Translations under genes and position numbers: made by a program | Notes under the pieces: generated by a model | The model's database searches: none | What the model was told of the DNA's origin: nothing | What the model saw: only the letters and a program-made list of their open reading frames with translations | Shown: piece after piece, positions 1 to 64,000 of the stretch | Layout of the letters: each line of letters starts with the position of its first letter | Position numbering within the stretch: position 1 is the stretch's first letter | Source: Sphingomonas bacterium | GTDB lineage: Bacteria > Pseudomonadota > Alphaproteobacteria > Sphingomonadales > Sphingomonadaceae | Length of the DNA: 64,000 nucleotides | Assembly (NCBI RefSeq): GCF_028292945.1 | Contig: NZ_JAQGLJ010000040.1 | Coordinates: 1-64,000 of the forward strand | Direction of reading: 5' to 3'

Positions 1-645
1 GAGAGCCTGCAGCACGTCGACCATACGATCTTCGAGATCGCCGAGACGCTTGCGCCCAAGGCCTATTCCAGCCGCGCGTTCATTCGCGAGATGGGCAAGT
101 ATCTGGTCGAGCATGGCAAGAAGGAGAACAGTCTCGTCAAGCTCGCCTATGAGCATGACGTGCCGATCTTCTGCCCGGCGTTCACCGATTCATCCGCGGG
201 GTTCGGACTCGTCAAGCATCAGGTCGATGCGATGAAGGCGGGCAAGCCGTACCTGACGATCGATTCAATCGCGGACTTCCGCGAACTGACCGACATCAAG
301 ATCGCGGCGGGCACGACGGGCCTGCTGATGATCGGCGGCGGCGTGCCCAAGAACTTCATCCAGGACACGGTCGTCTGCGCCGAGATCCTGGGGCATCACG
401 ATGTCGAGGTACATAAGTACGCGGTGCAGATCACCGTCGCCGATGTGCGCGACGGGGCGTGCTCGTCCTCGACGCTGCAGGAGGCGGCATCGTGGGGCAA
501 GGTCAATACCGGCATCGAGCAGATGGTGTTCGCCGAGGCGGGGTCGGTGATGCCGCTGCTGGCGTCGGATGCGTGGCACCGCGGGCTGTGGAAGGATCGC
601 GAGCCGCGGCGCTGGGCGAAGCTGTTTGCCGGGGTAGACGCGTAG
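1..645 (+). CDS. Deoxyhypusine synthase-like protein (5' truncated by window edge)
   Basis: Frame 1 is open from base 1; translation contains AAGTTGLLMIGGGVPKNFIQDTVVCAEILG typical of the DHS/homospermidine synthase-like family; stop at 645. Confidence 0.85.
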   Translation, partial: ESLQHVDHTIFEIAETLAPKAYSSRAFIREMGKYLVEHGKKENSLVKLAYEHDVPIFCPAFTDSSAGFGLVKHQVDAMKAGKPYLTIDSIADFRELTDIKIAAGTTGLLMIGGGVPKNFIQDTVVCAEILGHHDVEVHKYAVQITVADVRDGACSSSTLQEAASWGKVNTGIEQMVFAEAGSVMPLLASDAWHRGLWKDREPRRWAKLFAGVDA

Positions 646-646
646 G

Positions 647-1096
647 ATGAGCGCGATCGATCGCACGTTGCTGCAGCCCGCGATCGTCCTGGCGATCTGG
701 ACGCTGGTCATGCTGTTCTGGACGCTGGCCACACGGCTGCCGGCGATGCGCAGGGCTGGCGTGAACATGGGCGATCTGGTCGGCACCAAGCCAGCCGATG
801 CCGACCGCGCGCTGCCCGCCGGAACCCAGTGGAAGGCGCACAACTACATGCACCTGCTGGAGCAGCCGGTGCTGTTCTACGTCGTGGTGTTCGCGCTGGT
901 GCTGATGGGGGTAAACGACTTCGAGACGCGGCTGGTGGCGTGGGGCTATGTCACCTTCCGCATCCTGCATTCGATCTGGCAGGCGACCGTCAACCGGGTC
1001 CGGCCGCGCTTCTATCTGTTTGCGATCTCGACCGCGTTGCTGACCGGGCTGGCCGTGCGCGCGGCGCTGGCGGCGTGGGGTGTGGAGCCGTTCTGA
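647..1096 (+). CDS. MAPEG family membrane protein
   Basis: 149 aa, about 4 hydrophobic segments, motif N-Y-M-H-L-x-E-Q-P-V-L-F-Y typical of MAPEG proteins. Confidence 0.8.
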   Translation: MSAIDRTLLQPAIVLAIWTLVMLFWTLATRLPAMRRAGVNMGDLVGTKPADADRALPAGTQWKAHNYMHLLEQPVLFYVVVFALVLMGVNDFETRLVAWGYVTFRILHSIWQATVNRVRPRFYLFAISTALLTGLAVRAALAAWGVEPF

Positions 1097-1281
1097 TGGC
1101 GAAGGACGGCGCGTTCGAACGGCATCGCCAGCCCTGGACGACCGACGAGATCCAGAAGCTGCACCAGCTCGCCAAAAAGGGCATGGCGCTGAAGGCGATC
1201 GCCAAGGCGATGACGCGGTCGGAGGAGTCGATCAAGGAACGCGCCAAGGCGGACGGGCTGGCGATCACGAAATTGCGCTAA
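1096..1281 (+). CDS. Small SANT/HTH-like protein
   Basis: ATG overlaps the upstream TGA (ATGA); MAKDGAFERHRQPWTTDEIQKLHQLAKKGMALKAIAKAMTRSEESIKERAKADGLAITKLR. Confidence 0.65.
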   Translation: MAKDGAFERHRQPWTTDEIQKLHQLAKKGMALKAIAKAMTRSEESIKERAKADGLAITKLR

Positions 1282-1303
1282 AATCTGGCACGAGTCCCCG
1301 CAT

Positions 1304-1404
1304 CTTCCTTCCCGGGAAAGCCGGGGTCCAGTTGCGGATAGCCGACGATGCGTATGGCATTTATCCAGCGCGGCTGACTGCGCCCCGGCTTCCGCCGGGG
1401 AAGC
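1304..1404. repeat. REP-like palindromic intergenic repeat (family A)
   Basis: Inverted arms ttcccgggaaagccggggtcc ... ccccggcttccgccggggaag between convergent genes; same arms recur at 4794, 37479 and 48957. Confidence 0.7.
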
Positions 1405-1428
1405 AGTGACGTTTCAGTCCGAGCGATA

Positions 1429-3312
1429 CTAACCAAACAGCCGCTTAAGGCTCTTCTCCAGCATCAGGAACTGCCACAGCGTGCGACCGTGTTCGGCGCG
1501 GCCGGTGCGGTGGTCTTCGGCGAGGCGGCCGAGCGCGGCGAGATCGAACCAGCCGGTGTCCGCGAGCGTCTTCGATCGCGCCAGCGCGGCGGCCTCGGGG
1601 GCGAGACGGTCGCGGAACCAGGCGCTGACCGGGGTGACGAAGCCCATCTTGGGCCGGTACAGCACCTCGCGCGGCAGATAGGGCTCGAGCGCGCGCTTGA
1701 GCAGCCATTTGCCCTGCCCGCCGCGCACCCGCATCCTGGCGGGAATCGTCGCGGCGAACTCGACCAGGCGGTGATCGAGCAGCGGCTCGCGCGCCTCCAG
1801 CCCCACGGCCATGCTGGTGCGATCGACCTTGGTCAGCATCCCGCCGGGCAGCCAGCGCGTCAGATCGGCGTACTGCGCGCGGTCGAGCGGCTCGCGCGCT
1901 GGCGCGGCGCGCATCGCCGCGATCCAGGCGTCCTCCGCGCGATAGCCGCCAAGCTCGCGGCGCGCGTCGGCGGAAAGCAGCGTGCGGCGAACCTCGGGCG
2001 TGGTGACGCCGACGGCGCGCGCATATGCCTCGTCACCATCGGCGGCGAGCGAGAGCAGCGTCGTCTTGGCCCGCAGGGGGCGTGGCGCCCAGTCCGCCTT
2101 TGGATAGATCGCACCCAGCATCCCGGCGCCGCGCCGCAACGCGGCGGGCATGAAGCCTCGCACGCGCTCTTCGGCATGCTGAAACCGCTGGCGGCGATAA
2201 CCCGCAAACGCCTCGTCCGCGCCGTCGCCGGACAGCGCCACCGTCACCGTCTCGCGCGCGAGCGCGGACACCTGATAGGTAGCGAGCGCGCTGGCGTCGG
2301 CGAACGGCTCGTCGAACGCCGCCACCAGCGTATCGAGCAGGTGGAGGTCGTCGGGACTGACGACCTGTTCGCGATGGTCGGTATGGAAGCGTTGCGCGAC
2401 CAGATCGGCATAGCCGCGCTCGTCATGGCCGCGCTCGTCGAAGCCGATCGTGCAGGTCTTGACCGCGCGCTGCGACGCCTCGGCCATCAGCGCCACGACG
2501 GCGGAGCTGTCGACCCCGCCCGACAGGAACGCGCCCAGCGGCACGTCGGCGACGAGGCGACTGCGGACGGCGGTACGCAGATGGTCGACCAGTTCGGCGG
2601 CGAGATCGTCGGCCGAGCCGCGCGCACGCTCGGCGAACGAGACCTGCCACCAGCGGCGCGGCTCGGGGACCGGGCGCCCACGTTCGAGCAGCAGGAAATG
2701 GCCGGCCGGCAGCTTGCGCACGCCGGCGACAATGCAGCTGTCGTCGGGCACATAGCCCCAGGCGAGATAGTCCTCGACCGCGCGCAAATCGGGTGCGCGA
2801 CGCACGAGCGGGTGGGCGAGCAGGCCCTTCAACTCGGACGCGAAGGCGACACTGCCATCGGCCAGCTCGGCATAGTGAAGCGGCTTCACCCCCAGCCGGT
2901 CGCGCGCCAGGAACAGCGACTGCGCGTCCGCATCGTGCAGCGCGAACGCAAACATGCCATTCAGGCGATCGAGCAGCCCCGGCCCCCACGCCCGCCAGCC
3001 GTGCAGCAACACCTCCGTGTCGCCCTGCGTACGGAAGCGCGCGCCCTGCCCCTCCAGCTCGCTGCGCAACTCGGCGAAATTATAGATCTCGCCATTATAG
3101 GTGACGGTGAGCGCGCCGTCCCCCATCGGCTGCGGCGAGCCGGCCACGTCGATGATCGACAGTCGGCGATGGCCCAGCCCGACGCCGGGCGCGGTCCATA
3201 CGCCCTCCCCGTCCGGCCCGCGATGCGCGAGCGCGTCGATCATGCGATGGATGCGCAGCGGCTCGACCGGCTTGGGGGTGCCGGGGTGAAACAGCCCGGC
3301 AATGCCGCACAT
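1429..3312 (-). CDS. Asparagine synthase-like amidotransferase, XrtA system-associated
   Basis: Starts MCGIAGLFHPGTPKPVEPLRIHRMIDALAHRGPDGEGVW (class II glutamine amidotransferase) with the LSGGVDSS ATP pyrophosphatase motif; lies in the XrtA locus. Confidence 0.9.
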   Translation of the reverse strand: MCGIAGLFHPGTPKPVEPLRIHRMIDALAHRGPDGEGVWTAPGVGLGHRRLSIIDVAGSPQPMGDGALTVTYNGEIYNFAELRSELEGQGARFRTQGDTEVLLHGWRAWGPGLLDRLNGMFAFALHDADAQSLFLARDRLGVKPLHYAELADGSVAFASELKGLLAHPLVRRAPDLRAVEDYLAWGYVPDDSCIVAGVRKLPAGHFLLLERGRPVPEPRRWWQVSFAERARGSADDLAAELVDHLRTAVRSRLVADVPLGAFLSGGVDSSAVVALMAEASQRAVKTCTIGFDERGHDERGYADLVAQRFHTDHREQVVSPDDLHLLDTLVAAFDEPFADASALATYQVSALARETVTVALSGDGADEAFAGYRRQRFQHAEERVRGFMPAALRRGAGMLGAIYPKADWAPRPLRAKTTLLSLAADGDEAYARAVGVTTPEVRRTLLSADARRELGGYRAEDAWIAAMRAAPAREPLDRAQYADLTRWLPGGMLTKVDRTSMAVGLEAREPLLDHRLVEFAATIPARMRVRGGQGKWLLKRALEPYLPREVLYRPKMGFVTPVSAWFRDRLAPEAAALARSKTLADTGWFDLAALGRLAEDHRTGRAEHGRTLWQFLMLEKSLKRLFG

Positions 3313-3313
3313 G

Positions 3314-4894
3314 CTACAGACCCGCCGCGCGCGGCAGCGGCCCGAGCGCATGGCGGAAGCGCGCTATTGTCGCGGCGGCGTCACGGCCGGGCGTCACCTC
3401 GGCGGAAAGGTGGACGACGAGCGCGCGATTGGAGCGGCCGAGCAGGCGTGCTTGCGCGGTGTGGCGCTTCACTTGCAGAGGACTGGCGGCATCGACATCG
3501 CCGACGCGATACCAGCTTGCGACCACGCGCTCCACTGGTCCGGGTGCGGTAATGCGCATGGCCCGGCCGCCGGCGATCGGGGGCAGATCGGCGACGCGCA
3601 ACCAGCGATCCGCCTCGCGCAGCACGCCCGTGCCGAAGGAGACGAGTTCCGCGCCCTCGCGTTGGCGGGCGAAGACGGCAACGCCGACATCGACGGCATT
3701 GCCGCGGGCATCGACATAGCGGCCGAACAGCGTGTGATCGGCACCGGGATGGTGCGGCTGCCACGGCGCGGTCGTGGAGATCGGCGCCCTGGTCCAGCCC
3801 GGCAGTTCGGGCAGCGAGAGTTGCGGCGGCAGCGGCGCGGCACGATTGGCGGCGGCGCTCCAGCTGGGGAAGATCGTGGCGGTCGCGAGTACCAGAAGAA
3901 CCGCGACGGCGAGCGGCACTGTGCGCGCGACCGGGGCTTGCAAGCGGTCGGGATCGAACGCGGGCGCGTCGGGGGCACGGTCGAACCAGCGCCACGCCGC
4001 GGCCAGCAGGCCCGCCATGACGACGGCGAAGAACAGCCAGCCATAGACGATGTGGTCCGCCCCCGTCGCCGCTTCCAGCGAGGTCAGATGCGCGGCGTAG
4101 ATCGTCCCGAACGCACGCACGCCGTTGGCGATGACCGGTACGACGACGCATGCGGCGAGGAACACCGCGCGTCGCCGCCAGCGGGTGAAGCACAGGTTTG
4201 CGACCAGCACGCCGAACGCCAGCATCGCGAGCACGAACTTGCTGCCGGAGCAGGCCTCCGCGACCTCGAACCAATAACGCCCGGCGTGGATCAGCACGCC
4301 GTCGACCTGCGCCGGCACGCCGACCAGATCGAGCAGCGGCATGACGATGGCGACGGTGACCTGCTGCAGCGGCGGTTCCAGCTCCTCGCCGAACGGCACG
4401 AGAAACCCCGCATAGGCGAGCGGAAAGGTCAGACCGCGCGCGACCTGGGGGCCCAACAGCGTCACGGCCGCGCCGATCAGCATCGCCACCAGCCCGGCCT
4501 GACGCAGCACGGCCGCGGACGCCGCGTCACCGAGCAGCCAGCCGAACCCGCCCGCCGCGACGACGGCAAGTCCCGGCCACCAGGCAACCGGGCGGAGCTG
4601 TGCCAGCTCGGCGCGGCGCTGCCACACCAGCCAGGCGATGACCGGCGGGATGAAGATGCAATGGCCGTAGGTGGTCGATGTCCACCAGATGCGCGCCATG
4701 TCGCCCAGGTCGGTGCGGAAGAGGATGAGGAGCGCGGCGGCGGTGAGTGTGAGGGCGATGAGGTGCGGTTGCCAGGGTCGCGCGGCGATCCATTCCCTTC
4801 CCCGGCGAAAGCCGGGGCCAAGTGTCGGCGCACCGCGCCGCCTTTTCTTCTTGGCTGGACCCCGGCTTTCGCGCGGGAGGGGCAGGTCTATCAC
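3314..4894 (-). CDS. xrtA: Exosortase A with C-terminal EpsI domain
   Basis: Multi-TM protein with exosortase Cys (VAEACSGSKF), Arg (VIANGVRAFG) and His (ADHIVYGW) motifs, then an EpsI-like periplasmic domain; GTG start overlaps the upstream TGA. Confidence 0.9.
   Translation of the reverse strand: MIDLPLPRESRGPAKKKRRRGAPTLGPGFRRGREWIAARPWQPHLIALTLTAAALLILFRTDLGDMARIWWTSTTYGHCIFIPPVIAWLVWQRRAELAQLRPVAWWPGLAVVAAGGFGWLLGDAASAAVLRQAGLVAMLIGAAVTLLGPQVARGLTFPLAYAGFLVPFGEELEPPLQQVTVAIVMPLLDLVGVPAQVDGVLIHAGRYWFEVAEACSGSKFVLAMLAFGVLVANLCFTRWRRRAVFLAACVVVPVIANGVRAFGTIYAAHLTSLEAATGADHIVYGWLFFAVVMAGLLAAAWRWFDRAPDAPAFDPDRLQAPVARTVPLAVAVLLVLATATIFPSWSAAANRAAPLPPQLSLPELPGWTRAPISTTAPWQPHHPGADHTLFGRYVDARGNAVDVGVAVFARQREGAELVSFGTGVLREADRWLRVADLPPIAGGRAMRITAPGPVERVVASWYRVGDVDAASPLQVKRHTAQARLLGRSNRALVVHLSAEVTPGRDAAATIARFRHALGPLPRAAGL
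4794..4882. repeat. REP-like palindromic repeat (family A) lying inside the 5' end of xrtA
   Basis: cttccccggcgaaagccggggcc ... ggaccccggctttcgcgcgggaggg inverted arms, in the region coding for the first ~33 aa of XrtA. Confidence 0.7.
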
Positions 4895-6063
4895 GCCGCC
4901 ACCCGCTCCGCAGGCAGCCCGAGCAGCGCGTCCAGCGGCTGCAGGCGCGCGCGCCAGTCATACCGGGCGATCACCTGCGCGCGGGCAGCCCCACCCTGCC
5001 CCGCACCGTCCAGCGCCGCGCAGACCTGTTCGATCCAGTCTTCCGCCCCGTCGGCGACCGCGATCGTGCCGGCATGGTCGATCCCCTCCGCAGCACCTGG
5101 CGAGGCGATCACCGGGCGCGCCATCGCCATCGCCTCCAGCACCTTGTTCTGGATGCCGCGAGCCAGCTGGAGCGGCGCGACGCAGACCTGCGCCGCCGCC
5201 AGCCAGCCGCGCACATCGGGCACCGCGCCGGTGACGAGGACGCCGGGCAGTTTGGCCAGCGCGTGGACCGCGGGCGTCGGCGCGCGGCCGACGATCGCGA
5301 ACCGCGCCGCCGGGCGTCGGGCGCGGACGGCGGGCAGCACTTCGCGCGCGAAGAGGGTCACCGCGTCCACATTGGGCTGATAGTCCATCTGCCCGGTGAA
5401 CACGATCAGCTGCCCCGCCCGGTCGACAGTCTCGAAGCTCGCGGCGGGATCGAAGAAGCGGGCATCGATGCCGTTCTCGACCACCTCGATCCGGCCGGAG
5501 CCGCCCGTCGAACGAAACAGCGCCGCCTCGCTGGCGGTGACGAACAGGCTGGCGGTCACCCGCGCGGCGACTGCGCACTCGAAGCGGCCGAGCAGCCGTG
5601 CCTCGCGGCGGAGCAGCGGGCGCAATGGCAGCGCGGCAGTGGCCGCCTGTTGCGCGAACTTGGCCGAGTCCACGTCGCAGAAGTCCATCACCGCAGGCGT
5701 GCGCGCGGGCAGATACTGCGCCATCTGACCGGAGAAGCAGTAGGTCGCGTCCGTGCGCGGCGCGGCGGCCATGGCGGCGTGCATCGCGGGGTGATCGAAC
5801 GCAGTCAGCGATACGGGCAACCCACTCGCCAGCGCCTCCAGCGTCGCGCGGACCCGGCCCTTGCGGCGGGGCACGATCGTGCAGCTGGCGATGAGCTCGC
5901 GCAGGTGGGGGTGCGCCTGACAGTCGGCCGGATCGTCGGCGAAGGCGACCAGATGCACGCGCGCGCGTGCCGCGAGGTAACGGAGCACTTGGTAGCTGCG
6001 GATCTTGTCGCCGCGATCGGGCGGGTATGGAACGCGATGGGCGAGAAACAGGATGTCCCTCAC
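4891..6063 (-). CDS. Glycosyltransferase, XrtA/PEP-CTERM-associated (TIGR03087-like)
   Basis: GTG start gives VRDILFLAHRVPYPPDRGDKIRSYQVLRYLA; GT-B C-terminal region; GTGA overlap with the upstream FemAB gene. Confidence 0.85.
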   Translation of the reverse strand: MRDILFLAHRVPYPPDRGDKIRSYQVLRYLAARARVHLVAFADDPADCQAHPHLRELIASCTIVPRRKGRVRATLEALASGLPVSLTAFDHPAMHAAMAAAPRTDATYCFSGQMAQYLPARTPAVMDFCDVDSAKFAQQAATAALPLRPLLRREARLLGRFECAVAARVTASLFVTASEAALFRSTGGSGRIEVVENGIDARFFDPAASFETVDRAGQLIVFTGQMDYQPNVDAVTLFAREVLPAVRARRPAARFAIVGRAPTPAVHALAKLPGVLVTGAVPDVRGWLAAAQVCVAPLQLARGIQNKVLEAMAMARPVIASPGAAEGIDHAGTIAVADGAEDWIEQVCAALDGAGQGGAARAQVIARYDWRARLQPLDALLGLPAERVAA

Positions 6064-7106
6064 CCCAGCCCCCGCGCGATCGGTGGCCCAAGCAGATTGG
6101 CGACCGGCAGCGGCAGGCGCTTCCAGGTCCGCACCATCAGCGCGTATTTCGGGTTGAGGGGGTTGATCTCGCGCTTCGGACCGACGCTTCTGCTCCAGTA
6201 GGTCAGCGGCTCGGGGGTGAAACCCCAGTTCTTCTTGAACGCCGCCGGCCCGGTGCCTGCCTTGGACCGGCCGAAGTCGAACCGCGTGCAGCCGCGTCCG
6301 CGCGCGTGGCTCATCAGCGCAAAGTACATCCGCTCGTTGGCGCGCAGGCCGCGCGCCGCCTCGGTGCCGCCCCCCCAATAGGGATAGACGGTGCCGTTGA
6401 GGTAGAGGCTGAGCACGCTGGCGACCGGCTGGCCGGCGTGCCGCACGGTCAGGATGTCGGCGTCGAGCTGGTCGAGGACGGCGCGGAACAGCTTGGCGGG
6501 AAAGACCGGCGTGCCGAGGTTGCGGACCGACTCGGCGTAGATGCGGTAGTGTTCGCCCAACGCGGGCGCGTCGCTACCGATCGCGATCTCCCCATCGTTG
6601 CCGAGCGCGCGGCGGACCTCGGCGCGCTGCTTGCGCGGGACGGCGAGGAGCTCGGCGTCGTCGCTAGCGGCGAGCGCGCGGGTGAACCCGACATAGGTGG
6701 TTTGGTCCGATGCCCAGCCCGCCGGTCCTGTCCCCCCGCGCAGCTCGACAGAAGGGCAGCCGAGCCGTTGCGCCAGGTCCCACGCTCCAGCGGCGAGTTC
6801 CTCCGTCGCGTCGCCCAGCACGCCGCCGCCGACGCCGAATCCGGCGGAGACCAGCGCGCGGCCGACCAGGGGCGAGCGCATCTCCGTCAGGGGAAGGACC
6901 CCGGCAATGCCCCCGCTCGCGCGCTCGGCAACGAGGTAGCGCGCGCGTTGACCGCAGCCGGTCGCGACGGCGCGGCTCCAGCCGGCGAGGTGAAAGGGGG
7001 TGGCGTGCGGGTGCGCGCGGACGAAGCGGTCGAGGCGTGACGCTTCGTTTGCGTCGCGCAGGTCGGCCTCGCGGATGCCGATCAGGGTGGAGGGCTGGAA
7101 GGTCAC
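6060..7106 (-). CDS. FemAB-family protein, XrtA/PEP-CTERM-associated
   Basis: GNAT/FemAB-like translation (FDFGRSKAGTGPAAFKKNWGFTPEPLTYW) within the XrtA locus. Confidence 0.88.
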   Translation of the reverse strand: MTFQPSTLIGIREADLRDANEASRLDRFVRAHPHATPFHLAGWSRAVATGCGQRARYLVAERASGGIAGVLPLTEMRSPLVGRALVSAGFGVGGGVLGDATEELAAGAWDLAQRLGCPSVELRGGTGPAGWASDQTTYVGFTRALAASDDAELLAVPRKQRAEVRRALGNDGEIAIGSDAPALGEHYRIYAESVRNLGTPVFPAKLFRAVLDQLDADILTVRHAGQPVASVLSLYLNGTVYPYWGGGTEAARGLRANERMYFALMSHARGRGCTRFDFGRSKAGTGPAAFKKNWGFTPEPLTYWSRSVGPKREINPLNPKYALMVRTWKRLPLPVANLLGPPIARGLG

Positions 7107-7963
7107 GCGGCCATTCTGTGCGTTGCGCCGGGCGGCGCGAGTGCGTCCACCACCGCATCCACCCTGCCCCAGTCGTGGCGTGCGATCAGGCCACGCAGTT
7201 TGCCGGCCATTGCGCCCAGCCGGCTATAATGGCGCAGGCGCGACCGCAGCGGCGCGTTGGCGACGCGCGGCTGGTCGGGGTCGATCTCCCATGGGTGAAA
7301 GTAGAAGACGGCGGGCTGCCCCTCCGCATTGACCTGACGCACCGCGAAGTCGGTCAGCGCGGCGGGGAGCAGGCGAAAGAAGCCGCCGCCGGTCGCGACC
7401 CGACGCGAGCCGATCTGTGCGACGGTCACCGGCAATTCGACCAGCGCCGCGTCGGCGAGCGGGCGAAAGGCATAGCGGGGCGCTTCGGGCCAGCCATAAT
7501 GGTCGTGGCGCAGCGGTGCCACGCTGGACGAGTAGCGATAGCCCGCCTCGGCCAGCTCCGCGAACGCCCATGGGGTGCGCGTGTCGATCGAGAAGCTCGG
7601 CGCGCGATAGCCGCTGATCGCGACGCCACCCGCGTCCTCCAGCGCGCCGCGCGCACGGACGAGGTCGGCGCGGAATTCGGGCGCGGTCATGGTGAATACG
7701 CGCTGGTGATCCCAGCCATGGCTGGCGAGCTCGTGTCCCGCCGCGACGATGCGGCGGATCAGCGCCGGATACCGCTGCGCCACCCAGCCCAGCGTGAAGA
7801 AGGTCCCCTTTGCCCCGCTCTCCGCGAACAGCGCCAGCACAGCATCGGTGTTGCGCTCGACCCCGGGCGACAGGCTGTCCCAGTCGGCCTTGTCGATGAC
7901 GCGCTCGAACGCGCCGACCTGGAACCAGTCTTCGACGTCGACGGACAGGCCGTTACGCGGCAC
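7103..7963 (-). CDS. Polysaccharide deacetylase, XrtA-associated
   Basis: NGLSVDVEDWFQV, HELASHGWDHQRV and GYRAPSFSI motifs; GTG start chosen by homology to family N-termini. Confidence 0.88.
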   Translation of the reverse strand: MPRNGLSVDVEDWFQVGAFERVIDKADWDSLSPGVERNTDAVLALFAESGAKGTFFTLGWVAQRYPALIRRIVAAGHELASHGWDHQRVFTMTAPEFRADLVRARGALEDAGGVAISGYRAPSFSIDTRTPWAFAELAEAGYRYSSSVAPLRHDHYGWPEAPRYAFRPLADAALVELPVTVAQIGSRRVATGGGFFRLLPAALTDFAVRQVNAEGQPAVFYFHPWEIDPDQPRVANAPLRSRLRHYSRLGAMAGKLRGLIARHDWGRVDAVVDALAPPGATHRMAA

Positions 7964-8966
7964 GGGCGCGCTGGCCCAGCCTGGGCGCGGGCGCGTCCCC
8001 TTCGACCCAATCGACCAGCAGGGTGAGCACACGGCGCAGCGCCTGGTCCTGTTCCTGCAGCCGTGCCTCCAGATCGGCGAGACGGCGCGTCATCTCGGCA
8101 TCCGGGATCGCATGATCTGGTGCCGTCGGCGAAGCGTCCACGGCCGCGCCGGGCAGATCGGCCGCCATGTCGGCCTGTACGGCGCGGACCACGTCGCCAT
8201 CGATCAGGTCTTCGCCCGTCACCGCCGCATGCAGCATGACGCGCGCGGCAAGCACGTTCAGCCGGCGCGGTACGCCGCCCGATGCCGCGAACAGCGCCGT
8301 GAACGCCTCCTCGCTGAAATCCGGCCGCCCCTGCCAGCCGGCCAGCGCCAGCCGATGGGCGATATAGTCGGCGACCTCTTCCTCTTCCATCGGGTCGAGG
8401 TGATGGACCGCGATCACCCGCTGGCGCAACTGCTCCAGCCCGGTGCCATGATTGAGCCGTTCGCGAAACTCGGGCTGGCCGAGCAGGACGATCTGCGTCA
8501 GCGCGTGACCGCCGGCCTGGAAATTGGACAGCATCCGCAGCTCTTCCAGGCTCTCGACCGGCAGCGCCTGCACCTCGTCGACGACCAGCAGCGTGCGCTT
8601 GCCCGTCCGCGCCACCGCGTGCAGCCCGCGCTCGATCGCGAGCAACAGCTGCGCCTTCTCCAACTCCGCCGTATCGACACCCAGCTGCGCCGCCACGATG
8701 CGGAGCAGGTCGGCGGCGTCGATCGCGGTGGAGACGATCTGGACGACGTGGAACGGCGTGCGATCCATCGTCTCCAGCAGATGGCCGATCAGCGTCGTCT
8801 TGCCGGCACCGATATCGCCGGTGATGACGATGAAGCCCTCCTCCTGCGCCAGCCCATAGCTCAGATACACCATCGCCTTGCGGTGGGTGGCGGTCTCGAA
8901 CCAGAAATGCGGATCCGGCGTCAGCTGGAACGGCCTGGCGGTCAGCCCGAAATGTTCGTCGATCAT
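7953..8966 (-). CDS. ExeA-like AAA ATPase, XrtA/PEP-CTERM-associated
   Basis: MIDEHFGLTARPFQLTPDPHFWFETATHRKAMVYLSYGLAQEEGFIVITGDIGAGKTTL (Walker A), LLVVDEVQAL (Walker B). Confidence 0.92.
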   Translation of the reverse strand: MIDEHFGLTARPFQLTPDPHFWFETATHRKAMVYLSYGLAQEEGFIVITGDIGAGKTTLIGHLLETMDRTPFHVVQIVSTAIDAADLLRIVAAQLGVDTAELEKAQLLLAIERGLHAVARTGKRTLLVVDEVQALPVESLEELRMLSNFQAGGHALTQIVLLGQPEFRERLNHGTGLEQLRQRVIAVHHLDPMEEEEVADYIAHRLALAGWQGRPDFSEEAFTALFAASGGVPRRLNVLAARVMLHAAVTGEDLIDGDVVRAVQADMAADLPGAAVDASPTAPDHAIPDAEMTRRLADLEARLQEQDQALRRVLTLLVDWVEGDAPAPRLGQRARAA

Positions 8967-8979
8967 CGAACGCGACCCT

Positions 8980-10596
8980 TTAGAAGCTGTAGCGCGCGCC
9001 GAGCAGCGCCTGGCCGCGCAGCGACGTGTCGATCCCGTCGCCGACGCGGAACGAGTAGATGCCGACCGACGCGGTCGTGCTCAGCCGGCCGAAGTCGTGG
9101 AAATAGCCCGCCGTGGTCCCGACCGAGAGGACGTCGTCGGACCCTGCCGATGCCGGCTCGTAATAGTCGGCAAACGCCTGGACGTTGAACCCGGACACGG
9201 GGCTAAGCTGACGGGTGAAGAAGAGTTGCGCATAGTAACTCTCGTCCTCCAGCCCATAGAGGGTGATGCCGGGGCGATCGGGTCCGAACAGCTTGCGGTT
9301 GGCATAGCCGATGCCGGCGCCCGCCGTCGTCGCGCCCTTGGTCGCCGACACCACCGCGTCGATCCCGCGCGCGCGGTAACTCGCGGTCGTCACCGACTGG
9401 AAGACATTGTCGAGGCAACCGCCGGGCGCGGTGCCTGTCGTGCCGAAGGTGCAGCCGTTGAACGCCTGGGCGAACTGGTCGCGGGTGGCGATGAAGCTGG
9501 TCGGCAGGTTGGCGATGCCCTGGCGCAGCTGCCGCCCGAAGGTGGTGACGACGTCGTACACGCCGACCTGGACGCCGACCGTCGGCGCCGCGGCCCAGCT
9601 CGCCGAACCGGTGTAGCTGGTCGAGCCGTAGCGGCGGCCGACGCGCGCGGACACCGAGGTGCGCCGGCTGGGCCGCCACACGACGCCGGCATCGTAGTAC
9701 ACGCCGTCGGTGCGATAGGTGACCCGGCGGGCGGAAGCGTCGTCCAGCACGAAGCGGCCGTTTTCGTCCACCACCGGTGCACCGGTGGGGGTGAACAGCG
9801 CCGCCCGCTGGCTGGTCTCGACCTCTTCATAGCCGACGCCTGCCTGCAGCGCGACGGTGGGCGAGACGGGCGCGAGCACGTCGCCGCGAACATACCAGCT
9901 GTCGTAACGCTGCTTGAGCGCGCCGCTGGTCTCCCGCTCCCACCCGGCGCTGGCGGTCAGCCCGACCGGAAGGACGGCGCGTGGCGGCAAGGCGGCGGTG
10001 ACGCTGGCGATCTGGCCGACCGAATCGTCGTAGTAATCGAGCCGCGGCTGACCGGCGATCAGAGACGACCGGTCCGGGGTCTCCACCTTCGTATAGCCGA
10101 TCCGGTACAGCGCGTTCAGCTCGACCGGCCCGGCATATCTGGACAGCGTCGGGCCGGCGTAGAGCGAGTAGAGCTGCGAGACGTTGCGATTGTCGCCGGC
10201 GAACACGCCCGGCGCCTCGCCGCGGATGTCGGAGCGCGTGCGGGTCGCAAGTGCGCCGCCTTCCAGCATCACGCCGGGAGTGAGCCGGAACGCCGCGCGC
10301 GCCAGGCCCGAATGGACGCTGTCATCGCCGTAATCGTCGTCCCAGCTGAAGCGATGCTCGTAACGGTACGACGCTTGCGCGGTCAGTCGCGCGGTATCGA
10401 CCGCCACGTCGACGCCAGCCGCCAGCGACGTGTAGGTCAGCACGTCGCCGCTCTTCAGATCGGCATCGAACGTCTGGCTCACCTCGATATAGGGCTGCAC
10501 GGTCGTGCGCGCGCGCGCTGCCGTGTCCTGGGCAGCGACCGGGCTGGCGATCAGCGCGAGGCTTGCGGTGCCGCAAAGCAGGAATAGCTTCTTCAT
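8980..10596 (-). CDS. Outer-membrane beta-barrel protein, XrtA/PEP-CTERM-associated (TIGR03016-like)
   Basis: Signal peptide MKKLFLLCGTASLALIASPVAAQ and beta-barrel-like repeats ending ALLGARYSF; ORF-track start at 11715 is an antisense extension. Confidence 0.85.
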   Translation of the reverse strand: MKKLFLLCGTASLALIASPVAAQDTAARARTTVQPYIEVSQTFDADLKSGDVLTYTSLAAGVDVAVDTARLTAQASYRYEHRFSWDDDYGDDSVHSGLARAAFRLTPGVMLEGGALATRTRSDIRGEAPGVFAGDNRNVSQLYSLYAGPTLSRYAGPVELNALYRIGYTKVETPDRSSLIAGQPRLDYYDDSVGQIASVTAALPPRAVLPVGLTASAGWERETSGALKQRYDSWYVRGDVLAPVSPTVALQAGVGYEEVETSQRAALFTPTGAPVVDENGRFVLDDASARRVTYRTDGVYYDAGVVWRPSRRTSVSARVGRRYGSTSYTGSASWAAAPTVGVQVGVYDVVTTFGRQLRQGIANLPTSFIATRDQFAQAFNGCTFGTTGTAPGGCLDNVFQSVTTASYRARGIDAVVSATKGATTAGAGIGYANRKLFGPDRPGITLYGLEDESYYAQLFFTRQLSPVSGFNVQAFADYYEPASAGSDDVLSVGTTAGYFHDFGRLSTTASVGIYSFRVGDGIDTSLRGQALLGARYSF

Positions 10597-11651
10597 GGGG
10601 TCAACTCCTGACCGTAATAGCTGCCGAAGCGGTGGCGATCGGGGACGAAGCTCACCGCGTTGAGGACGAGGCCGATGTGCTCGCAGCCGTCCAGCAGCGC
10701 GACGGCGGCGGCGACCTCGCTCTCCGGTGTGCGATCGGCGCGCACCACCAGCATGACCTGACCGACCAACCCCGCCAGGACGGCTGCCGGTGAAGCAGCA
10801 AGCGCGGGCGGAGAATCGAAGATGATGATGCGATCGTGCTGCGCGGCGAGAAGGCGGGCGATGACCGCGCGGGTACGCGCGCTGGCCAGCAACTCGGTAT
10901 CCATCGCGGTCATGGCACCGGACGACAGCACGCTGAGGTTCGGCACGTCGGTGCGGACCACCAGCGCCTCCGGGTCGACCGTGCCGTCGTAGAGTGCGTC
11001 GAGCAGGCCCGGCCCGGGTTCCAGCCCCAGCCGGCGGCAGACGTCCGGCTTGGCGACGTCCGCGTCGACGAGCAGCACCTGCGTGTCGCGCTCGGCCGCC
11101 ATCGAAAGCGCCAGGTTGATCGCGCAGAACGTCTTGCCGTCGCCCGGTCGCGCCGAGCAGACCAGCAGCGTGCGCGACTTGTCCACCTCGCCGGCGGACG
11201 CGAGCCGCTGACGGGTGACGGACAGCTGGCGCTTGACCAGCCGGAACTCCTCCGCGAGCGGACCGACCGGCGCGCCGGGCACGATCATGCCGTTCTCGGC
11301 CAGCCGGCCGCGATCGATCAGCGCTTCGCCGGGCGTGACCGGCGGGGGTGTGAAGTCGTCCTCGCCCGCGTCGGCGTTCGCCAGGAATTCCGGGGGAATG
11401 GCAGCAAGCGTACCGCCAAGGTCGACGACGCCAGTGCCGCTCGTCCCGCGCGAACCGCCTCCGTTCGGCCCGAACCATGTCGAGCGACCTTGCTGGCCCG
11501 GTGCGATTTGTGCGTCGACTTCGCTCGGCACGAACGGAGCCGAGGCAGGGACGAGTAGCCGCGGCTTGGGTCGCGACCCCGCCCCCATCGCCGCCGCGCG
11601 TTCCAGCAGCGACAGCTCGCGCTTCTTGGGAAAGGGAGTCATGTCGTTCAT
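10593..11651 (-). CDS. XrtA-associated tyrosine autokinase
   Basis: TLLVCSARPGDGKTFCAINLALSMAAERDTQVLLVDADVAKPDV (BY-kinase Walker motifs); overlaps flanking genes by 4 bp. Confidence 0.9.
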   Translation of the reverse strand: MNDMTPFPKKRELSLLERAAAMGAGSRPKPRLLVPASAPFVPSEVDAQIAPGQQGRSTWFGPNGGGSRGTSGTGVVDLGGTLAAIPPEFLANADAGEDDFTPPPVTPGEALIDRGRLAENGMIVPGAPVGPLAEEFRLVKRQLSVTRQRLASAGEVDKSRTLLVCSARPGDGKTFCAINLALSMAAERDTQVLLVDADVAKPDVCRRLGLEPGPGLLDALYDGTVDPEALVVRTDVPNLSVLSSGAMTAMDTELLASARTRAVIARLLAAQHDRIIIFDSPPALAASPAAVLAGLVGQVMLVVRADRTPESEVAAAVALLDGCEHIGLVLNAVSFVPDRHRFGSYYGQELTP

Positions 11652-13165
11652 GCTGCCAGCCCCCGCTGCAAGGTCTCGACCCCCAGCAGCAGCGCGTAGG
11701 CCGCGACCAGGCCACCGGCGCCGCCGGCGAACAGTTTGAAGCGCCGGGCGCGCGCGTCAGCCTGCGCCCGCGTCACCATCTCGCCAATCGCACCCAGCAC
11801 GGGCAGGCCCGCGGCGCGCTCCAGCTTGGGGGCGGTGGCGAAGGTCTGGCGTAGCTGGCCAAGCGCGAACGCCGCGCCGACGCCGGCCGCGATGCCGGCG
11901 AGCAACACGCCGGTCAGCAGCAGGAAGCGGTTGGGCGCCGCGGGCGTGCGCGGCGTGGTGGGTGGATCGATCACCGAGAAGCGGACCTGATCGGTCTGCG
12001 ACTGTGCCTGCCCGCGCAACGCGATCTGCTCGCGCTGGGTGAGCAGCTGGTCGTACTGGTCCTTGAGGACGCGATAGTCGCGCTCGATGCGGCCCTGCTC
12101 GGCCGCGACCTGGGGATCGACGGAGAGCTTGGCGTTGAGCTGATCGAGATCGCCCTGCAGCTGCGCCCGGCGGATGCGGAGCGACGCGACCGCCGCTTCG
12201 CGATCCGCGCGCATCGATTGCAGCGACAGGTACAGCGGGTTGGGCGTGCCGCTCCCGGCTCCGCCGCCCGACATCGGCTCGCCGCGCGCGGCGGCGGTGG
12301 CGGCCGCGTACTGACTGCGCAGCGCCACGACATCGGGATGGTTCTCGGTGTAGCCGCGGGCGCGCGCATCGGCGAGCTGGCCGTTGATGGCATTGAGCCG
12401 CGCGCGCGCCGGGCCAAAACCTGCAGCGGTGGCGACACCGGGCACGGAGGCGGGCACGCCCGCCATCTGGCCCTGCACGGCCGCGAGCGCGGAGGTTGCG
12501 GCAGCGAGGTCACCGTCGACCTGACTCAGCTGTTGGCGGGACGCGCCGATGCGCTCGGCGATCGATCCGGTTCCGGGTAGCGAGCCGAGATAACGGTTCT
12601 GGAAGTCCGCCTGCTTCGCCTCGGCTTCGGACAGCGCCTTTTGCCGCGCCGCCAGCTGCTCGTCGAGGAAGCGCAGCGAGGATGCGGTCTGCGTGCGGTC
12701 GCCGGCGAGGTTCGATTCAACAAAGGTGTCGATCAGCTTCTGCGTCACGGTGCGCGCCAGCTTGGGGCTGGGCTGCGTGGTGGTGATCTCGAACAGATTG
12801 TCCTGCTGCGGCGTGATCTTGATCGCCAGCATCAGCGAGGCGACGCGATCCGCCACGTCGCGATCGCTGGCGACGGTGTTGGCGAGGTCGGTGCCGCGCA
12901 CGACCTTTTCCAGATTGACCGCGGAGACGATCGTCTGGCGAATGGTGGTGTTGTCGACGGTCGGCTGCGGCAGGCCGTTGGGGCTGGCGGGCAGCAGCGA
13001 CTGCATCTGCACGAACACCCGCGCCCGGCTCTCATATTTGCTGGGGATCTGCGAGACGACCAGCCAGCCGAGCACGCACACGGCCCACGCGACGCCGAGC
13101 GCAAGCCAGCGTCGCGTCCAGATGCTGTGCAGCGCCAGCCGGGCTTCGTCGTAGATATTTCCCAC
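11648..13165 (-). CDS. Polysaccharide chain length determinant (Wzz-like), XrtA-associated
   Basis: GTG start gives VGNIYDEARLALHSIWTRRWLALGVAWAVCVLGWLVV; long coiled-coil periplasmic region and C-terminal TM. Confidence 0.88.
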   Translation of the reverse strand: MGNIYDEARLALHSIWTRRWLALGVAWAVCVLGWLVVSQIPSKYESRARVFVQMQSLLPASPNGLPQPTVDNTTIRQTIVSAVNLEKVVRGTDLANTVASDRDVADRVASLMLAIKITPQQDNLFEITTTQPSPKLARTVTQKLIDTFVESNLAGDRTQTASSLRFLDEQLAARQKALSEAEAKQADFQNRYLGSLPGTGSIAERIGASRQQLSQVDGDLAAATSALAAVQGQMAGVPASVPGVATAAGFGPARARLNAINGQLADARARGYTENHPDVVALRSQYAAATAAARGEPMSGGGAGSGTPNPLYLSLQSMRADREAAVASLRIRRAQLQGDLDQLNAKLSVDPQVAAEQGRIERDYRVLKDQYDQLLTQREQIALRGQAQSQTDQVRFSVIDPPTTPRTPAAPNRFLLLTGVLLAGIAAGVGAAFALGQLRQTFATAPKLERAAGLPVLGAIGEMVTRAQADARARRFKLFAGGAGGLVAAYALLLGVETLQRGLAA

Positions 13166-13172
13166 GCGCGGC

Positions 13173-13808
13173 TCAGAACATCGATTCGGGGATGATGATG
13201 ACGTCGCCCGGCGCCAGGCGGACGTTAGCCTTTGAATCCCCCTGCTTGAGCAGCCGGCCGACCTGAATGGCATATTCGGTCTGCTTGCCGGTATCGCGAT
13301 CGTATCGGACCAGCTTGGCCTTGTTGCCGGCCGCATATTGAGACAGTCCGCCGACCGCGATCATCGCGTCGAGCAGCGTCATGTTGGCGCGAAACGGGAT
13401 GGAGGCGGGCTTTTCGGTCGCGCCGACGATGCGGACCTGCTGGCTGAACGTGCCGGAGAAATTCTCCACGATCACCTGGACGATCGGGTCCTTGATATAC
13501 TCGCCCAGCTCCTTCTTCATGTCGGCGGCGAGCATGGCGGGCGTCTTGCCCACGGCGGGCATGTCCGCGACCAGCGGCGTGGTGATGCGGCCGTCGGGGC
13601 GGACCTGGACCTTCGACGACAGCTCCGGATTGCGCCACACGAAGATGTTGAGCTGATCGAGCGGGCCGATGACATATTCCTCGCCCGGCCGCTCCTGGCC
13701 GGCCACATAGGAGGCCGCCGGCAGCTGGGTGCCGCCGCCCGAGGCACAGCCGGTGAGGGCAGTTGCGGTCAGGGCGAGGATGAGAATGGGGCGGGCAAGC
13801 GTACGCAT
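13173..13808 (-). CDS. Polysaccharide export lipoprotein (Wza-like), XrtA-associated
   Basis: Lipobox LTALTGCASGG; GPLDQLNIFVWRNPELSSKVQVRPDGRITTPLV. Confidence 0.92.
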   Translation of the reverse strand: MRTLARPILILALTATALTGCASGGGTQLPAASYVAGQERPGEEYVIGPLDQLNIFVWRNPELSSKVQVRPDGRITTPLVADMPAVGKTPAMLAADMKKELGEYIKDPIVQVIVENFSGTFSQQVRIVGATEKPASIPFRANMTLLDAMIAVGGLSQYAAGNKAKLVRYDRDTGKQTEYAIQVGRLLKQGDSKANVRLAPGDVIIIPESMF

Positions 13809-13979
13809 GGGGCCTCCTGGCGGCCCCGATCGGACCGCTAAATCAGGCCTTGGCTATGCGCGGGAGAGGTGAAGATAGCGTTTAGGACGGGCCGTTCGCG
13901 AAGCTCCAGCCGCGGAGACGTTGCTCAATTCGGCGCTCGCCGATAGATGCGCGCTACTTTGCACCCCCCCCCCGCAAGG

Positions 13980-14261
13980 ATGAGCTGCTTGACGACAGAT
14001 GGATTTGCCGAGGTCGATGCCGCCGTCCGCGCGGTGCTCCGCGATGTGCTGGGGCTTTCGGCCGAGCGGGTGGCGCGGTTCACCGAGGCGACGCCGCTGT
14101 TCGGCGCGCTGCCGGAGCTCGATTCGATGGCGGTCGCGGGCGTGCTGACCGAGCTGGAGGACCGGCTAGGCATCACGGTCGAGGATGACGAGGTCGACGG
14201 CGAGATGCTGGAGACGTTCGGCGCGCTGACCAGTTTTGCCGCGGGCAAGGCGCTCAACTAA
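13980..14261 (+). CDS. Acyl carrier protein (XrtA-locus type)
   Basis: LFGALPELDSMAVAGVLTELEDRLGITVEDDEVDGEMLETFGAL carries the DSM phosphopantetheine motif; start could be ATG 13980 or in-frame TTG 13989. Confidence 0.85.
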   Translation: MSCLTTDGFAEVDAAVRAVLRDVLGLSAERVARFTEATPLFGALPELDSMAVAGVLTELEDRLGITVEDDEVDGEMLETFGALTSFAAGKALN

Positions 14262-14271
14262 GCGCTCGCGC

Positions 14272-15279
14272 TCACCACGTCGCTTCCGCATTCTCCTTTT
14301 CGCGCGGCGGCTCGCGCATCGCGGCCGCGTCCGATTCGTGCGCGGCATGGGCGAGGAAGCGTTCGGCATCGAGCGCCGCCATGCAGCCGGTGCCGGCGGC
14401 GGTCACCGCCTGACGGTAGATCTTGTCGGCCACGTCTCCGCACGCGAAGACACCGGGAACGTTGGTGCGCGTCGAGCCCGTCTCCACCGCGAGATAGCCG
14501 TCGGCGTCCAGCTCCAGGTGGCCACGGAACAGCTCGGTTGCCGGGTGATGGCCGATCGCGACGAATCCGCCGTCCACGTCGAGCCGGCTGCGCGCGCCGG
14601 TGACGGTGTCTTCCAGCTCCAGCGCGACCAGCCCGGCGGTGCCGCCGCCGTCGACGAACTCCAGCACTTCCTTGTTCCACATGACGGTGATCTTCGGATT
14701 GGCGAACAGGCGCTCCTGCAGGATGCGTTCGGCGCGCAACGAGTCGCGGCGGTGGATCAGCGTCACGTCGGGCGAATGATTGGTGAGGTACAGCGCCTCC
14801 TCGACCGCGGTGTTGCCGCCGCCGATCACCGCCACCTTCTTGCCGCGATAGAAGAAGCCGTCGCAAGTGGCGCAGGCGCTGACACCCTTGCCCTTCATCG
14901 CCTCCTCGCTGTCCAGCCCAAGCCATTTCGCCTGCGCGCCGGTGGCGATCACCAGCACCTCGCCCTCGTACACGTCGCCACCGTCGCCGGTGAGCCGGAA
15001 CGGGCGGCGGGACAGGTCGACGCCCGTGATCGTGTCCCACATCATCGTCGTGCCGACATGCTCGGCCTGCTTCGTCATCTGCTCCATCAGCCACGGGCCC
15101 TGAATGACGTCGGCGAAGCCCGGATAGTTCTCGACATCGGTGGTCGTGGTGAGCTGGCCGCCGGGCTGGATGCCCTGCACGACGATCGGCTTCATGCCCG
15201 CGCGTGCGCCGTAGATGGCGGCGGACAGGCCGGCGGGGCCGGAGCCGAGGATGAGCATGCGGGTGCGGTGAATAGCCAT
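14272..15279 (-). CDS. trxB: Thioredoxin-disulfide reductase
   Basis: ILGSGPAGLSAAIYGARAGMKPIV; redox CATCDGFFYRGKKVAVIGGGNTAVEEAL. Confidence 0.97.
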   Translation of the reverse strand: MAIHRTRMLILGSGPAGLSAAIYGARAGMKPIVVQGIQPGGQLTTTTDVENYPGFADVIQGPWLMEQMTKQAEHVGTTMMWDTITGVDLSRRPFRLTGDGGDVYEGEVLVIATGAQAKWLGLDSEEAMKGKGVSACATCDGFFYRGKKVAVIGGGNTAVEEALYLTNHSPDVTLIHRRDSLRAERILQERLFANPKITVMWNKEVLEFVDGGGTAGLVALELEDTVTGARSRLDVDGGFVAIGHHPATELFRGHLELDADGYLAVETGSTRTNVPGVFACGDVADKIYRQAVTAAGTGCMAALDAERFLAHAAHESDAAAMREPPREKENAEATW

Positions 15280-15348
15280 GGGGGCGATCTAGGCTACGCG
15301 GCGGCGCTTTTCCATGGCACGCTTGCGGCGCCAGACCGTTGGAGGCGC

Positions 15349-17616
15349 ATGACCGAGAAGGTGGAGATCAAGCCGTACGGGGGTGCCGCGGGCGGATGGG
15401 GGTCGGTAAAGAGCCTCGCCACGATTGGTCGCCGCGAGCAGTCGGGACCCGAGGTGCTCAGGGAGCTGACGCGGCAGAACAAGCCGGACGGCTTCCAGTG
15501 CGTCAGCTGCGCGTGGGGGAAGCCCGAGCATCCGCATCCGGCGGAGTTCTGCGAGAACGGCGCCAAGGCCACCGCCTGGGAGCTGGCGCGGTTCCGGGTC
15601 ACGCCGGACTTCTTCAAGGCTCACACGGTGGCCGAGCTGCTGGGCTGGCGCGACCATGACCTCGAACAGGCCGGACGGCTGACGCACCCGATGCGATACG
15701 ATCAGAGCAGCGACCGCTATGTCGCTGTAAGCTGGGAGGAAGCGTTCACCGATATCGGCGCGAAGTTGAAGGGGTACGATCCCACCAAGGCGATCTTCTA
15801 CACCTCCGGGCGCGCCGCGCTGGAGACCAGTTACATGTGGCAGCTGCTGGCGCGGATGTACGGCAGCCACAACCTGCCCGACTCGTCGAACATGTGCCAC
15901 GAGACGACGTCGGTGGGGCTGAAGGCGTGCATCGGTTCGCCGGTCGGAACGATCCAGCTGACCGACTACGAGCATTGCGACGCGATCTTCTATTTCGGCC
16001 AGAACCCCGGGACGAACAGCCCGCGCTTCCTCCATGACCTGAGATCCTGTGCGAAGCGTGGGGTGCAGATCATTGTCTTCAATCCGCTCAGGGAACGCGG
16101 GCTGGAGCGGTTCACCGACCCGCAGAACCCGGTCGAGATGGCGACCAACAGCTCGACCCAGATCGCGACCCAATATCATCAGGTGAAGGCCGGTGGCGAC
16201 ATCGCGGCGATCCTGGGCATGATCAAGCACATGCTGGCGCTGGACGATGCGGCAGGCGGCACGGTCCTTGATTACGAGTTTATCGCGCAACATACCAAAG
16301 GCTTCGACGGTGTCGCTGCCAAGGCGCGCGAGACGAACTGGGACGAGATCGAGCGCGAAAGCGGGCTGACGCAGATGGCGCTGGAGGGCGCCGGAGCGAT
16401 CTATGCGCGATCGAAGGCGGTCATCTGCGTCTACGGCATGGGCCTGACGCAGCATCGGCACGGCATCACCAACATCCAGATGCTGGTCAATCTGATGCTG
16501 CTGCGCGGCAATGTCGGCCGCCCCGGCGCGGGGTTCGGACCGGTGCGCGGGCACAGCAACGTGCAGGGCCAGCGTACGGTTGGCATCACCGAGAAGCCCG
16601 AGCTGATGCCGCTCGACCAGCTCGCCCGCCAGTTCGACTTCGAGCCGCCGCGCGAGCTGGGCTGGGACACGGTCGCCGCGTGCGAGGCGATCGTCGGCGG
16701 CGAGGCCAAGGCGTTCCTCGGCCTCGGCGGTAATTTCGCGCGGGCGGTTCCCGACACCGCAACGATGGAGCCCGCGTGGCGCGAGCTGGATCTGGTGGTC
16801 AACATCGCCACCAAGCTCAACCGCACCCACCTGTGGCCGGGCCGGACGACGTACCTGCTGCCGTGCCTGGGCCGCATCGAGCTCGATCGGCAGGCGAGCG
16901 GCGCGCAGACCGTGACGATGGAGGATTCATTCAGCCGTATCTACGGCTCACGTGGACGTGCGACGCCGGCGGCGGCGGCGCTGCTGAGCGAGCCGGCTAT
17001 CGTCGCGGGCATCGCCAAGGCCACGCTCGCGCCCAATCCAAAGGCCGATTGGGACGGCTGGGTCGGCGACTACCGCCTGGTCCGCGACGAGATCGAGAAA
17101 ACCTGGCCCGACCTGTTCGCGCGCTTCAACGAGCGACTGGGCACGCCCGGCGGATTCTGGAAGGGAAATCACGCCGCGCACCGCGAGTGGAAGACGGGCA
17201 GTGGCCTCGCCGAGTTCAACGTGCCCGAGACCTTGAACGGGGCCGGGTTCGAGGATGGCGAGGATCGCTTTCGCCTCATCACGCTGCGGTCGAACGATCA
17301 GTTCAACACCACCGTCTATGGCTATGACGACCGGTTCCGCGGCATCAAGGGCACGCGCGATGTGGCGATGATGAACCGGCAGGACATGACGGCGCTCGGC
17401 GTGGTCGATGGCGAAACGGTGAGCCTCGTCGGCGCATATGGCGACAACGCAGACAAGCGTGTCGGTGGCCTGCGCGTCGTGCCCTACAACATCCCGCGCG
17501 GCTGCATCGCCGGCTATTTCCCCGAGCTCAACATCCTGATTCCGATCGCGCACCACGCGCTGGAAAGTCATGTTCTGGCGGCCAAATCGGTGCCGGTGCG
17601 CGTGGAAAAGACATGA
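15349..17616 (+). CDS. FdhF/YdeP family molybdopterin oxidoreductase
   Basis: 756 aa; FQCVSCAWGKPEHPHPAEFCENGAKATAWEL and molybdopterin oxidoreductase motifs; followed by mobA and fdhD. Confidence 0.92.
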   Translation: MTEKVEIKPYGGAAGGWGSVKSLATIGRREQSGPEVLRELTRQNKPDGFQCVSCAWGKPEHPHPAEFCENGAKATAWELARFRVTPDFFKAHTVAELLGWRDHDLEQAGRLTHPMRYDQSSDRYVAVSWEEAFTDIGAKLKGYDPTKAIFYTSGRAALETSYMWQLLARMYGSHNLPDSSNMCHETTSVGLKACIGSPVGTIQLTDYEHCDAIFYFGQNPGTNSPRFLHDLRSCAKRGVQIIVFNPLRERGLERFTDPQNPVEMATNSSTQIATQYHQVKAGGDIAAILGMIKHMLALDDAAGGTVLDYEFIAQHTKGFDGVAAKARETNWDEIERESGLTQMALEGAGAIYARSKAVICVYGMGLTQHRHGITNIQMLVNLMLLRGNVGRPGAGFGPVRGHSNVQGQRTVGITEKPELMPLDQLARQFDFEPPRELGWDTVAACEAIVGGEAKAFLGLGGNFARAVPDTATMEPAWRELDLVVNIATKLNRTHLWPGRTTYLLPCLGRIELDRQASGAQTVTMEDSFSRIYGSRGRATPAAAALLSEPAIVAGIAKATLAPNPKADWDGWVGDYRLVRDEIEKTWPDLFARFNERLGTPGGFWKGNHAAHREWKTGSGLAEFNVPETLNGAGFEDGEDRFRLITLRSNDQFNTTVYGYDDRFRGIKGTRDVAMMNRQDMTALGVVDGETVSLVGAYGDNADKRVGGLRVVPYNIPRGCIAGYFPELNILIPIAHHALESHVLAAKSVPVRVEKT

Positions 17617-18125
17617 CACGCCAGCCGATCCTGGGCGCGATCCTGACCGGCGGCCGATCCTCGCGCTTCGGGTCGAACAAGGCGGACGCGCAGTGGAACG
17701 GGCGCAGTCTGGTCGAGCATGCCGCCGCCATGCTGGAGCAGCATGTCGACACCGTGGTACGGGTCGGCGGCGACGGCGAGGTGCCCGACCTGCCGCACCC
17801 GCATCTCGGCCCGCTGGGAGGCATTGCAGGCGCGCTCGACCACGCCGCCTCGCATGGCTTTGCCACCGTGGTGACGATCGGCTGCGACATGCCTCGCGTG
17901 CCGATCGCGTTGCTGACCGCACTGCTGCGCCGGGCGCCGGCCTATTGCAGCGACGCGCCGGTGCTGGGGCACTGGCCCGCCGCGCTGGGCGCTCAACTGC
18001 TCGGCTGGCTGGAACGCGAGGATCGTTCGGTGCGCGGCTGGGCGCGGCGGATCGGCGCGCTGCCGATCGCCTCGCCGGTGCCGCTGGGCAACGTGAACAC
18101 GCAAGAAGACCTGCTGGCGCTATGA
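17613..18125 (+). CDS. mobA: Molybdenum cofactor guanylyltransferase
   Basis: ILGAILTGGRSSRFGSNKADAQWNGRSLVEH; VTIGCDMPRVP. Confidence 0.92.
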   Translation: MTRQPILGAILTGGRSSRFGSNKADAQWNGRSLVEHAAAMLEQHVDTVVRVGGDGEVPDLPHPHLGPLGGIAGALDHAASHGFATVVTIGCDMPRVPIALLTALLRRAPAYCSDAPVLGHWPAALGAQLLGWLEREDRSVRGWARRIGALPIASPVPLGNVNTQEDLLAL

Positions 18126-18910
18126 CGTCGATGCGGGTCGAACCCGCCGCCACGCTGCGTCCGGATGGCGTGACCACCGGCGAGCGGAGGCTGGCCGTCG
18201 AGGCACCGGTGGCGATCGAGGTCGATGGGCTCGGCTATGCGGTGATGATGATGACGCCTGCCGATCTGCGGGCATTCGCGATCGGTTTCATGCTGACCGA
18301 GCGGCTCGCCGATGCGAGCGCGGACGTGGCGGACATCGACCTGTTCGAGAGCGAGGCAGGGTGGATCGTCCGGGTCACGCTAGCCGACCACTGTCGCGGC
18401 CGCATCCACGACCGCGTCCGCCACCGCACCAGCGACACGAGCTGCGGCCTGTGCGGGATCGCCGGGCTGGAGCAGCTGCGGCGACCGGTGCCGGGACCAT
18501 CACCCGTCCCGCGCGCCGACGCGGAGGCGCTGTTCGCAGCGCTGGCAAGCCTGCGCGCGCGTCAGCCGCTCAACGGCGCGACGGGCGCGGTACATGCGGC
18601 GGCGGCGTGCGATGGCTCCGGCGCGATCGTCGCGGCGTGCGAGGATGTCGGGCGGCACAATGCGCTCGACAAGCTGGTGGGGACGCTGGCGCTGGAGGGC
18701 AGGTCAGCCGACTTCATCCTCGTCACCTCGCGGCTGAGCTTCGAAATGGTCGACAAGGCGCTGATCGCGGGGGTGGCGATGCTGGTCGGCGTCTCCGCGC
18801 CGACGACGCTGGCGGTCGAACATGCGCGCGAGCACGGGCTGACGCTGATTGCGCTGGCGCGGCCGGACGCGATGCTGGTGATGCATGACCCGCATGGCCG
18901 GTTCGGCTAG
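18122..18910 (+). CDS. fdhD: Formate dehydrogenase accessory sulfurtransferase FdhD
   Basis: SCGLCGIAGLEQL; CEDVGRHNALDKLVG; ILVTSRLSFEMVDKA. Confidence 0.95.
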   Translation: MTSMRVEPAATLRPDGVTTGERRLAVEAPVAIEVDGLGYAVMMMTPADLRAFAIGFMLTERLADASADVADIDLFESEAGWIVRVTLADHCRGRIHDRVRHRTSDTSCGLCGIAGLEQLRRPVPGPSPVPRADAEALFAALASLRARQPLNGATGAVHAAAACDGSGAIVAACEDVGRHNALDKLVGTLALEGRSADFILVTSRLSFEMVDKALIAGVAMLVGVSAPTTLAVEHAREHGLTLIALARPDAMLVMHDPHGRFG

Positions 18911-18919
18911 GCTGCCGCC

Positions 18920-19567
18920 ATGATTCGCTTCGCCCTTCTGCTCGCCGTGGCCGGCACCACGCCGGTGCAGACCGTTGCCCCCGCACCCACGCCGGTTTCG
19001 GTCACCATGCCCGCTCCCGCGACCGTGCGCGTGGCACTCGTCACCGCACAGGGGCGGATCGTGCTGGAGCTGGAAAAGGAACGCGCGCCGATCACGACGG
19101 CCAACTTCCTGCGCTATGTCGACGGCAAGCGGCTGGACGGCGTCAACTTCTATCGCACGGTCAAGGTGCAGCCGGACTTCGGATTCATCCAGTTCGGCGT
19201 GCAGAATGCGCCCAAGCGCGTGCTGCCGCCGATCAAGCACGAGCCGACGACGGTCACGGGCGTGAGCCACGTCGACGGCGCGATTTCGCTGGCGCGGCTG
19301 GGGCCGGGTACGGGAGCGGGCGACTTCACGATCAGCGTCGGTGATCAGCGGCCGTCGCTCGACGCCGATCCGAAGCGGCCGGGCGACAACCTCGGCTATG
19401 CGGCGTTCGGGCGCGTGGTGGAGGGAATGGACGTGGTGAAGCGCATTCTCGACGCGCCGGTCGCAAAGGGCGGGTATTTCAAGGGCGAGCAGATCGCCGT
19501 GCCGGTGCCGGTGGCGACGGCACGGCGGGTGGCGAACACGGCCGCTTCGGCGCCGCCTCGGCCATAA
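18920..19567 (+). CDS. Peptidylprolyl isomerase (cyclophilin type), exported
   Basis: Signal peptide; LVTAQGRIVLELEKERAPITTANFLRYVDGKRLDGVNFYRTV. Confidence 0.88.
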   Translation: MIRFALLLAVAGTTPVQTVAPAPTPVSVTMPAPATVRVALVTAQGRIVLELEKERAPITTANFLRYVDGKRLDGVNFYRTVKVQPDFGFIQFGVQNAPKRVLPPIKHEPTTVTGVSHVDGAISLARLGPGTGAGDFTISVGDQRPSLDADPKRPGDNLGYAAFGRVVEGMDVVKRILDAPVAKGGYFKGEQIAVPVPVATARRVANTAASAPPRP

Positions 19568-19656
19568 GGCTCTATTGCTCCTCCCGGCAGTGACTCGGGT
19601 TGTCTTCAGCAATTCGATCAGAGGCACCTGCCCTGTGGTTCGGCGTTGAGCAGTCG

Positions 19657-20739
19657 ATGCCCACCGCCCCCCTGCTCTCCCCATCCCGCCAGTGGCTTCC
19701 CAAACGCCTGCTCGCCACCAGGTCATCGCTGAGCTGGGATCATGGCCGCGCGATCGCAGGACGCGCCGCGCAGCTGGGGGTGGAGGTGGTCGAACTCCCC
19801 TCCGATCGCCTCGCGCTCGACATTCCCGACGACCCGCGCCGCGCCTATGCAGAGGCGAAGCAGACCCTGGCGCTGGTCGTCGCGCCGCCGTCCAAGCGCA
19901 AGCTGCAGCCGATCGCGCCGTCGGCGGACTGGCGCGTCGATCTGGCCGAGGGGTGTCCGGCGCATTGCAGTTATTGCTATCTCGCCGGCAGTCTGAAGGG
20001 GCCGCCGATTACGCGCGTCTATGCCAACCTGCCGGAAATCCTTGACGAGCTGCCCCGGCATTTGGGGCTAGGCAAGGTGACGTCGCGATCGCGCGCGCGC
20101 CAGCATGAGGGCACGACGTATGAAGCGTCCTGTTACACCGATCCGCTCGCGATCGAGCATCTGACGGGCGGGTTGGCGGCGCTGATCGGCTATCTCGGGG
20201 CGTGGGACGCGGATGCGCAGCTGCGGTTCACGACCAAGTTCGCCGCCGTCGAGTCGTTGCTGACGCTGCCGCACAACGGTCGCACGCGGATGCGCGCATC
20301 GCTCAATCCGCCACGCTATGCCCGGTTCGAGGGCGGGACCGATCCGGTCGCGGCGCGGCTGACGGCACTGCGCCGAATGGCGGACGCGGGGTATCCGATC
20401 GGGCTGACGGTCGCACCGATCATCGCGGCGGACGGATGGGAAGCGGCGTACGGCCAGCTGATCGCCGATGCCGCAGCGGCGCTGAACGATGTACCCGATC
20501 TGGATCTCACCGTGGAGCTGATCACGCACCGCTTCACGCCGGGATCCAAGGCGGTGCTCGACAGCTGGTATCCCGGATCGGCGCTGGAGATGGACCCGGC
20601 CGCCCGCACGACGAAGCGCACCAGGTTCGGCAGCACCAAGCATGTCTATGACGTGGAACTGATGAAGACGCTGCGCCGCTTCTTCGAAGCCGAGCTCGCC
20701 CGCCTGCTGCCGGCGGCCAGAATCCTGTACTGGACGTGA
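19657..20739 (+). CDS. Spore photoproduct lyase-like radical SAM protein
   Basis: DLAEGCPAHCSYCYLAGSLKGPPITRVYANLPEI contains CxxxCxxC; SPL-like architecture. Confidence 0.82.
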   Translation: MPTAPLLSPSRQWLPKRLLATRSSLSWDHGRAIAGRAAQLGVEVVELPSDRLALDIPDDPRRAYAEAKQTLALVVAPPSKRKLQPIAPSADWRVDLAEGCPAHCSYCYLAGSLKGPPITRVYANLPEILDELPRHLGLGKVTSRSRARQHEGTTYEASCYTDPLAIEHLTGGLAALIGYLGAWDADAQLRFTTKFAAVESLLTLPHNGRTRMRASLNPPRYARFEGGTDPVAARLTALRRMADAGYPIGLTVAPIIAADGWEAAYGQLIADAAAALNDVPDLDLTVELITHRFTPGSKAVLDSWYPGSALEMDPAARTTKRTRFGSTKHVYDVELMKTLRRFFEAELARLLPAARILYWT

Positions 20740-20742
20740 GGG

Positions 20743-21714
20743 TCAGGGCAGCAGCACCGTGCTGCCCTGCGTCTCGCCCGCCTCGATCGCGCGATGCGCC
20801 GCCGCGGCGTCGGTCAGCGCGAAGGTCTGGCCGATCTCGGGCCTGATCGCCCCTTGCGCCAGCATCGCGAAGACGCGGTCGGCGAGCGCCTGCCGCTCCG
20901 AGGGCGTGACGGCGTAATCGAACAGCGTCGGTCGGGTGACGAACAGCGAGCCGTGCCGGGCAAGCAGGCCGAGATCGACGCCGGCCACGGGGCCACTGGC
21001 GTTGCCATAGCTGACGATCAGCCCGCGTCGCGATGCGCTGGCGAGCGCGGCCGGCCAGGTGGCCTTGCCGACGCCGTCCAGCACCACGGGCACGCCCTGC
21101 CCGTCCGTGATCTCGCGCACGCGGGCGACGACGTCGTCGCTGCTCAGAAGCACATGGTCGGCACCGGCGGCGCGAACGCGCAGCGCCTTCGCCTCGGTGC
21201 TGACGGTGCCGATCACGGTCGCGCCAACGGCCTTGAGCCAGCCGACCAGCAGATGCCCGACGCCGCCCGCCGCTGCTGTGACGAGCACCGTCTGCCCCGT
21301 CTGCACGCGCGCGCATTGCTCGACGAGGAACGCAGCGGTGGCACCCTTGAGCATGATTGCGGCGGCGGTGCGGTCGTCCACGGCATCGGACAGACGCACG
21401 AGCTGGGCGACGGCGATGTTGCGCGCGGTGGCATAGGCGCCGAGCGGTCCGGAAAAGGTGCCTGCGCGGTCGCCCGCCTGCCACTGGTCGACCCCCTCGC
21501 CCACCGCCTCGACGATGCCCGCCGCCTCCAGTCCGAGGCCGCTGGGCAGTGCCAGCGGATACAGACCGCTACGATGATAGGTGTCGATGAAGTTCAGCCC
21601 CACCGCGCCGTGCCGAAGCCGCACCTCGCCGGGCCCCGGCGGCGGCAGGTCGACCTGCCGCCAGCCGATCACGTCCGGGCCGCCGGTCGCCTCGATTACC
21701 GCTACCTGTTCCAT
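20743..21714 (-). CDS. NADPH:quinone oxidoreductase (zinc-less MDR family)
   Basis: MEQVAVIEATGGPDVIGWRQVDLPPPGPGEVRLRHGAVGLNFIDTYHRSGLYPLALPSGLGLEAAGIV. Confidence 0.92.
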   Translation of the reverse strand: MEQVAVIEATGGPDVIGWRQVDLPPPGPGEVRLRHGAVGLNFIDTYHRSGLYPLALPSGLGLEAAGIVEAVGEGVDQWQAGDRAGTFSGPLGAYATARNIAVAQLVRLSDAVDDRTAAAIMLKGATAAFLVEQCARVQTGQTVLVTAAAGGVGHLLVGWLKAVGATVIGTVSTEAKALRVRAAGADHVLLSSDDVVARVREITDGQGVPVVLDGVGKATWPAALASASRRGLIVSYGNASGPVAGVDLGLLARHGSLFVTRPTLFDYAVTPSERQALADRVFAMLAQGAIRPEIGQTFALTDAAAAHRAIEAGETQGSTVLLP

Positions 21715-21789
21715 CGCCACCTCCGTTTTCCGTTGCAACGCTTCTGCCTGCGAAGCATTGCCCGAACAAAGCAAATCGGGAGAGCGACC

Positions 21790-23217
21790 ATGAACAGCTA
21801 CCTCAAGCATTACATCGCCGGTCAGTGGGTCGACAGTGAAGGCGGCCAGCGTCACCAGGTCATCAACCCCGCGACCGAACAGCCGGTGACGGAGATCGTG
21901 CTGGGCACCCCCGCCGATGCGGACAAGGCGGTCGCCGCCGCGCGCGCCGCGTTCGACGGCTGGTCGCAGACGCCGGTCGCGGAACGCATCGCGCTGCTCG
22001 AGCGGATCATCGAGGGCTACAAGGCGCGCATTCCCGACCTGGCCAAGGCGGTGAGCGAGGAAATGGGCGCGCCGATCGGCTTCGCCCAGGCCGCGCAGGT
22101 TCCCGCCGGTCTCGGCTATTTCATGACCACGCTGAAGGCGCTGACCGAATTCCAGTGGGAAGAACGGATCGGCAAGGCGCGGGTGGTGCACGAGGCGATC
22201 GGCGTCGTGGCGATGATCACGCCTTGGAACTGGCCGCTCAACCAGATCTGCGCCAAGGTCGCGCCGGCGCTGGCGGCAGGCGACACGATGATCCTCAAGC
22301 CATCGGAGGAATGCCCTTCCTGCGCGGTGATCCTGGCCGAGATCCTCGACGCGGCAGGGGTGCCGGCGGGCGTATTCAACCTGGTCAACGGCGACGGGCC
22401 CGGTGTCGGCGCGACGCTTTCCGCGCATCGCGACGTCGACATGGTGAGCTTCACCGGCTCGACCCGCGCCGGGATCGCGGTGGCGCAGGCGGCGGCCCCG
22501 ACGGTCAAGCGCGTGCATCAGGAACTGGGCGGCAAGGCGCCGAACCTGGTGCTGGAAGGCGCGGACCTGGCCGCCGTGCTACCCCCCACGGTGCAGGGTG
22601 TGCTCGCCAATACGGGGCAGAGCTGCATCGCGCCGACGCGGCTGCTGGTCCACGCCAGCCAGTTCGACGAAGCGACCGCGGTGGTGAAGCAGATCATGGA
22701 GTCCGCCGCGGTCGGCGATCCGCAGGAGATGGGCGCGCATATCGGCCCGGTCGTCAACAAGGCGCAGTTCGACAAGATCCAGGAGCTGATCCAGTCCGCG
22801 ATTGACGAGGGCGCGACGCTGGTCACCGGCGGCGTCGGACGGCCCGACGGGCGCAACGCGGGCTATTACATCAAGCCGACCGTTCTGGCGGGCGTCACCG
22901 CCGACATGCGCATCTGGCGCGAGGAGACGTTCGGCCCGGTGGCTACGATCACCCGCTATGACGGGCGCGACGAGGCGGTCGCGATGGCGAACGATACCGA
23001 CTATGGCCTCTCCGCCGTCATTTCGGGCGACCCCGCGGAGGCCGCCAAGGTCGCATCGAAGCTGCGCGCGGGCATGGTCACGATCAACGGCTGGGGCGGC
23101 AGCGGCGGCGGCCTGCCGTTCGGCGGCTACAAGCAGTCGGGCAACGGCCGCGAGGGCGGCAAGTTCGGGCTGGCCGATTTCATGGAGGTGAAGGCGATCG
23201 TCGGCGGGCCGGCGTAG
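21790..23217 (+). CDS. Aldehyde dehydrogenase family protein
   Basis: MITPWNWPLNQICAKVAPALAAGDTMILKPSEECP; HQELGGKAPNLVLEGADL; GQSCIAPTRLL. Confidence 0.95.
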   Translation: MNSYLKHYIAGQWVDSEGGQRHQVINPATEQPVTEIVLGTPADADKAVAAARAAFDGWSQTPVAERIALLERIIEGYKARIPDLAKAVSEEMGAPIGFAQAAQVPAGLGYFMTTLKALTEFQWEERIGKARVVHEAIGVVAMITPWNWPLNQICAKVAPALAAGDTMILKPSEECPSCAVILAEILDAAGVPAGVFNLVNGDGPGVGATLSAHRDVDMVSFTGSTRAGIAVAQAAAPTVKRVHQELGGKAPNLVLEGADLAAVLPPTVQGVLANTGQSCIAPTRLLVHASQFDEATAVVKQIMESAAVGDPQEMGAHIGPVVNKAQFDKIQELIQSAIDEGATLVTGGVGRPDGRNAGYYIKPTVLAGVTADMRIWREETFGPVATITRYDGRDEAVAMANDTDYGLSAVISGDPAEAAKVASKLRAGMVTINGWGGSGGGLPFGGYKQSGNGREGGKFGLADFMEVKAIVGGPA

Positions 23218-23225
23218 CGAGTGCG

Positions 23226-23265
23226 CGCGGCCGTGCTCACGCATATACGTGTGAGCACGGCCGCG
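23226..23265. repeat. Perfect inverted repeat (15-bp arms, 10-nt spacer)
   Basis: cgcggccgtgctcac gcatatacgt gtgagcacggccgcg; ends 3 bp before the vapB ATG. Confidence 0.9.
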
Positions 23266-23268
23266 ACG

Positions 23269-23542
23269 ATGAACGTCCAAGTAAAGGGAAAGGTCTTCAA
23301 GAGCGGCAACAGCGTGGCTGTCCGGCTGCCCAAAGGCTATGGTTTCAAGGCAGGCGAAGACATCACGCCTGGAGAAGAACGGATCCAAGGTCACGATCGC
23401 GCCCGCAACCGGGCCGGCCGCGGCGCTGGCGAACAACCGAGCGCTGGTCGATGAAATCCGTGCAATCCGGGATCGGTACGGTGGTCCGCCTGGGGAGATC
23501 GGCAAACGCGAGCCCTTCGAGGCACCTGATCGGCCGGGTTGA
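23269..23542 (+). pseudogene. vapB: VapB-like (AbrB/SpoVT-fold) antitoxin with a +1 frameshift
   Basis: MNVQVKGKVFKSGNSVAVRLPKGYGFKAGEDIT then frame switch at ~23366-23370 to LEKNGSKVTIAPATGPAAALANNRALVDEIRAIRDRYGGPPGEIGKREPFEAPDRPG. Confidence 0.85.
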
Positions 23543-23547
23543 TCTGA

Positions 23548-23748
23548 TTGCGTTATCTACTCGATACCGATGTCATCATTCACATTCGCGATGCCGACCT
23601 CCCGATCACGCAGCGTCTCGCCGCATTGTCGGCTCCGGTAATCATCTCTCTCGTGACGATCATGGAACTGCAAGCCGGACTCGTGGCGCAACTCTTCCGC
23701 GACATACCCGGCCTCAAGCTCGAAGTCTGGCCTTCCCCCGCTCAGTAA
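23548..23748 (+). pseudogene. vapC: C-terminally truncated VapC-like PIN-domain toxin
   Basis: TTG start; MRYLLDTDVIIHIRDADLPITQRLAALSAPVIISLVTIMELQAGL then unrelated tail; 66 aa against about 130 expected. Confidence 0.82.
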
Positions 23749-26700
23749 TCCCGCGATACGCGCACGTTGGCGCTTTGCCGGCCCAGCGTGGAGATGCTCG
23801 ACAGCAGCGACAGCCAGCGGGTGACCTGGAACTCGACGCGGGTGGCGGAATAGCCCTGCCCGTCGGAGACGATCTCCGCATACAGCCGCCGCGTCACATA
23901 TTTGCCTGCGGCAATCGACGTGCCCTGCCCGGTCTGCGGATCGGCCGGCAGGATGCGCAGACGGTCGAGACCGGCGGCGCGGCGAACGGCGTTGATCGGG
24001 TTCAGGCCGTTGCCACCGTCCTGCAGCGCCGCCACCGCAGCGGCGAGCTGTAGTGCTTCGGGCGCGGACAGGTTCGTGATCGAGGTGCCGAACAGCAGGC
24101 GCGACAGCAGCTCGTCCTCGGGCAGCGCGGGCACGCTGGTGAAGCCGATCTCGGGCTTGAGCGCGTTGCCCGACACCCGGATCGCTGCGGTCAGCCCGTT
24201 GCTGTCGGCGTTCGCCACGATGTCCAGTGCAGGGTTCGCGGGTACGTCGCCGGTGAAACGGATGATGCCGCGTTCCAGCCGGAAGTCCCTCCCGGCGAAC
24301 TCATACTCGCCGCGCACCAGCGTCGCGCGGCCGGTGATCGCCGGGTTGCGCGGCTCGCCGCCGATCTGCAGGTCCGCGCCCCATTCGCTGTCCAAGCCCA
24401 GGCCGGTGACGAGCAGGCCGTTGGCGGCGCGCGCGCGCAGCGCGAGGCTCCAGGGCGTGCGACGGACCTCTTCCTCCTCGCCGCCATCGGGCAGGTTGAT
24501 CTCGCGAATGCGCAGGCGCGGCACGGCCGACGCAGCGGTCGCCTGACCCAGCCGATAGCGCGCGCGGTCCAGCGTCACGTCACCGCCGATCGTGCCGCCC
24601 CGGCCGTCGGAGCGGAAGGTGAGCGGACCGGTGACGGTGGCGCCGATGTCGTCGCGGTCGATCATCACCGCCGCCTTGGCGTCGACGCGCAGGTCGATGC
24701 CGATGCCGACGCCGCTGGCCGGCGCGAAGTCGAACTGGCCCGCGCCGCTGACGCTGCCGCCGCGCCCCGCCTGGCCCGTGAAACGATCGATCACCAGCCG
24801 CGACCCGCCAAAGCGACCGGTCGCCTCGACGCCCGTCACGACGGTGCCGGTGGTGGCGCTCTCGACCCGAACGTTCTGCGCGCGCACCGCCCCGCGGATG
24901 AGAGGTTGTGCCAGCCGGCCGCCGATGTCCGCACCGATCGTCACGGGGCCGGACACGTCGAACAGCTCCACCCCCGTCAGCCGCCACAACGTGTCGGCCG
25001 GACCGGCATAGCGCAACTGCGCGGTCAGGGGCGCTTGCCGCAACCTCGTGACGAGGTCACCGCCCGCGAGCGGACCGATCAATGCCTGGCCCCGGCCGAT
25101 CGTCTTGCCACCAGATGCCGCCACCGCCCGCAGGCCAAGCCGGTCGGTCGACAGCACGCCGGCGATGCCGACGTCGACCGGCTGTGAAGTGAGGACGAGT
25201 CCGGAACGCGACAGCCCGCGCACGGTCATGTTGAGGCGACCGGTCGGTGCCGACCCGGCCTGAGTCGCATAGTCGAGCGTACCCGACGCCGTCCCGCCGA
25301 GCCCCAGCCCGGGATAGCCGATGTCGAGCAGCGCCAGCGGCATGCGCGTCAGCCCGAGCTGGACCGCGTTGCGTCCCTCGCCGAACGCCCCGCCGACGCG
25401 CGCCTCGCCGCCCGCGAAGCTGAGCCGGGTCGGCGAGAGCCGCCACCCTGCCCCGTCGCGCGCGAACACCGCCGGCTCGAGCAGGCGCAGCGGGCGGCGG
25501 TCGAGCGTGCCCTGCGCGGACACGGCGTAGCGATCGGGTGCGATCTGGACCAGCGACTGGATGTCGAACGCGCGGCCACGGGTGCCGGCGATGGCGGCGC
25601 GCAGCTCGCCGACGCCGCCGACGAGCCGCGTCGTGGCGGAAAAGCGCGCGAGGCGCAGGTTGCCGCGTGCGAGCCCGGCCCCGCTCACGGTCGCCTCCAG
25701 CCGCGTGCCGGCGGGATCAAGCAGCGCCGTCAGGTCCAGCCGCCCGCGTCGCAGCGTCGCGACATCGCCGAGCCGCGCATCGGTTGCGGCGAGCTGGAGC
25801 TGCACCTGTTGCAATGTGCCCACTGGACGCAGCTGGACGCTGCCCGTCAGACCGCCCCCGACGACCCGCAGCCGGCCATCGAAGCCGCCGGGCACGATGT
25901 TCAGCATGCCCGAGGCGCGCGTGCCGCTGACGTCGAGTGCGGCGATGTTGACCGCCGCCTGCCCGCCCGGCGGCAGCAGGATGGTGCCACCCGCCACGAA
26001 GGGTCCGAGCCGCGACCCCCCCGCCGCACCGAAGGCGAACCCCTGCGGCGTTGGATCCAGCCGCGCGCGCACGTCGCTTAGCCCCAGGGCAGCATTCGGC
26101 CGGGCAAAGCGCAGGTCGAGCGTCGGCCGCTCGATGCGACCGTCCAGCACCAGCGTGACAGGGCCATAGCTGCGTTGCTGGCCGGACGCTTCGATATGAA
26201 AGCTGCCGTCGCGGCGGCGGTACCCGTTGCCGGCCAGGCGCAGCGCCGGGGACATGAGGATGAGGTTGCGCAGGTAGAGGATGCCGTCGGATCCCCGCTC
26301 CAGACCTGTCTCGACGCGCGGCAGTCCGCCGGTCAGACTGCGGAAAAAGGCGTTGTCCAGCCGCAGCACCTGCGCGGTGCCGCGCCCGACCACGCGCGAC
26401 TTCCTGCCGCCGGGGCCGGGCACGACCTGCAGCGTCGAGCGCACATCCACCAGCCCGAGGCCGGGGATCAGATAGCGGTTGAGGCCGCCATTGAGCGTGA
26501 CGTCGAAACGCCCGGTGCGCAGGTCGACGAACAGACCGACGCGGCCCTGCAACTGGTCGGACTGGAGCCGCAGGTTGTCGCCCCGTGCCTCGCGGGCGGT
26601 AACGCGCAGGTCGCCTGCGACCGCTAGATTGCGCAGGATGCCGCCCGCTACATCGCCGACCCCGGTCACGCGCGCGGCCTGGAAGCGCAGCGGCACGGTC

Positions 26701-27866
26701 ACGGGCGATCGGCCCAGGCGTCCCTTGCCGGTCGCGGCAGCCACCTCGAACCCGGTGTTGTCGAACGCGAACCGCTCCGCCTCCAGCCGGTAGTCGAAGC
26801 GCGCCATCGAGAAGCCGCCGTCCAGCGTCACCCGCCCGCGCAGGTTGCGCGCGGTCATGTTGCCGAACAGCGCAGGCGGTTGCAGCAATTGCGCGCGGAT
26901 GCGGACGTTGCGATAGGCGTTGGCGGCGAGATCGACCGCGCCGATCGCGGTTGCGGCGATCGACGGCGATCGCATCGTCACCGCGCCGTCGAGACGGCGG
27001 TTCGCGAGTCCCGCCTCGCCGTCGATCAGGATGCGGGGGCTGGTGAGGCGTTGCAGCTTGCCGCGCAGGAACGGCGCGGGCGCGAGCTGGCCGGTGAGCC
27101 GATAGCGGCCGGCCGTCGCGGCAAGACGCAGGTCGGCCACCTGCTGGCGGCCGAGGCGACCTTGCGCCGTGCCGGTCCAGCGCGTCCAGTTGCCGTCGCC
27201 GCGTATGTCCAGCGAGACCGGCAAGGCACGACCGACCAGTGCCGCGAGCGCGCCGTCCGCGCCGCCCCGAGCGGTGACGTCCACGTCGAACCGATCGCGA
27301 TCGGGCTCGGCGTCCAGCTTGACGCGCAGCCGGTCGCTGCCCGCCACCACCGCGTCGAGGTCGATCATCGCGCGCCCGCCGCGCACGTCGGCCCGGCCCA
27401 GCACCGCCGCGACGCGCGCCGTGCCCAAGACGGGCCGGGCCAGCGTCAGCCGCGCGACGTTCAGCCGCCCGACCCGGATGTCGAAGCCGGGCAGCAGCGG
27501 CCGCGGCGGGATTGACGGTCGCGTGCGCGGGCGACGGAGCAGCGTCGCCTCGCCGATGTCGAGCGTGGCGATATCCAGCCGGTTGGACGCCCAGGCGAAC
27601 GGCGACCAGCCGAGCCGCGCCTCGCCGGCATGGAACAGCAGCCCGTCGAGGTCGTAGACGCGCACGTCGCTCAGCCGTGCGTCGCCATAGATCGAGCCGT
27701 CGATCCGACCGACGCTGAACTTCAGGCCGCTATTCGTCTCCAGCGTAGCGAGCCGCCTTGCGAGCCAGCGATGGCCCGGCCCGGTGTCGATCGCGACCAT
27801 GCCGGCCGCCACGATCACGCCGAGCATCAGCAACGCAGCGAGCAGCCAGCGGAACGCTCGGCTCAA
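23742..27866 (-). CDS. tamB: Translocation and assembly module protein TamB
   Basis: 1374 aa, N-terminal TM, long beta-rich body, conserved C-terminus FASVPALPEDELLSRLLFGTSITNLSAPEALQLAAAVAAL; TTG start overlaps tamA stop. Confidence 0.92.
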   Translation of the reverse strand: MSRAFRWLLAALLMLGVIVAAGMVAIDTGPGHRWLARRLATLETNSGLKFSVGRIDGSIYGDARLSDVRVYDLDGLLFHAGEARLGWSPFAWASNRLDIATLDIGEATLLRRPRTRPSIPPRPLLPGFDIRVGRLNVARLTLARPVLGTARVAAVLGRADVRGGRAMIDLDAVVAGSDRLRVKLDAEPDRDRFDVDVTARGGADGALAALVGRALPVSLDIRGDGNWTRWTGTAQGRLGRQQVADLRLAATAGRYRLTGQLAPAPFLRGKLQRLTSPRILIDGEAGLANRRLDGAVTMRSPSIAATAIGAVDLAANAYRNVRIRAQLLQPPALFGNMTARNLRGRVTLDGGFSMARFDYRLEAERFAFDNTGFEVAAATGKGRLGRSPVTVPLRFQAARVTGVGDVAGGILRNLAVAGDLRVTAREARGDNLRLQSDQLQGRVGLFVDLRTGRFDVTLNGGLNRYLIPGLGLVDVRSTLQVVPGPGGRKSRVVGRGTAQVLRLDNAFFRSLTGGLPRVETGLERGSDGILYLRNLILMSPALRLAGNGYRRRDGSFHIEASGQQRSYGPVTLVLDGRIERPTLDLRFARPNAALGLSDVRARLDPTPQGFAFGAAGGSRLGPFVAGGTILLPPGGQAAVNIAALDVSGTRASGMLNIVPGGFDGRLRVVGGGLTGSVQLRPVGTLQQVQLQLAATDARLGDVATLRRGRLDLTALLDPAGTRLEATVSGAGLARGNLRLARFSATTRLVGGVGELRAAIAGTRGRAFDIQSLVQIAPDRYAVSAQGTLDRRPLRLLEPAVFARDGAGWRLSPTRLSFAGGEARVGGAFGEGRNAVQLGLTRMPLALLDIGYPGLGLGGTASGTLDYATQAGSAPTGRLNMTVRGLSRSGLVLTSQPVDVGIAGVLSTDRLGLRAVAASGGKTIGRGQALIGPLAGGDLVTRLRQAPLTAQLRYAGPADTLWRLTGVELFDVSGPVTIGADIGGRLAQPLIRGAVRAQNVRVESATTGTVVTGVEATGRFGGSRLVIDRFTGQAGRGGSVSGAGQFDFAPASGVGIGIDLRVDAKAAVMIDRDDIGATVTGPLTFRSDGRGGTIGGDVTLDRARYRLGQATAASAVPRLRIREINLPDGGEEEEVRRTPWSLALRARAANGLLVTGLGLDSEWGADLQIGGEPRNPAITGRATLVRGEYEFAGRDFRLERGIIRFTGDVPANPALDIVANADSNGLTAAIRVSGNALKPEIGFTSVPALPEDELLSRLLFGTSITNLSAPEALQLAAAVAALQDGGNGLNPINAVRRAAGLDRLRILPADPQTGQGTSIAAGKYVTRRLYAEIVSDGQGYSATRVEFQVTRWLSLLSSISTLGRQSANVRVSRDY

Positions 27867-29794
27867 AATGCCTGCCCCAGCGAGACATAGACCGCCACCC
27901 GGGCCACGCCGGGCTGCGGGTTGAGCGGGGTGCCGACATCGACGCGGATCGGACCGAAGCTCGAATAGTAGCGCACACCCAGCCCCGCGCCGTAGCGCAT
28001 GCCCGAGAATTTCGGCAGCGGGCTGGTGTAGATGTTGCCCGCGTCCAGGAACGGCACGACGCCGAACTGGCCCCATACCGGCACGCGGGCCTCGATCGAG
28101 AACTCCGTCAGGCTGCGCCCGCCGATCGGATCGTTGTTGAGGTCGCGCGGGCCGACATCCTGATAGCCATAGCCACGCACCGACGCGCCGCCGCCGGCAT
28201 AGAAGCGCCGCGACGGCGCGATCTGCTCGCGCGGCGCGCCCAGGATCGACCCGATCCGCGTGCGCGCCGCCAGCACCACGCCCGCCACCGGGCGGTAGAC
28301 GCTCGCATCGAGCTGCATGCGGGTATAGCCGAACGCGGCCCCCTGCAGCGACAGCTCCGGGCTGAGCCGCCCGCCGAGGCGGAAGCCGCGCGTCGGGTTG
28401 AGCAGGTCGTCCGACCCGTCATAGCTGAGACTGGTCGGCAGGGCGCCGATCAGAAAGGTGCGGCGGCGCGCAAGCCCGGTCGCGCGCTCGACGTCGCGCT
28501 CGTCGGACGCGAGCAGCTCCGCGCCCAGCGACCAGGTCCAGGTCTTCTGGAAGAAGATGTTGGTCTGCCGCTCGAGGCTGCCCGCCAGCGTCACCGTATC
28601 GGCCTCGAAGGCGTCGCGTTCCAGATGCGCGGCGCTTGCCTGAAGCGTCAGTACGCGGTCGCGCCCGCGGAAATTGGCGCGGCGGAAGACGACGGAGGCG
28701 AGCTGCTCGCGCAGGCCGGCAACGCCGCGCACGGTCAGCGCGCCTTCTGGCGGGAACAGGTTACGATGGGTCCAGCTCAGTTCCGCGCGCGCGCCCTCGC
28801 CGGTGCCATAGCCCAGTTCGCCCGCGATCGTGCGCGGTGGTGCGGGTTCCATGCGGACGGCCACATCGACCGTGTCCTGGTCTGCGCCGGGAACGGGGGT
28901 GACCTCCACGGTCGACACCAGGCTGGTCTGGATCAACGCACGCCGCAGGTCGGCAATCGCGGTGGCGTCATAGGGCTGGCCGGGCGAGAAGCGCGCGATC
29001 TCGGCGATATGGTCGGCCCCGAACACGCCGTTGTTCGGGTTGGCGGTGATGCGGCCGAAGCGTCGTGCACCGCCGGGGCTGACGTCGATCGCCAGCGTCG
29101 CCGTGCCGGCGGCGCGATCGACGACGATCTCCGACTCGCCGACGGTGGCGAACGGAAAGCCCGCGCGCCCCAGCGTCTCGCGCAGCCTGGCCTCGCCGGC
29201 AACGATCGCGTCGGCGTTGACGGGGTCCGCGGCGGCCACGCCAAACTGCTGACGCAAGTCCGGCGCGCGCGCGCCCGCCGCCTCGACGCCGGCCAGCGTG
29301 ACCCCGGTGAAGCGATACAACGCGCCCGCAGCCGCCTCCAGCACCACCAGCGGCCGTGGGCCGGACTCGATACGGGTCAGCACGCGCGCGTCGTAATAGC
29401 CCTCGGCCCGCAGCAGCGTGGTGAGTAGCGCCGCGTCCTCGCGCGCGCGCCGGTCCAGCTGCGCGGCGTTGGCCGGGTCGCCATCGTTCGCGTTGAGCGC
29501 GGACAGCTCATCGAAGCGCTGCCGCAGCACCGCGCTGGCGACACCGTCGATCCCCTCCAGCCGCCAGGCATAGCGGCGCTCGGCATCTGCATTGGTCTGA
29601 ACATCGGCGGGCGTGGCGGCCTCGGCGACCAGATCGGGCCAGTCGACGCCGATGCCGGGCAGCTCGGCCAGCGGCGCGGACGGGTCGAGCGGCGCATCGG
29701 GCGCGCCTGTGCTCTGGGCAAGCGTGGGCGAGGCCATCAGGACGAGCAAGGACGCGGCGGCCGCCTGTGCGGGCGGCCCCATGCGGAACACCAT
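27863..29794 (-). CDS. tamA: TamA/BamA-family outer-membrane assembly factor
   Basis: Signal peptide, POTRA-like region, C-terminal barrel (RFYAGGGASVRGYGYQDVGPRD; FGPIRVDVGTPLNP). Confidence 0.93.
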   Translation of the reverse strand: MVFRMGPPAQAAAASLLVLMASPTLAQSTGAPDAPLDPSAPLAELPGIGVDWPDLVAEAATPADVQTNADAERRYAWRLEGIDGVASAVLRQRFDELSALNANDGDPANAAQLDRRAREDAALLTTLLRAEGYYDARVLTRIESGPRPLVVLEAAAGALYRFTGVTLAGVEAAGARAPDLRQQFGVAAADPVNADAIVAGEARLRETLGRAGFPFATVGESEIVVDRAAGTATLAIDVSPGGARRFGRITANPNNGVFGADHIAEIARFSPGQPYDATAIADLRRALIQTSLVSTVEVTPVPGADQDTVDVAVRMEPAPPRTIAGELGYGTGEGARAELSWTHRNLFPPEGALTVRGVAGLREQLASVVFRRANFRGRDRVLTLQASAAHLERDAFEADTVTLAGSLERQTNIFFQKTWTWSLGAELLASDERDVERATGLARRRTFLIGALPTSLSYDGSDDLLNPTRGFRLGGRLSPELSLQGAAFGYTRMQLDASVYRPVAGVVLAARTRIGSILGAPREQIAPSRRFYAGGGASVRGYGYQDVGPRDLNNDPIGGRSLTEFSIEARVPVWGQFGVVPFLDAGNIYTSPLPKFSGMRYGAGLGVRYYSSFGPIRVDVGTPLNPQPGVARVAVYVSLGQAF

Positions 29795-29833
29795 TTTCAG
29801 GCGTTTAGCGGTGCTTTCGCGCCGATGACACCC

Positions 29834-30091
29834 TTAGTGCAGGGTGCCGGTCGTGCGCGTGGCGCCAAGCGTCGCGATCAGGCGGCCGACCTCTCGCCAC
29901 CGGCAGAAATGCAGGTGATTGCCGATCCGGCGGCTGCGTTCCGCCCGACAGGCGGCTTCGTCGCCGGCATGGGCGCCGAAGCGGGCGATAAGCTGCCCCG
30001 CATCGTCGTGCGGGCGGGTGCTGGCGAGGTAGGGAAGAGTGTCTGTTTCCACTGGCGGAGACCTAGCGGATGGGTGACAGCGTTTCGGCAA
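29834..30091 (-). CDS. Conserved hypothetical small protein
   Basis: 85 aa; DAGQLIARFGAHAGDEAACRAERSRRIGNHLHFCRWREVGRLIATL resembles a small sphingomonad hypothetical family (from memory). Confidence 0.55.
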   Translation of the reverse strand: MPKRCHPSARSPPVETDTLPYLASTRPHDDAGQLIARFGAHAGDEAACRAERSRRIGNHLHFCRWREVGRLIATLGATRTTGTLH

Positions 30092-30117
30092 CGGAAAGGG
30101 TAAACGATCGATGAGCC

Positions 30118-30131
30118 TTGATTTAGGTCAA
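30118..30131. promoter_or_regulatory. FNR/FixK-like box TTGAT-N4-GTCAA
   Basis: Sequence ttgatttaggtcaa, upstream of the 30140 ORF and the divergent 30091 gene. Confidence 0.45.
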
Positions 30132-30139
30132 GGTGGCAT

Positions 30140-30337
30140 ATGCCCGCCGGACATGGCAGGGCAGCGTTCATGCCTGCCCATCGCCCTCCCGCCGCCGGCG
30201 GCTTTCCCATCGCGCTCGGTGCGATCGGCGGTGCCGCGATCGGTTTCATGCTGGGCCAGCCGACCTTGTGGTTCCTGGGCGGCACGGCGACGGGCATCGT
30301 CATCGCGCTGCTGATCTGGTGGCGCGGGAGCCGCTAG
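30140..30337 (+). CDS. Small two-TM membrane protein
   Basis: ...FPIALGAIGGAAIGFMLGQPTLWFLGGTATGIVIALLIWWRGSR; start may be ATG 30170. Confidence 0.55.
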   Translation: MPAGHGRAAFMPAHRPPAAGGFPIALGAIGGAAIGFMLGQPTLWFLGGTATGIVIALLIWWRGSR

Positions 30338-30348
30338 GCCCGCCGCCG

Positions 30349-30966
30349 TCAGAGGGGTCGGCGCATCTGCCACACGGCGCGGCCGATCACTTCGATCGGC
30401 GCATGGGGTAACGGCGGCGCGGATGGATTGTCGCTGGACGCCACCAAAAGCAGTCGCGAGCGACGAACTCGTTTCACCATCAGCATGCCGTCCAACCGGA
30501 TGACATAGACGCCGCCGCGCGTGTCGGGCGTGCGGCTCGTCTGGTCGACGAGCAGGCGATCACCGTCCAGCAGGCCGGGCGCCATCGAGTCGCCTGCGAC
30601 TCGGATGACCGCGGCCTGCCCCCGGCTTAGGCCGAGCGCACGGGCAGTTTCGATGGAGATGCTGTCCAGCCCGAGCAGCGCTTCGTCGCCGACTGCCGAA
30701 CCCGGTCCCGCCGACGCGCTCACATCGAGCCGGGGAATACGCCACCCGGCGGCGTCCGCCTCGCCCCCGAGAACCTCCTCGGCGACGCCGAAAAAGTTCG
30801 CGAGCATCCGTCGATCCCGCTCGGCCAGTACCCGCGGGCTGCCATAGCGGACCCATTGCTGCAGATAGGCCGGCCCGCGCCCGAGCATGCGCGACAAGGC
30901 TGCAAGGCTGGTCGACGCGTCCTTTGCCAGCACCTCGAGCCGTGTTCTGGGATCGTCCGATCTCAT
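30349..30966 (-). CDS. S24-family LexA-like repressor/peptidase
   Basis: N-terminal HTH-like region, Ala-Gly cleavage candidate (SASAGPGSAV), Ser (VAGDSMAPGLLDGDRLLVD) and Lys (GMLMVKRVRR) of the dyad. Confidence 0.9.
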   Translation of the reverse strand: MRSDDPRTRLEVLAKDASTSLAALSRMLGRGPAYLQQWVRYGSPRVLAERDRRMLANFFGVAEEVLGGEADAAGWRIPRLDVSASAGPGSAVGDEALLGLDSISIETARALGLSRGQAAVIRVAGDSMAPGLLDGDRLLVDQTSRTPDTRGGVYVIRLDGMLMVKRVRRSRLLLVASSDNPSAPPLPHAPIEVIGRAVWQMRRPL

Positions 30967-31011
30967 GGCGAGACCGTAGCGTACGATTTTTCATAGACAA
31001 GTTGGATTTGA

Positions 31012-31026
31012 GAACAGAACTAGAAC
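31012..31026. promoter_or_regulatory. SOS/LexA-box-like motif (GAAC-N7-GAAC = GTTCTAGTTCTGTTC on minus strand)
   Basis: Exact match to the alphaproteobacterial GTTC-N7-GTTC box within a 91-bp divergent intergenic region. Confidence 0.6.
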
Positions 31027-31057
31027 GACAGATGTAATCTGGAGTCGGGGAAGGCCC

Positions 31058-31234
31058 ATGGAGCTGCTGTCAGAGATCAACGATTTTCTACGCCGGTCGC
31101 AGATGCCGGCGACCAGATTCGGTCGCTTGGCGGTCCGCGACCCGCGCCTGGTGGGCGACCTGAAAAATGGCCGGCAGCCGGGATCGCGGATGACCGCGCG
31201 GGTACGCGGCTTCATCGCGGGACCCGGCGCGTGA
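31058..31234 (+). CDS. Small HTH-like protein (58 aa, absent from ORF track)
   Basis: MELLSEINDFLRRSQMPATRFGRLAVRDPRLVGDLKNGRQPGSRMTARVRGFIAGPGA; stop overlaps the next GTG start (GTGA). Confidence 0.7.
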   Translation: MELLSEINDFLRRSQMPATRFGRLAVRDPRLVGDLKNGRQPGSRMTARVRGFIAGPGA

Positions 31235-31512
31235 GTACGCGTGATCGCGTCGGGCAGTTGCTCCGCGCGCTACGGCGATCCGCAGCTGAAGCCGGCTGCA
31301 CGGTGGCGGTTAGCCATTCGACGACCACTGCGTGGGCGAGCGCGACGTTCGTGGGCGCGCAGCATCGGGTGTTCGTTCGCGGCAATGCTTGGACCTGGCT
31401 CGCGGACTTGCCGGCGGCCGAGCTCCCCTTGCACGGCTGTTTCGTGGCAAGCTGCGACGTGGAGAGCGCGATCGGAGGCGCCGTGCTGACGATGCTGATC
31501 CTCGAAGAATGA
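31231..31512 (+). CDS. Hypothetical small protein, likely translationally coupled to 31058 gene
   Basis: GTG start within GTGA overlap; 93 aa. Confidence 0.6.
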   Translation: MSTRDRVGQLLRALRRSAAEAGCTVAVSHSTTTAWASATFVGAQHRVFVRGNAWTWLADLPAAELPLHGCFVASCDVESAIGGAVLTMLILEE

Positions 31513-31607
31513 CGCTCATCTTTCCGTCGGGAAGGATGAAGTGGGCGGCGAAGCCGCCGAACCGCACTGACATCCGTTGTGACATTATCTCACAGCGGCT
31601 AGGCGGC

Positions 31608-31621
31608 GTAACGTTATAACG
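31608..31621. promoter_or_regulatory. Candidate Zur-type operator (GTAACGTTATAACG)
   Basis: 10-bp palindrome CGTTATAACG centred ~21 bp before a ZnuD-like TonB receptor ATG. Confidence 0.4.
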
Positions 31622-31637
31622 CAGTGCGAGTCATCCG

Positions 31638-33755
31638 ATGCTGAAATGCGCCGTTCTTCTTACTGCCCCGCTCCTCGCTTCGACGGCCGCCGCTCAGACG
31701 GATCAGCCGGCCGGCCCGCCGCGTGACATCATCGTCACCGCGCCGGTGCGGACCAGCGAGTCCGACGTGCTGCAGGGCGCGTCCGTGCTGCAGGGCCAGG
31801 CGCTGACGCGCGACCTGCGGCCGACGATCGGCGAGACGCTGCAACGGTTGCCCGGCGTGTCGGCGACCTCGTTCGGGCCGAACTCGTCGCGCCCGATCCT
31901 GCGCGGCTTCCAGGGCGAGCGCATCCGGGTACTGACCGACGGGATCGGCTCGATCGACGTGTCCAACACCTCGGTCGACCATGCCGTCATCATCGACCCG
32001 CTGCTGGCGGACCGCATCGAGGTGCTGCGCGGGCCGTCGGCGTTGCTGTTCGGCTCGTCGGCGGTGGGCGGCGTCGTCAACGTCTTCGACAAGCGCATCC
32101 CCCGTGAGCGGCCGGCGAACGGCTATCGTCTCGACGCGATCGGTTCCTATGGCTCGGCGGCGGACCAGCGCTCTGGCGCGGCGTCGGCCGATGTCGCGGT
32201 CGGACCGTTCGTAATCAACGCCAACGGCAGCTATTCGAAGTCCGACGACCTGCGCATCGGCGGTTTCGCGCTCTCGCCCGCCGCGCGCGCCGCCGCGCTG
32301 AGCCAGGTCGGCTTGCCTCAGGAGATCGAGCCTGGTGAGGGCCCGATCGACTTCACGACTAACGCCGCCATTCGCGATCGCCTGCCCAATACCGCCGCCG
32401 AGACCTGGACTGCCGGCGCGGGCGCATCGCTGATCACGGATCGCGGCACGCTCGGCGTCGCGTACAGCCACTATGACAGCCTGTATGGCATCCCCATCCG
32501 CTTCGCGACGCAGGTCGGGCAGGCACAGGAAGCACCCCGGCTGGACGTCGTACAGGACCGTGTCGACCTTCGGGCAGATGTCGAGACCGGCGGTGACTTC
32601 CTTGAGCGCATCCGGGTACGTGCCGGCCACGCCAACTATCGCCATTTCGAGCTGGAACCCGACGGCGCAGTCGGCACGGCCTTCTTCAGCAAGGGCACCG
32701 AGGCGCGGCTCGAGCTGATCCAGCGTGAGCATGGCGCGTGGCGCGGGGCAACGGGCGTGCAGTTCTTCAATCGGCAGTTTGACGTCGACGGCGAGGAGGC
32801 GTTCCTGCCGCGCAGCGAGACCACGCAGACCGGCATCTTTACGCTCCAGCAGCTCGACCTCGGCCGGTTCAAGGCCGAGGGCGGCGCACGCTACGAAGTC
32901 ACCGACCTGTCCGCGCGCAATTCGATCGACGACTTGCGATACTTTCGCGGCAACCGGCGGTTCGAGGCGTTCTCCGCCTCACTCGGCGGGTCGTACGAGG
33001 TAGCGCCGGATTTCCGCATTGGCCTGAACGGCTCGCGCACGACGCGCGCGCCTTCGGCCGAAGAGCTGTTCGCGAACGGCGCGCATGCCGGCACGCAGGC
33101 ATATGAGGTGGGTTCCCCCGACTTCAGGTTGGAAAGGAGCTGGGGGATCGAGGCGACGCTGCACGCGCACGGCGCGATCCTCGACTTCGATGCGTCCGCC
33201 TATTACAACTGGTTCTCCGATTACATCTCCGAAAACCAGGTCGATCAGGCGGCCTGCGAGGCGGCCGCCGCACCGTCCGGTCGCGAGGTCGACCTGCCGT
33301 GTTTCCAGTACCAGCAGGGCGACGCGCGCTATTACGGAATTGAGGCGGAGCTGTCGGCACGGCTGTTCACGCTCGGCGGCACGACGATCGTCGCGGATGT
33401 GCTCGGCGACTATGTCCACGCGAGACTGGTCGGCAACGGTCCCGTCCCGCGCATTCCGCCACTGCGGCTGCTGGCGGGTCTGGAGGCGCAAGGTGAGCGG
33501 TTTACGCTGCGCGGCGAGGTTGAGCGCGTGTTCGACCAGGATCGAACCGCAGCGTTCGAGACGACCACGCCCGGCTATACGATCGTCAATCTGTCCGCGA
33601 GCCTGAAGCCGTTCGGCAAGGACAACCGCACGACGCTGCTGGTGAGCGGCAGCAATCTGTTCGACGTGACGGCACGGCGCCACGCGAGCTTCCTGAAGGA
33701 TTTCGCGCCGTTGGCGGGAAGGGATATACGCGTGACGCTTAAGGTGGGTATTTGA
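31638..33755 (+). CDS. TonB-dependent receptor, ZnuD-like
   Basis: Signal peptide; plug TIGETLQRLPGVSATSFGPNSSRPILRGFQGERIRVLTDGIGSIDVSNTSVDHAV; C-terminal RDIRVTLKVGI. Confidence 0.9.
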   Translation: MLKCAVLLTAPLLASTAAAQTDQPAGPPRDIIVTAPVRTSESDVLQGASVLQGQALTRDLRPTIGETLQRLPGVSATSFGPNSSRPILRGFQGERIRVLTDGIGSIDVSNTSVDHAVIIDPLLADRIEVLRGPSALLFGSSAVGGVVNVFDKRIPRERPANGYRLDAIGSYGSAADQRSGAASADVAVGPFVINANGSYSKSDDLRIGGFALSPAARAAALSQVGLPQEIEPGEGPIDFTTNAAIRDRLPNTAAETWTAGAGASLITDRGTLGVAYSHYDSLYGIPIRFATQVGQAQEAPRLDVVQDRVDLRADVETGGDFLERIRVRAGHANYRHFELEPDGAVGTAFFSKGTEARLELIQREHGAWRGATGVQFFNRQFDVDGEEAFLPRSETTQTGIFTLQQLDLGRFKAEGGARYEVTDLSARNSIDDLRYFRGNRRFEAFSASLGGSYEVAPDFRIGLNGSRTTRAPSAEELFANGAHAGTQAYEVGSPDFRLERSWGIEATLHAHGAILDFDASAYYNWFSDYISENQVDQAACEAAAAPSGREVDLPCFQYQQGDARYYGIEAELSARLFTLGGTTIVADVLGDYVHARLVGNGPVPRIPPLRLLAGLEAQGERFTLRGEVERVFDQDRTAAFETTTPGYTIVNLSASLKPFGKDNRTTLLVSGSNLFDVTARRHASFLKDFAPLAGRDIRVTLKVGI

Positions 33756-33889
33756 TCCTCCCCCCGGAGGGGGAGGTGGCAGCCCGCAGGGCTGGCGGAG
33801 GGGGTGCAGTGGCGCGGGCCGACCTCTCCACGAAGCCCCCTCCGTCACGCGGCCAAAGCCGCGCGCCACCTCCCCTCCGGGGGAGGATT
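33755..33889. repeat. REP-like palindromic repeat (family B)
   Basis: tcctccccccggagggggaggtggc ... gcgccacctcccctccgggggaggatt; related to 38381. Confidence 0.75.
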
Positions 33890-33946
33890 CGCTAGACATT
33901 CCCCCTCGCCCTCTCCTAGCGACAGTCGCAACGAGGAGAGTATCTG

Positions 33947-35125
33947 ATGGCCGGCATGGGCCCTTTCGACTGGGCGGACCCGTTCCTGCTCGACGAGCAG
34001 CTGAGCGACGACGAGCGCATGGTGCGCGACAGTGCGCGTGCCTATGCGCAGGACAGGCTCGCGCCGCGCATTGTGGATGCGTTCCAGCACGAGACCAGCG
34101 ACCCGGCGATCTTTCGCGAGATGGGCGAGCTTGGCCTGCTCGGGCCGACCATCCCGGAGGAATATGGCGGCGTCGGCGCCTCCTACGTGGCCTACGGCCT
34201 GGTCGCGCGCGAGGTGGAGCGGATCGATAGCGGCTACCGGTCGATGATGAGCGTCCAGTCCAGCCTGGTGATGTACCCGATCCATACCTTCGGATCGGAG
34301 GAACAGCGCCGCAGATATCTGCCCAAGCTGGCGTCGGGCGAATGGATCGGCTGTTTCGGGCTGACCGAGCCGGACGCGGGCTCCGACCCCGGCGGGATGC
34401 GCACGGTCGCGACGAAGACGGCAAATGGATACAGCATCTCCGGGTCGAAGACGTGGATCTCCAACTCGCCGATCGCCGACGTGTTCGTGATCTGGGCCAA
34501 GACCGAAGACGGCGTGATCCGCGGCTTTGTGCTCGAGAAGGGCATGACCGGGCTGACCGCGCCGAAGATCGAGGGCAAGCTGTCCTTGCGCGCGTCGATC
34601 ACCGGGATGGTGATGATGGACGAGGTGCAGGTCGGCGACGACGCACTGCTGCCCAACGTCCGCGGGCTGAAGGGGCCGTTCGGCTGCCTCAACCGCGCGC
34701 GCTACGGCATCAGCTGGGGGGCGCTGGGGGCGGCGGAGTTCTGCTTCCATGCGGCGCGCCAATATGGCCTCGACCGCAACCAGTTCGGCACGCCGCTGGC
34801 CGGGCGGCAGCTGTTCCAGAAGAAGCTCGCCGACATGGAGACGGAGATCGCGCTGGGGCTGCAGGCGAGCCTGCGCGTGGGCCGGCTGATGGACGAGGGC
34901 CGCTTCGCGCCGGAGATGGTCTCGATCGTCAAGCGCAACAACGTCGGCAAGGCCTTGGACATCGCGCGGATGAGCCGCGACATGCACGGCGGTAATGGGA
35001 TTTCGGGCGAGTACCACGTCATGCGGCATCTGATGAACCTGGAGACTGTCAACACCTACGAGGGCGCACACGACGTCCATGCGCTGATCCTCGGGCGCGC
35101 GATCACGGGGATCGCGGCGTTTTGA
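33947..35125 (+). CDS. gcdH: Acyl-CoA dehydrogenase, glutaryl-CoA dehydrogenase type
   Basis: [43 protein letters not shown]. Confidence 0.85.
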
Positions 35126-35149
35126 TGCGCAGGGCAGCCGGCTTTTTGG

Positions 35150-35248
35150 CTCCCTTCCCGCTGGCGGGAAGGGTTGGGCAAGTGCCGGTGAAGGTACGCG
35201 CTTGGTGACAGGCCCTCCCCCAACCCCTCCCGCGAGCGGGAGGGGAGC
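35150..35248. repeat. REP-like palindromic repeat running into the 5' end of the CaiB gene
   Basis: ggctcccttcccgctggcgggaaggg ... ccctcccccaacccctcccgcgagcgggaggggagc. Confidence 0.65.
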
Positions 35249-36359
35249 TCCCCTCACCGGCCTGAAGGTCGTAGAGCTTGCCCGCATCCTGGCAGGGCCG
35301 TGGGCGGGGCAGGTGCTGGCCGACCTCGGCGCCGACGTCGTCAAGGTCGAGGCGCCGCAGGGCGACGACACCCGCACCTGGGGACCCCCCTTCGTCGACG
35401 AGCCGGACGGGACGCGCACCGCCGGCTACTACCATGCCTGCAACCGGGGAAAGCGATCGGTGGTCGCGGACTTTGGCACCCCCGAGGGTCAGCGGATCGT
35501 ATTCGATCTGGTCGCGGACGCCGACGTATTGATCGAGAACTTCAAGGTCGGCGGCCTTGCCAAATACGGGCTGGACTACGCCGCCTTGGCCGCGATCAAC
35601 CCGCGGCTGGTCTATTGCTCGATCACCGGGTTCGGGCAGGATGGGCCGTACGCGCATCGCCCCGGCTACGACTTCGTCATTCAGGGCATGGGCGGCATCA
35701 TGGAACTGACCGGCGAGCCGGACGGCGCGCCGCAGAAATCGGGTGTCGCGTTCGCGGACATCTTTACCGGCCTGTACTCGGTGATCGCGATCCAGGCGGC
35801 GCTCGCGCAGCGCGAGCGGACCGGGCGAGGCCAGCTTATCGACATGGCGCTGCTGGACGTGATGACGGGCGTGCTCGCCAATCAGGCGATGAACTGGTTC
35901 CTGTCGGGCGAGACCCCCCGCCGCGTCGGCAACGCACACATGAACGTCAGCCCCTACGCGGTTTTCCCCTGTGCGGATGGCTGGTTCATCCTCGCGGCGG
36001 GCAATGACGGGCAGTACGCGCGGACGATGGCGGTGCTCGGGATCGAGCCGCGCGCGGAATGGGCGACCAATGCCGGCCGGCTCGAGCACAAGCCGGCGCT
36101 GTTCGCCGCGATCGAGAACGCCACCAGCAGCTTCGCGCGCGACGATCTGCTGGCGCGGATGGAAGCGGCGGGCGTGCCGGTGGGTCCGATCAACACGGTG
36201 GAGCAGGCGTTCGCCGATCCCCAGGTGATCGCGCGCGGCATGCAGATCGAGGTGCGACGGGAGGACGGTTCGACGTTGCCGGGGCTGCGCACGCCGATCC
36301 GCTTCTCGGACGCGGAGCTGGCGCTCGGGCGGGCTGCGCCGATGCTGGGAGAAGGATGA
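35205..36359 (+). CDS. CaiB/BaiF family CoA-transferase
   Basis: GTG start; APLTGLKVVELARILAGPWAGQVLADLGADVVKVEAPQGDDTRTWGPPF. Confidence 0.9.
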   Translation: MTGPPPTPPASGRGAPLTGLKVVELARILAGPWAGQVLADLGADVVKVEAPQGDDTRTWGPPFVDEPDGTRTAGYYHACNRGKRSVVADFGTPEGQRIVFDLVADADVLIENFKVGGLAKYGLDYAALAAINPRLVYCSITGFGQDGPYAHRPGYDFVIQGMGGIMELTGEPDGAPQKSGVAFADIFTGLYSVIAIQAALAQRERTGRGQLIDMALLDVMTGVLANQAMNWFLSGETPRRVGNAHMNVSPYAVFPCADGWFILAAGNDGQYARTMAVLGIEPRAEWATNAGRLEHKPALFAAIENATSSFARDDLLARMEAAGVPVGPINTVEQAFADPQVIARGMQIEVRREDGSTLPGLRTPIRFSDAELALGRAAPMLGEG

Positions 36360-37477
36360 TCGCGGCCGCACCGCTGACCGGCATCCGTGTCGTCGAGCTG
36401 GCCGGGATCGGCCCCGGCCCGTTTTGCGGCATGATGCTGGCCGATCATGGCGCGGACGTGATCCGCATCGATCGCGGCACGCGCGGCGGGCTGACGATCG
36501 ACGCGCAGGATCCGCTGCTGCGGTCGCGCCGCTCGATCGCGCTCGACCTGAAGAAGCCTGAGGCGGTGGCGGCGGTGCGCCGCATCGTGGGCGAGGCGGA
36601 CGGGCTGATCGAGGGGTTCCGTCCCGGCGTCACCGAGCGGCTCGGCCTCGGTCCCGACGTGCTGCTCGCCGACAATCCGCGGTTGGTCTATGGCCGCATG
36701 ACCGGCTGGGGTCAGACCGGACCGATGGCGCACGAGCCGGGGCACGACATCAACTATCTCGCCATCTCGGGCGCGCTGCACGCCTTCGGCCGCGCGGGCG
36801 AGAAGCCGACGCCGCCGATCAACATGGTCGCGGATTTCGGCGGTGGCGGGATGATGCTGGCGTTCGGGATGCTCGCCGCCCTCCTCCACGCGCAACGCAC
36901 CGGCGAGGGTCAGGTGGTCGATGCGGCGATGACCGACGGGTCGGCGCTGCTGATGAGCATGATCTGGGGGTTTCGCGGCATGGGCCGGTGGTCGGGCAAC
37001 CGGGGCCAGAACCTGCTCGATACCGGCGCGCATTTCTACGACACGTTCGAATGCGCGGACGGCAAATGGGTGTCGCTGGGTGCGATCGAGCCGCAATTCT
37101 ATGCCGAATTGCGTGCGGTGATGGGGCTGGATGGGCCCGAATGGGACCGCCAGATGGACCCCCGCACCTGGAGTTCACTCAAGGTGGAGCTGGAGTGCCG
37201 CTTTCGTGAACGGACGCGCGACCAATGGGTCGCGGCGTTCGCGGGACATGAGGTCTGCTTCGCGCCCGTGCTGGACTTCGACGAGGCGCTCGCCGATCCC
37301 CACAACCGCGCGCGCGGGACCTTCGTCGAGGCCGGCGGCGTGACGCAGCCTGCCCCTGCGCCGCGTTACTCGGTCAGCGGGACGGTGCCGCCTGCGATGG
37401 CGGGTGAGCGCGACGATGCGGCGGTGTTGGCGGAACTCGGCTTCTCGCCAGAGGATATTGCGACCCTCGGCCATTGA
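36356..37477 (+). CDS. CaiB/BaiF family CoA-transferase, alpha-methylacyl-CoA racemase type
   Basis: [40 protein letters not shown]; ATGA overlap with upstream gene. Confidence 0.9.
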   Translation: [373 protein letters not shown]

Positions 37478-37478
37478 G

Positions 37479-37551
37479 CTCCTCCCCGGCGGAAGCCGGG
37501 GCCTGGTCCGCGGCGCGGCCGACTGGACGCCGACTTCCGTCGGGGAGGGGC
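37479..37551. repeat. REP-like palindromic repeat (family A)
   Basis: ctcctccccggcggaagccggggcctggtccgcggcgcggccgactggacgccgacttccgtcggggagg; near-identical core at 48957. Confidence 0.75.
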
Positions 37552-37619
37552 TGTTGTGCAGTTGGCCGCAGACCACAACCGTGCGATAATCCACCCGAAG
37601 AAAGTCTAGGAGAGTCCCC

Positions 37620-38381
37620 ATGGCCACCGCGCTCCGCAAGCCAGAAATGTCCGCGCACGAGTGGGAGGCGCGCCAGCAGCTCGCCGCCTGCTATCGGGTA
37701 TTCGACATGCTCGGCTGGTCCGAGATGATCTACAACCACATCACGGTGAAGCTGGATGACGAACCCGGCGCGTTCCTGATCAATCCGTTCGGGCTGCACT
37801 TCTCCGAGGTCACCGCGTCCAGCCTGGTCAAGATCGACCTTGACGGCAACAAGCTGGCCGACAGCCCCTATCCGGTAAACCTCGCCGGCTTCGTCCAGCA
37901 TGCGGTGTTCCATCGGAACCTGCCCGACGCGCATTGCATCATGCACACGCACACCACCGCGGGCATGGCGGTCAGTTCGGTCGAGGGCGGGCTGCGGCCG
38001 ACCAGCTTCTACGCCTGCAACTTCGCTGGCCAGATCGCCTACCACGACTTCGAGGGCGTCACCGTGCGATCGGAGGAGGGCGAGCGGCTGGTCAGGAATA
38101 TCGGCTCCAAGCGCGTCATGTTCCTGCGCAACCACGGCATCCTGGTGATGGGCCGCACGTTGCCGGAAGCATTCATCAAGCATTGGTCGCTGCAGCGCGC
38201 CTGCGAGATCCAGGTGGCCACGCTGGGCATGAACGTGCCGCCGCTGGAGGTCGCGCCGGACGTCATCGCGGTCCACCAGCGCGATCTGCACATGGCGGGC
38301 GTACCGGGCGGCGCGGGCCAGGCGGACTTCGCGGCGATGGTGCGCAAGGTGGATCGGATCGATCCGAGCTGGCGGGACTGA
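37620..38381 (+). CDS. Class II aldolase/adducin family protein
   Basis: GWSEMIYNHITVKLDD; DAHCIMHTHTTAGMAVSS; MFLRNHGILVMG. Confidence 0.93.
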   Translation: MATALRKPEMSAHEWEARQQLAACYRVFDMLGWSEMIYNHITVKLDDEPGAFLINPFGLHFSEVTASSLVKIDLDGNKLADSPYPVNLAGFVQHAVFHRNLPDAHCIMHTHTTAGMAVSSVEGGLRPTSFYACNFAGQIAYHDFEGVTVRSEEGERLVRNIGSKRVMFLRNHGILVMGRTLPEAFIKHWSLQRACEIQVATLGMNVPPLEVAPDVIAVHQRDLHMAGVPGGAGQADFAAMVRKVDRIDPSWRD

Positions 38382-38520
38382 ATCCTCCCCGTTCACGGGG
38401 AGGTGGCGCGCGGCGAAGCCGCGTGACGGAGGGGGCTCTCGACGAGGGGTCACCTCTCTGGCCCGCCCCTCCCCCACCGCCTTCGGCGGCGGGTTCCCCT
38501 CCCCGTCCCGGGGAGGATTG
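38381..38520. repeat. REP-like palindromic repeat (family B)
   Basis: atcctccccgttcacggggaggtggc ... cccctccccgtcccggggaggatt. Confidence 0.75.
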
Positions 38521-38530
38521 AAAGAAGGCG

Positions 38531-39070
38531 ATGCGCTTCACCGTCAACAACCAGCCGGTCGAATACCGGCTCGACCCCGCCACCCCGCTGCTGTGGGCAC
38601 TGCGCGATGCGTCGAACCTTACCGGCACCAAATATGGCTGCGGCACGGGCCATTGCGGCGCCTGCGTCGTCGACATCGACGGCGCGGCGGTGCCGTCGTG
38701 CCGGGTCGCGGTCGGGTCGATCGAGGGCAGCTACGTCACCACGATCGAGGGACTGTCGCGCGAGCGCAGCCACCCGCTGCAGCTCGCTTTCCTGGCGGAG
38801 AACGTGGTGCAATGCGGCTTCTGTATTCCAGGCATGATCATGCAGGCGTCGGTGCTGCTCAAGAAGACGCGGGACCCGAGCGAAGCGCAGATCCGCGCGG
38901 CGATCACCGTCACCTGCCGGTGCGGCGTATATCCGCGCGTCGTTGAGGCGGTGCAGCGCGCCGCCCGCGCCGCGCGGGGCGAGGAAGTGATCCCCGCCGG
39001 CTTCCGCCCCGGCATCGACCCCGCCGATGCGGCGCGACAGGTGCCGGCGCTGGTGCCTCCGCAGCCGTGA
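38531..39070 (+). CDS. (2Fe-2S)-binding protein, isoquinoline 1-oxidoreductase alpha-subunit type
   Basis: GTKYGCGTGHCGACVVDIDG and QCGFCIPGMIMQA ... CRCGVYPR motifs. Confidence 0.9.
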   Translation: MRFTVNNQPVEYRLDPATPLLWALRDASNLTGTKYGCGTGHCGACVVDIDGAAVPSCRVAVGSIEGSYVTTIEGLSRERSHPLQLAFLAENVVQCGFCIPGMIMQASVLLKKTRDPSEAQIRAAITVTCRCGVYPRVVEAVQRAARAARGEEVIPAGFRPGIDPADAARQVPALVPPQP

Positions 39071-39195
39071 CGCGCGACATGAGCAAAGCTGTCTGATCGC
39101 TGACAAGCCAATTCAGCTTTCTCTCAGCGCCCGTGCGGCAAAAGGCGTGCATCATCGGGGCCGGCTCGTGCGCCGGCAGGTCGGGAAGCAAGACC

Positions 39196-40176
39196 ATGAA
39201 GAAGTGGGTAATCGGAGCATTGCTGGCGGCGACAGCCGGGATGCCGGCCATGGCCTTGGCGCAGGATGCAGGTAACGGAGATCTCCGCGATCGGCGCGCG
39301 GCCGCTCGCGAGGCGCGAGCCGCTCGTGGCGAACAACCAAGCGCGGAGCGCCAGGCGCAGCGCGCTGAGCGGCAGGAACGCCGCGCCGAGCGCATGGCGG
39401 TGGCGCAGCCGACGGTGCAGGTTCAGCCCAGTGCCGAGGCGCAGGTTCGTCGCAACGGGATGCGCGGAGATGTGAACGCTGGCGCGCGGATGGACGGCGG
39501 ATTTCGCCAGCAGCGCCAGCGCGACATGTTCGCCGGGCAAGCGCAGGCGCAGGCCGATGCGCAGCTTGCGGCCGAGCGGCAGCGCAACGAACAGCAGCGT
39601 CAGGCACGCGTGCAACGCGACGGGCGAAACACGGACGGCATCGTCCGGCTGGACCGGCGCAATCCAAGCTACGATCCGGCACGCGGCGATCGCCCGGACT
39701 TCGGTAACGACCGACGTGACGACCGGGCGGATCGGCGAGATGGGCGGCAGGACGGGCGCGCTCGCTCGAACCGGGACGGCTATAACACCGGATGGAACGG
39801 CCGCGACGGCTGGAACGGCGGCAACGATCGCTCCGGCTGGAACGATCGCAGTCGCAACGACCGGAACTGGAACCGTGATTGGCGCCAGGACGGGCGCTTT
39901 GATTGGAACCGCAACCGGCTGAACAACCGCAACGCCTATCGCCTGCCGCGCTACTATGCGCCCTATGGCTGGAACAACGGCTATCGGCGCTTTTCGATCG
40001 GGGTGAGCCTGTCCTCGGTGTTGTGGGGCCAGAACTACTGGATCAACGATCCGTTCTCGTACCGGCTGCCCGAAGCGTACGGCCCGTATCGCTGGGTGCG
40101 CTACTATGGCGACGCGCTGTTGATCGACATCCGCAGCGGTCAGGTGGTCGATGTGGTCCACGACATATTTTACTGA
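39196..40176 (+). CDS. RcnB family protein
   Basis: Signal peptide MKKWVIGALLAATAGMPAMALAQD; R/N/D/G-rich middle; C-terminal RYYGDALLIDIRSGQVVDVVHDIFY. Confidence 0.85.
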   Translation: MKKWVIGALLAATAGMPAMALAQDAGNGDLRDRRAAAREARAARGEQPSAERQAQRAERQERRAERMAVAQPTVQVQPSAEAQVRRNGMRGDVNAGARMDGGFRQQRQRDMFAGQAQAQADAQLAAERQRNEQQRQARVQRDGRNTDGIVRLDRRNPSYDPARGDRPDFGNDRRDDRADRRDGRQDGRARSNRDGYNTGWNGRDGWNGGNDRSGWNDRSRNDRNWNRDWRQDGRFDWNRNRLNNRNAYRLPRYYAPYGWNNGYRRFSIGVSLSSVLWGQNYWINDPFSYRLPEAYGPYRWVRYYGDALLIDIRSGQVVDVVHDIFY

Positions 40177-40195
40177 TGGGCGTTCATTGATTGCG

Positions 40196-40230
40196 GGGGC
40201 TCGGAACCGTTGTTCCGAGCCCCTTGCCTT
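40196..40230 (+). terminator. Putative intrinsic terminator after rcnB-like gene
   Basis: 12-bp perfect stem ggggctcggaac/gttccgagcccc with 4-nt loop followed by ttgccttt. Confidence 0.75.
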
Positions 40231-40260
40231 TCGCGGGCGGCGCGGCAAACAGGCGGCGCT

Positions 40261-40950
40261 ATGCCATTCCTGTCACGCAAACGGCCTGTCGGCGGCGCTC
40301 CGTCCAAGGTCCGGGCTCATGCCGGCGAGCAAGTGTCGCGGCGGCTGGAAGCAGATCCGCGCGTGCGCCGTGCGCAGATCGACGCGGCGCAATTCTATTA
40401 TTGTTCCGATTTCCTCACGGCGGAGCAATGCGACCAGCTGATCGCGATGATCGAACGGGACAAGCGCCCCTCCACGCTGCTGTCGGACAACCCGGATGCG
40501 AATTTCCGCACCTCGGACAGCTGCGACATGGACCGCTGGTCGCCGCAGGTGCGCCCGATCGACGAATCGATCGCGCAGCTGCTCGGCCTGGACGTGTCGC
40601 ACGGCGAAACCATGCAGGGCCAACGCTATGCGCCCGGCCAGCAGTTCCGCGCCCATCACGACTATTTCCATGAGGGCGAGCGGTACTGGCCCGAGGTCAG
40701 CCGGCATGGCGGCCAGCGCACCTGGACGGCGATGATCTTTCTCAATGACGTTACCGAAGGCGGCGCCACCTGGTTTCCGCAGGCGGGCGTCAAGGTTGCG
40801 CCCAAGCGCGGGCTGCTGCTGGCGTGGAACAATATGAAACCGGACGGCAGCCCCAACGAGAAGACGCTGCACGAAGGCATGCCGGTGGTCGAGGGCGTCA
40901 AGTACATCGTCACGAAGTGGTTCCGCGAAGGGATGTGGCTGGCGGGGTGA
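40261..40950 (+). CDS. 2OG-Fe(II) oxygenase / prolyl 4-hydroxylase-like
   Basis: QFRAHHDYFHEGERYWPE (HxD), FLNDVTEGGATWFPQAGVKVAPKRGLLLAWNN. Confidence 0.88.
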   Translation: MPFLSRKRPVGGAPSKVRAHAGEQVSRRLEADPRVRRAQIDAAQFYYCSDFLTAEQCDQLIAMIERDKRPSTLLSDNPDANFRTSDSCDMDRWSPQVRPIDESIAQLLGLDVSHGETMQGQRYAPGQQFRAHHDYFHEGERYWPEVSRHGGQRTWTAMIFLNDVTEGGATWFPQAGVKVAPKRGLLLAWNNMKPDGSPNEKTLHEGMPVVEGVKYIVTKWFREGMWLAG

Positions 40951-41043
40951 GAACCCGCTGTCCTACAAAAGCGCTTTGTGCCAAGACGTTGTCCGCTCTC
41001 CTGCTCGACCGGCGAGCCGGTGCGGACCGACCGACTTAGGCCT

Positions 41044-41058
41044 GAACTTCCAGTGAAC
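41044..41058. promoter_or_regulatory. Second SOS-box-like motif GAAC-N7-GAAC upstream of recJ
   Basis: gaacttccagtgaac ends 11 bp before the recJ ATG. Confidence 0.35.
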
Positions 41059-41069
41059 TTCCGCGTCCC

Positions 41070-42818
41070 ATGAGCCCCGTTCTCGGCGTCACCACATCCA
41101 TTCTCGGCCAGCCGTGGCGGTGGCGTGCGACGGCGGCGGACGGGCGCGACGGCTGGGGCACGGACGACCTGGTCACGCAGCTGCTGCTTGCGCGCGGCTG
41201 TTCGCGCGAGGCGCTGGAGCAGCATCGCAGCCCCTCGATTCGCGGCTTCATGCCCGACCCCTCGTCGTTCCGCGACATGGATCGCGCCGCCGAACGGCTC
41301 GCCGACGCCGTGCAGGGCAAGGAACAGGTGGCGATCTTCGGCGACTATGACGTCGATGGCGCGACCTCGGCGGCGCTGATGGTGCTGATCCTGCGCGATC
41401 TGGGACTTGAGCCGCGCGCCTACATCCCCGATCGGATCGAGGAGGGCTATGGCCCGTCAGGGGCGGCGCTGGTACGGCTGGCGCGCGAGGGCGCGTCGCT
41501 GATCGTCACCGTCGACTGCGGGGCGCAGGGGTTCGAGGCGCTGGAGGCGGCACGCGTCGAGGGCGTCGACGTGATCGTCGCCGATCACCATCAATGCGCC
41601 AGCGCGCTGCCGCACGCGCATGCCGTCGTGAACCCCAATCGCCTCGACGAGACGGGCGGGCATGGTCATCTGGCGGCGGTAGGCGTCTGCTTCCTGCTCT
41701 GCGCCGCGCTGATCCGCACGTTGCGCCTACGCGGCTTCTTCGCAGCCCGCGCCGAGCCGAAGCTGATCGACCATCTCGATCTCGTGGCGCTCGGCACTGT
41801 GGCCGATGTCGCGCAGCTCAAGGGCCTGAACCGAGCGTTCGTGGCACAGGGCTTGAAGGTGATGGCACAGCGTCGCAACGTCGGCGTGGCGGCGCTGATC
41901 GAAGCATCGCGGCTGACGCGGGCGCCGACCTGCAGCGACCTTGGCTTCGCGCTCGGGCCGCGCATCAACGCCGGCGGACGGGTCGGCCGTGCCGACCTGG
42001 GCGTACGGCTGCTGACGACGCGCGATCCGGTGGAAGCGCGCGCGATCGCGCAGGAGCTGGACGCACTCAACGACGATCGGCGGGTGATCGAGGCGGGCGT
42101 GCAGGAAGCGGCCGAGCTGCTCGCTGCGAACGGTCGCCGCGTCGCCATCGCGGCGGGGCGTGGCTGGCACCCAGGCGTGATCGGCATCGTCGCGGGGCGC
42201 CTCAAGGAGAAACTCGGCCGCCCCGCCATCGTCATCGCGCTGGACGAGGCCGGCGTTGGCAAGGGCTCGGGCCGCTCGATTCCCGGAGTTGATCTCGGCG
42301 CGGCGGTACTGGCGGCGAAGGAAGCGGGCATCCTGACGGCGGGAGGCGGCCACGCCATGGCGGCGGGGCTGACGATAGCGGCGGATCGCATCGCGGAGTT
42401 CGGCGATTTTCTGGAGGATCGGCTGGCGGCGGCGGTCGATCGCTCGAGCGAAGGCCGCGCGCTGCTGGTCGACGCGGTGCTGGCGAGCGGCGGCGTCAAT
42501 CCCGAGCTGGTGACCGCGATGGAGGTCGGTGGTCCCTATGGCGCCGGCTGGCCCGCCCCGCGCGTCGCCGCCGGGCCGGTGCGCATCATCCGTGCCGATG
42601 TGGTGGGCGCGAACCACGTCCGCTGCATCGTCGCCGGTGACGACGGCCAGAACCTGAAGGCGATGGCGTTTCGCCATGCAGAGTCAGCGCTCGGCCAAGC
42701 GCTGCTCGGTGCCGCGCCGCATCGCCGGTTGTGGCTGGTCGGTCGCGCCAAGCTGGACGAATGGGGCAGCAAGCCAGCGGCCGAACTCCACGTCGAGGAC
42801 GCTGCGTGGGCTGATTGA
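41070..42818 (+). CDS. recJ: Single-stranded-DNA-specific exonuclease RecJ
   Basis: VAIFGDYDVDGATSAALMVLILRDLG; VDVIVADHHQC; LGPRINAGGRVG; GGGHAMAAGLT. Confidence 0.95.
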   Translation: MSPVLGVTTSILGQPWRWRATAADGRDGWGTDDLVTQLLLARGCSREALEQHRSPSIRGFMPDPSSFRDMDRAAERLADAVQGKEQVAIFGDYDVDGATSAALMVLILRDLGLEPRAYIPDRIEEGYGPSGAALVRLAREGASLIVTVDCGAQGFEALEAARVEGVDVIVADHHQCASALPHAHAVVNPNRLDETGGHGHLAAVGVCFLLCAALIRTLRLRGFFAARAEPKLIDHLDLVALGTVADVAQLKGLNRAFVAQGLKVMAQRRNVGVAALIEASRLTRAPTCSDLGFALGPRINAGGRVGRADLGVRLLTTRDPVEARAIAQELDALNDDRRVIEAGVQEAAELLAANGRRVAIAAGRGWHPGVIGIVAGRLKEKLGRPAIVIALDEAGVGKGSGRSIPGVDLGAAVLAAKEAGILTAGGGHAMAAGLTIAADRIAEFGDFLEDRLAAAVDRSSEGRALLVDAVLASGGVNPELVTAMEVGGPYGAGWPAPRVAAGPVRIIRADVVGANHVRCIVAGDDGQNLKAMAFRHAESALGQALLGAAPHRRLWLVGRAKLDEWGSKPAAELHVEDAAWAD

Positions 42819-42906
42819 TCGATCGGGCTGTTCCGCCAACGGACGTTGTCGCGCGAGGGTGGAGCGGATTGACGAAGCGCCGCCCGCCCCCTAGTCGGCG
42901 GGCGTT

Positions 42907-42981
42907 GGCCCCTTCGTCTAGTGGTTAGGACGCGGCCCTTTCACGGCTGAAACACGGGTTCAAGTCCCGTAGGGGTCACCA
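42907..42981 (+). tRNA. tRNA-Glu (anticodon TTC), CCA encoded
   Basis: GGCCCCTTCGTCTAGTGGTTAGGACGCGGCCCTTTCACGGCTGAAACACGGGTTCAAGTCCCGTAGGGGTCACCA folds as a cloverleaf. Confidence 0.95.
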
Positions 42982-43104
42982 CGGACTCGAACAGCGCGGG
43001 GCGCTGTTCGTGCCGTGGCGACGGGAGGCGCAAGCCGACCTCGCTAAACGGACTCGAACAGCGCGGGGCGCGCTGTTCGTGCCGTGGTGACGGGAGGCGC
43101 AAGC
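42981..43104. repeat. Two tandem imperfect ~56-bp repeats directly downstream of tRNA-Glu
   Basis: Copies 42981-43035 and 43048-43104: acggactcgaacagcgcggggcg(cg)ctgttcgtgccgtgg(c/t)gacgggaggcgcaagc, each with a gaacagcgc...ctgttc hairpin. Confidence 0.9.
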
Positions 43105-43316
43105 TATCGCAGCGCGCGGCCGACGCCGCAGCGAGCGGCAAGCCGGCGCCCACGCCGCACAAGCCCGCGATGCTGTGGGGCGTCGTCGAGGTGCCGATGA
43201 TCGGACCGGTGGCGGAGCTTGGTCGGCATTCGGGCGGGGCGCGCGCGCAAACGACTAGGCCGATCGGGGGATCACCGGCGACAGGAATTGTGGTAACGGC
43301 CCCGTGGGGGGCTTTG

Positions 43317-45167
43317 ATGGCCATAGTCGTTGCGCAGGGGGAAACGCGCGCGCCGCAGTCGCTTGGCGGCCGCGACTCGCGTCCATCGGACGCAGGCTTC
43401 CGCGCGCTCGCGGCGATGATGCCGGGCCGGTGCTGGCTCGCCGATGCCGCTGGGCGCACGACCTGGACATCGCGCGCAGGCCCGCCACCGCTGCCGTGCG
43501 ACCTGCCCGGCTGGACGACCGCAATCGCGGCGTGCCGGACCTTCGAGGCGGCGCTGCGGATCGATGGCGCGGTGCGGCTGTGCCGGCTGTCGCCATTGCG
43601 CGAAACGGGCGGCGCGGTGACCGGCTGGTGCGGGCTGGAGGTCGACATCGACCACGCCCGTTGCCGCGAGCAGCTCGCCGACAGCGACGCGATGCTGGGC
43701 GCGTTCATGACGCACGCGCCGTTCGGCATGCATTTGAAAGACGCCGACGGCCGCTATCTCAAGGTCAATGACGAGCTGGCGGCGGCGATCGGACGGCCCG
43801 CCGACGAGATCGTGGGTCAGTCGCCTGCCGAACTGTTCATTACCCCCGTCGCCGAACGGATCGCGGCGATGGACGCGACGGCGGCCGCGGGCGTCGCGGT
43901 CACCGAGGAACTGCTTATCGAGCCGCGCGATCGCTACGCCTCGGTGCTCGCCGTAACCTTTCCGACGCCTGGCGGCCATGCGGTGCGCACCGGCGGCTTC
44001 ACCATCGACCTGACGCAGCGCAAGGCGGCCGAGGCGGCGCTGGAACGGTCGCGCGACGCACTGTTTCAGTCGGAGAAGATGTCGGCGCTCGGTTCGCTGC
44101 TCGCGGGCGTCAGTCACGAGCTCAACAATCCGCTGTCGATCGTCGTCGCGCAGGCGGTGATGATGGAGCGGCAGGCGGCCGGCACCGAACTGGCGGAGCG
44201 CGCGTTCAAGATCCGCAAGGCGGCCGACCGCTGCGCGCGCATCGTCCAGACCTTCCTCGCCATGGCGCGCCAGAAGACCCCGGCGCGCACGGCGGTGGAT
44301 CTGAACGCCGTCGCCAATGGCGCGATCGAACTCGCCAATTACGGGTTGCGCGCCGACGGAGTCGGAATCACGCGCGCCTTTGCGCCCGGGCTGCCGCGCA
44401 TCGCCGCCGATGGCGACCAGCTGCACCAGATCGTCACCAACCTGATCGTCAACGCGCAGCAGGCGATGGCCGGGGAGCGGTCGCTGCGCTGGCTGGAGGT
44501 GCGTACCGCGCGCGGGCCGGAAGCCAACACCGTCATCCTGGAGGTCGCGGACTCGGGTCCAGGCATTCCCGTCGAGCTGCGTCGCCGCATCTTCGAACCG
44601 TTCTACACCACGAAGCCGCAGGGCGAGGGCACGGGCGTGGGCCTGTCGTTCAGCCAGGGATTGGCGGAGGCGCATGGCGGCCACCTGACACTGGTCCCGT
44701 GCGAACGCGGCGCGACCTTTCGCCTCACCCTGCCCATCATCGAGAAGAAGGGCGCGACGCAGGTCGCGCCCGCCCCGCTCGCCTTGCCCACCGCGCGGGT
44801 CCGCCGCGCGCTGATCGTCGACGACGAGGAGGAGATCGCGGCATCGCTCGCCGATTTCCTCAGCATCGAGGGGTATGAGTGCGAGGTCGTGGTCGGCGGC
44901 GCGGCGGCGCAGGCGCGGCTCGCGGCGGGCGGGTCCTATGATCTGGTCGTCAGCGACATCAGGATGCCCGATGTCGACGGGCCCGCGCTGTACGCCTGGA
45001 TCGGCGAGCGGCGGCCGGAGCTGACGGCCTGCACCGCGTTCACCACGGGCGACACGCTGGGGGCGCATGCCGCGCGCTTTCTGGCGACCGCCAAGCGTCC
45101 GGTGCTGGAGAAGCCGTTCATGCCCGAATCGGTGCGCCACTTCCTGGCCGAGATGGCCGCGCGATGA
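43317..45167 (+). CDS. Hybrid PAS sensor histidine kinase with C-terminal receiver
   Basis: PAS-like HLKDADGRYLKVNDELAAAIGRPADEIVGQ; LAGVSHELNNPLSIV; GTGVGLSFSQGLAEAHGG; receiver RRALIVDDEEEI. Confidence 0.92.
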   Translation: MAIVVAQGETRAPQSLGGRDSRPSDAGFRALAAMMPGRCWLADAAGRTTWTSRAGPPPLPCDLPGWTTAIAACRTFEAALRIDGAVRLCRLSPLRETGGAVTGWCGLEVDIDHARCREQLADSDAMLGAFMTHAPFGMHLKDADGRYLKVNDELAAAIGRPADEIVGQSPAELFITPVAERIAAMDATAAAGVAVTEELLIEPRDRYASVLAVTFPTPGGHAVRTGGFTIDLTQRKAAEAALERSRDALFQSEKMSALGSLLAGVSHELNNPLSIVVAQAVMMERQAAGTELAERAFKIRKAADRCARIVQTFLAMARQKTPARTAVDLNAVANGAIELANYGLRADGVGITRAFAPGLPRIAADGDQLHQIVTNLIVNAQQAMAGERSLRWLEVRTARGPEANTVILEVADSGPGIPVELRRRIFEPFYTTKPQGEGTGVGLSFSQGLAEAHGGHLTLVPCERGATFRLTLPIIEKKGATQVAPAPLALPTARVRRALIVDDEEEIAASLADFLSIEGYECEVVVGGAAAQARLAAGGSYDLVVSDIRMPDVDGPALYAWIGERRPELTACTAFTTGDTLGAHAARFLATAKRPVLEKPFMPESVRHFLAEMAAR

Positions 45168-45910
45168 TTGCCGCCCGGCCGCATGTCGTGCTGGTCGACG
45201 ACGAGGAAGATCTACGGGAACCCGTCGCCGCTTACCTCTCCGAGCACGGGCTCGACGTGTCCGAAGCGGACGGCGGCCGGGCGCTGGACGCGGTGATGAC
45301 GCAGCGACCTGCGCAGCTGGTGGTCCTGGACGTATCGATGCCCGACGAGGACGGCTTCTCGATCGCGAAGCGACTGCGCGCGCGGCCCGAGCCGGTAGGC
45401 ATCATCATGCTGACCGCGCGGCGCGACGTCGTCGATCGGATCGAAGGGCTGGAGATCGGCGCCGACGACTATATCATGAAGCCGTTCGAGCCGCGCGAGC
45501 TGTTGGCGCGCATCCGCTCGGTCCTGCGCCGCATCGGCGAGCACCCCGCGACGAACGGCTCGCGGACCGCTGCGCAGGGCGATTACGCGAGCGAGTTCTG
45601 GATCCCGACCGGACGCGGGCAGATTCGGGTGCCGATCGACACGATCGAGTGGATCGAGGCCGCCAAGGACTATGCCCTGCTCCACACTGCCGATCGCGCA
45701 CACATGCTGCGCGTCACCATGGCGGCGCTCGAACGCTCGCTCAGCCCGAGCGCCATGGTCCGCGTCCACCGCTCCGCCTTCGTGAGCCCGGACGCGGTGA
45801 GGTCGATCAATCAGGTCGGCCGCAACATCACCCTGGTGCTGAGGTCGGGCACCAGCGTACGCGTCGGTCCGCAGCATGCCGACGAGGTGCGGCAGAAGCT
45901 TGGGCAGTAA
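45164..45910 (+). CDS. Response regulator with LytTR DNA-binding domain
   Basis: HVVLVDDEEDLREPVAAYLSEHG receiver; IEWIEAAKDYALLHTADRAHMLRVTMAALERSL...RVHRSAFV LytTR. Confidence 0.9.
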   Translation: MIAARPHVVLVDDEEDLREPVAAYLSEHGLDVSEADGGRALDAVMTQRPAQLVVLDVSMPDEDGFSIAKRLRARPEPVGIIMLTARRDVVDRIEGLEIGADDYIMKPFEPRELLARIRSVLRRIGEHPATNGSRTAAQGDYASEFWIPTGRGQIRVPIDTIEWIEAAKDYALLHTADRAHMLRVTMAALERSLSPSAMVRVHRSAFVSPDAVRSINQVGRNITLVLRSGTSVRVGPQHADEVRQKLGQ

Positions 45911-45996
45911 GCCGGCGGTCAGAGCCTTTCCCTGCTTTCGCCGACGCAGAGGAGCGTGCCTCTTCTATCCTTCCTGATCCCTGCTAACCTCCCCAC

Positions 45997-47697
45997 ATGC
46001 GCGCCCTGCTTCCGCTCCTCGCCCTCCTCCCCGCCGCTGACCTGCCCAAGAAGGGCGAACCGCCACTGACCCCGCAGACGATGCGGTCGGGTGGCGCAAT
46101 CGACCCCGAGCAGGCCAAGCTGCGCTTCGACGCGGCCGACCTTGCCTGGGAGATATTGCCGGCGACGCGGCGGCTGACCGGCGTCGCCACGCTGACCTTT
46201 ACCGCCAACGCGCCGCTGACGGTGCTGACGCTGGACCTCGACCGCAATCTGCCGGTCGACGCGGTGAGCATCGACGGCGCGCCGCTCCGACCGGGCAGCT
46301 GGAGCAATCCGGAGGGCAGGCTGATCATCCGCCTGCCTCGCCCGGTCCTGGCCGGACAGCGGGTCACCGCGCGCATCGGCTATGGCGGCGTGCCCCACGT
46401 CGCCGTCAACGCACCGTGGAACGACGGGGTAGTCTGGTCGAAAGCCCCTGCTGGGCAGACCTGGTTTGCTACCACGGCGCAGGGCTATGGCTGCGACCTG
46501 TTCTGGCCGTGCCTGGACTTCCCCACCGGCGAGCCGGCGGTGGCGACGCTGCACATCACGGTGCCACCCGGGTTGAAGGCACCCGGCAACGGCGTGCTGC
46601 TGGGCGTCGACACGCTGCCGGATGGGCGCACGCGCTGGAACTGGCGCGCGAAACAGCCCAACACCTATTCCATCGCGTTGCAGGTCGGGCCGTATGAGGA
46701 GGTGCGGGGCAGCTACGCCAGCCGCTATGGCAACACGATCCCGCTCCACTACTGGCATTTGCCGGGCAAAGGCGTGCAGGCGCAGGCACTGGTCGCCGAA
46801 TTCGCGCCGACGCTCGACTTCTTCGAGGCGCTGATCGGCCCCTACCCGTTCGGCGACGAGAAGGTCGGCGTGGTCGAGACGCCGCACAAGGGCATGGAGC
46901 ACCAGACGATCAACGCCTATGGCAACGACTATGCCAAGGCGCCCGAAGGCTTCGACTGGCTGTTCCATCATGAGTTCGGTCATGAATGGTTCGGCAATCA
47001 GCTGACCGCGTCCGATTGGGACGATTACTGGCTGCACGAAGGGTTCGGCAGCTACATGCAGCCGCTCTATGGTCGTTGGCGCGAGGGCGAGGCGCGCTAT
47101 GCGACGATGCTGGCGTCACAGCGCGACAAGATCGTCAACAAGGTGCCGATGGTGCGCGACCGACAGTTGTCGGGCGATGACGTCTACGAGACCGAGCGCG
47201 GCGGGCCCGGGCAGGACATCTACTACAAGGGCAGCTGGATCCTCCACACCCTGCGCGGGCTGATCGGCGACGCGAAGTTCTTCGATGCGACGCGGCTGCT
47301 GGTCTATGGCCGCGCCGATCCCAAGCCGGGCAACTTTGCGCCTCGCTACGGCTCTACCCGCGAGTTCCAGGCCGCGGTGCAGCGAGTTACGGGCAAGAAT
47401 TACGACTGGTTCTTCGATGCGTATCTGCGCGAGGCAGCGCTGCCCGAGCTGACCCAGGCGCGCGTGGGCGATCGGTTGAGCCTGCGCTGGCGCGTGCCGA
47501 ACAACCGGCCCTTCCCCATGCCGGTCGAGGTGCAGGTCGGTGACCGGATCGAGCGCGTCGCGATGGCGGGCGGGACGGGGCACGTAAACGTTCCGACCGG
47601 CGCACATGTCGTGGTCGATCCGTGGTCGCGCATCCTGCGCCGCTCGGTCGCGATCGAGCAGACGCAGGCATGGCGCGCGGCGCAGGTGCGGCGGTAG
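45997..47697 (+). CDS. M1 family metallopeptidase
   Basis: HHEFGHEWFGNQLTASDWDDYWLHEGFGSYM (HExxH-x18-E). Confidence 0.95.
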   Translation: MRALLPLLALLPAADLPKKGEPPLTPQTMRSGGAIDPEQAKLRFDAADLAWEILPATRRLTGVATLTFTANAPLTVLTLDLDRNLPVDAVSIDGAPLRPGSWSNPEGRLIIRLPRPVLAGQRVTARIGYGGVPHVAVNAPWNDGVVWSKAPAGQTWFATTAQGYGCDLFWPCLDFPTGEPAVATLHITVPPGLKAPGNGVLLGVDTLPDGRTRWNWRAKQPNTYSIALQVGPYEEVRGSYASRYGNTIPLHYWHLPGKGVQAQALVAEFAPTLDFFEALIGPYPFGDEKVGVVETPHKGMEHQTINAYGNDYAKAPEGFDWLFHHEFGHEWFGNQLTASDWDDYWLHEGFGSYMQPLYGRWREGEARYATMLASQRDKIVNKVPMVRDRQLSGDDVYETERGGPGQDIYYKGSWILHTLRGLIGDAKFFDATRLLVYGRADPKPGNFAPRYGSTREFQAAVQRVTGKNYDWFFDAYLREAALPELTQARVGDRLSLRWRVPNNRPFPMPVEVQVGDRIERVAMAGGTGHVNVPTGAHVVVDPWSRILRRSVAIEQTQAWRAAQVRR

Positions 47698-47798
47698 CGG
47701 CGATCCCGTCACACCGGGCTTCGACCGCACGCCGGTGGACGTTTGTCACGACCCCGTTTACCATCTTCCACGGCGTATGAAGGGGGCGTCGGCGCGGC

Positions 47799-48932
47799 AT
47801 GACGATGGGTATCTGGCTGACGATCGCGCTGCTGCTCAGCCTGGGTGGCTATGCCGTTTACCTGGCCGGGCTGCGTCGCCATCTGGTCGAGCCCAACCGC
47901 GCCTCCTGGCTGATCTGGGCGACCGCCGCCGGGATCGAGGCCGCCACCTATGCCGCAGTCAATCCCGGCGCGCCCCAGGCCTGGGTGTTCGGGCTGTCGG
48001 CGGTCGCCTGCACGGTCGTGACGCTGACGATGTGGCGACGGTCGCGGTGGCGCGCGCCCAGTCCGGTCGAGGGCATATGCATCGCGGTGTCGCTCGCCGC
48101 AATCGCGTTGTGGCTCGCCTTTCACGAGACGTTCTGGGCGCACATGCTGGTCGTCGCCGCCGTCCCGATCAGCTTCTGGCCGACCTGGGTCAGCGTGCGC
48201 GAGGATCCCGCGCGCGAGCGCTCGCCCGCCTGGGGAATGTGGACGCTGGGCGATCTGGCGACGCTGATCATCGCGGCGAACAGCGGCGCGACGGGCATCC
48301 GTGAGTATGGCTATATTCTGGTCGAACTGGGCGCGCATGGCAGCGTCTGGCTGATGGTCGGCCTGCTCAGTCTAAACCCCGCGCGATCGCTGGGGCAACG
48401 GCGTGGCCCCTTTTACGTACTCGACGCCTATCGCCCCCGGCCCAACCCGTTCGCGGTCGGCGAGAGCCACCTCGGCAAGGCGGTGTTCGCGGCACGGCCG
48501 TTCGCCGACGGCGAGACGCTGCTCCGCTTCTCCGGACGCCGCGTGCGCGGCACGCCACCCGAAGCGACCGGGCGACAGGACCGCTATGTCCAGATCGGAC
48601 CCGACGAGTATCTCGGCCCATCTGGCCGGGTCGACGACCTGATCAACCATAGTTGCGATCCGAACGCTGGCTTGCGGTTCGGCGCGGGCGGCGTGTTCCT
48701 CGTGGCCCTTCGGCCGATCGCGGCAGGCGAGGAGGTGAGCTGGGACTATTCCACCACGCTCAAGGATAGCGACTGGCGCATGCCATGCGATTGCCGCGCC
48801 GCAACCTGTCGCGGCCTGATCGGTAATTTCGACACGATCCCGAGCGCGCGCCAGGCGTGGTTCGTCGAGCGAGAACTGGTCGCGCCTTACCTGCTCGAAG
48901 AACCCGCGCTGGCAGTCGTCAAGGCGGCCTAG
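47799..48932 (+). CDS. Multi-TM protein fused to a C-terminal SET domain
   Basis: About 6-7 hydrophobic segments in aa 1-195; SET motifs KAVFAARPFADGETLLRFSG, DDLINHSCDPNAGLRF, AGEEVSWDYSTTL and post-SET CDCRAATCRGLIGNF. Confidence 0.88.
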   Translation: MTMGIWLTIALLLSLGGYAVYLAGLRRHLVEPNRASWLIWATAAGIEAATYAAVNPGAPQAWVFGLSAVACTVVTLTMWRRSRWRAPSPVEGICIAVSLAAIALWLAFHETFWAHMLVVAAVPISFWPTWVSVREDPARERSPAWGMWTLGDLATLIIAANSGATGIREYGYILVELGAHGSVWLMVGLLSLNPARSLGQRRGPFYVLDAYRPRPNPFAVGESHLGKAVFAARPFADGETLLRFSGRRVRGTPPEATGRQDRYVQIGPDEYLGPSGRVDDLINHSCDPNAGLRFGAGGVFLVALRPIAAGEEVSWDYSTTLKDSDWRMPCDCRAATCRGLIGNFDTIPSARQAWFVERELVAPYLLEEPALAVVKAA

Positions 48933-48956
48933 AGTAGGCACCAGCCTAGATGAAAC

Positions 48957-49026
48957 CCTTCCCCGGCGGAAGCCGGGCCCCAGTCCGCGGCGCGGCCGAC
49001 TAGGCCCCGACTTCCGTCGGGAAGGC
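48957..49026. repeat. REP-like palindromic repeat (family A)
   Basis: cccttccccggcggaagccgggccccagtccgcggcgcggccgactaggccccgacttccgtcgggaagg. Confidence 0.75.
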
Positions 49027-49061
49027 TGATTTAGCTTAGCGGCGTTGAATCAGAACCAGGC

Positions 49062-50903
49062 TCAGGCCGCCGCGCGCATCGCGGCTTCCGCCTTCAGCGT
49101 CAGCACCGCCACCGCGCCATGACCGCGCCCGGCGCTCTCCAGGCGTAGCGATCCCTCCATCGCGGTCATCGAATTGGCGCACCAGTGCAGGCCCAGCCCG
49201 CCCGATTTGTGGCTGCGGGTCGAGAAGCCGCGTTGGAACAGTGTCTGGCCGACCTCGGCGTCGAAGCCTTCGCCATCGTCGCGGATAGCCACCTCGACCT
49301 CCCCGTCGCGCTCGGTAACGCTCACCGCAATGGTGCCGCTACCGGTGCCGCAGGCCGCGATCGCCTCCGCGGCATTGCCGAACAGATTGCCGATGACCTG
49401 GCTCAGGATCACCCGGTTGGCGAGCACCCGATGCGCGTGAGAGGGGAAGGAAAAGGCGATCGACGCCTTGTCGGAGTAACGCGCGATCGTGGCGTTGCGC
49501 GCGACGATCTCCGTCACGTCGCACGGCTCCAGTGGAGGGCGTTCGTGCGCGCTCTTCTGTTGCTGACCAATGATCTCCAGCACATGCGCCATCGCCTCGC
49601 GGCCGACTTCCAGCTCGCCCTTCATCGCCTCGCGGCTGGTCGACCAGGCGTCGACCCCGGCCGTAACGAAATTGGTCAGCTTGGCGCGACGGGCCGGCGT
49701 CAGGTCGTCGCGGGCCAGTTCGGCGATCGCCCGGTCCAGCATGGCGCGTTCGACCGGCGGCGCCTGCGCTATTCCCTGCGACAGAATGGTGGATACTGGG
49801 TTCAACGCATTGCGAACATTATGCATCACCGCGACGGCGCTTTCGGACCGACCCAGTGCGAACGATTGTACCTCGATCTGCTCGCGCAGCTCGTTAAGCT
49901 GCCGCAGCATCGCGTTGAAACTACGCCCCAACGAGCCAATCTCGTCGCGGCGGCCGTCCTCGTCCAACAAGGCCAGGCTTCCCGAACCGCGCACGCGCTG
50001 CATGTGCGTCTCGACCCGGTGGAGCGGCTTCAGGACCTGCTGGGCGATCATCCGGCGCAGCACCATAAGGACGATCAGCAGCAGCACCGTGGTGCCGGCG
50101 ACCGCCAGCAGCAGCATGCGCCGGCCGAGCAGCGACACATCGCGACGCACGTTGAAGCGTACGGACGCGACCGGCCGACCGTCCGCGCCGGCGATCGGCA
50201 CCCGAACCTCGGCGAGCGCGCGGCTCGGTGTGTCGATCGCCACCCGGCGCCCGCCCGGGGCTTCGACTCGAGCCGCCAGCCGCAGCAGGTCGGCGACCTG
50301 ACGCGAGGTGAGCGCGCGCGCCATCACCACGTGGCCGCGCGGAACTCCCGTGCCATCGGAGCGCCGCACCTGCGCCACCCCCACCGCCGCGACGGCGCCG
50401 CCGACGCGCAGGTAGAAATGTCCCGAATTGCCGTTCTTCAACGTGCGCGCGAGATCGATCCTGGCGATCGCCGCGATCAGCTGCCCCTGCAACGTCGGCA
50501 CCTCTCCCTTGGCATCCAGCCAGCGCGCGATCACCACGCGCCCGTTCGGCGCGACATAGGCCATGCCCTGCACACCCAGGTTGCTCATCGCCAGTGGCGA
50601 GAAGCTCTCCTGCTCGAACGCAGGGGTCGGCTGCGCCATATACCGATAGCTGTCGTTCCAGTCGCCATAGTCACGCACCGCGCTTTCGACCTTCGACCCG
50701 TACTCAGCGAGCACCGCCGCGGTGCGTTCGACATGCCCGTCGATCGCCTGCCGCTCCAGCGCGTTGAAATTCGGCGTTATCACGGTGGCCAGCAGGACGG
50801 TGATCCCCAACGCGCCGGCCAGTCCGGCGGCGGTCAGGATCAGGACCAGCTTCGCGCCCAGCGACGTCGGCCCACGCCAGCGCCGGCGTGTCCGAACCCG
50901 CAT
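49062..50903 (-). CDS. Sensor histidine kinase with CHASE4-like sensor and HAMP
   Basis: ESAVRDYGDWNDSYRYM CHASE4-like; HAMP; C-terminal HATPase (IRDDGEGFDAEVGQTLFQRGFSTRSHKSGGLGLHW). Confidence 0.88.
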   Translation of the reverse strand: MRVRTRRRWRGPTSLGAKLVLILTAAGLAGALGITVLLATVITPNFNALERQAIDGHVERTAAVLAEYGSKVESAVRDYGDWNDSYRYMAQPTPAFEQESFSPLAMSNLGVQGMAYVAPNGRVVIARWLDAKGEVPTLQGQLIAAIARIDLARTLKNGNSGHFYLRVGGAVAAVGVAQVRRSDGTGVPRGHVVMARALTSRQVADLLRLAARVEAPGGRRVAIDTPSRALAEVRVPIAGADGRPVASVRFNVRRDVSLLGRRMLLLAVAGTTVLLLIVLMVLRRMIAQQVLKPLHRVETHMQRVRGSGSLALLDEDGRRDEIGSLGRSFNAMLRQLNELREQIEVQSFALGRSESAVAVMHNVRNALNPVSTILSQGIAQAPPVERAMLDRAIAELARDDLTPARRAKLTNFVTAGVDAWSTSREAMKGELEVGREAMAHVLEIIGQQQKSAHERPPLEPCDVTEIVARNATIARYSDKASIAFSFPSHAHRVLANRVILSQVIGNLFGNAAEAIAACGTGSGTIAVSVTERDGEVEVAIRDDGEGFDAEVGQTLFQRGFSTRSHKSGGLGLHWCANSMTAMEGSLRLESAGRGHGAVAVLTLKAEAAMRAAA

Positions 50904-52852
50904 CAGTTATTCGTCCCGTCCAGTGCCTCCACGGCTTCGTCCTCGCCGCCCAGAAACCGCTGTTCCGCCATGGTGCGAGCAATTTCCGCCGCCACGGGGC
51001 GTGAAAAGAAATACCCCTGCAAGTGGCTGGCGCCGGCGACGCGCAGCATCTGCACCTGCGCGGCCGTCTCGACACCTTCTGCGATCACGCCCAGGCCCAG
51101 CGCGCGGCCGAGATGGATGATCGAGTGGACGATCGCCGCCGACTCACGCTCACGGCCCATGCCGTCGATGAACGAGCGATCGATCTTCAGGCAGTCGAGC
51201 GCGAACTTGCGGATGTTGTAGAGCGACGAATAGCCGGTGCCGAAATCGTCCAGCGCGATGCGAAACCCCATCTGGCGCAGCTTGTACAGCGTCTCGGCCG
51301 CGCGCTCGGCGTCGTCAAAGATCGCCGTCTCGGTGATCTCGATCTGCAGCCGCTGCGGGCTGATGCCGGCGCGCTGGACGCATTCCATGATGTAGCCGAC
51401 GAAGTTGTGGCGCCGGAACTGACGCGGCGAGAAGTTGACGGAGACATACTGACCCGGCCACGCCTTCAGCTCCTCCAGTGCCGCATGCAGCACCCAGTCG
51501 CCGAGCTGGTGGATCAGGTTCGATTCTTCCGCGATGGGGATGAACGTCGCCGGGCTGATCGGGCCGTAATCCGCGGTGTTCCAGCGCAGCAGCGCCTCGA
51601 ACCCTTCGATCTCGAGCGTGTCGCGAGACACGATCGGCTGGTAGACGAGGCTCAGCTCGCCGCGCCCGATCGCCTCGCCCAGACCGCCTTCGATCCGGCG
51701 GCGGAAGCGGATGCCTTCGTCCATGCTCTCGTCGAACAGCCGCACGACGCCGCGTCCGGCGCGCTTGGCATCGTTGAGCGCCAAGTCGGCGCGCCGCACG
51801 ACATCGATCGGGTCGCGCCCTTCGCCGCCTTCGCTGACGATCAGCCCGGCCGACGCGCCGCCCTGCACCGAGTGGCCGAACACGACGACGGTGGTGGTGA
51901 TCGCCGCGATCAGCCGGTCGCACGCCATCACGGCAGCGTTTTCACCCGGCGTGTCGAACAGGATGCCGAACTCGTCGCCGCCCAGCCGCGCGATCATCGC
52001 ACCGTCGGGCGCGGCTTCGTGCAACATGGTGCAGATCTCGCGCAGCAGCGCGTCGCCGGCGAGATGGCCCAGCGTGTCGTTGACCAGCTTGAAGCGGTCG
52101 AGGTCGATCATCGCCATCGCGAACAGCCCGGGCCGCTTGGTCCGCTCTCCGAGCGCGCGCACGAAGGCGAGCCGGTTTGGCGCGTCGGTCAGCGAATCGT
52201 GCGTCGCGATGTGGATCGCGCGGCTCTCGTTGGCGGCGAGTTCCGCGCCCTGCAGTTCGAGCTGCTCGATCTGTCGCGACAGTTGCAAGCGTGCGTCCGC
52301 CAGCATGCGATCATTGGCCCAGCGCGCGACCAATGCGGCGGCGGTCTGCTGGATCTCGGCGACCTCGAACGGCTTGGCGATATAGAAGATCTTGTCGGCC
52401 GGCCCTGCGACCTTGCTGATCTCCAGCGGCGAAAAGTCGGAAAAGCCGGTGACGATGACGATGGCGATGTCGGGATCGAGCGCGCGGATGCGCTTGGCGG
52501 TCTCGCGACCATCGATGCCCGGCGGCATGCGGATGTCGATGAATGCGACCGCGAACGGCGTGCCCGCGTCGCGCGCGCGCTCCACCTCCGCCACCGCATC
52601 GAGCCCCTGCGAGACGTGCTGGAGGTCGTAACGGGCCTCCTCCTCGACCGCCTCGGGCGTGTCGTCCCACAGGTCGGCGGCCATCGCGCCGAGCGCGTCG
52701 CCTTCGTCACTGCGCTGGCTGGCGAAGCTGCGGCGATAGCTGTCGTGCATCGCCGCTTCGTCATCGACGATCAGAATCCGGGGGAGGATGGCATCGGTAG
52801 GCAAGGCAGCTCTTCCCGTGATGGGCGAGAGTGAACCCCCGCCAAGGTTCAT
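50903..52852 (-). CDS. Receiver-GGDEF-EAL protein
   Basis: RILIVDDEAAMHDSYRRSF; MIARLGGDEFGILF; IEGFEALLRW ... ALDDFGTGYSSL. Confidence 0.93.
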   Translation of the reverse strand: MNLGGGSLSPITGRAALPTDAILPRILIVDDEAAMHDSYRRSFASQRSDEGDALGAMAADLWDDTPEAVEEEARYDLQHVSQGLDAVAEVERARDAGTPFAVAFIDIRMPPGIDGRETAKRIRALDPDIAIVIVTGFSDFSPLEISKVAGPADKIFYIAKPFEVAEIQQTAAALVARWANDRMLADARLQLSRQIEQLELQGAELAANESRAIHIATHDSLTDAPNRLAFVRALGERTKRPGLFAMAMIDLDRFKLVNDTLGHLAGDALLREICTMLHEAAPDGAMIARLGGDEFGILFDTPGENAAVMACDRLIAAITTTVVVFGHSVQGGASAGLIVSEGGEGRDPIDVVRRADLALNDAKRAGRGVVRLFDESMDEGIRFRRRIEGGLGEAIGRGELSLVYQPIVSRDTLEIEGFEALLRWNTADYGPISPATFIPIAEESNLIHQLGDWVLHAALEELKAWPGQYVSVNFSPRQFRRHNFVGYIMECVQRAGISPQRLQIEITETAIFDDAERAAETLYKLRQMGFRIALDDFGTGYSSLYNIRKFALDCLKIDRSFIDGMGRERESAAIVHSIIHLGRALGLGVIAEGVETAAQVQMLRVAGASHLQGYFFSRPVAAEIARTMAEQRFLGGEDEAVEALDGTNN

Positions 52853-52871
52853 CAACGGTAAGCCGACGCGG

Positions 52872-53762
52872 TTAAGAGGCCGTAAACGCCTGCGCGCCGA
52901 GCAGCACCGCGCCAAGTGGCCCCGCGCTCTCGCCAAGGCCCGCCGGCACGACGAACGTGTCTGCCATCGCTACCTCCGGCAGCATCGAGTACCCGGCCAG
53001 GCTCTTGTGCATCGCGGTTCGCACACGCGGCAGCAGATGCGTGGCGCCCGTCATGACGCCACCGCCCATGACCACGCGGCGCGGCACGCCCGTCAATACC
53101 AGCGCATGCAACAGCTGACCGAGCGCATGCGCGACGCCGTTCCATGCCGGATCGTCCGCCGCGCAGTTCTCCGCCTTGCACCCGGCGCGCGACGCGATCG
53201 CCGGCCCGGACGCCAGGCCTTCGACGCAGCCACCGTGGAATGGACATACTCCGATCCAGTCGTCGCCCGGCAGGCGTACGGGTCGCAGATGGCCGAGTTC
53301 CTGGTGCGTCAATCCGTCGACCGGTTTGCCACCCGCGATCAGGCCGACGCCAACCCCGGTGCCGACCGTCACATAGGCAAGGTCCGCCAGTCCCGCGGCC
53401 GCGCCCCAACGCGCCTCCGCCAGCGCCGCACCGACCACATCGGTATGGAAGCCGACCGGCACGCCATAGCGGCGTTCCCAGCGCCGACCGATGTCGGTGT
53501 GCGACCAGCCCGGCTTGGACGTGACGGTCACCTGTCCCCAATCCGCCGCATCGCGCGCAACGCCGGCTGGTCCGAAGCTGGCGACGCCGATGGCGGCGAA
53601 TCCGCGCCACCGATCGAGCACCGCCTCGATCGCAGCCAGTGTCTCGGCCGGCGCGGTCGTGGGCACCCGCACCTGTTCTTCGATCGCGTCGGGTCCGCTG
53701 GCGAGGATGGCCACGCATTTCGTCCCACCCAGTTCGACGCCCGCGATCAGGGGTTCTTGCAT
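52872..53762 (-). CDS. ROK family sugar kinase (fructokinase-like)
   Basis: IAGVELGGTKCVAILA; ELGHLRPVRLPGDDWIGVCPFHGGCVEGLASGPAI zinc-binding ROK signature. Confidence 0.9.
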   Translation of the reverse strand: MQEPLIAGVELGGTKCVAILASGPDAIEEQVRVPTTAPAETLAAIEAVLDRWRGFAAIGVASFGPAGVARDAADWGQVTVTSKPGWSHTDIGRRWERRYGVPVGFHTDVVGAALAEARWGAAAGLADLAYVTVGTGVGVGLIAGGKPVDGLTHQELGHLRPVRLPGDDWIGVCPFHGGCVEGLASGPAIASRAGCKAENCAADDPAWNGVAHALGQLLHALVLTGVPRRVVMGGGVMTGATHLLPRVRTAMHKSLAGYSMLPEVAMADTFVVPAGLGESAGPLGAVLLGAQAFTAS

Positions 53763-53769
53763 CGCCTGC

Positions 53770-55593
53770 TCACTCCACCGTCACGCTCTTCGCGAGATTG
53801 CGCGGCTGATCGACGTCCGCGCCTTTCGCGACGCCCACATGATAGGCGAGCAGCTGCACGGGGACCGCATAGACGAGCGGCGCGATCAGCGGATGCACTT
53901 CGGGCATCTCGATCGTGGCGATGCAGCCCTCGCCCGCCGCAGCGATGCCGCGCGCGTCCGAAATCAGGATCACCTTGCCGCCGCGCGCGCGGACTTCCTG
54001 CATGTTGGACACCGTCTTGTCGAACAGTGGCCCCGACGGCGCGATGACGATGACGGGTACGAGGTCGTCGATCAGCGCGATCGGACCGTGCTTCATCTCG
54101 CCCGCCGCGTAACCTTCGGCATGGATATAGCTGATTTCCTTCAGTTTCAGCGCGCCCTCGAGCGCCAGCGGGTAGTCCGTGCCGCGCCCGAGATAAAGGA
54201 CGTCGCGGGCGGGCGCGACCAGCCCGGCCATCGCCTGGATTGCATCGTCATGCCCCAGCGCAGCGTTGATCGCTGCGGGTGCTTCCGCCAGATGCTCGAC
54301 GATCGCCTTTTCTGCCGATGCCGGGAGTCGGCCTCTGGCGCGCGCGAGGTTCGCGGCGAGCGCGGCCAGGACGGCCAGCTGGCAGACGAACGCCTTGGTC
54401 GACGCGACGCCGATCTCCGGCCCGGCATGCGTCGGCAACAACAGGTCCGCCTCTCGCGCCATCGAACTGGTCGGCACGTTGACCACTACGGCGACCTTCT
54501 GCCCCTCCGCCTTGGCGTGGCGAAGGGCTGCCAGTGTGTCCGCCGTCTCGCCCGACTGCGAGATGAACAGCGACAGCCCGCCCGGCTCCAGGATCGGCGC
54601 GCGATAGCGGAACTCGGACGCGACATCGAGGTCGACGGGGACGCGCGCGAACTGCTCGAACCAGTATTTCGCGACCATCCCGGCGTAGAAGCTGGTCCCG
54701 CAGGCGACGATCGTGACGCGCGTCACCGCCGCCAGATCGAACTCCGGAATGGGCAGCGTCACGCGCTCCTCCATTCGCTGCAGGTACGACCGCAGCGTCT
54801 GCGCGACGACGATCGGCTGCTCGTAGATCTCCTTGAGCATGAAATGCGGGTGGTTGCCCTTGTCGATCACCTCGGTGGATGCACCCGACTGGACGATCGG
54901 CCGCTCGACCCTCTGATTGTCGCGATCGAACACCTCGACGCTCGTGCGGGTTACCGCGACCCAGTCGCCTTCTTCCAGATAGGCGATGCGCTGGGTCAGC
55001 GGGGCGAGCGCATGCGCGTCCGAGCCGAGATAGTTCTCGCCCTCGCCATAACCCACCGTCAGCGGCGCGCCGAGACGCGCGCCGATCAACAGGTCGGGCT
55101 CGTTGCGGAACAGCACGGCGAGCGCGAATGCGCCATGCAATCGCGGCAGGATCGCGGCGACCGCGTCGCGCGGAGCCGCGCCGTTTTCCAGCTCGCGCGC
55201 GACCAGATGAGCGACCACCTCCGTATCCGTTTCGCTCAGGAACGTCCGGCCATCGGCGATCAGCTCGTCGCGTAGCGGGCGGAAGTTCTCGATGATGCCG
55301 TTGTGGACGATCGAGACGTCACCGACGATGTGCGGGTGCGCATTGTCCTCGGTCGGTCCGCCGTGCGTCGCCCAGCGCGTATGCGCGATGCCTGTCGTGC
55401 CGGGAAGCGGCTCGGCGGCGAGCCGTTCGGCGAGGTTTGCGAGCTTGCCCGCCGCGCGCCGGCGCTCGATCCGGCCTTCGTGGACGGTGGCGATGCCCGA
55501 CGAGTCATAGCCTCGGTACTCGAGTCGCTTGAGGCCATCGAACAATCGCCCGGCGACGTCGCCGTTGCCTAATATGCCAACGATCCCGCACAT
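53770..55593 (-). CDS. glmS: Glutamine--fructose-6-phosphate aminotransferase
   Basis: MCGIVGILGNGDVAGRLFDGLKRLEYRGYDSSGIA ... DQPRNLAKSVTVE. Confidence 0.98.
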   Translation of the reverse strand: MCGIVGILGNGDVAGRLFDGLKRLEYRGYDSSGIATVHEGRIERRRAAGKLANLAERLAAEPLPGTTGIAHTRWATHGGPTEDNAHPHIVGDVSIVHNGIIENFRPLRDELIADGRTFLSETDTEVVAHLVARELENGAAPRDAVAAILPRLHGAFALAVLFRNEPDLLIGARLGAPLTVGYGEGENYLGSDAHALAPLTQRIAYLEEGDWVAVTRTSVEVFDRDNQRVERPIVQSGASTEVIDKGNHPHFMLKEIYEQPIVVAQTLRSYLQRMEERVTLPIPEFDLAAVTRVTIVACGTSFYAGMVAKYWFEQFARVPVDLDVASEFRYRAPILEPGGLSLFISQSGETADTLAALRHAKAEGQKVAVVVNVPTSSMAREADLLLPTHAGPEIGVASTKAFVCQLAVLAALAANLARARGRLPASAEKAIVEHLAEAPAAINAALGHDDAIQAMAGLVAPARDVLYLGRGTDYPLALEGALKLKEISYIHAEGYAAGEMKHGPIALIDDLVPVIVIAPSGPLFDKTVSNMQEVRARGGKVILISDARGIAAAGEGCIATIEMPEVHPLIAPLVYAVPVQLLAYHVGVAKGADVDQPRNLAKSVTVE

Positions 55594-55607
55594 TTAACGC
55601 GCACTCC

Positions 55608-56951
55608 TCACTTTGACTTACGCGCCGTCATCGTAGCGCGGAAGCGGGCGGCCCAACCCTGCTTCGACGTTTGCTGCGGCCGTACCAGCGCCAACGCATC
55701 CGGCTCGACATTGGCGGTTATAACGCTGCCGGCCGCTACGATCGCCCCCGCACCGATCGTCACGGGCGCGACCAGTGCCGAATTCGACCCAATGAACGCG
55801 CCCGCGCCGATGCTCGTACGATGTTTGAAGAAGCCGTCGTAATTACAGGTGATGGTGCCCGCGCCGATGTTGGCACCCGCGCCGATCTCCGCGTCGCCAA
55901 GGTAAGTCAGGTGGCTGGCCTTGGCACCCTCGCTCAGCGTAGACTGCTTGACCTCGACGAAGTTGCCGACCTTCGCCTTGCGCTCCAGCACCGCGCCGGG
56001 GCGCAGCCGCGCATAGGGGCCGACCTCGCAGCGTTCGCCGATCGTCGCACCTTCGAGGTGGCTGAACGCGCGAATGATCGCCCCGTCGGCAACGCGCACG
56101 CCAGGGCCAAAGACCACGTTCGGCTCGATCGTGACGTCGCGGCCCAACACCGTGTCATGGGCGAACCACACCGTATCTGGCGCGGTCAGCGTGACGCCTG
56201 CCGCCATCGCATCGGCACGGCGGCCGAGTTGCCATGCCCCCTCGACCAGCGCCAGCTCGGCACGACTGTTGACGCCCGCCACCTCGTGCGCGTCGGTCTC
56301 GATCACCGCCGACGGACGCTCGGCGAGCATGACAATGTCGGGGAGATAATATTCGCCCGCTGCGTTGGCGTTGCCGATCTGCCCGAGCAGCGTGAACAGC
56401 TCCTCTGATCGCGCCGCCATCAAGCCGGAGTTACAGAGTGTTACTGCGCGTTCTTCAGGTGAAGCATCCTTGTACTCGACCATCCGCTCGATGCGTCCTT
56501 CGGGCGTGGCGATCACCCGGCCATAGGCGGCGGGGTCGGTGGGCCTAAAGCCGAGCACGACCGTTGCCGGCCCGTCGTCCGCATGCAGCCGGTCGAGCAT
56601 GCGCCGCATCGTCGCGGCCGTCACCAGCGGCACGTCGCCATACAGGATCAGCACGTCGCCGACGAAGCCCGCCAGCGCCGCCTCCGCCTGCCGCACCGCA
56701 TGGCCGGTGCCCAGCTGCTCCGCCTGCAGCACCGTGGTGGCGCCGCTCGCCGCGAGCGCCGCATCGACCTGCTCGCGCCCGGCGCCGGTGACCACCACCG
56801 TGCGCTGCGGCTCCAGCGCGGCGGCGCTGTGCAGCAGATGCAGCAGCATCGGCCGACCGCCCAGCGGGTGCAGCACCTTGTGCAGGTCCGATTGCATGCG
56901 CGTGCCCTTGCCAGCGGCGAGGACGATGACGGCGAGCGGACGGGAACTCAT
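55608..56951 (-). CDS. glmU: Bifunctional UDP-GlcNAc pyrophosphorylase/GlcN-1-P acetyltransferase
   Basis: LAVIVLAAGKGTRMQSDLHKVLHPLGGRPM; left-handed beta-helix with NYDGFFKHRTSIGAGAFIGSNSALVAPV. Confidence 0.97.
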   Translation of the reverse strand: MSSRPLAVIVLAAGKGTRMQSDLHKVLHPLGGRPMLLHLLHSAAALEPQRTVVVTGAGREQVDAALAASGATTVLQAEQLGTGHAVRQAEAALAGFVGDVLILYGDVPLVTAATMRRMLDRLHADDGPATVVLGFRPTDPAAYGRVIATPEGRIERMVEYKDASPEERAVTLCNSGLMAARSEELFTLLGQIGNANAAGEYYLPDIVMLAERPSAVIETDAHEVAGVNSRAELALVEGAWQLGRRADAMAAGVTLTAPDTVWFAHDTVLGRDVTIEPNVVFGPGVRVADGAIIRAFSHLEGATIGERCEVGPYARLRPGAVLERKAKVGNFVEVKQSTLSEGAKASHLTYLGDAEIGAGANIGAGTITCNYDGFFKHRTSIGAGAFIGSNSALVAPVTIGAGAIVAAGSVITANVEPDALALVRPQQTSKQGWAARFRATMTARKSK

Positions 56952-57002
56952 GACCCGGACTGCTGCCACGAAGCGATTGACATGACCATAGCGCCGGTGA
57001 CG

Positions 57003-57980
57003 CTAGGCTTGGCGCCACTTGGTCCAAAGGTGCCGCGCCAGCATCGCGGGAGGCATCCGGAGCCAATGGGAGCGCGCGTAGAAACCGAGCCGGGTCATGG
57101 GACGGGTCGGTCGCCCCCAGCCATCGCGCGCGAGGAAGCGGCGGAGGTACAGCCGATCGCGCCGCTCCGCTGGCTGATCGCCGAAGACGATGCCGGACAG
57201 CCGGACCGCGCGCGTCACCGCCGCCTCCACGCCGTGCATTCGCGCCCGCTCGACTAGCCCGTCGTCGCCGAACTCCGCCAGCAGACAGCGGATGTCCCAC
57301 AGGTTGCGCAGGCCGCCCGCCAGATCGCCATCGGCGAACAGATGGGCGGCGGCGTGGACGATCATGTCGGCCGGGGCGAGGACGTGCATCCCATTCCCCA
57401 GCGACACCGCGTCGGCGATCAGCGCCGTCGCGTCGGGCGTCGGCCGCGCCGTCAGCGGCAGGATCGTGTGATGGACGTCCACGATCCGGTCGCGCTCGCG
57501 ATGGATCAGCGGCGGCAGCTCGTGCATCCAGCGGCGATAATAGGCGTCGTCATAGGCGTTGGGCTTCACCCACTCCCAGCCATGCGCCAGCAGCGCCGCC
57601 TCGACCTCGTCCAGCCGGCCACGCGGGACCAGCAGATCCAGGTCGCCGATGCCGCGCCCCTGCCCCGCCATCAGCCCGGCGGCGGCATAGGCGGTGCCCT
57701 TGAGCAGCACCACGCGCGTGTCGACCGACGCCAGGGCCCGTGCGGCCATCTCCGCCTCCCACAATGCCGTCCGCCGCTCGTGCGCCGCCCATAGCCGCGC
57801 GTCCGCGAGCACCGGCGCGACCGGGTCGGGCACGGGCAAGCCGGCGAGCCGATGCGCCAGCGTGCCCAACAGCTGTTCGGCGCGGGCGATCGTCAGCAAC
57901 GCGGTCCAGCCCTCGGCGTCCAGTGCCGCGACACCGCCGGGGTCGGCCAGCGCGCGCGCAACGATCAGTGCGTCGACCAC
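57003..57980 (-). CDS. Nucleotidyltransferase family protein (PF14907-like)
   Basis: VVLLKGTAYAAAGLMAGQGRGIGDLDLLVPRGRLDEVEAAL. Confidence 0.85.
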   Translation of the reverse strand: MVDALIVARALADPGGVAALDAEGWTALLTIARAEQLLGTLAHRLAGLPVPDPVAPVLADARLWAAHERRTALWEAEMAARALASVDTRVVLLKGTAYAAAGLMAGQGRGIGDLDLLVPRGRLDEVEAALLAHGWEWVKPNAYDDAYYRRWMHELPPLIHRERDRIVDVHHTILPLTARPTPDATALIADAVSLGNGMHVLAPADMIVHAAAHLFADGDLAGGLRNLWDIRCLLAEFGDDGLVERARMHGVEAAVTRAVRLSGIVFGDQPAERRDRLYLRRFLARDGWGRPTRPMTRLGFYARSHWLRMPPAMLARHLWTKWRQA

Positions 57981-58825
57981 AGCTCTTCCACCGCCGCCAC
58001 GCCGGCCGCTCCGTCCAGATAATCCACCGCAATCGCCGGTACTTGCCGGACGAAGTTCGTCAACGTCGTGAAGCCTGCTTCACCAAGGTTGACGTAGTTG
58101 GTCGACGCCTGTGTCAGCCGCACGAAGGCTTCGCTCGGCAGCATCGCGCGCGTTGCGAACGCCTCGCCGAAGCGCGGGAACAGCAGCAACGCCGGTCGCG
58201 CGGGTTCGTCCATGCGCGCAATCGACTGCGCGTCGGGAACGAGATGCTTGATGTTGCCCTTTGGCGTGTCGCATAGCAACGGGCCCCATCGCGGGTCCGG
58301 ACCTTTATCAAGCTCTTCCGCGACAGCTACGATGCTCTCATTCTTCAGGCTCACCAGTCGCGGATGAGGGTGCAGCATGCCGTCCGCAGCGAGCAGCGCG
58401 AACTCGTCCCCCAGCAGGCGCCAGCCACGCGCCATCAGCAGCGCCGCCAGCGTCGATTTACCCGCGCCCGATTCGCCCGTCATCACCACCGCACGCCCGT
58501 CGCGCTCGACAACGGAGGCGTGCAACAGCAGATGGCGACGCCAACCCAACGCGACCTGAAGGTTCATCGCCATTTCGGCCGCGAGCAGACCCTGCGCTAG
58601 GGGCAGCGGCAGCGCACCGGGAATGGTCAGGTCGCCGCCGATCGCCACCTGCGGTCGAAGCCATCGCCGCCACGGTCGCGGCGCTTCCAGCCGGACGGTG
58701 AAATCGGGCAGCGTCGGAGAGGGATAGCCGGCATAGAGCGCCCGCAGCTGCGACGTCCGCGCGTGCCACGCGGTGCCGATGCGAAAGCCGATCGGCCCGA
58801 CACGAAGCAGGTGCGCGTGCCTCAT
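57965..58825 (-). CDS. HprK-related kinase A
   Basis: LLLHASVVERDGRAVVMTGESGAGKSTLAALLMARGWRLLGDEFALLAADGMLHPHPRLVSLKN. Confidence 0.85.
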   Translation of the reverse strand: MRHAHLLRVGPIGFRIGTAWHARTSQLRALYAGYPSPTLPDFTVRLEAPRPWRRWLRPQVAIGGDLTIPGALPLPLAQGLLAAEMAMNLQVALGWRRHLLLHASVVERDGRAVVMTGESGAGKSTLAALLMARGWRLLGDEFALLAADGMLHPHPRLVSLKNESIVAVAEELDKGPDPRWGPLLCDTPKGNIKHLVPDAQSIARMDEPARPALLLFPRFGEAFATRAMLPSEAFVRLTQASTNYVNLGEAGFTTLTNFVRQVPAIAVDYLDGAAGVAAVEELWSTH

Positions 58826-58838
58826 GCCCGCGCGACCC

Positions 58839-59108
58839 TCATGTTTGCGAAACCAAGCCCGCTTCCACCAGCTCCTCCAGCCGGGCCGTCAGCGCATCGT
58901 CCGTCACGTCGGGCAGATCGAACCGATCCGCCAGTCGCGCGCGCAGGTCGGCGAGGCTCAGCTCCTCCACGCCCAGCACGTCCAGCAGTTGGGGTGCCGG
59001 CTCGACCAGCAGATGGGTAAAACCGGACGCGCGGTGATAGACAGCGGTGAAGGGTTCCAGCTCGACCGCGGTCCACGCCGTGGCAGGGCCGGCGCGGTAG
59101 CGCGTCAC
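58839..59108 (-). CDS. PqqD-like protein of the HPr-rel-A system
   Basis: 89 aa, FTHLLVEPAPQLLDVLGVEELSLADLRARLADRFDLPDVTDDALTARLEELVEAGLV (PqqD/RRE-like). Confidence 0.8.
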   Translation of the reverse strand: MTRYRAGPATAWTAVELEPFTAVYHRASGFTHLLVEPAPQLLDVLGVEELSLADLRARLADRFDLPDVTDDALTARLEELVEAGLVSQT

Positions 59109-59136
59109 ACGGACGCTCCGCGACGCGTCGGCATCG

Positions 59137-59529
59137 TCAGCCGCGCGGCATCTGCAACGAGGCGAAGCAGGTGAAGCCGCCCTGCCCGCGCTGAAGCCGG
59201 CGGATATAGTTCAGATAGGCGCGGTTGGCGTCGGCAGTGGTGCCCGGCAGCTGTTGCGAGCCGGCCAGCGCGCGCTTGACTTCCTCGCCCTTGAACGCGC
59301 GCGTCGGCGGCGCGAATGAGCCCGGCGTGCCGGCGGTCACCGTCGCGCCGTCGGCGGCGATATGGCTGCCGGCGCGCGCCGGGTCGGGCACCGGGATCTC
59401 GCAGGCTAGCACCGAGCCCGCGGTCTGCGCCAGTGCCGGGCGGATCGACAGCACCGCGCTGGCCCCTACTGCGCCGATCATCAGCGCGCGTCGTGACGCG
59501 CCTGTCTTGGTGGTGCCGTCGTCGCTCAT
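59137..59529 (-). CDS. Exported (Tat-like signal) protein of unknown function, first gene of the cassette
   Basis: MSDDGTTKTGASRRALMIGAVGASAVLSIRPALAQ signal; C-terminus RRLQRGQGGFTCFASLQMPRG. Confidence 0.7.
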   Translation of the reverse strand: MSDDGTTKTGASRRALMIGAVGASAVLSIRPALAQTAGSVLACEIPVPDPARAGSHIAADGATVTAGTPGSFAPPTRAFKGEEVKRALAGSQQLPGTTADANRAYLNYIRRLQRGQGGFTCFASLQMPRG

Positions 59530-59625
59530 CGCCGTCCCTTTATGGCGCAAGCTGTTTCACAATCGTCAAGGACGGGCAAGGCGCGCGGTGGCGGCTCACC
59601 GGGCGCTGGTGTAGCAGCGCGGGAC

Positions 59626-60750
59626 ATGAGACCAGACCCACGATGGCCTGCAGCCCTGCTGGCGGCGGCAGGAACCGCGGCCGGCATCGTTGCCCTCGGA
59701 CTGCTCGCGCGCCGCCCCGCGCCCGCCGCGGCATCGCCGGCGCCCCGGCCCGGCAGCCCCGCGCTCGCCGATGTGCTGGACGCGGTGGCCGAGCCCGTGC
59801 TGCTCGTCGACGGCTTCGTCGTTACGCTCGCCAATCGCGCGGCCACCACCGTCATGGGCGCGCAGATCGTCGGCCAGGATGTACGCGACGCGATCCCGCA
59901 TCCCGACGCAGCCGAGCGGCTGAGCGATTTGGACGTCGGCGACCGAGCGCCCATCGAACTGAAGGGGCTTGGACCGCTCAACCAGCGCTGGGAGATGCGG
60001 GTCGCCGCGATCGGCGAAGGGCGGCGGCTGGTGCATCTGATGGATCATACCGAAAGCCACGCCGCCGAGCGGATGCGAACCGATTTCGTCGCCAACGCCA
60101 GCCACGAACTGCGCACCCCGCTGGCGGCGGTGCGTGGGTTCATCGAAACACTGGAGGAGGCGGGCGATGACGTGGAGGTGCGGACGCGCTTCCTGTCTAT
60201 CATGGGCGCGGAGGCGCTCAGGATGCAGCGGCTGGTGGAGGACCTGATCTCGTTGTCGCGCATCGAGGCGGAGAAGTTCCGCCTGCCCAGCGACGCGGTG
60301 GACCTGGCGGGGCTTGCCAAGGAAGTTCACGCCGAACTGGTCGCGGCCGGAGGAGGACGCGGCGGCGACGTGATCCTGGCGCTCGATCCAGCCCTTCCGC
60401 GCGTGATCGGCGACCGCGCGCAGCTGTCGCAGGTCCTGCACAATCTGGTCAGCAACGCGATGAAGTACGGGCGCGAGGGCACGCCGGTGAAGATCGCGCT
60501 GGACGGGCGTGGCGCGGATGTCCGTCTCGCGATTTCCGATCAGGGGGAAGGCATCCCGGCCAAGCACATCCCGCGCCTCACCCAGCGCTTCTATCGCGTC
60601 AACAAGGGCCGCAGCCGCTCGATGGGCGGCACTGGCCTCGGCCTTGCGATCGTCAAGCATATCGTCGAGCGCCATCGCGGCCGGCTGCAGATCACCAGCG
60701 AGGTCGGGATCGGCACCACGGTTGCGGTGATCCTGCAAGCCGTGTCATGA
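59626..60750 (+). CDS. phoR: PhoR-like sensor histidine kinase
   Basis: DFVANASHELRTPLAAVRGFIETL; GGTGLGLAIVKHIVERHRGRL; adjacent phoB-like gene. Confidence 0.85.
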   Translation: MRPDPRWPAALLAAAGTAAGIVALGLLARRPAPAAASPAPRPGSPALADVLDAVAEPVLLVDGFVVTLANRAATTVMGAQIVGQDVRDAIPHPDAAERLSDLDVGDRAPIELKGLGPLNQRWEMRVAAIGEGRRLVHLMDHTESHAAERMRTDFVANASHELRTPLAAVRGFIETLEEAGDDVEVRTRFLSIMGAEALRMQRLVEDLISLSRIEAEKFRLPSDAVDLAGLAKEVHAELVAAGGGRGGDVILALDPALPRVIGDRAQLSQVLHNLVSNAMKYGREGTPVKIALDGRGADVRLAISDQGEGIPAKHIPRLTQRFYRVNKGRSRSMGGTGLGLAIVKHIVERHRGRLQITSEVGIGTTVAVILQAVS

Positions 60751-60823
60751 AACCTTCACACCGCCGGGGCAAGCGACAGTCCAGCCCGGGCCGTGGCTCG
60801 TAGCCAGCGAGAAACCCAAGGCC

Positions 60824-61516
60824 ATGATGCCGCCTCACATGCTCCTGGTCGAGGACGACCCGGCGATCGCCGAACTGCTTACATGGCATTTCAAGCGCGA
60901 GGATTTCGAGATCTCGCAGACCGGCGATGGCGAAGAGGCGCTGCTGCTCGCTCGCGAACGCACGCCCGACATCGTGCTGCTCGACTGGATGGTGGAAGGT
61001 TTGTCGGGGCTCGAGGTGTGCCGCCGTCTGCGCCGCGCGCCCGCGACCGCGAACGTACCGATCATCATGCTGACCGCGCGCGGCGAGGAGGAAGATCGGG
61101 TCCGTGGTCTGGAGACGGGCGCCGACGACTACGTCACCAAGCCGTTTTCGCCGCGCGAGCTGGTCGCCCGCGTCAATGCGGTGTTGCGCCGGGTTCGCCC
61201 CGCCTTGGCGGGCGAGGCGCTGACCTATGCCGATCTGGAGATGGACCTGGGATCGCACAAGGTGAAGCGCGGGGGCGAAACCGTTCCGCTGGGTCCGACC
61301 GAATTCCGGCTGCTCAAGCACTTTCTGGAGCATCCCGGCTGGGTGTTCTCGCGCGAGCGGCTGCTCGACGCAGTCTGGGGTCATGACGCGGATATCGAGG
61401 CGCGCACGGTCGACGTTCACATCCGGCGGCTGCGCAAGGCAATCAACCTGGGCGACAAGCCCGACATCATCCGTACCGTGCGCTCAGCGGGCTATGCACT
61501 GGACGCGGCGGGCTGA
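60824..61516 (+). CDS. phoB: PhoB-like response regulator
   Basis: MLLVEDDPAIAELLTWHFKREDFEI; winged-helix VWGHDADIEARTVDVHIRRLRKAIN. Confidence 0.93.
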   Translation: MMPPHMLLVEDDPAIAELLTWHFKREDFEISQTGDGEEALLLARERTPDIVLLDWMVEGLSGLEVCRRLRRAPATANVPIIMLTARGEEEDRVRGLETGADDYVTKPFSPRELVARVNAVLRRVRPALAGEALTYADLEMDLGSHKVKRGGETVPLGPTEFRLLKHFLEHPGWVFSRERLLDAVWGHDADIEARTVDVHIRRLRKAINLGDKPDIIRTVRSAGYALDAAG

Positions 61517-61598
61517 TCCGGGAGCGAAACCAGCGCGATGCTCAAGCGTTGGAGGAGGTGCGCCGTCGAAGGGCGCTGACCCATCCGGAGTTTCCGCA

Positions 61599-62000
61599 AT
61601 GAAGTTCATCCTATTGGCCGCTACGGCCCTCCTCGCCACACCCGCGCTCGCGCAGACCACGACGATGCCGGCACCGGCGGACGCGACCATGCCGCAGACG
61701 ACGACGACGCCCGCGCCGGCCGCCGACATGCCGATGGCGCAGACGACCACACCGATGGCCGCTCCGGCGGACGGGACGGACCCGGTCGGTGGCTACGCCC
61801 CGACCGGCCCGGCAATCACGGGCACGGTCACGCCCGGCACCCCGGTCGTCTTCCGTCCGGCCATGACGCCCGATCAGGCGTTTCCCGCCCCTGCCCCGCT
61901 CGCCAGCTATCCGGTGTGCAAGAAGGGTGAGTTTGATAACTGCATGAATGGCCCGCGGTCGACCCATTCGCACGAGGTGCGCGGACGTCGCTCGCGCTGA
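61599..62000 (+). CDS. Secreted Pro/Thr/Ala-rich hypothetical protein
   Basis: MKFILLAATALLATPALAQ signal then TTTMPAPADATMPQTTTTPAPAADMPMAQTTTP low-complexity. Confidence 0.7.
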   Translation: MKFILLAATALLATPALAQTTTMPAPADATMPQTTTTPAPAADMPMAQTTTPMAAPADGTDPVGGYAPTGPAITGTVTPGTPVVFRPAMTPDQAFPAPAPLASYPVCKKGEFDNCMNGPRSTHSHEVRGRRSR

Positions 62001-62065
62001 GCGGTTGCGCGGTGAACCGGGCTGATTAAGGAGGGGCGCTTCTCACCGCAGGAGCGCCCTTTCTC

Positions 62066-62965
62066 ATGTCCATCAGCTTTGACGGCCGCGTCGCCATTGT
62101 CACCGGTGCTGGCGGCGGCCTTGGTCGCCAATACGCGCTCGAGCTTGCCCGACGCGGCGCGAAGGTCGTGGTCAACGATCTCGGCGGGTCGCGCGACGGC
62201 ACCGGCCATTCCGACGCGGCACTCAAGGTCGTCGAGGAGATCGAAGCAGCCGGCGGCGAGGCGATGTCGAACGGCGGCAACGTCGCCGAGTACGAACAGA
62301 TGGCCGACATGGTGGCGCAGGCCAAAGCCAGGTGGGGCGGCGTCCACGTCCTGATCAACAACGCCGGCGTGCTGCGCGACAAGAGCTTCACGAAGATGGA
62401 GCCGGCCGATTTCGAGTTCGTCGTCCGCGTCCACCTGATCGGCTCCGCCTTTGCCACCAAAGCGTGCTGGGACCTGATGCGCGAACAGAATTACGGCCGC
62501 ATCCTGATGACCGCGTCCTCGACCGGACTGTTCGGCAATTTCGGTCAAGCGAACTACGGCGCCGCCAAGATGGGCTTGGCCGGGCTTACCAAGACGCTCT
62601 ACATCGAGGGTGCCAAGAACAATATCCGCGTCAACACGCTGGCACCCACTGCTGGCACGCGCATGACCGAAGACCTGTTTCCCGCCGAGGCCTTCAAACT
62701 GTTCGGCCCCGAGAAGGTCGTGCCCGCCGCGCTGTTCCTGGTATCGGAAGACGCGCCGACCAATCAGATCGTTGCGAGCGGCGCAGGCGTGACGGGCGCG
62801 TGCTACGTCACCTTGACCCCTGGCAAGCTGTTGTCCGGCGACGACCTGTCGCCCGAAGGCGTCGCCGCGAACTGGGACGCGATCACGGACCGCACGGGCG
62901 AGATCGTGCCAAAGACGGGGGCGGAACAAGGCATGATGGCAGCGAAGGCGCTCCAGGGCGGCTGA
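62066..62965 (+). CDS. SDR family NAD(P)-dependent oxidoreductase (MFE-2/HSD17B4-like)
   Basis: VAIVTGAGGGLGRQYALELARRGAKVVVNDLGGSRDGTG; catalytic YGAAKMG. Confidence 0.93.
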   Translation: MSISFDGRVAIVTGAGGGLGRQYALELARRGAKVVVNDLGGSRDGTGHSDAALKVVEEIEAAGGEAMSNGGNVAEYEQMADMVAQAKARWGGVHVLINNAGVLRDKSFTKMEPADFEFVVRVHLIGSAFATKACWDLMREQNYGRILMTASSTGLFGNFGQANYGAAKMGLAGLTKTLYIEGAKNNIRVNTLAPTAGTRMTEDLFPAEAFKLFGPEKVVPAALFLVSEDAPTNQIVASGAGVTGACYVTLTPGKLLSGDDLSPEGVAANWDAITDRTGEIVPKTGAEQGMMAAKALQGG

Positions 62966-63131
62966 GTTGCGGACCGCCCAGCCGTGAGGCTTGTCACCGC
63001 AGGTCCGCACTTCGGCCCTGCAAGGGGCTCAGGTTTGTAGCCCGACGCGGGCCGAGTCGGGCACGCAAGTCGACGTGGGGAACAGTCTCATCAAAACCGA
63101 CCGTGGCACTCACTCACGCGTGACCGAGCCG

Positions 63132-63470
63132 TCAGTCCGCTTTGAGCGCCGCAAGCTCGTTGCCGCTCGGATCGCGGAAGTGGAAGCGTCGACCGCCCGG
63201 AAAGGCAAATACCTGCTTGGTGATGACTCCGCCCGCCTTGCTCACCGCTGCAAGGGATGCCTCGAGATCATCGACGCCAATCACCGCCAGCGGCGCGGAA
63301 CTGGCCTCGGCAGCGTCCGCCTGCAAGCCGATGTCGACGTCACCCGTCAACGTGCAGGAGTAACTTGGGCCGAAGTCTGCAAAGGCAAGGCCGAACGCAT
63401 CGGTATAGAAGGAGCGGGTTGAAGCCAGATCGGACGTCGGTAGCTCAACGAAGGAGATTCGAGGCATCAT
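63132..63470 (-). CDS. VOC (glyoxalase-fold) family protein
   Basis: RISFVELPTSDLASTRSFYTDAFGLAFADFGPSYSC; RRFHFRDPSGNELAALKAD. Confidence 0.88.
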   Translation of the reverse strand: MMPRISFVELPTSDLASTRSFYTDAFGLAFADFGPSYSCTLTGDVDIGLQADAAEASSAPLAVIGVDDLEASLAAVSKAGGVITKQVFAFPGGRRFHFRDPSGNELAALKAD

Positions 63471-64000
63471 ATACCTTCCCTGGATTTGTGCGGATTCTTG
63501 GTAGTCGGTTCAGAGCTGCTACACTGCGCGCCACCAGCGCCTGCGCCATTGTTGTTGCCTCCCAAATGGCTGACGGGCCTCGCGTGTGATTGCGATGAAC
63601 TCGCGGGCATCGATAGCCGAGGGCGCGATGCGGATACACCTCGGGTGTCGCGAGCGGTGTAGCTGCGGTGCAGTGCGTATCCTTTCCTTTTGGGGCTACC
63701 TTCCGCTCCGCCGCCCACAGGTCCACCAGGGCGGCATCCAGCATGATCCCGGCTACAATCCACGGCCTTCGTGGACGGGCTCTCAGGGCCGTTTGCGGGG
63801 CTGTACGGGGTCGTTCCACCGGGAACCGCAGCGGCTAGCCCCCCGCGCTCCTCCGCACGGGTTGACCGGCGCATGATCCGCCGATCCTCAGCTACTGTGA
63901 ATTGGTGCTGCCGATCGCGCAGGATGTCCTGCATCGCGGTTTCCTGAGCGGTTATCTCCATCGTGGACAGCCTCAGGGCGCGCTCCTGTGCAGCCTCGGA

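Follow-up and report, generated by a model that had tools for sequence, protein, structure and literature searches.

A conserved LexA-box-bearing gene trio in Sphingomonas that resembles a phage immunity switch

An S24 repressor gene and two overlapping small genes

We have analysed a gene trio in the window (the whole 64,000-nucleotide stretch of DNA under study), which belongs to a 2.79-Mb genome of the Sphingomonas group. In a tree of S24 proteins the closest relatives of the window's S24 protein include those of S. paucimobilis, S. sanguinis and S. parapaucimobilis. A sequence-only reading had described a cleavable S24 repressor on the minus strand, with an Ala-Gly pair and a Ser/Lys dyad, divergent from a coupled pair of small genes on the plus strand, and inspection of the open reading frames of the window locates all three genes where that reading had placed them. 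The divergent S24 and 58-aa genes are separated by a gap of 91 bp, and the neighbours of the trio are TamA/TamB-type and TonB-receptor genes. A consensus scan of the locus passed no sigma-70-type promoter and no terminator, and a literature search found no study of the trio locus. The features are as follows.

30349-30966, minus strand: S24 (LexA/CI-type) repressor of 205 aa with a putative N-terminal HTH region (Pfam PF00717, E 4e-15)
30706-30711, minus strand: Ala86-Gly87 of the S24 protein
30586-30588, minus strand: Ser127 of the S24 protein
30472-30474, minus strand: Lys165 of the S24 protein
30982-30995, no strand assigned: O1, probable operator of S24 (TACGATTTTTCATA), diverged from the family palindrome TAGGA-N4-TCCTA
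31012-31026, plus strand: LexA box GAAC-N7-GAAC (GTTC-N7-GTTC on the minus strand), GAACAGAACTAGAAC, within the 91-bp gap
31042-31046, no strand assigned: GANTC site (GAGTC), a putative CcrM-type adenine-methylation site, from conservation across 156 loci
31058-31234, plus strand: 58-aa Cro-like HTH protein (predicted fold), from an AlphaFold2 model, Foldseek and the codon-position pattern
31231-31512, plus strand: 93-aa protein, overlapping the 58-aa gene at GTGA, predicted alpha-beta-beta-alpha-beta-beta fold

The repressor belongs to the Pfam family Peptidase_S24, and its closest solved relatives by PDB sequence search are LexA, UmuD and lambda CI. It also matches the PHROG transcriptional repressor family phrog_4 (9e-29) across residues 18-202, although no curated HTH model reaches its cut-off. 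Ala86-Gly87, Ser127 and Lys165 are invariant among 29 S24 orthologues and are spaced as in LexA, in line with the cleavable type of repressor first described.

The small genes are a coupled pair in the sense originally proposed, sharing the GTGA overlap, and the start of the third gene of the trio lies at -4, counted from where the 58-aa stop codon ends, in 23 of the 29 orthologous loci examined and at -1 in 5 of them. The 58-aa gene falls below a 60-aa cut-off for open reading frames, which would account for its absence from the earlier list of these. Differences at codon positions 1/2/3 number 32/16/82 for the 58-aa gene and 57/52/154 for the 93-aa gene, a pattern indicating that both evolve as coding sequence under purifying selection. 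The trio supplies two new conserved small-protein families, both listed as hypothetical in the existing annotation.

The AlphaFold2 model of the 58-aa protein (pLDDT 90.1) has four helices in a lambda-repressor-like HTH fold, which upholds the earlier description of the gene as HTH-like. Its top Foldseek matches are HigA2, HipB, the 434 repressor and DdrO, with TM scores of 0.6-0.7 and E-values of ~0.2 and above; these E-values make the support fold-level only, and at that level the modelled protein is a Cro-like HTH protein. A Pfam search returned no family for it. Direct sequence kinship of this HTH with that of the S24 protein was considered and rejected, none being found by profile comparison. 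The 93-aa protein is modelled with similar confidence (pLDDT 92.9) and has secondary structure elements in the order H-E-E-H-E-E. Nothing significant was returned for it by Pfam, NCBIfam, PADLOC, PHROGs, PDB sequence or Foldseek searches. Tail-completion, neck and GspM/PilO folds recurred as weak resemblances (E 0.01-0.2), which we do not use here as evidence. The conserved positions W35, S37, F40, G42 and W56 look structural, from which we would guess that the output of the locus is a protein-binding rather than a catalytic module.

The structural matches of the 58-aa protein raise the alternative of a LexA-controlled toxin-antitoxin pair, in which this protein would act as antitoxin and autorepressor in the manner of HigA/HipB, the 93-aa protein would be a toxin produced upon DNA damage, and the S24 gene would be a separate neighbour. 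The antitoxins HigA2 and HipB are the best structural matches of the model, the two genes overlap in antitoxin-first order, as in HigBA and HipBA operons, where a small HTH gene also comes first and the second gene overlaps it, and in Caulobacter a link between higBA and the SOS response has been reported (PMC13384398). We nevertheless consider this reading unlikely. Generic HTH folds (434, DdrO, C proteins) match the 58-aa protein about equally well. The fold of the second protein is, unlike those of its counterparts in HigBA and HipBA operons, not a known toxin fold, and it has no catalytic-looking conserved set, in keeping with the negative PADLOC and Pfam searches. Paralogous and viral loci retain the S24 and 58-aa genes without the 93-aa gene, and vertical inheritance in almost every genome is not usual for pairs of this type.

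Sequence elements of the intergenic gap

The sequence-only reading had also reported GAAC-N7-GAAC between the divergent genes, identified it as the alphaproteobacterial LexA box and put the probability of a chance match at 0.1-0.3%. The element is present at 31012-31026 as GAACAGAACTAGAAC, and the figure holds for this gap (77 positions x 2 strands x 4^-8, or ~0.23%). The motif by itself is not rare, occurring twice in the window against 1.36 expected, and the whole genome has 69 GAAC-N7-GAAC sites against 27 for a reversed control. GTTC-N7-GTTC is the published LexA motif of Caulobacter (PMC12700426) and has been published for Alphaproteobacteria (PMC8565304). The identification is borne out within the host genome, which has boxes of the same type upstream of its own lexA (two copies), recA, uvrA, UvrD-type helicase (two copies) and mmcB, where gene starts were taken from a crude gene finder run on fetched stretches. 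The lexA gene itself lies at C21:28414-29073, with two overlapping boxes at C21:29096-29121, and a box is found upstream of lexA in 28 of 30 lexA loci fetched from relatives, mostly within ~50 bp. On a LexA matrix built from the lexA boxes of the relatives together with the genome's own, the trio box scores 20.6 bits, fifth of 71 genomic sites and above the boxes of recA (12.3), uvrD (16.9) and mmcB (16.1).

Several further sites came to light in these scans. Overlapping LexA boxes with a shared half-site (GTTC-N7-GTTC-N7-GTTC) are frequent at Sphingomonas lexA promoters (double-box lexA loci L125, L126, L128-L132, L135, L141, L143, L144, L147, L149 and L150). A 255-aa gene without a Pfam match (L157:731-1498), possibly imuA, has a strong LexA box (23.7 bits) at a distance of 3 bp. 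At 41044-41058 the window carries an 11-bp direct repeat, TGAACTTCC-NN-TGAACTTCC, of which there are about ten more copies elsewhere in the genome (at L107, L116, L163, L167, L171 and L174, among other places), a short way upstream of isocitrate lyase, dUTPase, FKBP, PPDK, DHH-family and TPP-enzyme genes. This repeat fits GAAC-N7-GAAC but has a low LexA score, and is thus probably the operator of another regulator.

On the repressor side of the gap, the palindrome TAGGA-N4-TCCTA adjoins the S24 start in orthologous loci, usually followed by GACAAG, and is strictly conserved in 103 of 155 distinct gaps. It occurs at most once per genome in the 46 genomes scanned and adjoins S24 every time with one exception, G038:C55. 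There, at positions 9752-9765 (L295), a perfect TAGGAAAATTCCTA palindrome is distant from that genome's S24 gene, and no trio gene was found in the stretch fetched around it. The palindrome also adjoins S24 in relatives from another family (G037, G050) that have no 58-aa match. Position, near-uniqueness and one case of co-variation make it a likely autoregulatory S24 operator. That case is the window itself, in which O1 is degenerate, with both half-sites changed and a two-base divergence from the family palindrome, and in which the S24 protein is the sole one of 156 with Asn31 replaced (N31G) and without Arg or Lys at position 41 (R41Y). As a single co-variation case this co-occurrence is suggestive rather than a proof.

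A GANTC site forms the third element. It is present in the last 45 bp ahead of the 58-aa gene at 142 of 156 loci, compared with 13 of 110 control genes of the host genome. Its outer four bases are kept and the base between them is variable (A 56, G 39, C 27, T 19), as would be expected of a CcrM site, and the host genome encodes GcrA and the RAMA domain characteristic of CcrM. At other SOS genes, conservation of GANTC has been explained as a by-product of the box (PMC7987155). Here it is kept in 105 of 109 gaps with a LexA box and in 43 of 46 without, and is therefore not such a by-product. The window context GGAGTCG fails the extended YGAKTCK described for GcrA activation in Caulobacter (PMC7987155); a YGANTCR context is present in 102 of 155 gaps, against ~8 in shuffles. 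The spacing between box and GANTC peaks at 9-10 bp.

This spacing bears on the possibility that the S24 gene is the main target of the LexA box, such that damage would raise the repressor and the small genes would answer to S24 alone. Distances from the window box are ~45 bp to the S24 start and ~31 bp to that of the 58-aa gene, and the box, being a direct repeat, has no inherent orientation. Box and GANTC, however, travel together on the 58-aa side, and the likely S24 promoter is already occupied by the S24-side palindrome. At some loci (L024, L026) the box ends only ~18 bp from the 58-aa ATG, so a 58-aa promoter at these loci must overlap it. We regard control mainly of S24 by the box as improbable.

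It is also conceivable that GAAC-N7-GAAC is bound by S24 itself rather than by LexA, making the locus a self-contained switch outside the SOS regulon, since S24 proteins are relatives of LexA and the element lies within the shared promoter region. This is difficult to reconcile with the identical element at lexA, recA, uvrA, uvrD and mmcB, with the 46 of 57 loci outside the Sphingomonas clade that have the S24 gene without the element while mostly retaining the palindrome, and with phage counterparts that have the palindrome and not the element, and we regard it as highly unlikely.

Distribution in relatives and on phage-like replicons

The S24 gene is present in 36 of the 36 same-genus genomes first searched, with the 58-aa and 93-aa genes alongside in nearly all of them. 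Nearly every genome examined from the Sphingomonas family carries the putative switch as an ordinary chromosomal gene set, and members of the 58-aa family were found in 207 of the order's 301 genomes. About half of the named loci have the TamA side of the neighbourhood in common. Conservation of the box in orthologous gaps had been set as a point on which the sequence-only reading could fail. The strict box is kept in 27 of 29 such gaps, the two others reading GAAC-N7-GATC. Our wider sample comprised 80 named loci picked by 58-aa similarity, and hence biased, together with more loci from the order and ~40 from other genera; the box occurs in 98 of its 155 distinct gaps compared with ~0.5 in shuffles, counts that are not independent, the sampled loci being related to one another. 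A tree of 156 S24 proteins was built by a brief maximum-likelihood search; many of its branches are weak, and we rely on its main split alone. On its Sphingomonas branch 89 of 99 loci have the strict box and 10 of 99 have GAAC-N7-GATC; on the sister branch the box is found in 11 of 57 loci only. The box is thus fixed in the Sphingomonas clade. Many other genera hold the trio without a LexA box, which implies that LexA control is not essential to the module. A chance origin of the trio box is ruled out by its conservation in orthologous gaps and across the S24 tree.

Related gene pairs occur on phage-like replicons. A 46.6-kb Bradyrhizobium replicon (NZ_CP094518) carries an S24 gene divergent from a homologue of the 58-aa gene (52% identical) across an 87-bp gap that holds three TAGGA-type sites, amid exonuclease VIII-like, resolvase-like and helicase-like genes. 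The same divergent pair is present on several IMG/VR contigs, two of which (L383 and L385) again have three TAGGA-type sites. L385, though from IMG/VR, may be bacterial in origin; its S24 is very closely related, and it carries a GANTC site. The LexA box is absent from the gaps of NZ_CP094518 and of the IMG/VR pairs examined. The gap of the window contains one altered palindrome, and those of some other genera and viral loci contain two or three operators. Among the chromosomal loci, 20 of 46 gaps lacking a box contain at least two TAGGA-type operators, versus 9 of 110 gaps that have a box (Fisher p 1e-6, an optimistic value given related sequences). By itself the phage parallel would fit transfer in either direction.

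The trio lies outside any prophage or phage genome, between its TamA/TamB-type and TonB-receptor flanks, and no phage structural genes adjoin it among the neighbourhood ORFs and annotation checked; it can therefore be said to work like a cI/cro immunity region, not to be a prophage. Relatives of S24 and the 58-aa protein on phage-like replicons could be taken to mean that the trio is a decaying prophage remnant without present function, which we consider extremely unlikely in view of its presence across Sphingomonadaceae genera and of the 58-aa family across the order, the shared TamA side, the purifying selection on both small genes and the lack of phage structural genes beside it.

Other genomes contain a second S24/58-aa locus that lacks the 93-aa gene (L356, L359-L371). 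It carries box and GANTC in almost every case, which points to the S24/58-aa pair and its promoter elements as the stable core and to the 93-aa gene as an attached, probable output. At L356 and L370 an ORF of ~290-300 aa then follows, which by eye resembles a WYL-type regulator.

A candidate domesticated switch under LexA

From sequence comparison the locus is, in our assessment, a real, conserved, SOS-linked and phage-like switch, and is neither a prophage nor a known toxin-antitoxin pair. It is probably a domesticated cI/cro-type immunity switch under LexA, with a probable cell-cycle methylation input. The original description of a compact DNA-damage-responsive switch gains support from the conservation of the box and its match to the boxes of the genome's own SOS genes, which predict induction by damage; it stood as regards box and trio, and missed the S24-side palindrome, the GANTC site, the phage parallels and the absence of the LexA box from most trios beyond Sphingomonas.

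In such a switch S24 would be a CI-like repressor that binds the TAGGA-N4-TCCTA-type operator beside its own start, from where it would repress its own promoter and, given its location, that of the divergent genes. The 58-aa protein, with its predicted HTH fold, would be a Cro-like partner counteracting S24. In Sphingomonas, as sequence and conservation show, a LexA box occupies the operator position next to the 58-aa gene, and the 58-aa/93-aa operon would accordingly be LexA-repressed as well. DNA damage would then release the operon twice, through cleavage of LexA and through RecA-stimulated self-cleavage of S24, which the invariant Ala-Gly, Ser and Lys lead us to infer. The GANTC site would allow CcrM methylation, and possibly GcrA, to couple promoter activity to replication-fork passage. 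As for output, the 93-aa protein is the probable host-specific product, and the gene overlap suggests that translational coupling coordinates its synthesis with that of the 58-aa protein. The economical reading of the gaps is a lambda-type operator set of which, in Sphingomonas, a position on the 58-aa side was ceded to LexA. It is possible, and we advance it tentatively, that a single domestication of a phage immunity switch took place at the root of the Sphingomonadaceae, and that Sphingomonas rewired one operator position from the switch's own repressor to LexA and kept the CcrM site, giving a three-input switch (two cleavable repressors and fork passage) that controls a new small-protein family.

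Like the OR region of phage lambda (cI, three operators, cro), the trio has a cleavable-type repressor divergent from a small HTH gene across a short gap, and its phage counterparts show up to three operators that share half-sites. Unlike OR, the trio is not in a prophage, has a host LexA box at one operator position in Sphingomonas and adds a coupled 93-aa gene, and we claim no kinship with Cro at the sequence level. Host LexA is put to use by the phages CTXphi (RstR/LexA) and coliphage 186 (tum). GIL01 and others also borrow it (PMC9437464), and the parallel with these phages lies in a phage-type repressor and LexA acting on one lysis-side promoter; the trio differs in that it is chromosomal, is fixed throughout a bacterial genus and has an additional CcrM-type site. 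With the Caulobacter SOS regulon (PMC12700426) it shares the type of LexA box and, as with SidA, a very small and predicted damage-controlled product, whereas an S24 partner regulator is not described there and the 58-aa and 93-aa proteins match no named family searched.

Phages borrowing LexA are already known. A phage-type switch retained almost throughout a bacterial family, its operators visibly exchanged between clades for a LexA box, would be a rare natural record of regulatory rewiring, and the combination of SOS control with a conserved GANTC would tie DNA damage to replication-coupled methylation at one promoter. Both small-protein families are open to direct testing in culturable Sphingomonas, of which S. 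sanguinis NBRC 13937 and S. echinoides ATCC 14820 (L190, L261) have the consensus form of the locus.

A further short conserved ORF lies 3' of the S24 gene (29834-30091, minus strand), ending ...GNHLHFCRWREVGRLIATL...GTLH. It has no match in Pfam, and an ORF resembling it is found at the equivalent place in ~36 named loci.

Follow-up and report, generated by a model that had tools for sequence, protein, structure and literature searches.

What would a bacterium do with a SET methyltransferase domain, a type of enzyme known chiefly for histone methylation, that is joined, in one reading frame, to a multi-helix membrane domain? The question is raised by a gene at positions 47799-48932 of the window (the whole 64,000-nucleotide stretch of Sphingomonas DNA that was analysed), which an initial annotation had read as a membrane-tethered protein lysine methyltransferase, possibly sensing a small molecule. 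Bacterial SET proteins have mostly been discussed as host-chromatin effectors (PMC3980110), and no description of a bacterial SET enzyme within a membrane protein, nor of a PQ-loop-like domain fused to a methyltransferase, was found in open-licence papers, which were the scope of the search (subscription journals and preprints lie outside it). The individual parts have been known before; what is new, as far as open-licence literature shows, is how they are combined, the family to which the membrane half belongs, the split gene pair and the sensory context described here. We propose, with a probability of roughly one half, that the product is an inner-membrane SET methyltransferase with a cytosolic catalytic domain, which would play a signalling role through lysine methylation of a partner protein. 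The join is real, widespread in Sphingomonadaceae and found beside signalling genes, and it puts the idea of methylation signalling from a bacterial membrane within reach of testing; since the fusion is conserved, chromosomal, carried by environmental bacteria and placed beside sensory genes, it offers a tractable route to SET methylation inside bacteria.

The fused gene and its distribution

The gene is a single open frame with an ATG at 47799 and a stop at 48930-48932, and its codon-position GC content (0.67/0.54/0.84) is typical of a genuine gene in the source genome. The 377-aa product is laid out as seven predicted transmembrane helices (residues 2-189), a short linker, and a SET domain (residues 218-341). 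AlphaFold2 modelled the whole protein with a mean pLDDT of 78 as seven long helices (2-26, 34-54, 59-80, 89-108, 111-135, 144-161, and 167-189) and a SET fold starting at residue 218; Pfam matched the SET domain and gave nothing significant across the first 200 residues. The uninterrupted frame with hydrophobic segments reported by the initial annotation is thus upheld. The features are as follows.

47799-48932, + strand: whole gene, 7-TM and SET fusion, 377 aa (Pfam, AlphaFold2; fused in 83/201 genus genomes)
47799-48365, + strand: membrane domain, residues 1-189, seven helices, PQ-loop-like 3+1+3, predicted N-out/C-in (AlphaFold2, foldseek, hhalign, positive-inside rule)
47799-48056, + strand: first triple-helix repeat, residues 1-86, with the signature PNRASWLIW after helix 1 (duplication against the second repeat, hhalign)
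48120-48383, + strand: second triple-helix repeat, residues 108-195, with FWPTWxSVxxDxxRERSPAWGxW after helix 5 (hhalign)
48366-48449, + strand: predicted cytosolic basic linker, residues 190-217, of low model confidence (AlphaFold2, charge pattern)
48450-48821, + strand: SET domain with post-SET, residues 218-341 (Pfam, PDB profile, foldseek)
48645-48665, + strand: NHSCDPN, SAM-binding/pseudoknot motif, residues 283-289 (N283, H284, C286, P288, and N289 conserved)
48741-48755, + strand: WDYST with catalytic Tyr317, residues 315-319 (W315, D316, and Y317 invariant or nearly so in 61 homologues)
48786-48809, + strand: post-SET zinc cluster Cys330-x-Cys332-x4-Cys337, CxCxxxxC (conserved in 61 homologues)

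The occurrence of the fusion is far above chance, because 83 of the 201 genomes of the same genus encode the protein in one open frame at 55-69% identity; 82 of these copies are essentially full length and the remaining one is cut by a contig end. The relatives that carry species names are Sphingomonas. Beyond the genus, two genomes of one other genus (L232 and L233) carry the fusion at 52-53% identity, and three genomes of three more genera (L234-L236) carry a diverged fusion of about 420 aa at 26-28% identity; the coordinates of this clade, all in other Sphingomonadaceae genera, are L234:3233-4501(-), L235:3403-4677(+), and L236:146-1387(+). Judged by dN/dS in five pairs (0.02-0.32 over both halves; 0.03-0.26 for the membrane half), both halves evolve under purifying selection, and with a mean entropy of 1.00 for the membrane half versus 0.97 for the SET half they are equally conserved. 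The suspicion that an assembly or annotation artefact, namely a frameshift joining two genes, created the protein could appeal to the parts being separate genes in Parcubacteria, but it is already refuted by the uninterrupted frame in the genus and in further genera: a fused frame kept in dozens of genomes is no sequencing error, the flaw on which the initial annotation had staked its own refutation.

Two irregular copies were observed. In L016 (G036:C4:143479-143655) the 5' end of the fusion gene occurs a second time in truncated form, about 2 kb from the intact copy and adjoining two partial sensor-kinase matches, which suggests either what is left of a local duplication or a misassembly. 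In Sphingomonas turrisvirgatae (L022:3941-5122) the stretch before NHSCDPN (RGVGAAVHRARPFPVRLRH) is unalignable with relatives, as if two compensating frameshifts had occurred, either genuine or through assembly error.

Fold and topology of the two halves

Modelled alone, the membrane half reached a pLDDT of 81 and a pTM of 0.77. Helices 1-3 align with helices 5-7 at an hhalign probability of 93-95% (E 4e-7 to 4e-8; reversed control 6%), and by this profile comparison the membrane half consists of a 3-helix unit duplicated internally (3+1+3), so that the two NRASWLIW / PAWGMWTLGD-like repeats first noticed by eye are a true duplication. Each half of the membrane domain also aligns with bacterial PQ-loop/SemiSWEET profiles in register over the whole unit, at a weak probability of 28-50% (reversed, at most 2%), and the PT of the second-repeat signature aligns with the PQ of PQ-loop proteins. 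In foldseek comparison with solved structures, the highest-probability and highest-TM-score matches are all PQ-loop-superfamily proteins, i.e., the KDEL receptor (7rxc, prob 0.93, TM-score 0.62; 6i6j, prob 0.82, TM-score 0.57) and cystinosin (8dke, prob 0.94, TM-score 0.59); the E-values (0.6-1.2 for 7rxc and 8dke) are non-significant by themselves. Neither PF04193 nor PF03083 rose above cut-off in the 377-aa protein (the best MtN3 E-value in the wider membrane family was 0.39), a search of genome G000 with both families gave no match, no Pfam or NCBIfam model exceeded its cut-off against the membrane family, and a direct PDB sequence search with the membrane domain returned chance matches only. 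The earlier guess of a PQ-loop/SWEET-like protein is therefore tentatively supported as a fold, by the duplication, the in-register alignment and the best structural matches, but not as membership of the Pfam PQ-loop/MtN3 families. With the PQ-loop/MtN3-like superfamily (KDEL receptor, cystinosin, SWEET; Pfam clan CL0141) the membrane half shares the seven helices in 3+1+3 order, the predicted N-out/C-in topology and a P-T/Q at the cytosolic end of helix 5; it differs in having no Pfam match above cut-off, in forming an unnamed family of its own and in being fused to an enzyme.

Among 61 homologues, positive charge is found in loops 1-2, 3-4, and 5-6 and in the C-terminal linker (mean K+R per cytosolic segment 3.0/2.6/3.1/4.3), whereas the N-terminus and loops 2-3, 4-5, and 6-7 carry hardly any (outer segments 0/0.07/0.67/1.0). 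The prediction is therefore an external N-terminus and a cytosolic SET domain; the seven modelled helices together with this charge pattern agree with the proposed tethering of a SET protein by an N-terminal membrane part. The membrane half keeps invariant polar and aromatic residues, and P32, W37, T129, and E140 are among its invariant positions.

The Pfam SET model (PF00856) matches residues 226-317 with E=1.9e-12 (48 bits against a cut-off of 22.4). The best solved relatives of this half are the KMT2/MLL and ASH1L SET domains, and BurB matches too (PDB profile, MLL1 8.6e-24; foldseek, MLL1 E=1.5e-8 with prob 1.00, BurB 7e-7). The likeness to KMT2/MLL-type SET domains extends over the SET fold, NHSCxPN, the catalytic Tyr and the post-SET zinc cysteines; those enzymes, however, are soluble or belong to chromatin complexes, whereas the SET domain of the fusion follows a seven-helix membrane domain. 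BurB (PDB 9l4t), a bacterial SET enzyme of the same fold, is a methionine S-methyltransferase that makes S-methylmethionine and contacts methionine in its pocket through the main chain (PMC12542666); it differs from the fusion in being a soluble tetramer of 172 aa encoded in a biosynthetic cluster (PMC12542666), and is about 26% identical to the SET half in the fold alignment.

Residues N283, H284, C286, P288, N289, Y317, C330, C332, and C337 are invariant or nearly so in the 61 homologues, and the SAM-site, catalytic Tyr and zinc Cys residues are also kept in the 26-28% identical fusion clade, a pattern that should be expected of an active SAM-dependent enzyme. The intact SET domain of the initial annotation, with its NHSCDPN, YST, and post-SET CxCxxxxC, was located in full and is conserved in the homologues; a loss of the SAM-binding residues, which would have spoken against it, was looked for, and the residues are present. 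At position 263, which belongs to a stretch aligned close to a Tyr of MLL1, 50 of the 61 homologues have Phe and 10 have Tyr. The SET domain alone is a conserved unit in many bacteria.

Origin of the fusion and its sensory neighbours

In two Parcubacteria loci (L023 and L024), a membrane gene is immediately followed by a SET gene on the same strand. The two genes belong to the same membrane subfamily (33-39% identity) and the same SET subfamily (45% identity) as the halves of the fusion, but they are separate and are followed by a 7TM histidine kinase gene; among about 700 Patescibacteria genomes drawn, no other split pair was found. In the trees of each half the L023/L024 genes join the Sphingomonas fusion (support 99/97 for SET and 100/99 for the membrane half), and in the membrane-half tree this clade lies among Patescibacterial stand-alone genes. 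The adjacent pair and the agreement of both trees suggest that the fusion was most likely preceded by two linked genes that passed between these phyla, in either direction. Homologues with the two parts as separate genes, which the initial annotation had linked to a sequencing-error fusion, thus do exist, but as neighbours in Parcubacteria; their adjacency argues for a working partnership. In enlarged trees the SET domain of the diverged clade pairs with L040, a SET gene of Parcubacteria (100/99), but the membrane half of that clade is placed away from the first clade. The diverged fusion may therefore be independent of the Sphingomonas one; two independent fusions, if true, would be further reason to see the two parts as working partners.

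Two genes of the window lie downstream of the fusion.

49062-50903, - strand: CHASE4-HAMP-HATPase sensor kinase, convergent with the fusion gene (Pfam)
50903-52936, - strand: REC-GGDEF-EAL response regulator, c-di-GMP turnover (Pfam; conserved in L018-L022)

The CHASE4-HAMP kinase is present in 82 of the 83 fusion-bearing genus genomes, a raw count that kinship inflates, and it occurs without the fusion in 41 genomes. Kinase and fusion share a contig in 69 genomes, being convergent within about 15 kb in 65 of them (within 400 bases in 38) and hundreds of kb or more apart in 4, and they lie on different contigs in 13, so adjacency is not a fixed feature; this co-occurrence is inflated by shared ancestry, and the counts are raw. 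The convergent Sphingomonas genes form no operon. The same layout of fusion and CHASE4-HAMP kinase is found in L232 and L233 (domains checked in L232), and a CHASE4-GGDEF-EAL gene is the divergently transcribed neighbour of both diverged fusions whose flanks could be read. The 7TM histidine kinases that follow the Parcubacteria pairs are 52% identical to each other, and in L040 a lone SET gene without a membrane partner is followed by a kinase of the same family. With CHASE4 genes adjoining in Sphingomonadaceae and 7TM kinases in Parcubacteria, sensor proteins recur next to related SET genes in both lineages.

The 7TM kinases downstream of SET (L023:5376-7001, L024:5279-6886, and L040:4654-6269, the last split by a frameshift) share the conserved start CxWDxAxFLIxSxN...PLIYYSH. 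Stand-alone SET genes of Burkholderiales have a histidine kinase gene about 1-3.5 kb away in L037, L068, L069, L079, L087, and L092-L094. Upstream of the fusion, a PAS hybrid histidine kinase gene overlaps a LytTR response regulator gene (window positions 43170-45910, + strand), a pair that does not adjoin the fusion in L018-L021, and an M1-type peptidase gene (45997-47697) lies between this pair and the fusion.

Proposed role and relatives of the membrane half

A signalling role is favoured because the gene context is sensory. In the mechanism we propose, the PQ-loop-like seven-helix domain (N-out/C-in) would keep a SET domain with intact catalytic residues at the cytosolic side of the membrane, would bind or carry a small solute, and would thereby position or switch, perhaps gate, the SET domain, which would methylate a lysine of a membrane-proximal signalling protein. 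The first candidate partner is the genetically linked CHASE4 sensor/c-di-GMP module. A bolder and rather doubtful version is that a solute sensor of PQ-loop fold and a SET domain make up a receptor-methyltransferase that writes lysine methylation on CHASE4 sensors or on the c-di-GMP output, i.e., a methylation-based tuning of c-di-GMP/two-component signalling unrelated to CheR, which would have begun as a gene pair exchanged with Parcubacteria.

The main rival is a transporter-coupled small-molecule methyltransferase, in which a metabolite is methylated by the SET domain, the PQ-loop-like domain serving either to bring that substrate in or to pass the product out. It takes this place because BurB, which is among both the fold and the sequence matches, acts on methionine (PMC12542666) and PQ-loop proteins mostly carry sugars or amino acids (PMC5972207); the prevalence of Phe at position 263, near the Tyr of the histone enzymes, fits it as well. 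We consider it possible, with the odds against it, as the SET domain resembles protein enzymes of the KMT2/ASH1L type more than it does BurB and the neighbours are signalling genes with no biosynthetic cluster. If the seven helices were an anchor and nothing else, they would localise a general SET lysine methyltransferase without sensing or transport, as might be thought from the conservation of SET alone in many bacteria and from the L040 SET-kinase pair; this is unlikely, given that the membrane half is conserved like the SET half in both entropy and dN/dS and keeps invariant polar and aromatic residues that a mere anchor would not need. A catalytically dead SET domain serving as a binding module is highly improbable in view of the SAM-site, catalytic and zinc residues conserved even in the most diverged clade.

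The signalling fusion would also offer a possible function for an unnamed family of seven-helix proteins spread over Patescibacteria and Proteobacteria. This family of about 200 aa, to which the membrane half belongs, has copies, mostly stand-alone, in 56 of 287 Patescibacteria genomes and also in some Proteobacteria, and is marked by the signatures PNxxSWLxW after helix 1 and FxPTxxKxWxxPxxExxxxW after helix 5. No SET gene was found beside the stand-alone membrane genes of either group in the flanks examined, except in L023 and L024; there were no membrane-domain relatives among viral contigs and no match in the plasmids searched. A weak match (G019:C17:49503) was dropped, as the long frame in which it lies is unrelated and has a permease-like sequence. 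The stand-alone seven-helix PQ-loop-like genes (L104-L132, L138-L155, and L237) occur in about one fifth of the sampled Patescibacteria and in some Proteobacteria.

Follow-up and report, generated by a model that had tools for sequence, protein, structure and literature searches.

The A-B-K-N cassette and its gene neighborhood

The analysed window (the whole stretch of 64,000 nucleotides) carries four closely spaced genes on the minus strand at positions 57003-59529, as seen from the list of open reading frames (ORFs) and their translations. Their order is A-B-K-N. Gene A (59137-59529) codes for a candidate Tat-exported substrate of 130 aa, B (58839-59108) for a PqqD-like protein of 89 aa which is a predicted RiPP recognition element (RRE), K (57965-58825) for an HprK-fold kinase of 286 aa, and N (57003-57980) for a nucleotidyltransferase-fold protein of 325 aa with a GDLD motif. 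The genes for B and K adjoin each other.

Upstream of the cassette, the genes phoR/phoB are found in divergent orientation. Directly downstream and on the same strand as the cassette are glmU and glmS (53770-56969). The latter are also located downstream in most of the genus loci examined, and a gap between N and glmU is usual. It is likely that glmU/glmS represent genomic context rather than a part of the cassette.

Protein A, its signal and its C-terminal tail

Protein A starts with a twin-arginine signal (SRRALMIGAVGASAVLSIRPALAQ; SRRALMIG...ALAQ) which has an RR motif, a hydrophobic stretch, and an AxA site. This Tat-type signal covers residues 11-34 (59428-59499, minus strand) and is a candidate RRE leader. 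Across 55 distinct sequences, the first Arg is invariant, the second is present in 54, and SIRPALA is nearly invariant. The signal end SIRPALAQT is conserved to the same extent as the best parts of mature A in these 55 sequences, without a control for ordinary Tat signals of the genus. The genome codes for TatC (216 bits in a profile search), so that a Tat translocase is available for A. That A is a Tat substrate is concluded from the signal features and the presence of TatC, and its export is thus inferred from sequence alone. The Tat-signal model TIGR01409 had no match anywhere in the genome, A included.

Two regions beyond the signal contain candidate phosphoacceptors. Ser39 (59413-59415, minus strand), which is located about five residues past the predicted signal cleavage site, is invariant in alignments A2 (9 sequences) and A3 (46 sequences) and is the first inferred candidate. 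The second is Ser124, which is found together with Cys121 in the C-terminal tail GFTCFASLQMPRG (59137-59178 including the stop codon, minus strand; C-terminus of A: GGFTCFASLQMPRG). Among the ten positions 118-127, nine are invariant, compared to 18 of 83 elsewhere in the mature protein (55 distinct sequences; Fisher p 4e-5, assuming independent columns). This near-invariance of the tail, together with the presence of A in 122 of 151 genus genomes (see below), rules out that A is a chance ORF.

No family in Pfam, NCBIfam, or PADLOC matched protein A. An AlphaFold2 model is confident only for its central part, with low confidence for signal and tail, and a structure search of this model against the PDB did not match a solved fold.

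The enzymes B, K, and N

Protein B scores above the curated cut-off of TIGR04353 ("HPr-rel-A system PqqD family peptide chaperone"; 52.6 bits, cut-off 35). Its AF2 model has a pLDDT of 95.5, and among the top Foldseek matches of this model are TfuB1 and TbiB1, two lasso RREs which have been solved with leader (6jx3, 5v1v; probability 1.00, E ~0.006-0.01). Because the E values are only in this range, we consider the Foldseek evidence supportive, not strong on its own. The sequence profile of B also retrieves TfuB1 and TbiB1 (E 3e-4 and 9e-3); some designed helical proteins are among the further profile matches and are evidently non-specific. Based on the model, B is predicted to have the winged-helix RRE fold of the leader-binding lasso B1 proteins; leader binding by B itself is inferred.

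Kinase K scores above the cut-off of TIGR04352 ("HprK-related kinase A"; 226.9 bits, cut-off 200), and its profile matches HprK structures. Its Walker A motif GESGAGKST is encoded at 58451-58477 (minus strand), with the Lys and two Gly being invariant across 16 diverse K kinases. This set also shows no variation at the His and Asp known from the HprK active site; the residue after this Asp, where HprK has its second Asp, is Glu in the K family (Asp-Glu). Lasso kinases carry a His-Lys-Asp-Asp motif (PMC9266682).

That K is a classical HprK can be ruled out. It reaches only 26.3 bits against the HPr kinase/phosphatase model TIGR00679 (cut-off 240), and a separate short HprK-like gene is encoded elsewhere in the genome beside a ChvG-like sensor histidine kinase, which indicates that K is not the HPr kinase of the cell. 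Kinases with an HprK fold also occur in RiPP-like or cryptic cassettes, examples being ScmC of the SynChlorMet cassette and HprK-related kinase B. K scores 30 bits against the ScmC model (cut-off 125) and 28 bits against that for HprK-related kinase B (cut-off 200), the latter excluding a GAK/HprK-related kinase B identity. A regulatory role may still be envisaged, in which K would be an HPr-type kinase for carbon or EPS flux and A its output protein. This is supported by the HprK fold and by the cassette having phoR/phoB and glmU/glmS as neighbors within the genus. It is contradicted by the low TIGR00679 score and by the separate HprK-like gene; moreover, HPr signaling would not call for an RRE that binds a leader. 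We consider this alternative very unlikely.

Protein N is matched by PF14907 (Pfam, E 1.5e-48). A defence system was ruled out as an explanation for the cassette, as there was no PADLOC match. The same genome codes for a second HprK-like kinase (L002:1198-2082; G000:C81) which no NCBIfam model matched at 1e-8 and which resembles a lasso-cluster kinase.

An earlier note, made without database searches, had described four consecutive minus-strand genes for an exported protein, an 89-aa PqqD-like protein, an HprK-fold kinase, and a nucleotidyltransferase, had reported an intact Walker A motif, and had referred to the HPr-rel-A naming (TIGR04352/TIGR04353). All of this held: the ORFs are at the place and on the strand that were claimed, the active-site residues are invariant across diverse kinases, and K and B score above the curated cut-offs. 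A lack of catalytic or peptide-binding residues in the kinase and PqqD homologues was to count as refutation; the kinase motif is invariant, and the RRE fold is predicted for B.

Co-occurrence of the cassette genes within the genus

In a survey of 151 Sphingomonas-type genomes, K was found above the cut-off in 121 and as a contig-edge copy in one more (G062), while A and B were found in 122 each. The 29 genomes which lack A, B, and K are identical (presence sets were compared by hand and completed in part by elimination). N is present in 120 of the 122 cassette-bearing genomes. It is missing from G079, where the contig ends just behind K, and from G062, where K itself is cut short. In G118, N was found alone, with a contig end about 30 bp upstream of it.

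A relic in genome G018 (L215:5945-6722), located between phoR and glmU, consists of fragments of K and N with a stop. That nothing else is left indicates a joint decay of the cassette genes. When 101 of the genus genomes were placed on a recJ tree, at least nine changes of cassette state were counted, and the co-occurrence thus does not reflect a single clade which has been counted repeatedly. We consider it very likely that A is a real and dedicated partner of B, K, and N.

TIGR04353 has additional matches, near or below the cut-off, elsewhere in genomes G110, G082, G085, and G053, some of them on contigs with weak HprK-like matches. These are likely to be lasso B1 proteins.

Loci beyond the genus and two classes of exported protein

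A scan of species genomes resulted in 80 HPr-rel-A loci; one is from a Phycisphaeraceae bin, and the others are from Beta-, Gamma-, and Alphaproteobacteria. An exported protein with an A-like signal is encoded upstream of B in 75 of the 78 loci for which enough upstream sequence was available. In the remaining three of these assessable loci (L135, L145, and L172, the last from Phycisphaeraceae), an A-type gene was not found upstream of B. Among 20 further distant loci, two have no A-type gene (L105, L112) and one was left unresolved (L104). The kinase is present in all 100 diverse loci compared and the nucleotidyltransferase in 99 of them. The Phycisphaeraceae locus (L172:7706-8903), which has B and K without a recognizable A, may be the result of transfer or of mis-binning.

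The exported proteins belong to two classes. Class I proteins, which include A from the window, retain the RR motif, Ser39, Cys43, Cys121, and Ser124 (window numbering), and have the C-terminal motif [ST]C[WFY]xS, which is seen as [ST]C[WF]xS in distant members of the class. Class II proteins are long (about 180-300 aa) and do not have the C-terminal tail of class I. Behind their mature N-terminus Cx(T/S)PSGxxSGNxS is a domain that contains the motifs SPGYWK and WP. Two Ser residues, S39 and S43 by the numbering of the first row in alignment A5, do not vary among 31 class II sequences, and in a larger set the corresponding columns hold Ser in 61 of 62 and in 62 of 62 sequences. A profile for the class II signal and N-terminus had matches in 12 of 399 Pseudomonadota genomes; all 12 are kinase-positive, and in 11 the match is directly beside the kinase, upstream of it. 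A comparison of nine exported proteins, all from distant loci, to Pfam and NCBIfam did not yield a score above a family cut-off.

The two classes can be aligned over the signal region only (hhalign E 2.1e-5), as would be expected if a common RRE reads the signal. As evidence for a leader function, this common signal is weak and may be taken as no more than a suggestion, given that Tat signals resemble each other anyway. Because the C-terminal tail is absent outside the class I lineage, the modified residue may instead be a Ser near the mature N-terminus.

The domain of the class II exported proteins (L115-L189; SPGYWK...WP...AAxLNA) is unclassified, and those which were scanned had no match in Pfam or NCBIfam. 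Motifs of this kind are found at the end of many bacterial surface proteins. An exported trypsin/HtrA-like protease is encoded near the cassette in 32 of the 100 diverse loci (e.g., L097:7835-8620), mostly in those of class II. This neighbor could possibly process the substrate.

Such a protease is also invoked by a further alternative, according to which the product is a short C- or N-terminal fragment of A, a true RiPP, that is cut out by an outside protease such as the HtrA-like one. The invariant tail of A, which is modeled with low confidence, and the protease gene near 32 of 100 loci are in line with this. Against it are the absence of a protease from the Sphingomonas operon, the confidently modeled central part of A, and the length of the class II proteins, which lack the tail. 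We thus regard a fragment product as very unlikely.

Comparison with lasso peptides and linear polyphosphorylated peptides

The lasso clusters for paeninodin and pseudomycoidin include an HprK-like kinase by which a precursor Ser is (poly)phosphorylated; the addition of a hexose to phospho-Ser requires PsmN (PMC9266682). The cassette resembles this tailoring system (PadeK, PsmK, PsmN, B1) in the combination of an RRE, an HprK-like kinase, and a nucleotidyltransferase. A difference is the precursor, which measures 130 aa, carries a Tat signal, and has a central part that is predicted to fold. Neither a macrolactam cyclase (C) nor a leader protease (B2) is encoded in the operon or by its neighbors phoR, glmU, and glmS, and a lasso-peptide cluster is ruled out on this basis.

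Cyclase-free linear polyphosphorylated peptides (LPP) from Bacillota (LppA/B/K/N/S/D), which are encoded in capsule loci, have been described in a 2026 paper (PMC13381572). Their clusters code for an RRE, an HprK-like kinase, an NTP-transferase, a SipW-like peptidase, and an MsbA-like exporter. LppK phosphorylates Ser3 of the core, just behind the leader, and LppN did not show activity in the host used (PMC13381572). LPP clusters and the cassette have in common a stand-alone RRE, an HprK-like kinase, an NTP-transferase, and a leader-bearing precursor, without a macrolactam cyclase. They also share a conserved leader followed by a variable remainder of the precursor, and a setting in polysaccharide loci. 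In contrast to LPP with its YxxP leader, the cassette has a Tat signal that lacks YxxP as its proposed leader, and its substrate would be a small secreted protein from Proteobacteria. A SipW-like peptidase and an MsbA-like exporter are absent from the operon and its neighbors. The leader motif [YW]xxP was found in 0 of 55 genus leaders and in 5 of 70 others; leader binding must therefore rely on another motif. By the features tested, the cassette is a member neither of the LPP nor of the lasso systems, and what remains is a likeness in mechanism, which is an argument by analogy.

K and B are members of the HPr-rel-A system by their curated models, which name only the enzymes and neither the exported partner nor N. 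A search of the open-access literature with the accessions TIGR04352/TIGR04353, the name HPr-rel-A, and the combination of RRE and Tat did not return a paper on the cassette.

Probable link to the exosortase-A exopolysaccharide system

In many loci from Beta- and Gammaproteobacteria, the cassette has genes of the exosortase-A (XrtA) exopolysaccharide (EPS) system as neighbors, namely PrsT, PrsK, PrsR, a chain-length determinant, a tyrosine autokinase, an export protein, and glycosyltransferases. Of 100 loci compared, 55 have at least one XrtA or EPS marker in the flanking sequence that was retrieved, glycosyltransferases being the least specific among these markers.

The window itself contains an XrtA locus (1429-13808, minus strand) at a distance of 45 kb from the cassette, which we propose as functional partner. 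It looks complete, coding for an XrtA amidotransferase, XrtA (320 bits, cut-off 208), a glycosyltransferase (TIGR03087), a deacetylase, an ATPase, a tyrosine autokinase, and chain-length and export proteins. The asparagine-synthase-like gene at 1429-3351 codes for the XrtA amidotransferase (875 bits) and reaches 239.5 vs. 525 as a lasso cyclase.

Within the genus, where the two systems co-vary, 115 genomes have both cassette and XrtA, 22 have neither, six have only the cassette, and six have only XrtA (Fisher p 1e-15, with two uncertain genomes left out and without correction for descent). Independent contrasts on the recJ tree (101 genomes) resulted in five for, none against, and two neutral (p 0.06). 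Given this descent-corrected value, we consider the EPS link probable, not proven. From gene context and co-variation, we infer that the cassette is likely to be functionally tied to the exosortase-A EPS system. A does not carry a PEP-CTERM sorting signal: there was no Pfam or NCBIfam match, and its C-terminus GFTCFASLQMPRG is of the CFASL type as judged by eye. In genome G049 (C1:2740642-2741419), which is otherwise intact, XrtA is split over two frames by either a recent frameshift or a sequencing error.

This setting leads to another alternative, namely that B, K, and N modify a target other than A (e.g., a sugar intermediate or a glycosyltransferase for EPS) and that A is exported as a helper in the pathway they share. 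The position of the cassette among EPS enzymes in many Beta- and Gammaproteobacteria is in favor, as is the precedent of pseudomycoidin, where sugars are handled with an N-type protein. However, RREs bind genetically encoded leaders, an A-type gene adjoins B in 75 of 78 assessable loci, and mature A varies by class while its leader stays recognizable, as for a precursor. A target other than A is thus unlikely.

Proposed function of the cassette

Our preferred reading is that A-B-K-N is a cassette by which one dedicated Tat-exported protein is phosphorylated under the guidance of an RRE and probably also undergoes glyco- or nucleotidyl-phosphorylation. We consider this likely, with a probability of about 0.68. 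Gene content, conservation, co-occurrence, the predicted RRE fold, the kinase motifs, TatC, and the XrtA context have been shown; in the absence of biochemistry, the binding, the phosphorylation and its site, the order of steps, the role of N, and the EPS function are inferred.

In the cytoplasm, the stand-alone RRE B would bind the conserved Tat signal of A, which would serve as leader, and would present A to the HprK-fold kinase K. The kinase would then move one or more phosphates from ATP or GTP onto a conserved Ser of A. We infer Ser39, just behind the leader, to be the best candidate for the phosphosite, with roughly equal chances of being right or wrong, and rank Ser124 in the invariant C-terminal tail second, as no more than a possibility. 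N would probably act on the phosphate by adding a sugar or a nucleotide; its role is a guess, because LppN had no activity in the published host. A would then be exported by Tat, and its signal would be removed by an ordinary signal peptidase, so that the Tat signal would double as leader and export signal. C43 and C121 may form a disulfide. In its mature, modified form, the protein would act in the envelope or the matrix, and the exosortase-A EPS system is its probable partner there. Against this reading stands that the candidate site differs by class and that the C-terminal motif is restricted to class I.

A bolder reading, which we consider possible but less likely than not, is that of an unrecognized and widespread proteobacterial system. 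In it, a Tat signal peptide would also serve as an RRE leader, and a folded secreted protein would undergo Ser phosphorylation and glyco- or nucleotidyl-phosphorylation while still in the cytoplasm; once exported, it would serve the exosortase-A exopolysaccharide as a modified component, as primer, or as anchor.

The earlier note had drawn an analogy to paeninodin-type clusters and had found neither lasso cyclase nor protease genes nearby. The analogy held, with the Bacillota LPPs being the closer, cyclase-free analogue, and the absence was confirmed for the operon and its neighbors. Its suggestion that a small exported protein is tailored by phosphorylation or nucleotidylation is supported by co-occurrence, RRE fold, and kinase residues, the modification itself remaining inferred. 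The conservation of the exported gene with HprK-rel-A loci, which that note had proposed to check, held, with perfect co-occurrence with B and K in the genus and an equivalent in 75 of 78 loci elsewhere. The proposed conserved C-terminus held only in part, being nearly invariant in the class I lineage and absent outside. The note had missed the exosortase-A EPS link.

The enzyme families were already known by their database names. What is new is the substrate family, for which we found no description in the open-access literature searched, the type of leader, and the wide proteobacterial range. If the preferred reading is correct, RRE-guided chemistry would operate on a dedicated secreted protein and be coupled to Tat export, thus joining RiPP maturation and protein export. 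It would also provide a function for the curated, as yet unexplained families TIGR04352/TIGR04353 and a candidate role for the uncharacterized PF14907. As both the proteobacterial and the Bacillota versions are found in polysaccharide loci, the long-open role of phospho-peptide systems beside EPS genes would become testable in easily grown Sphingomonas.

A variation in gene content was observed in Sphingobium scionense (L193:6362-7989), where a glycosyltransferase-like gene is located between A and B, which is a hint of glycosylation.
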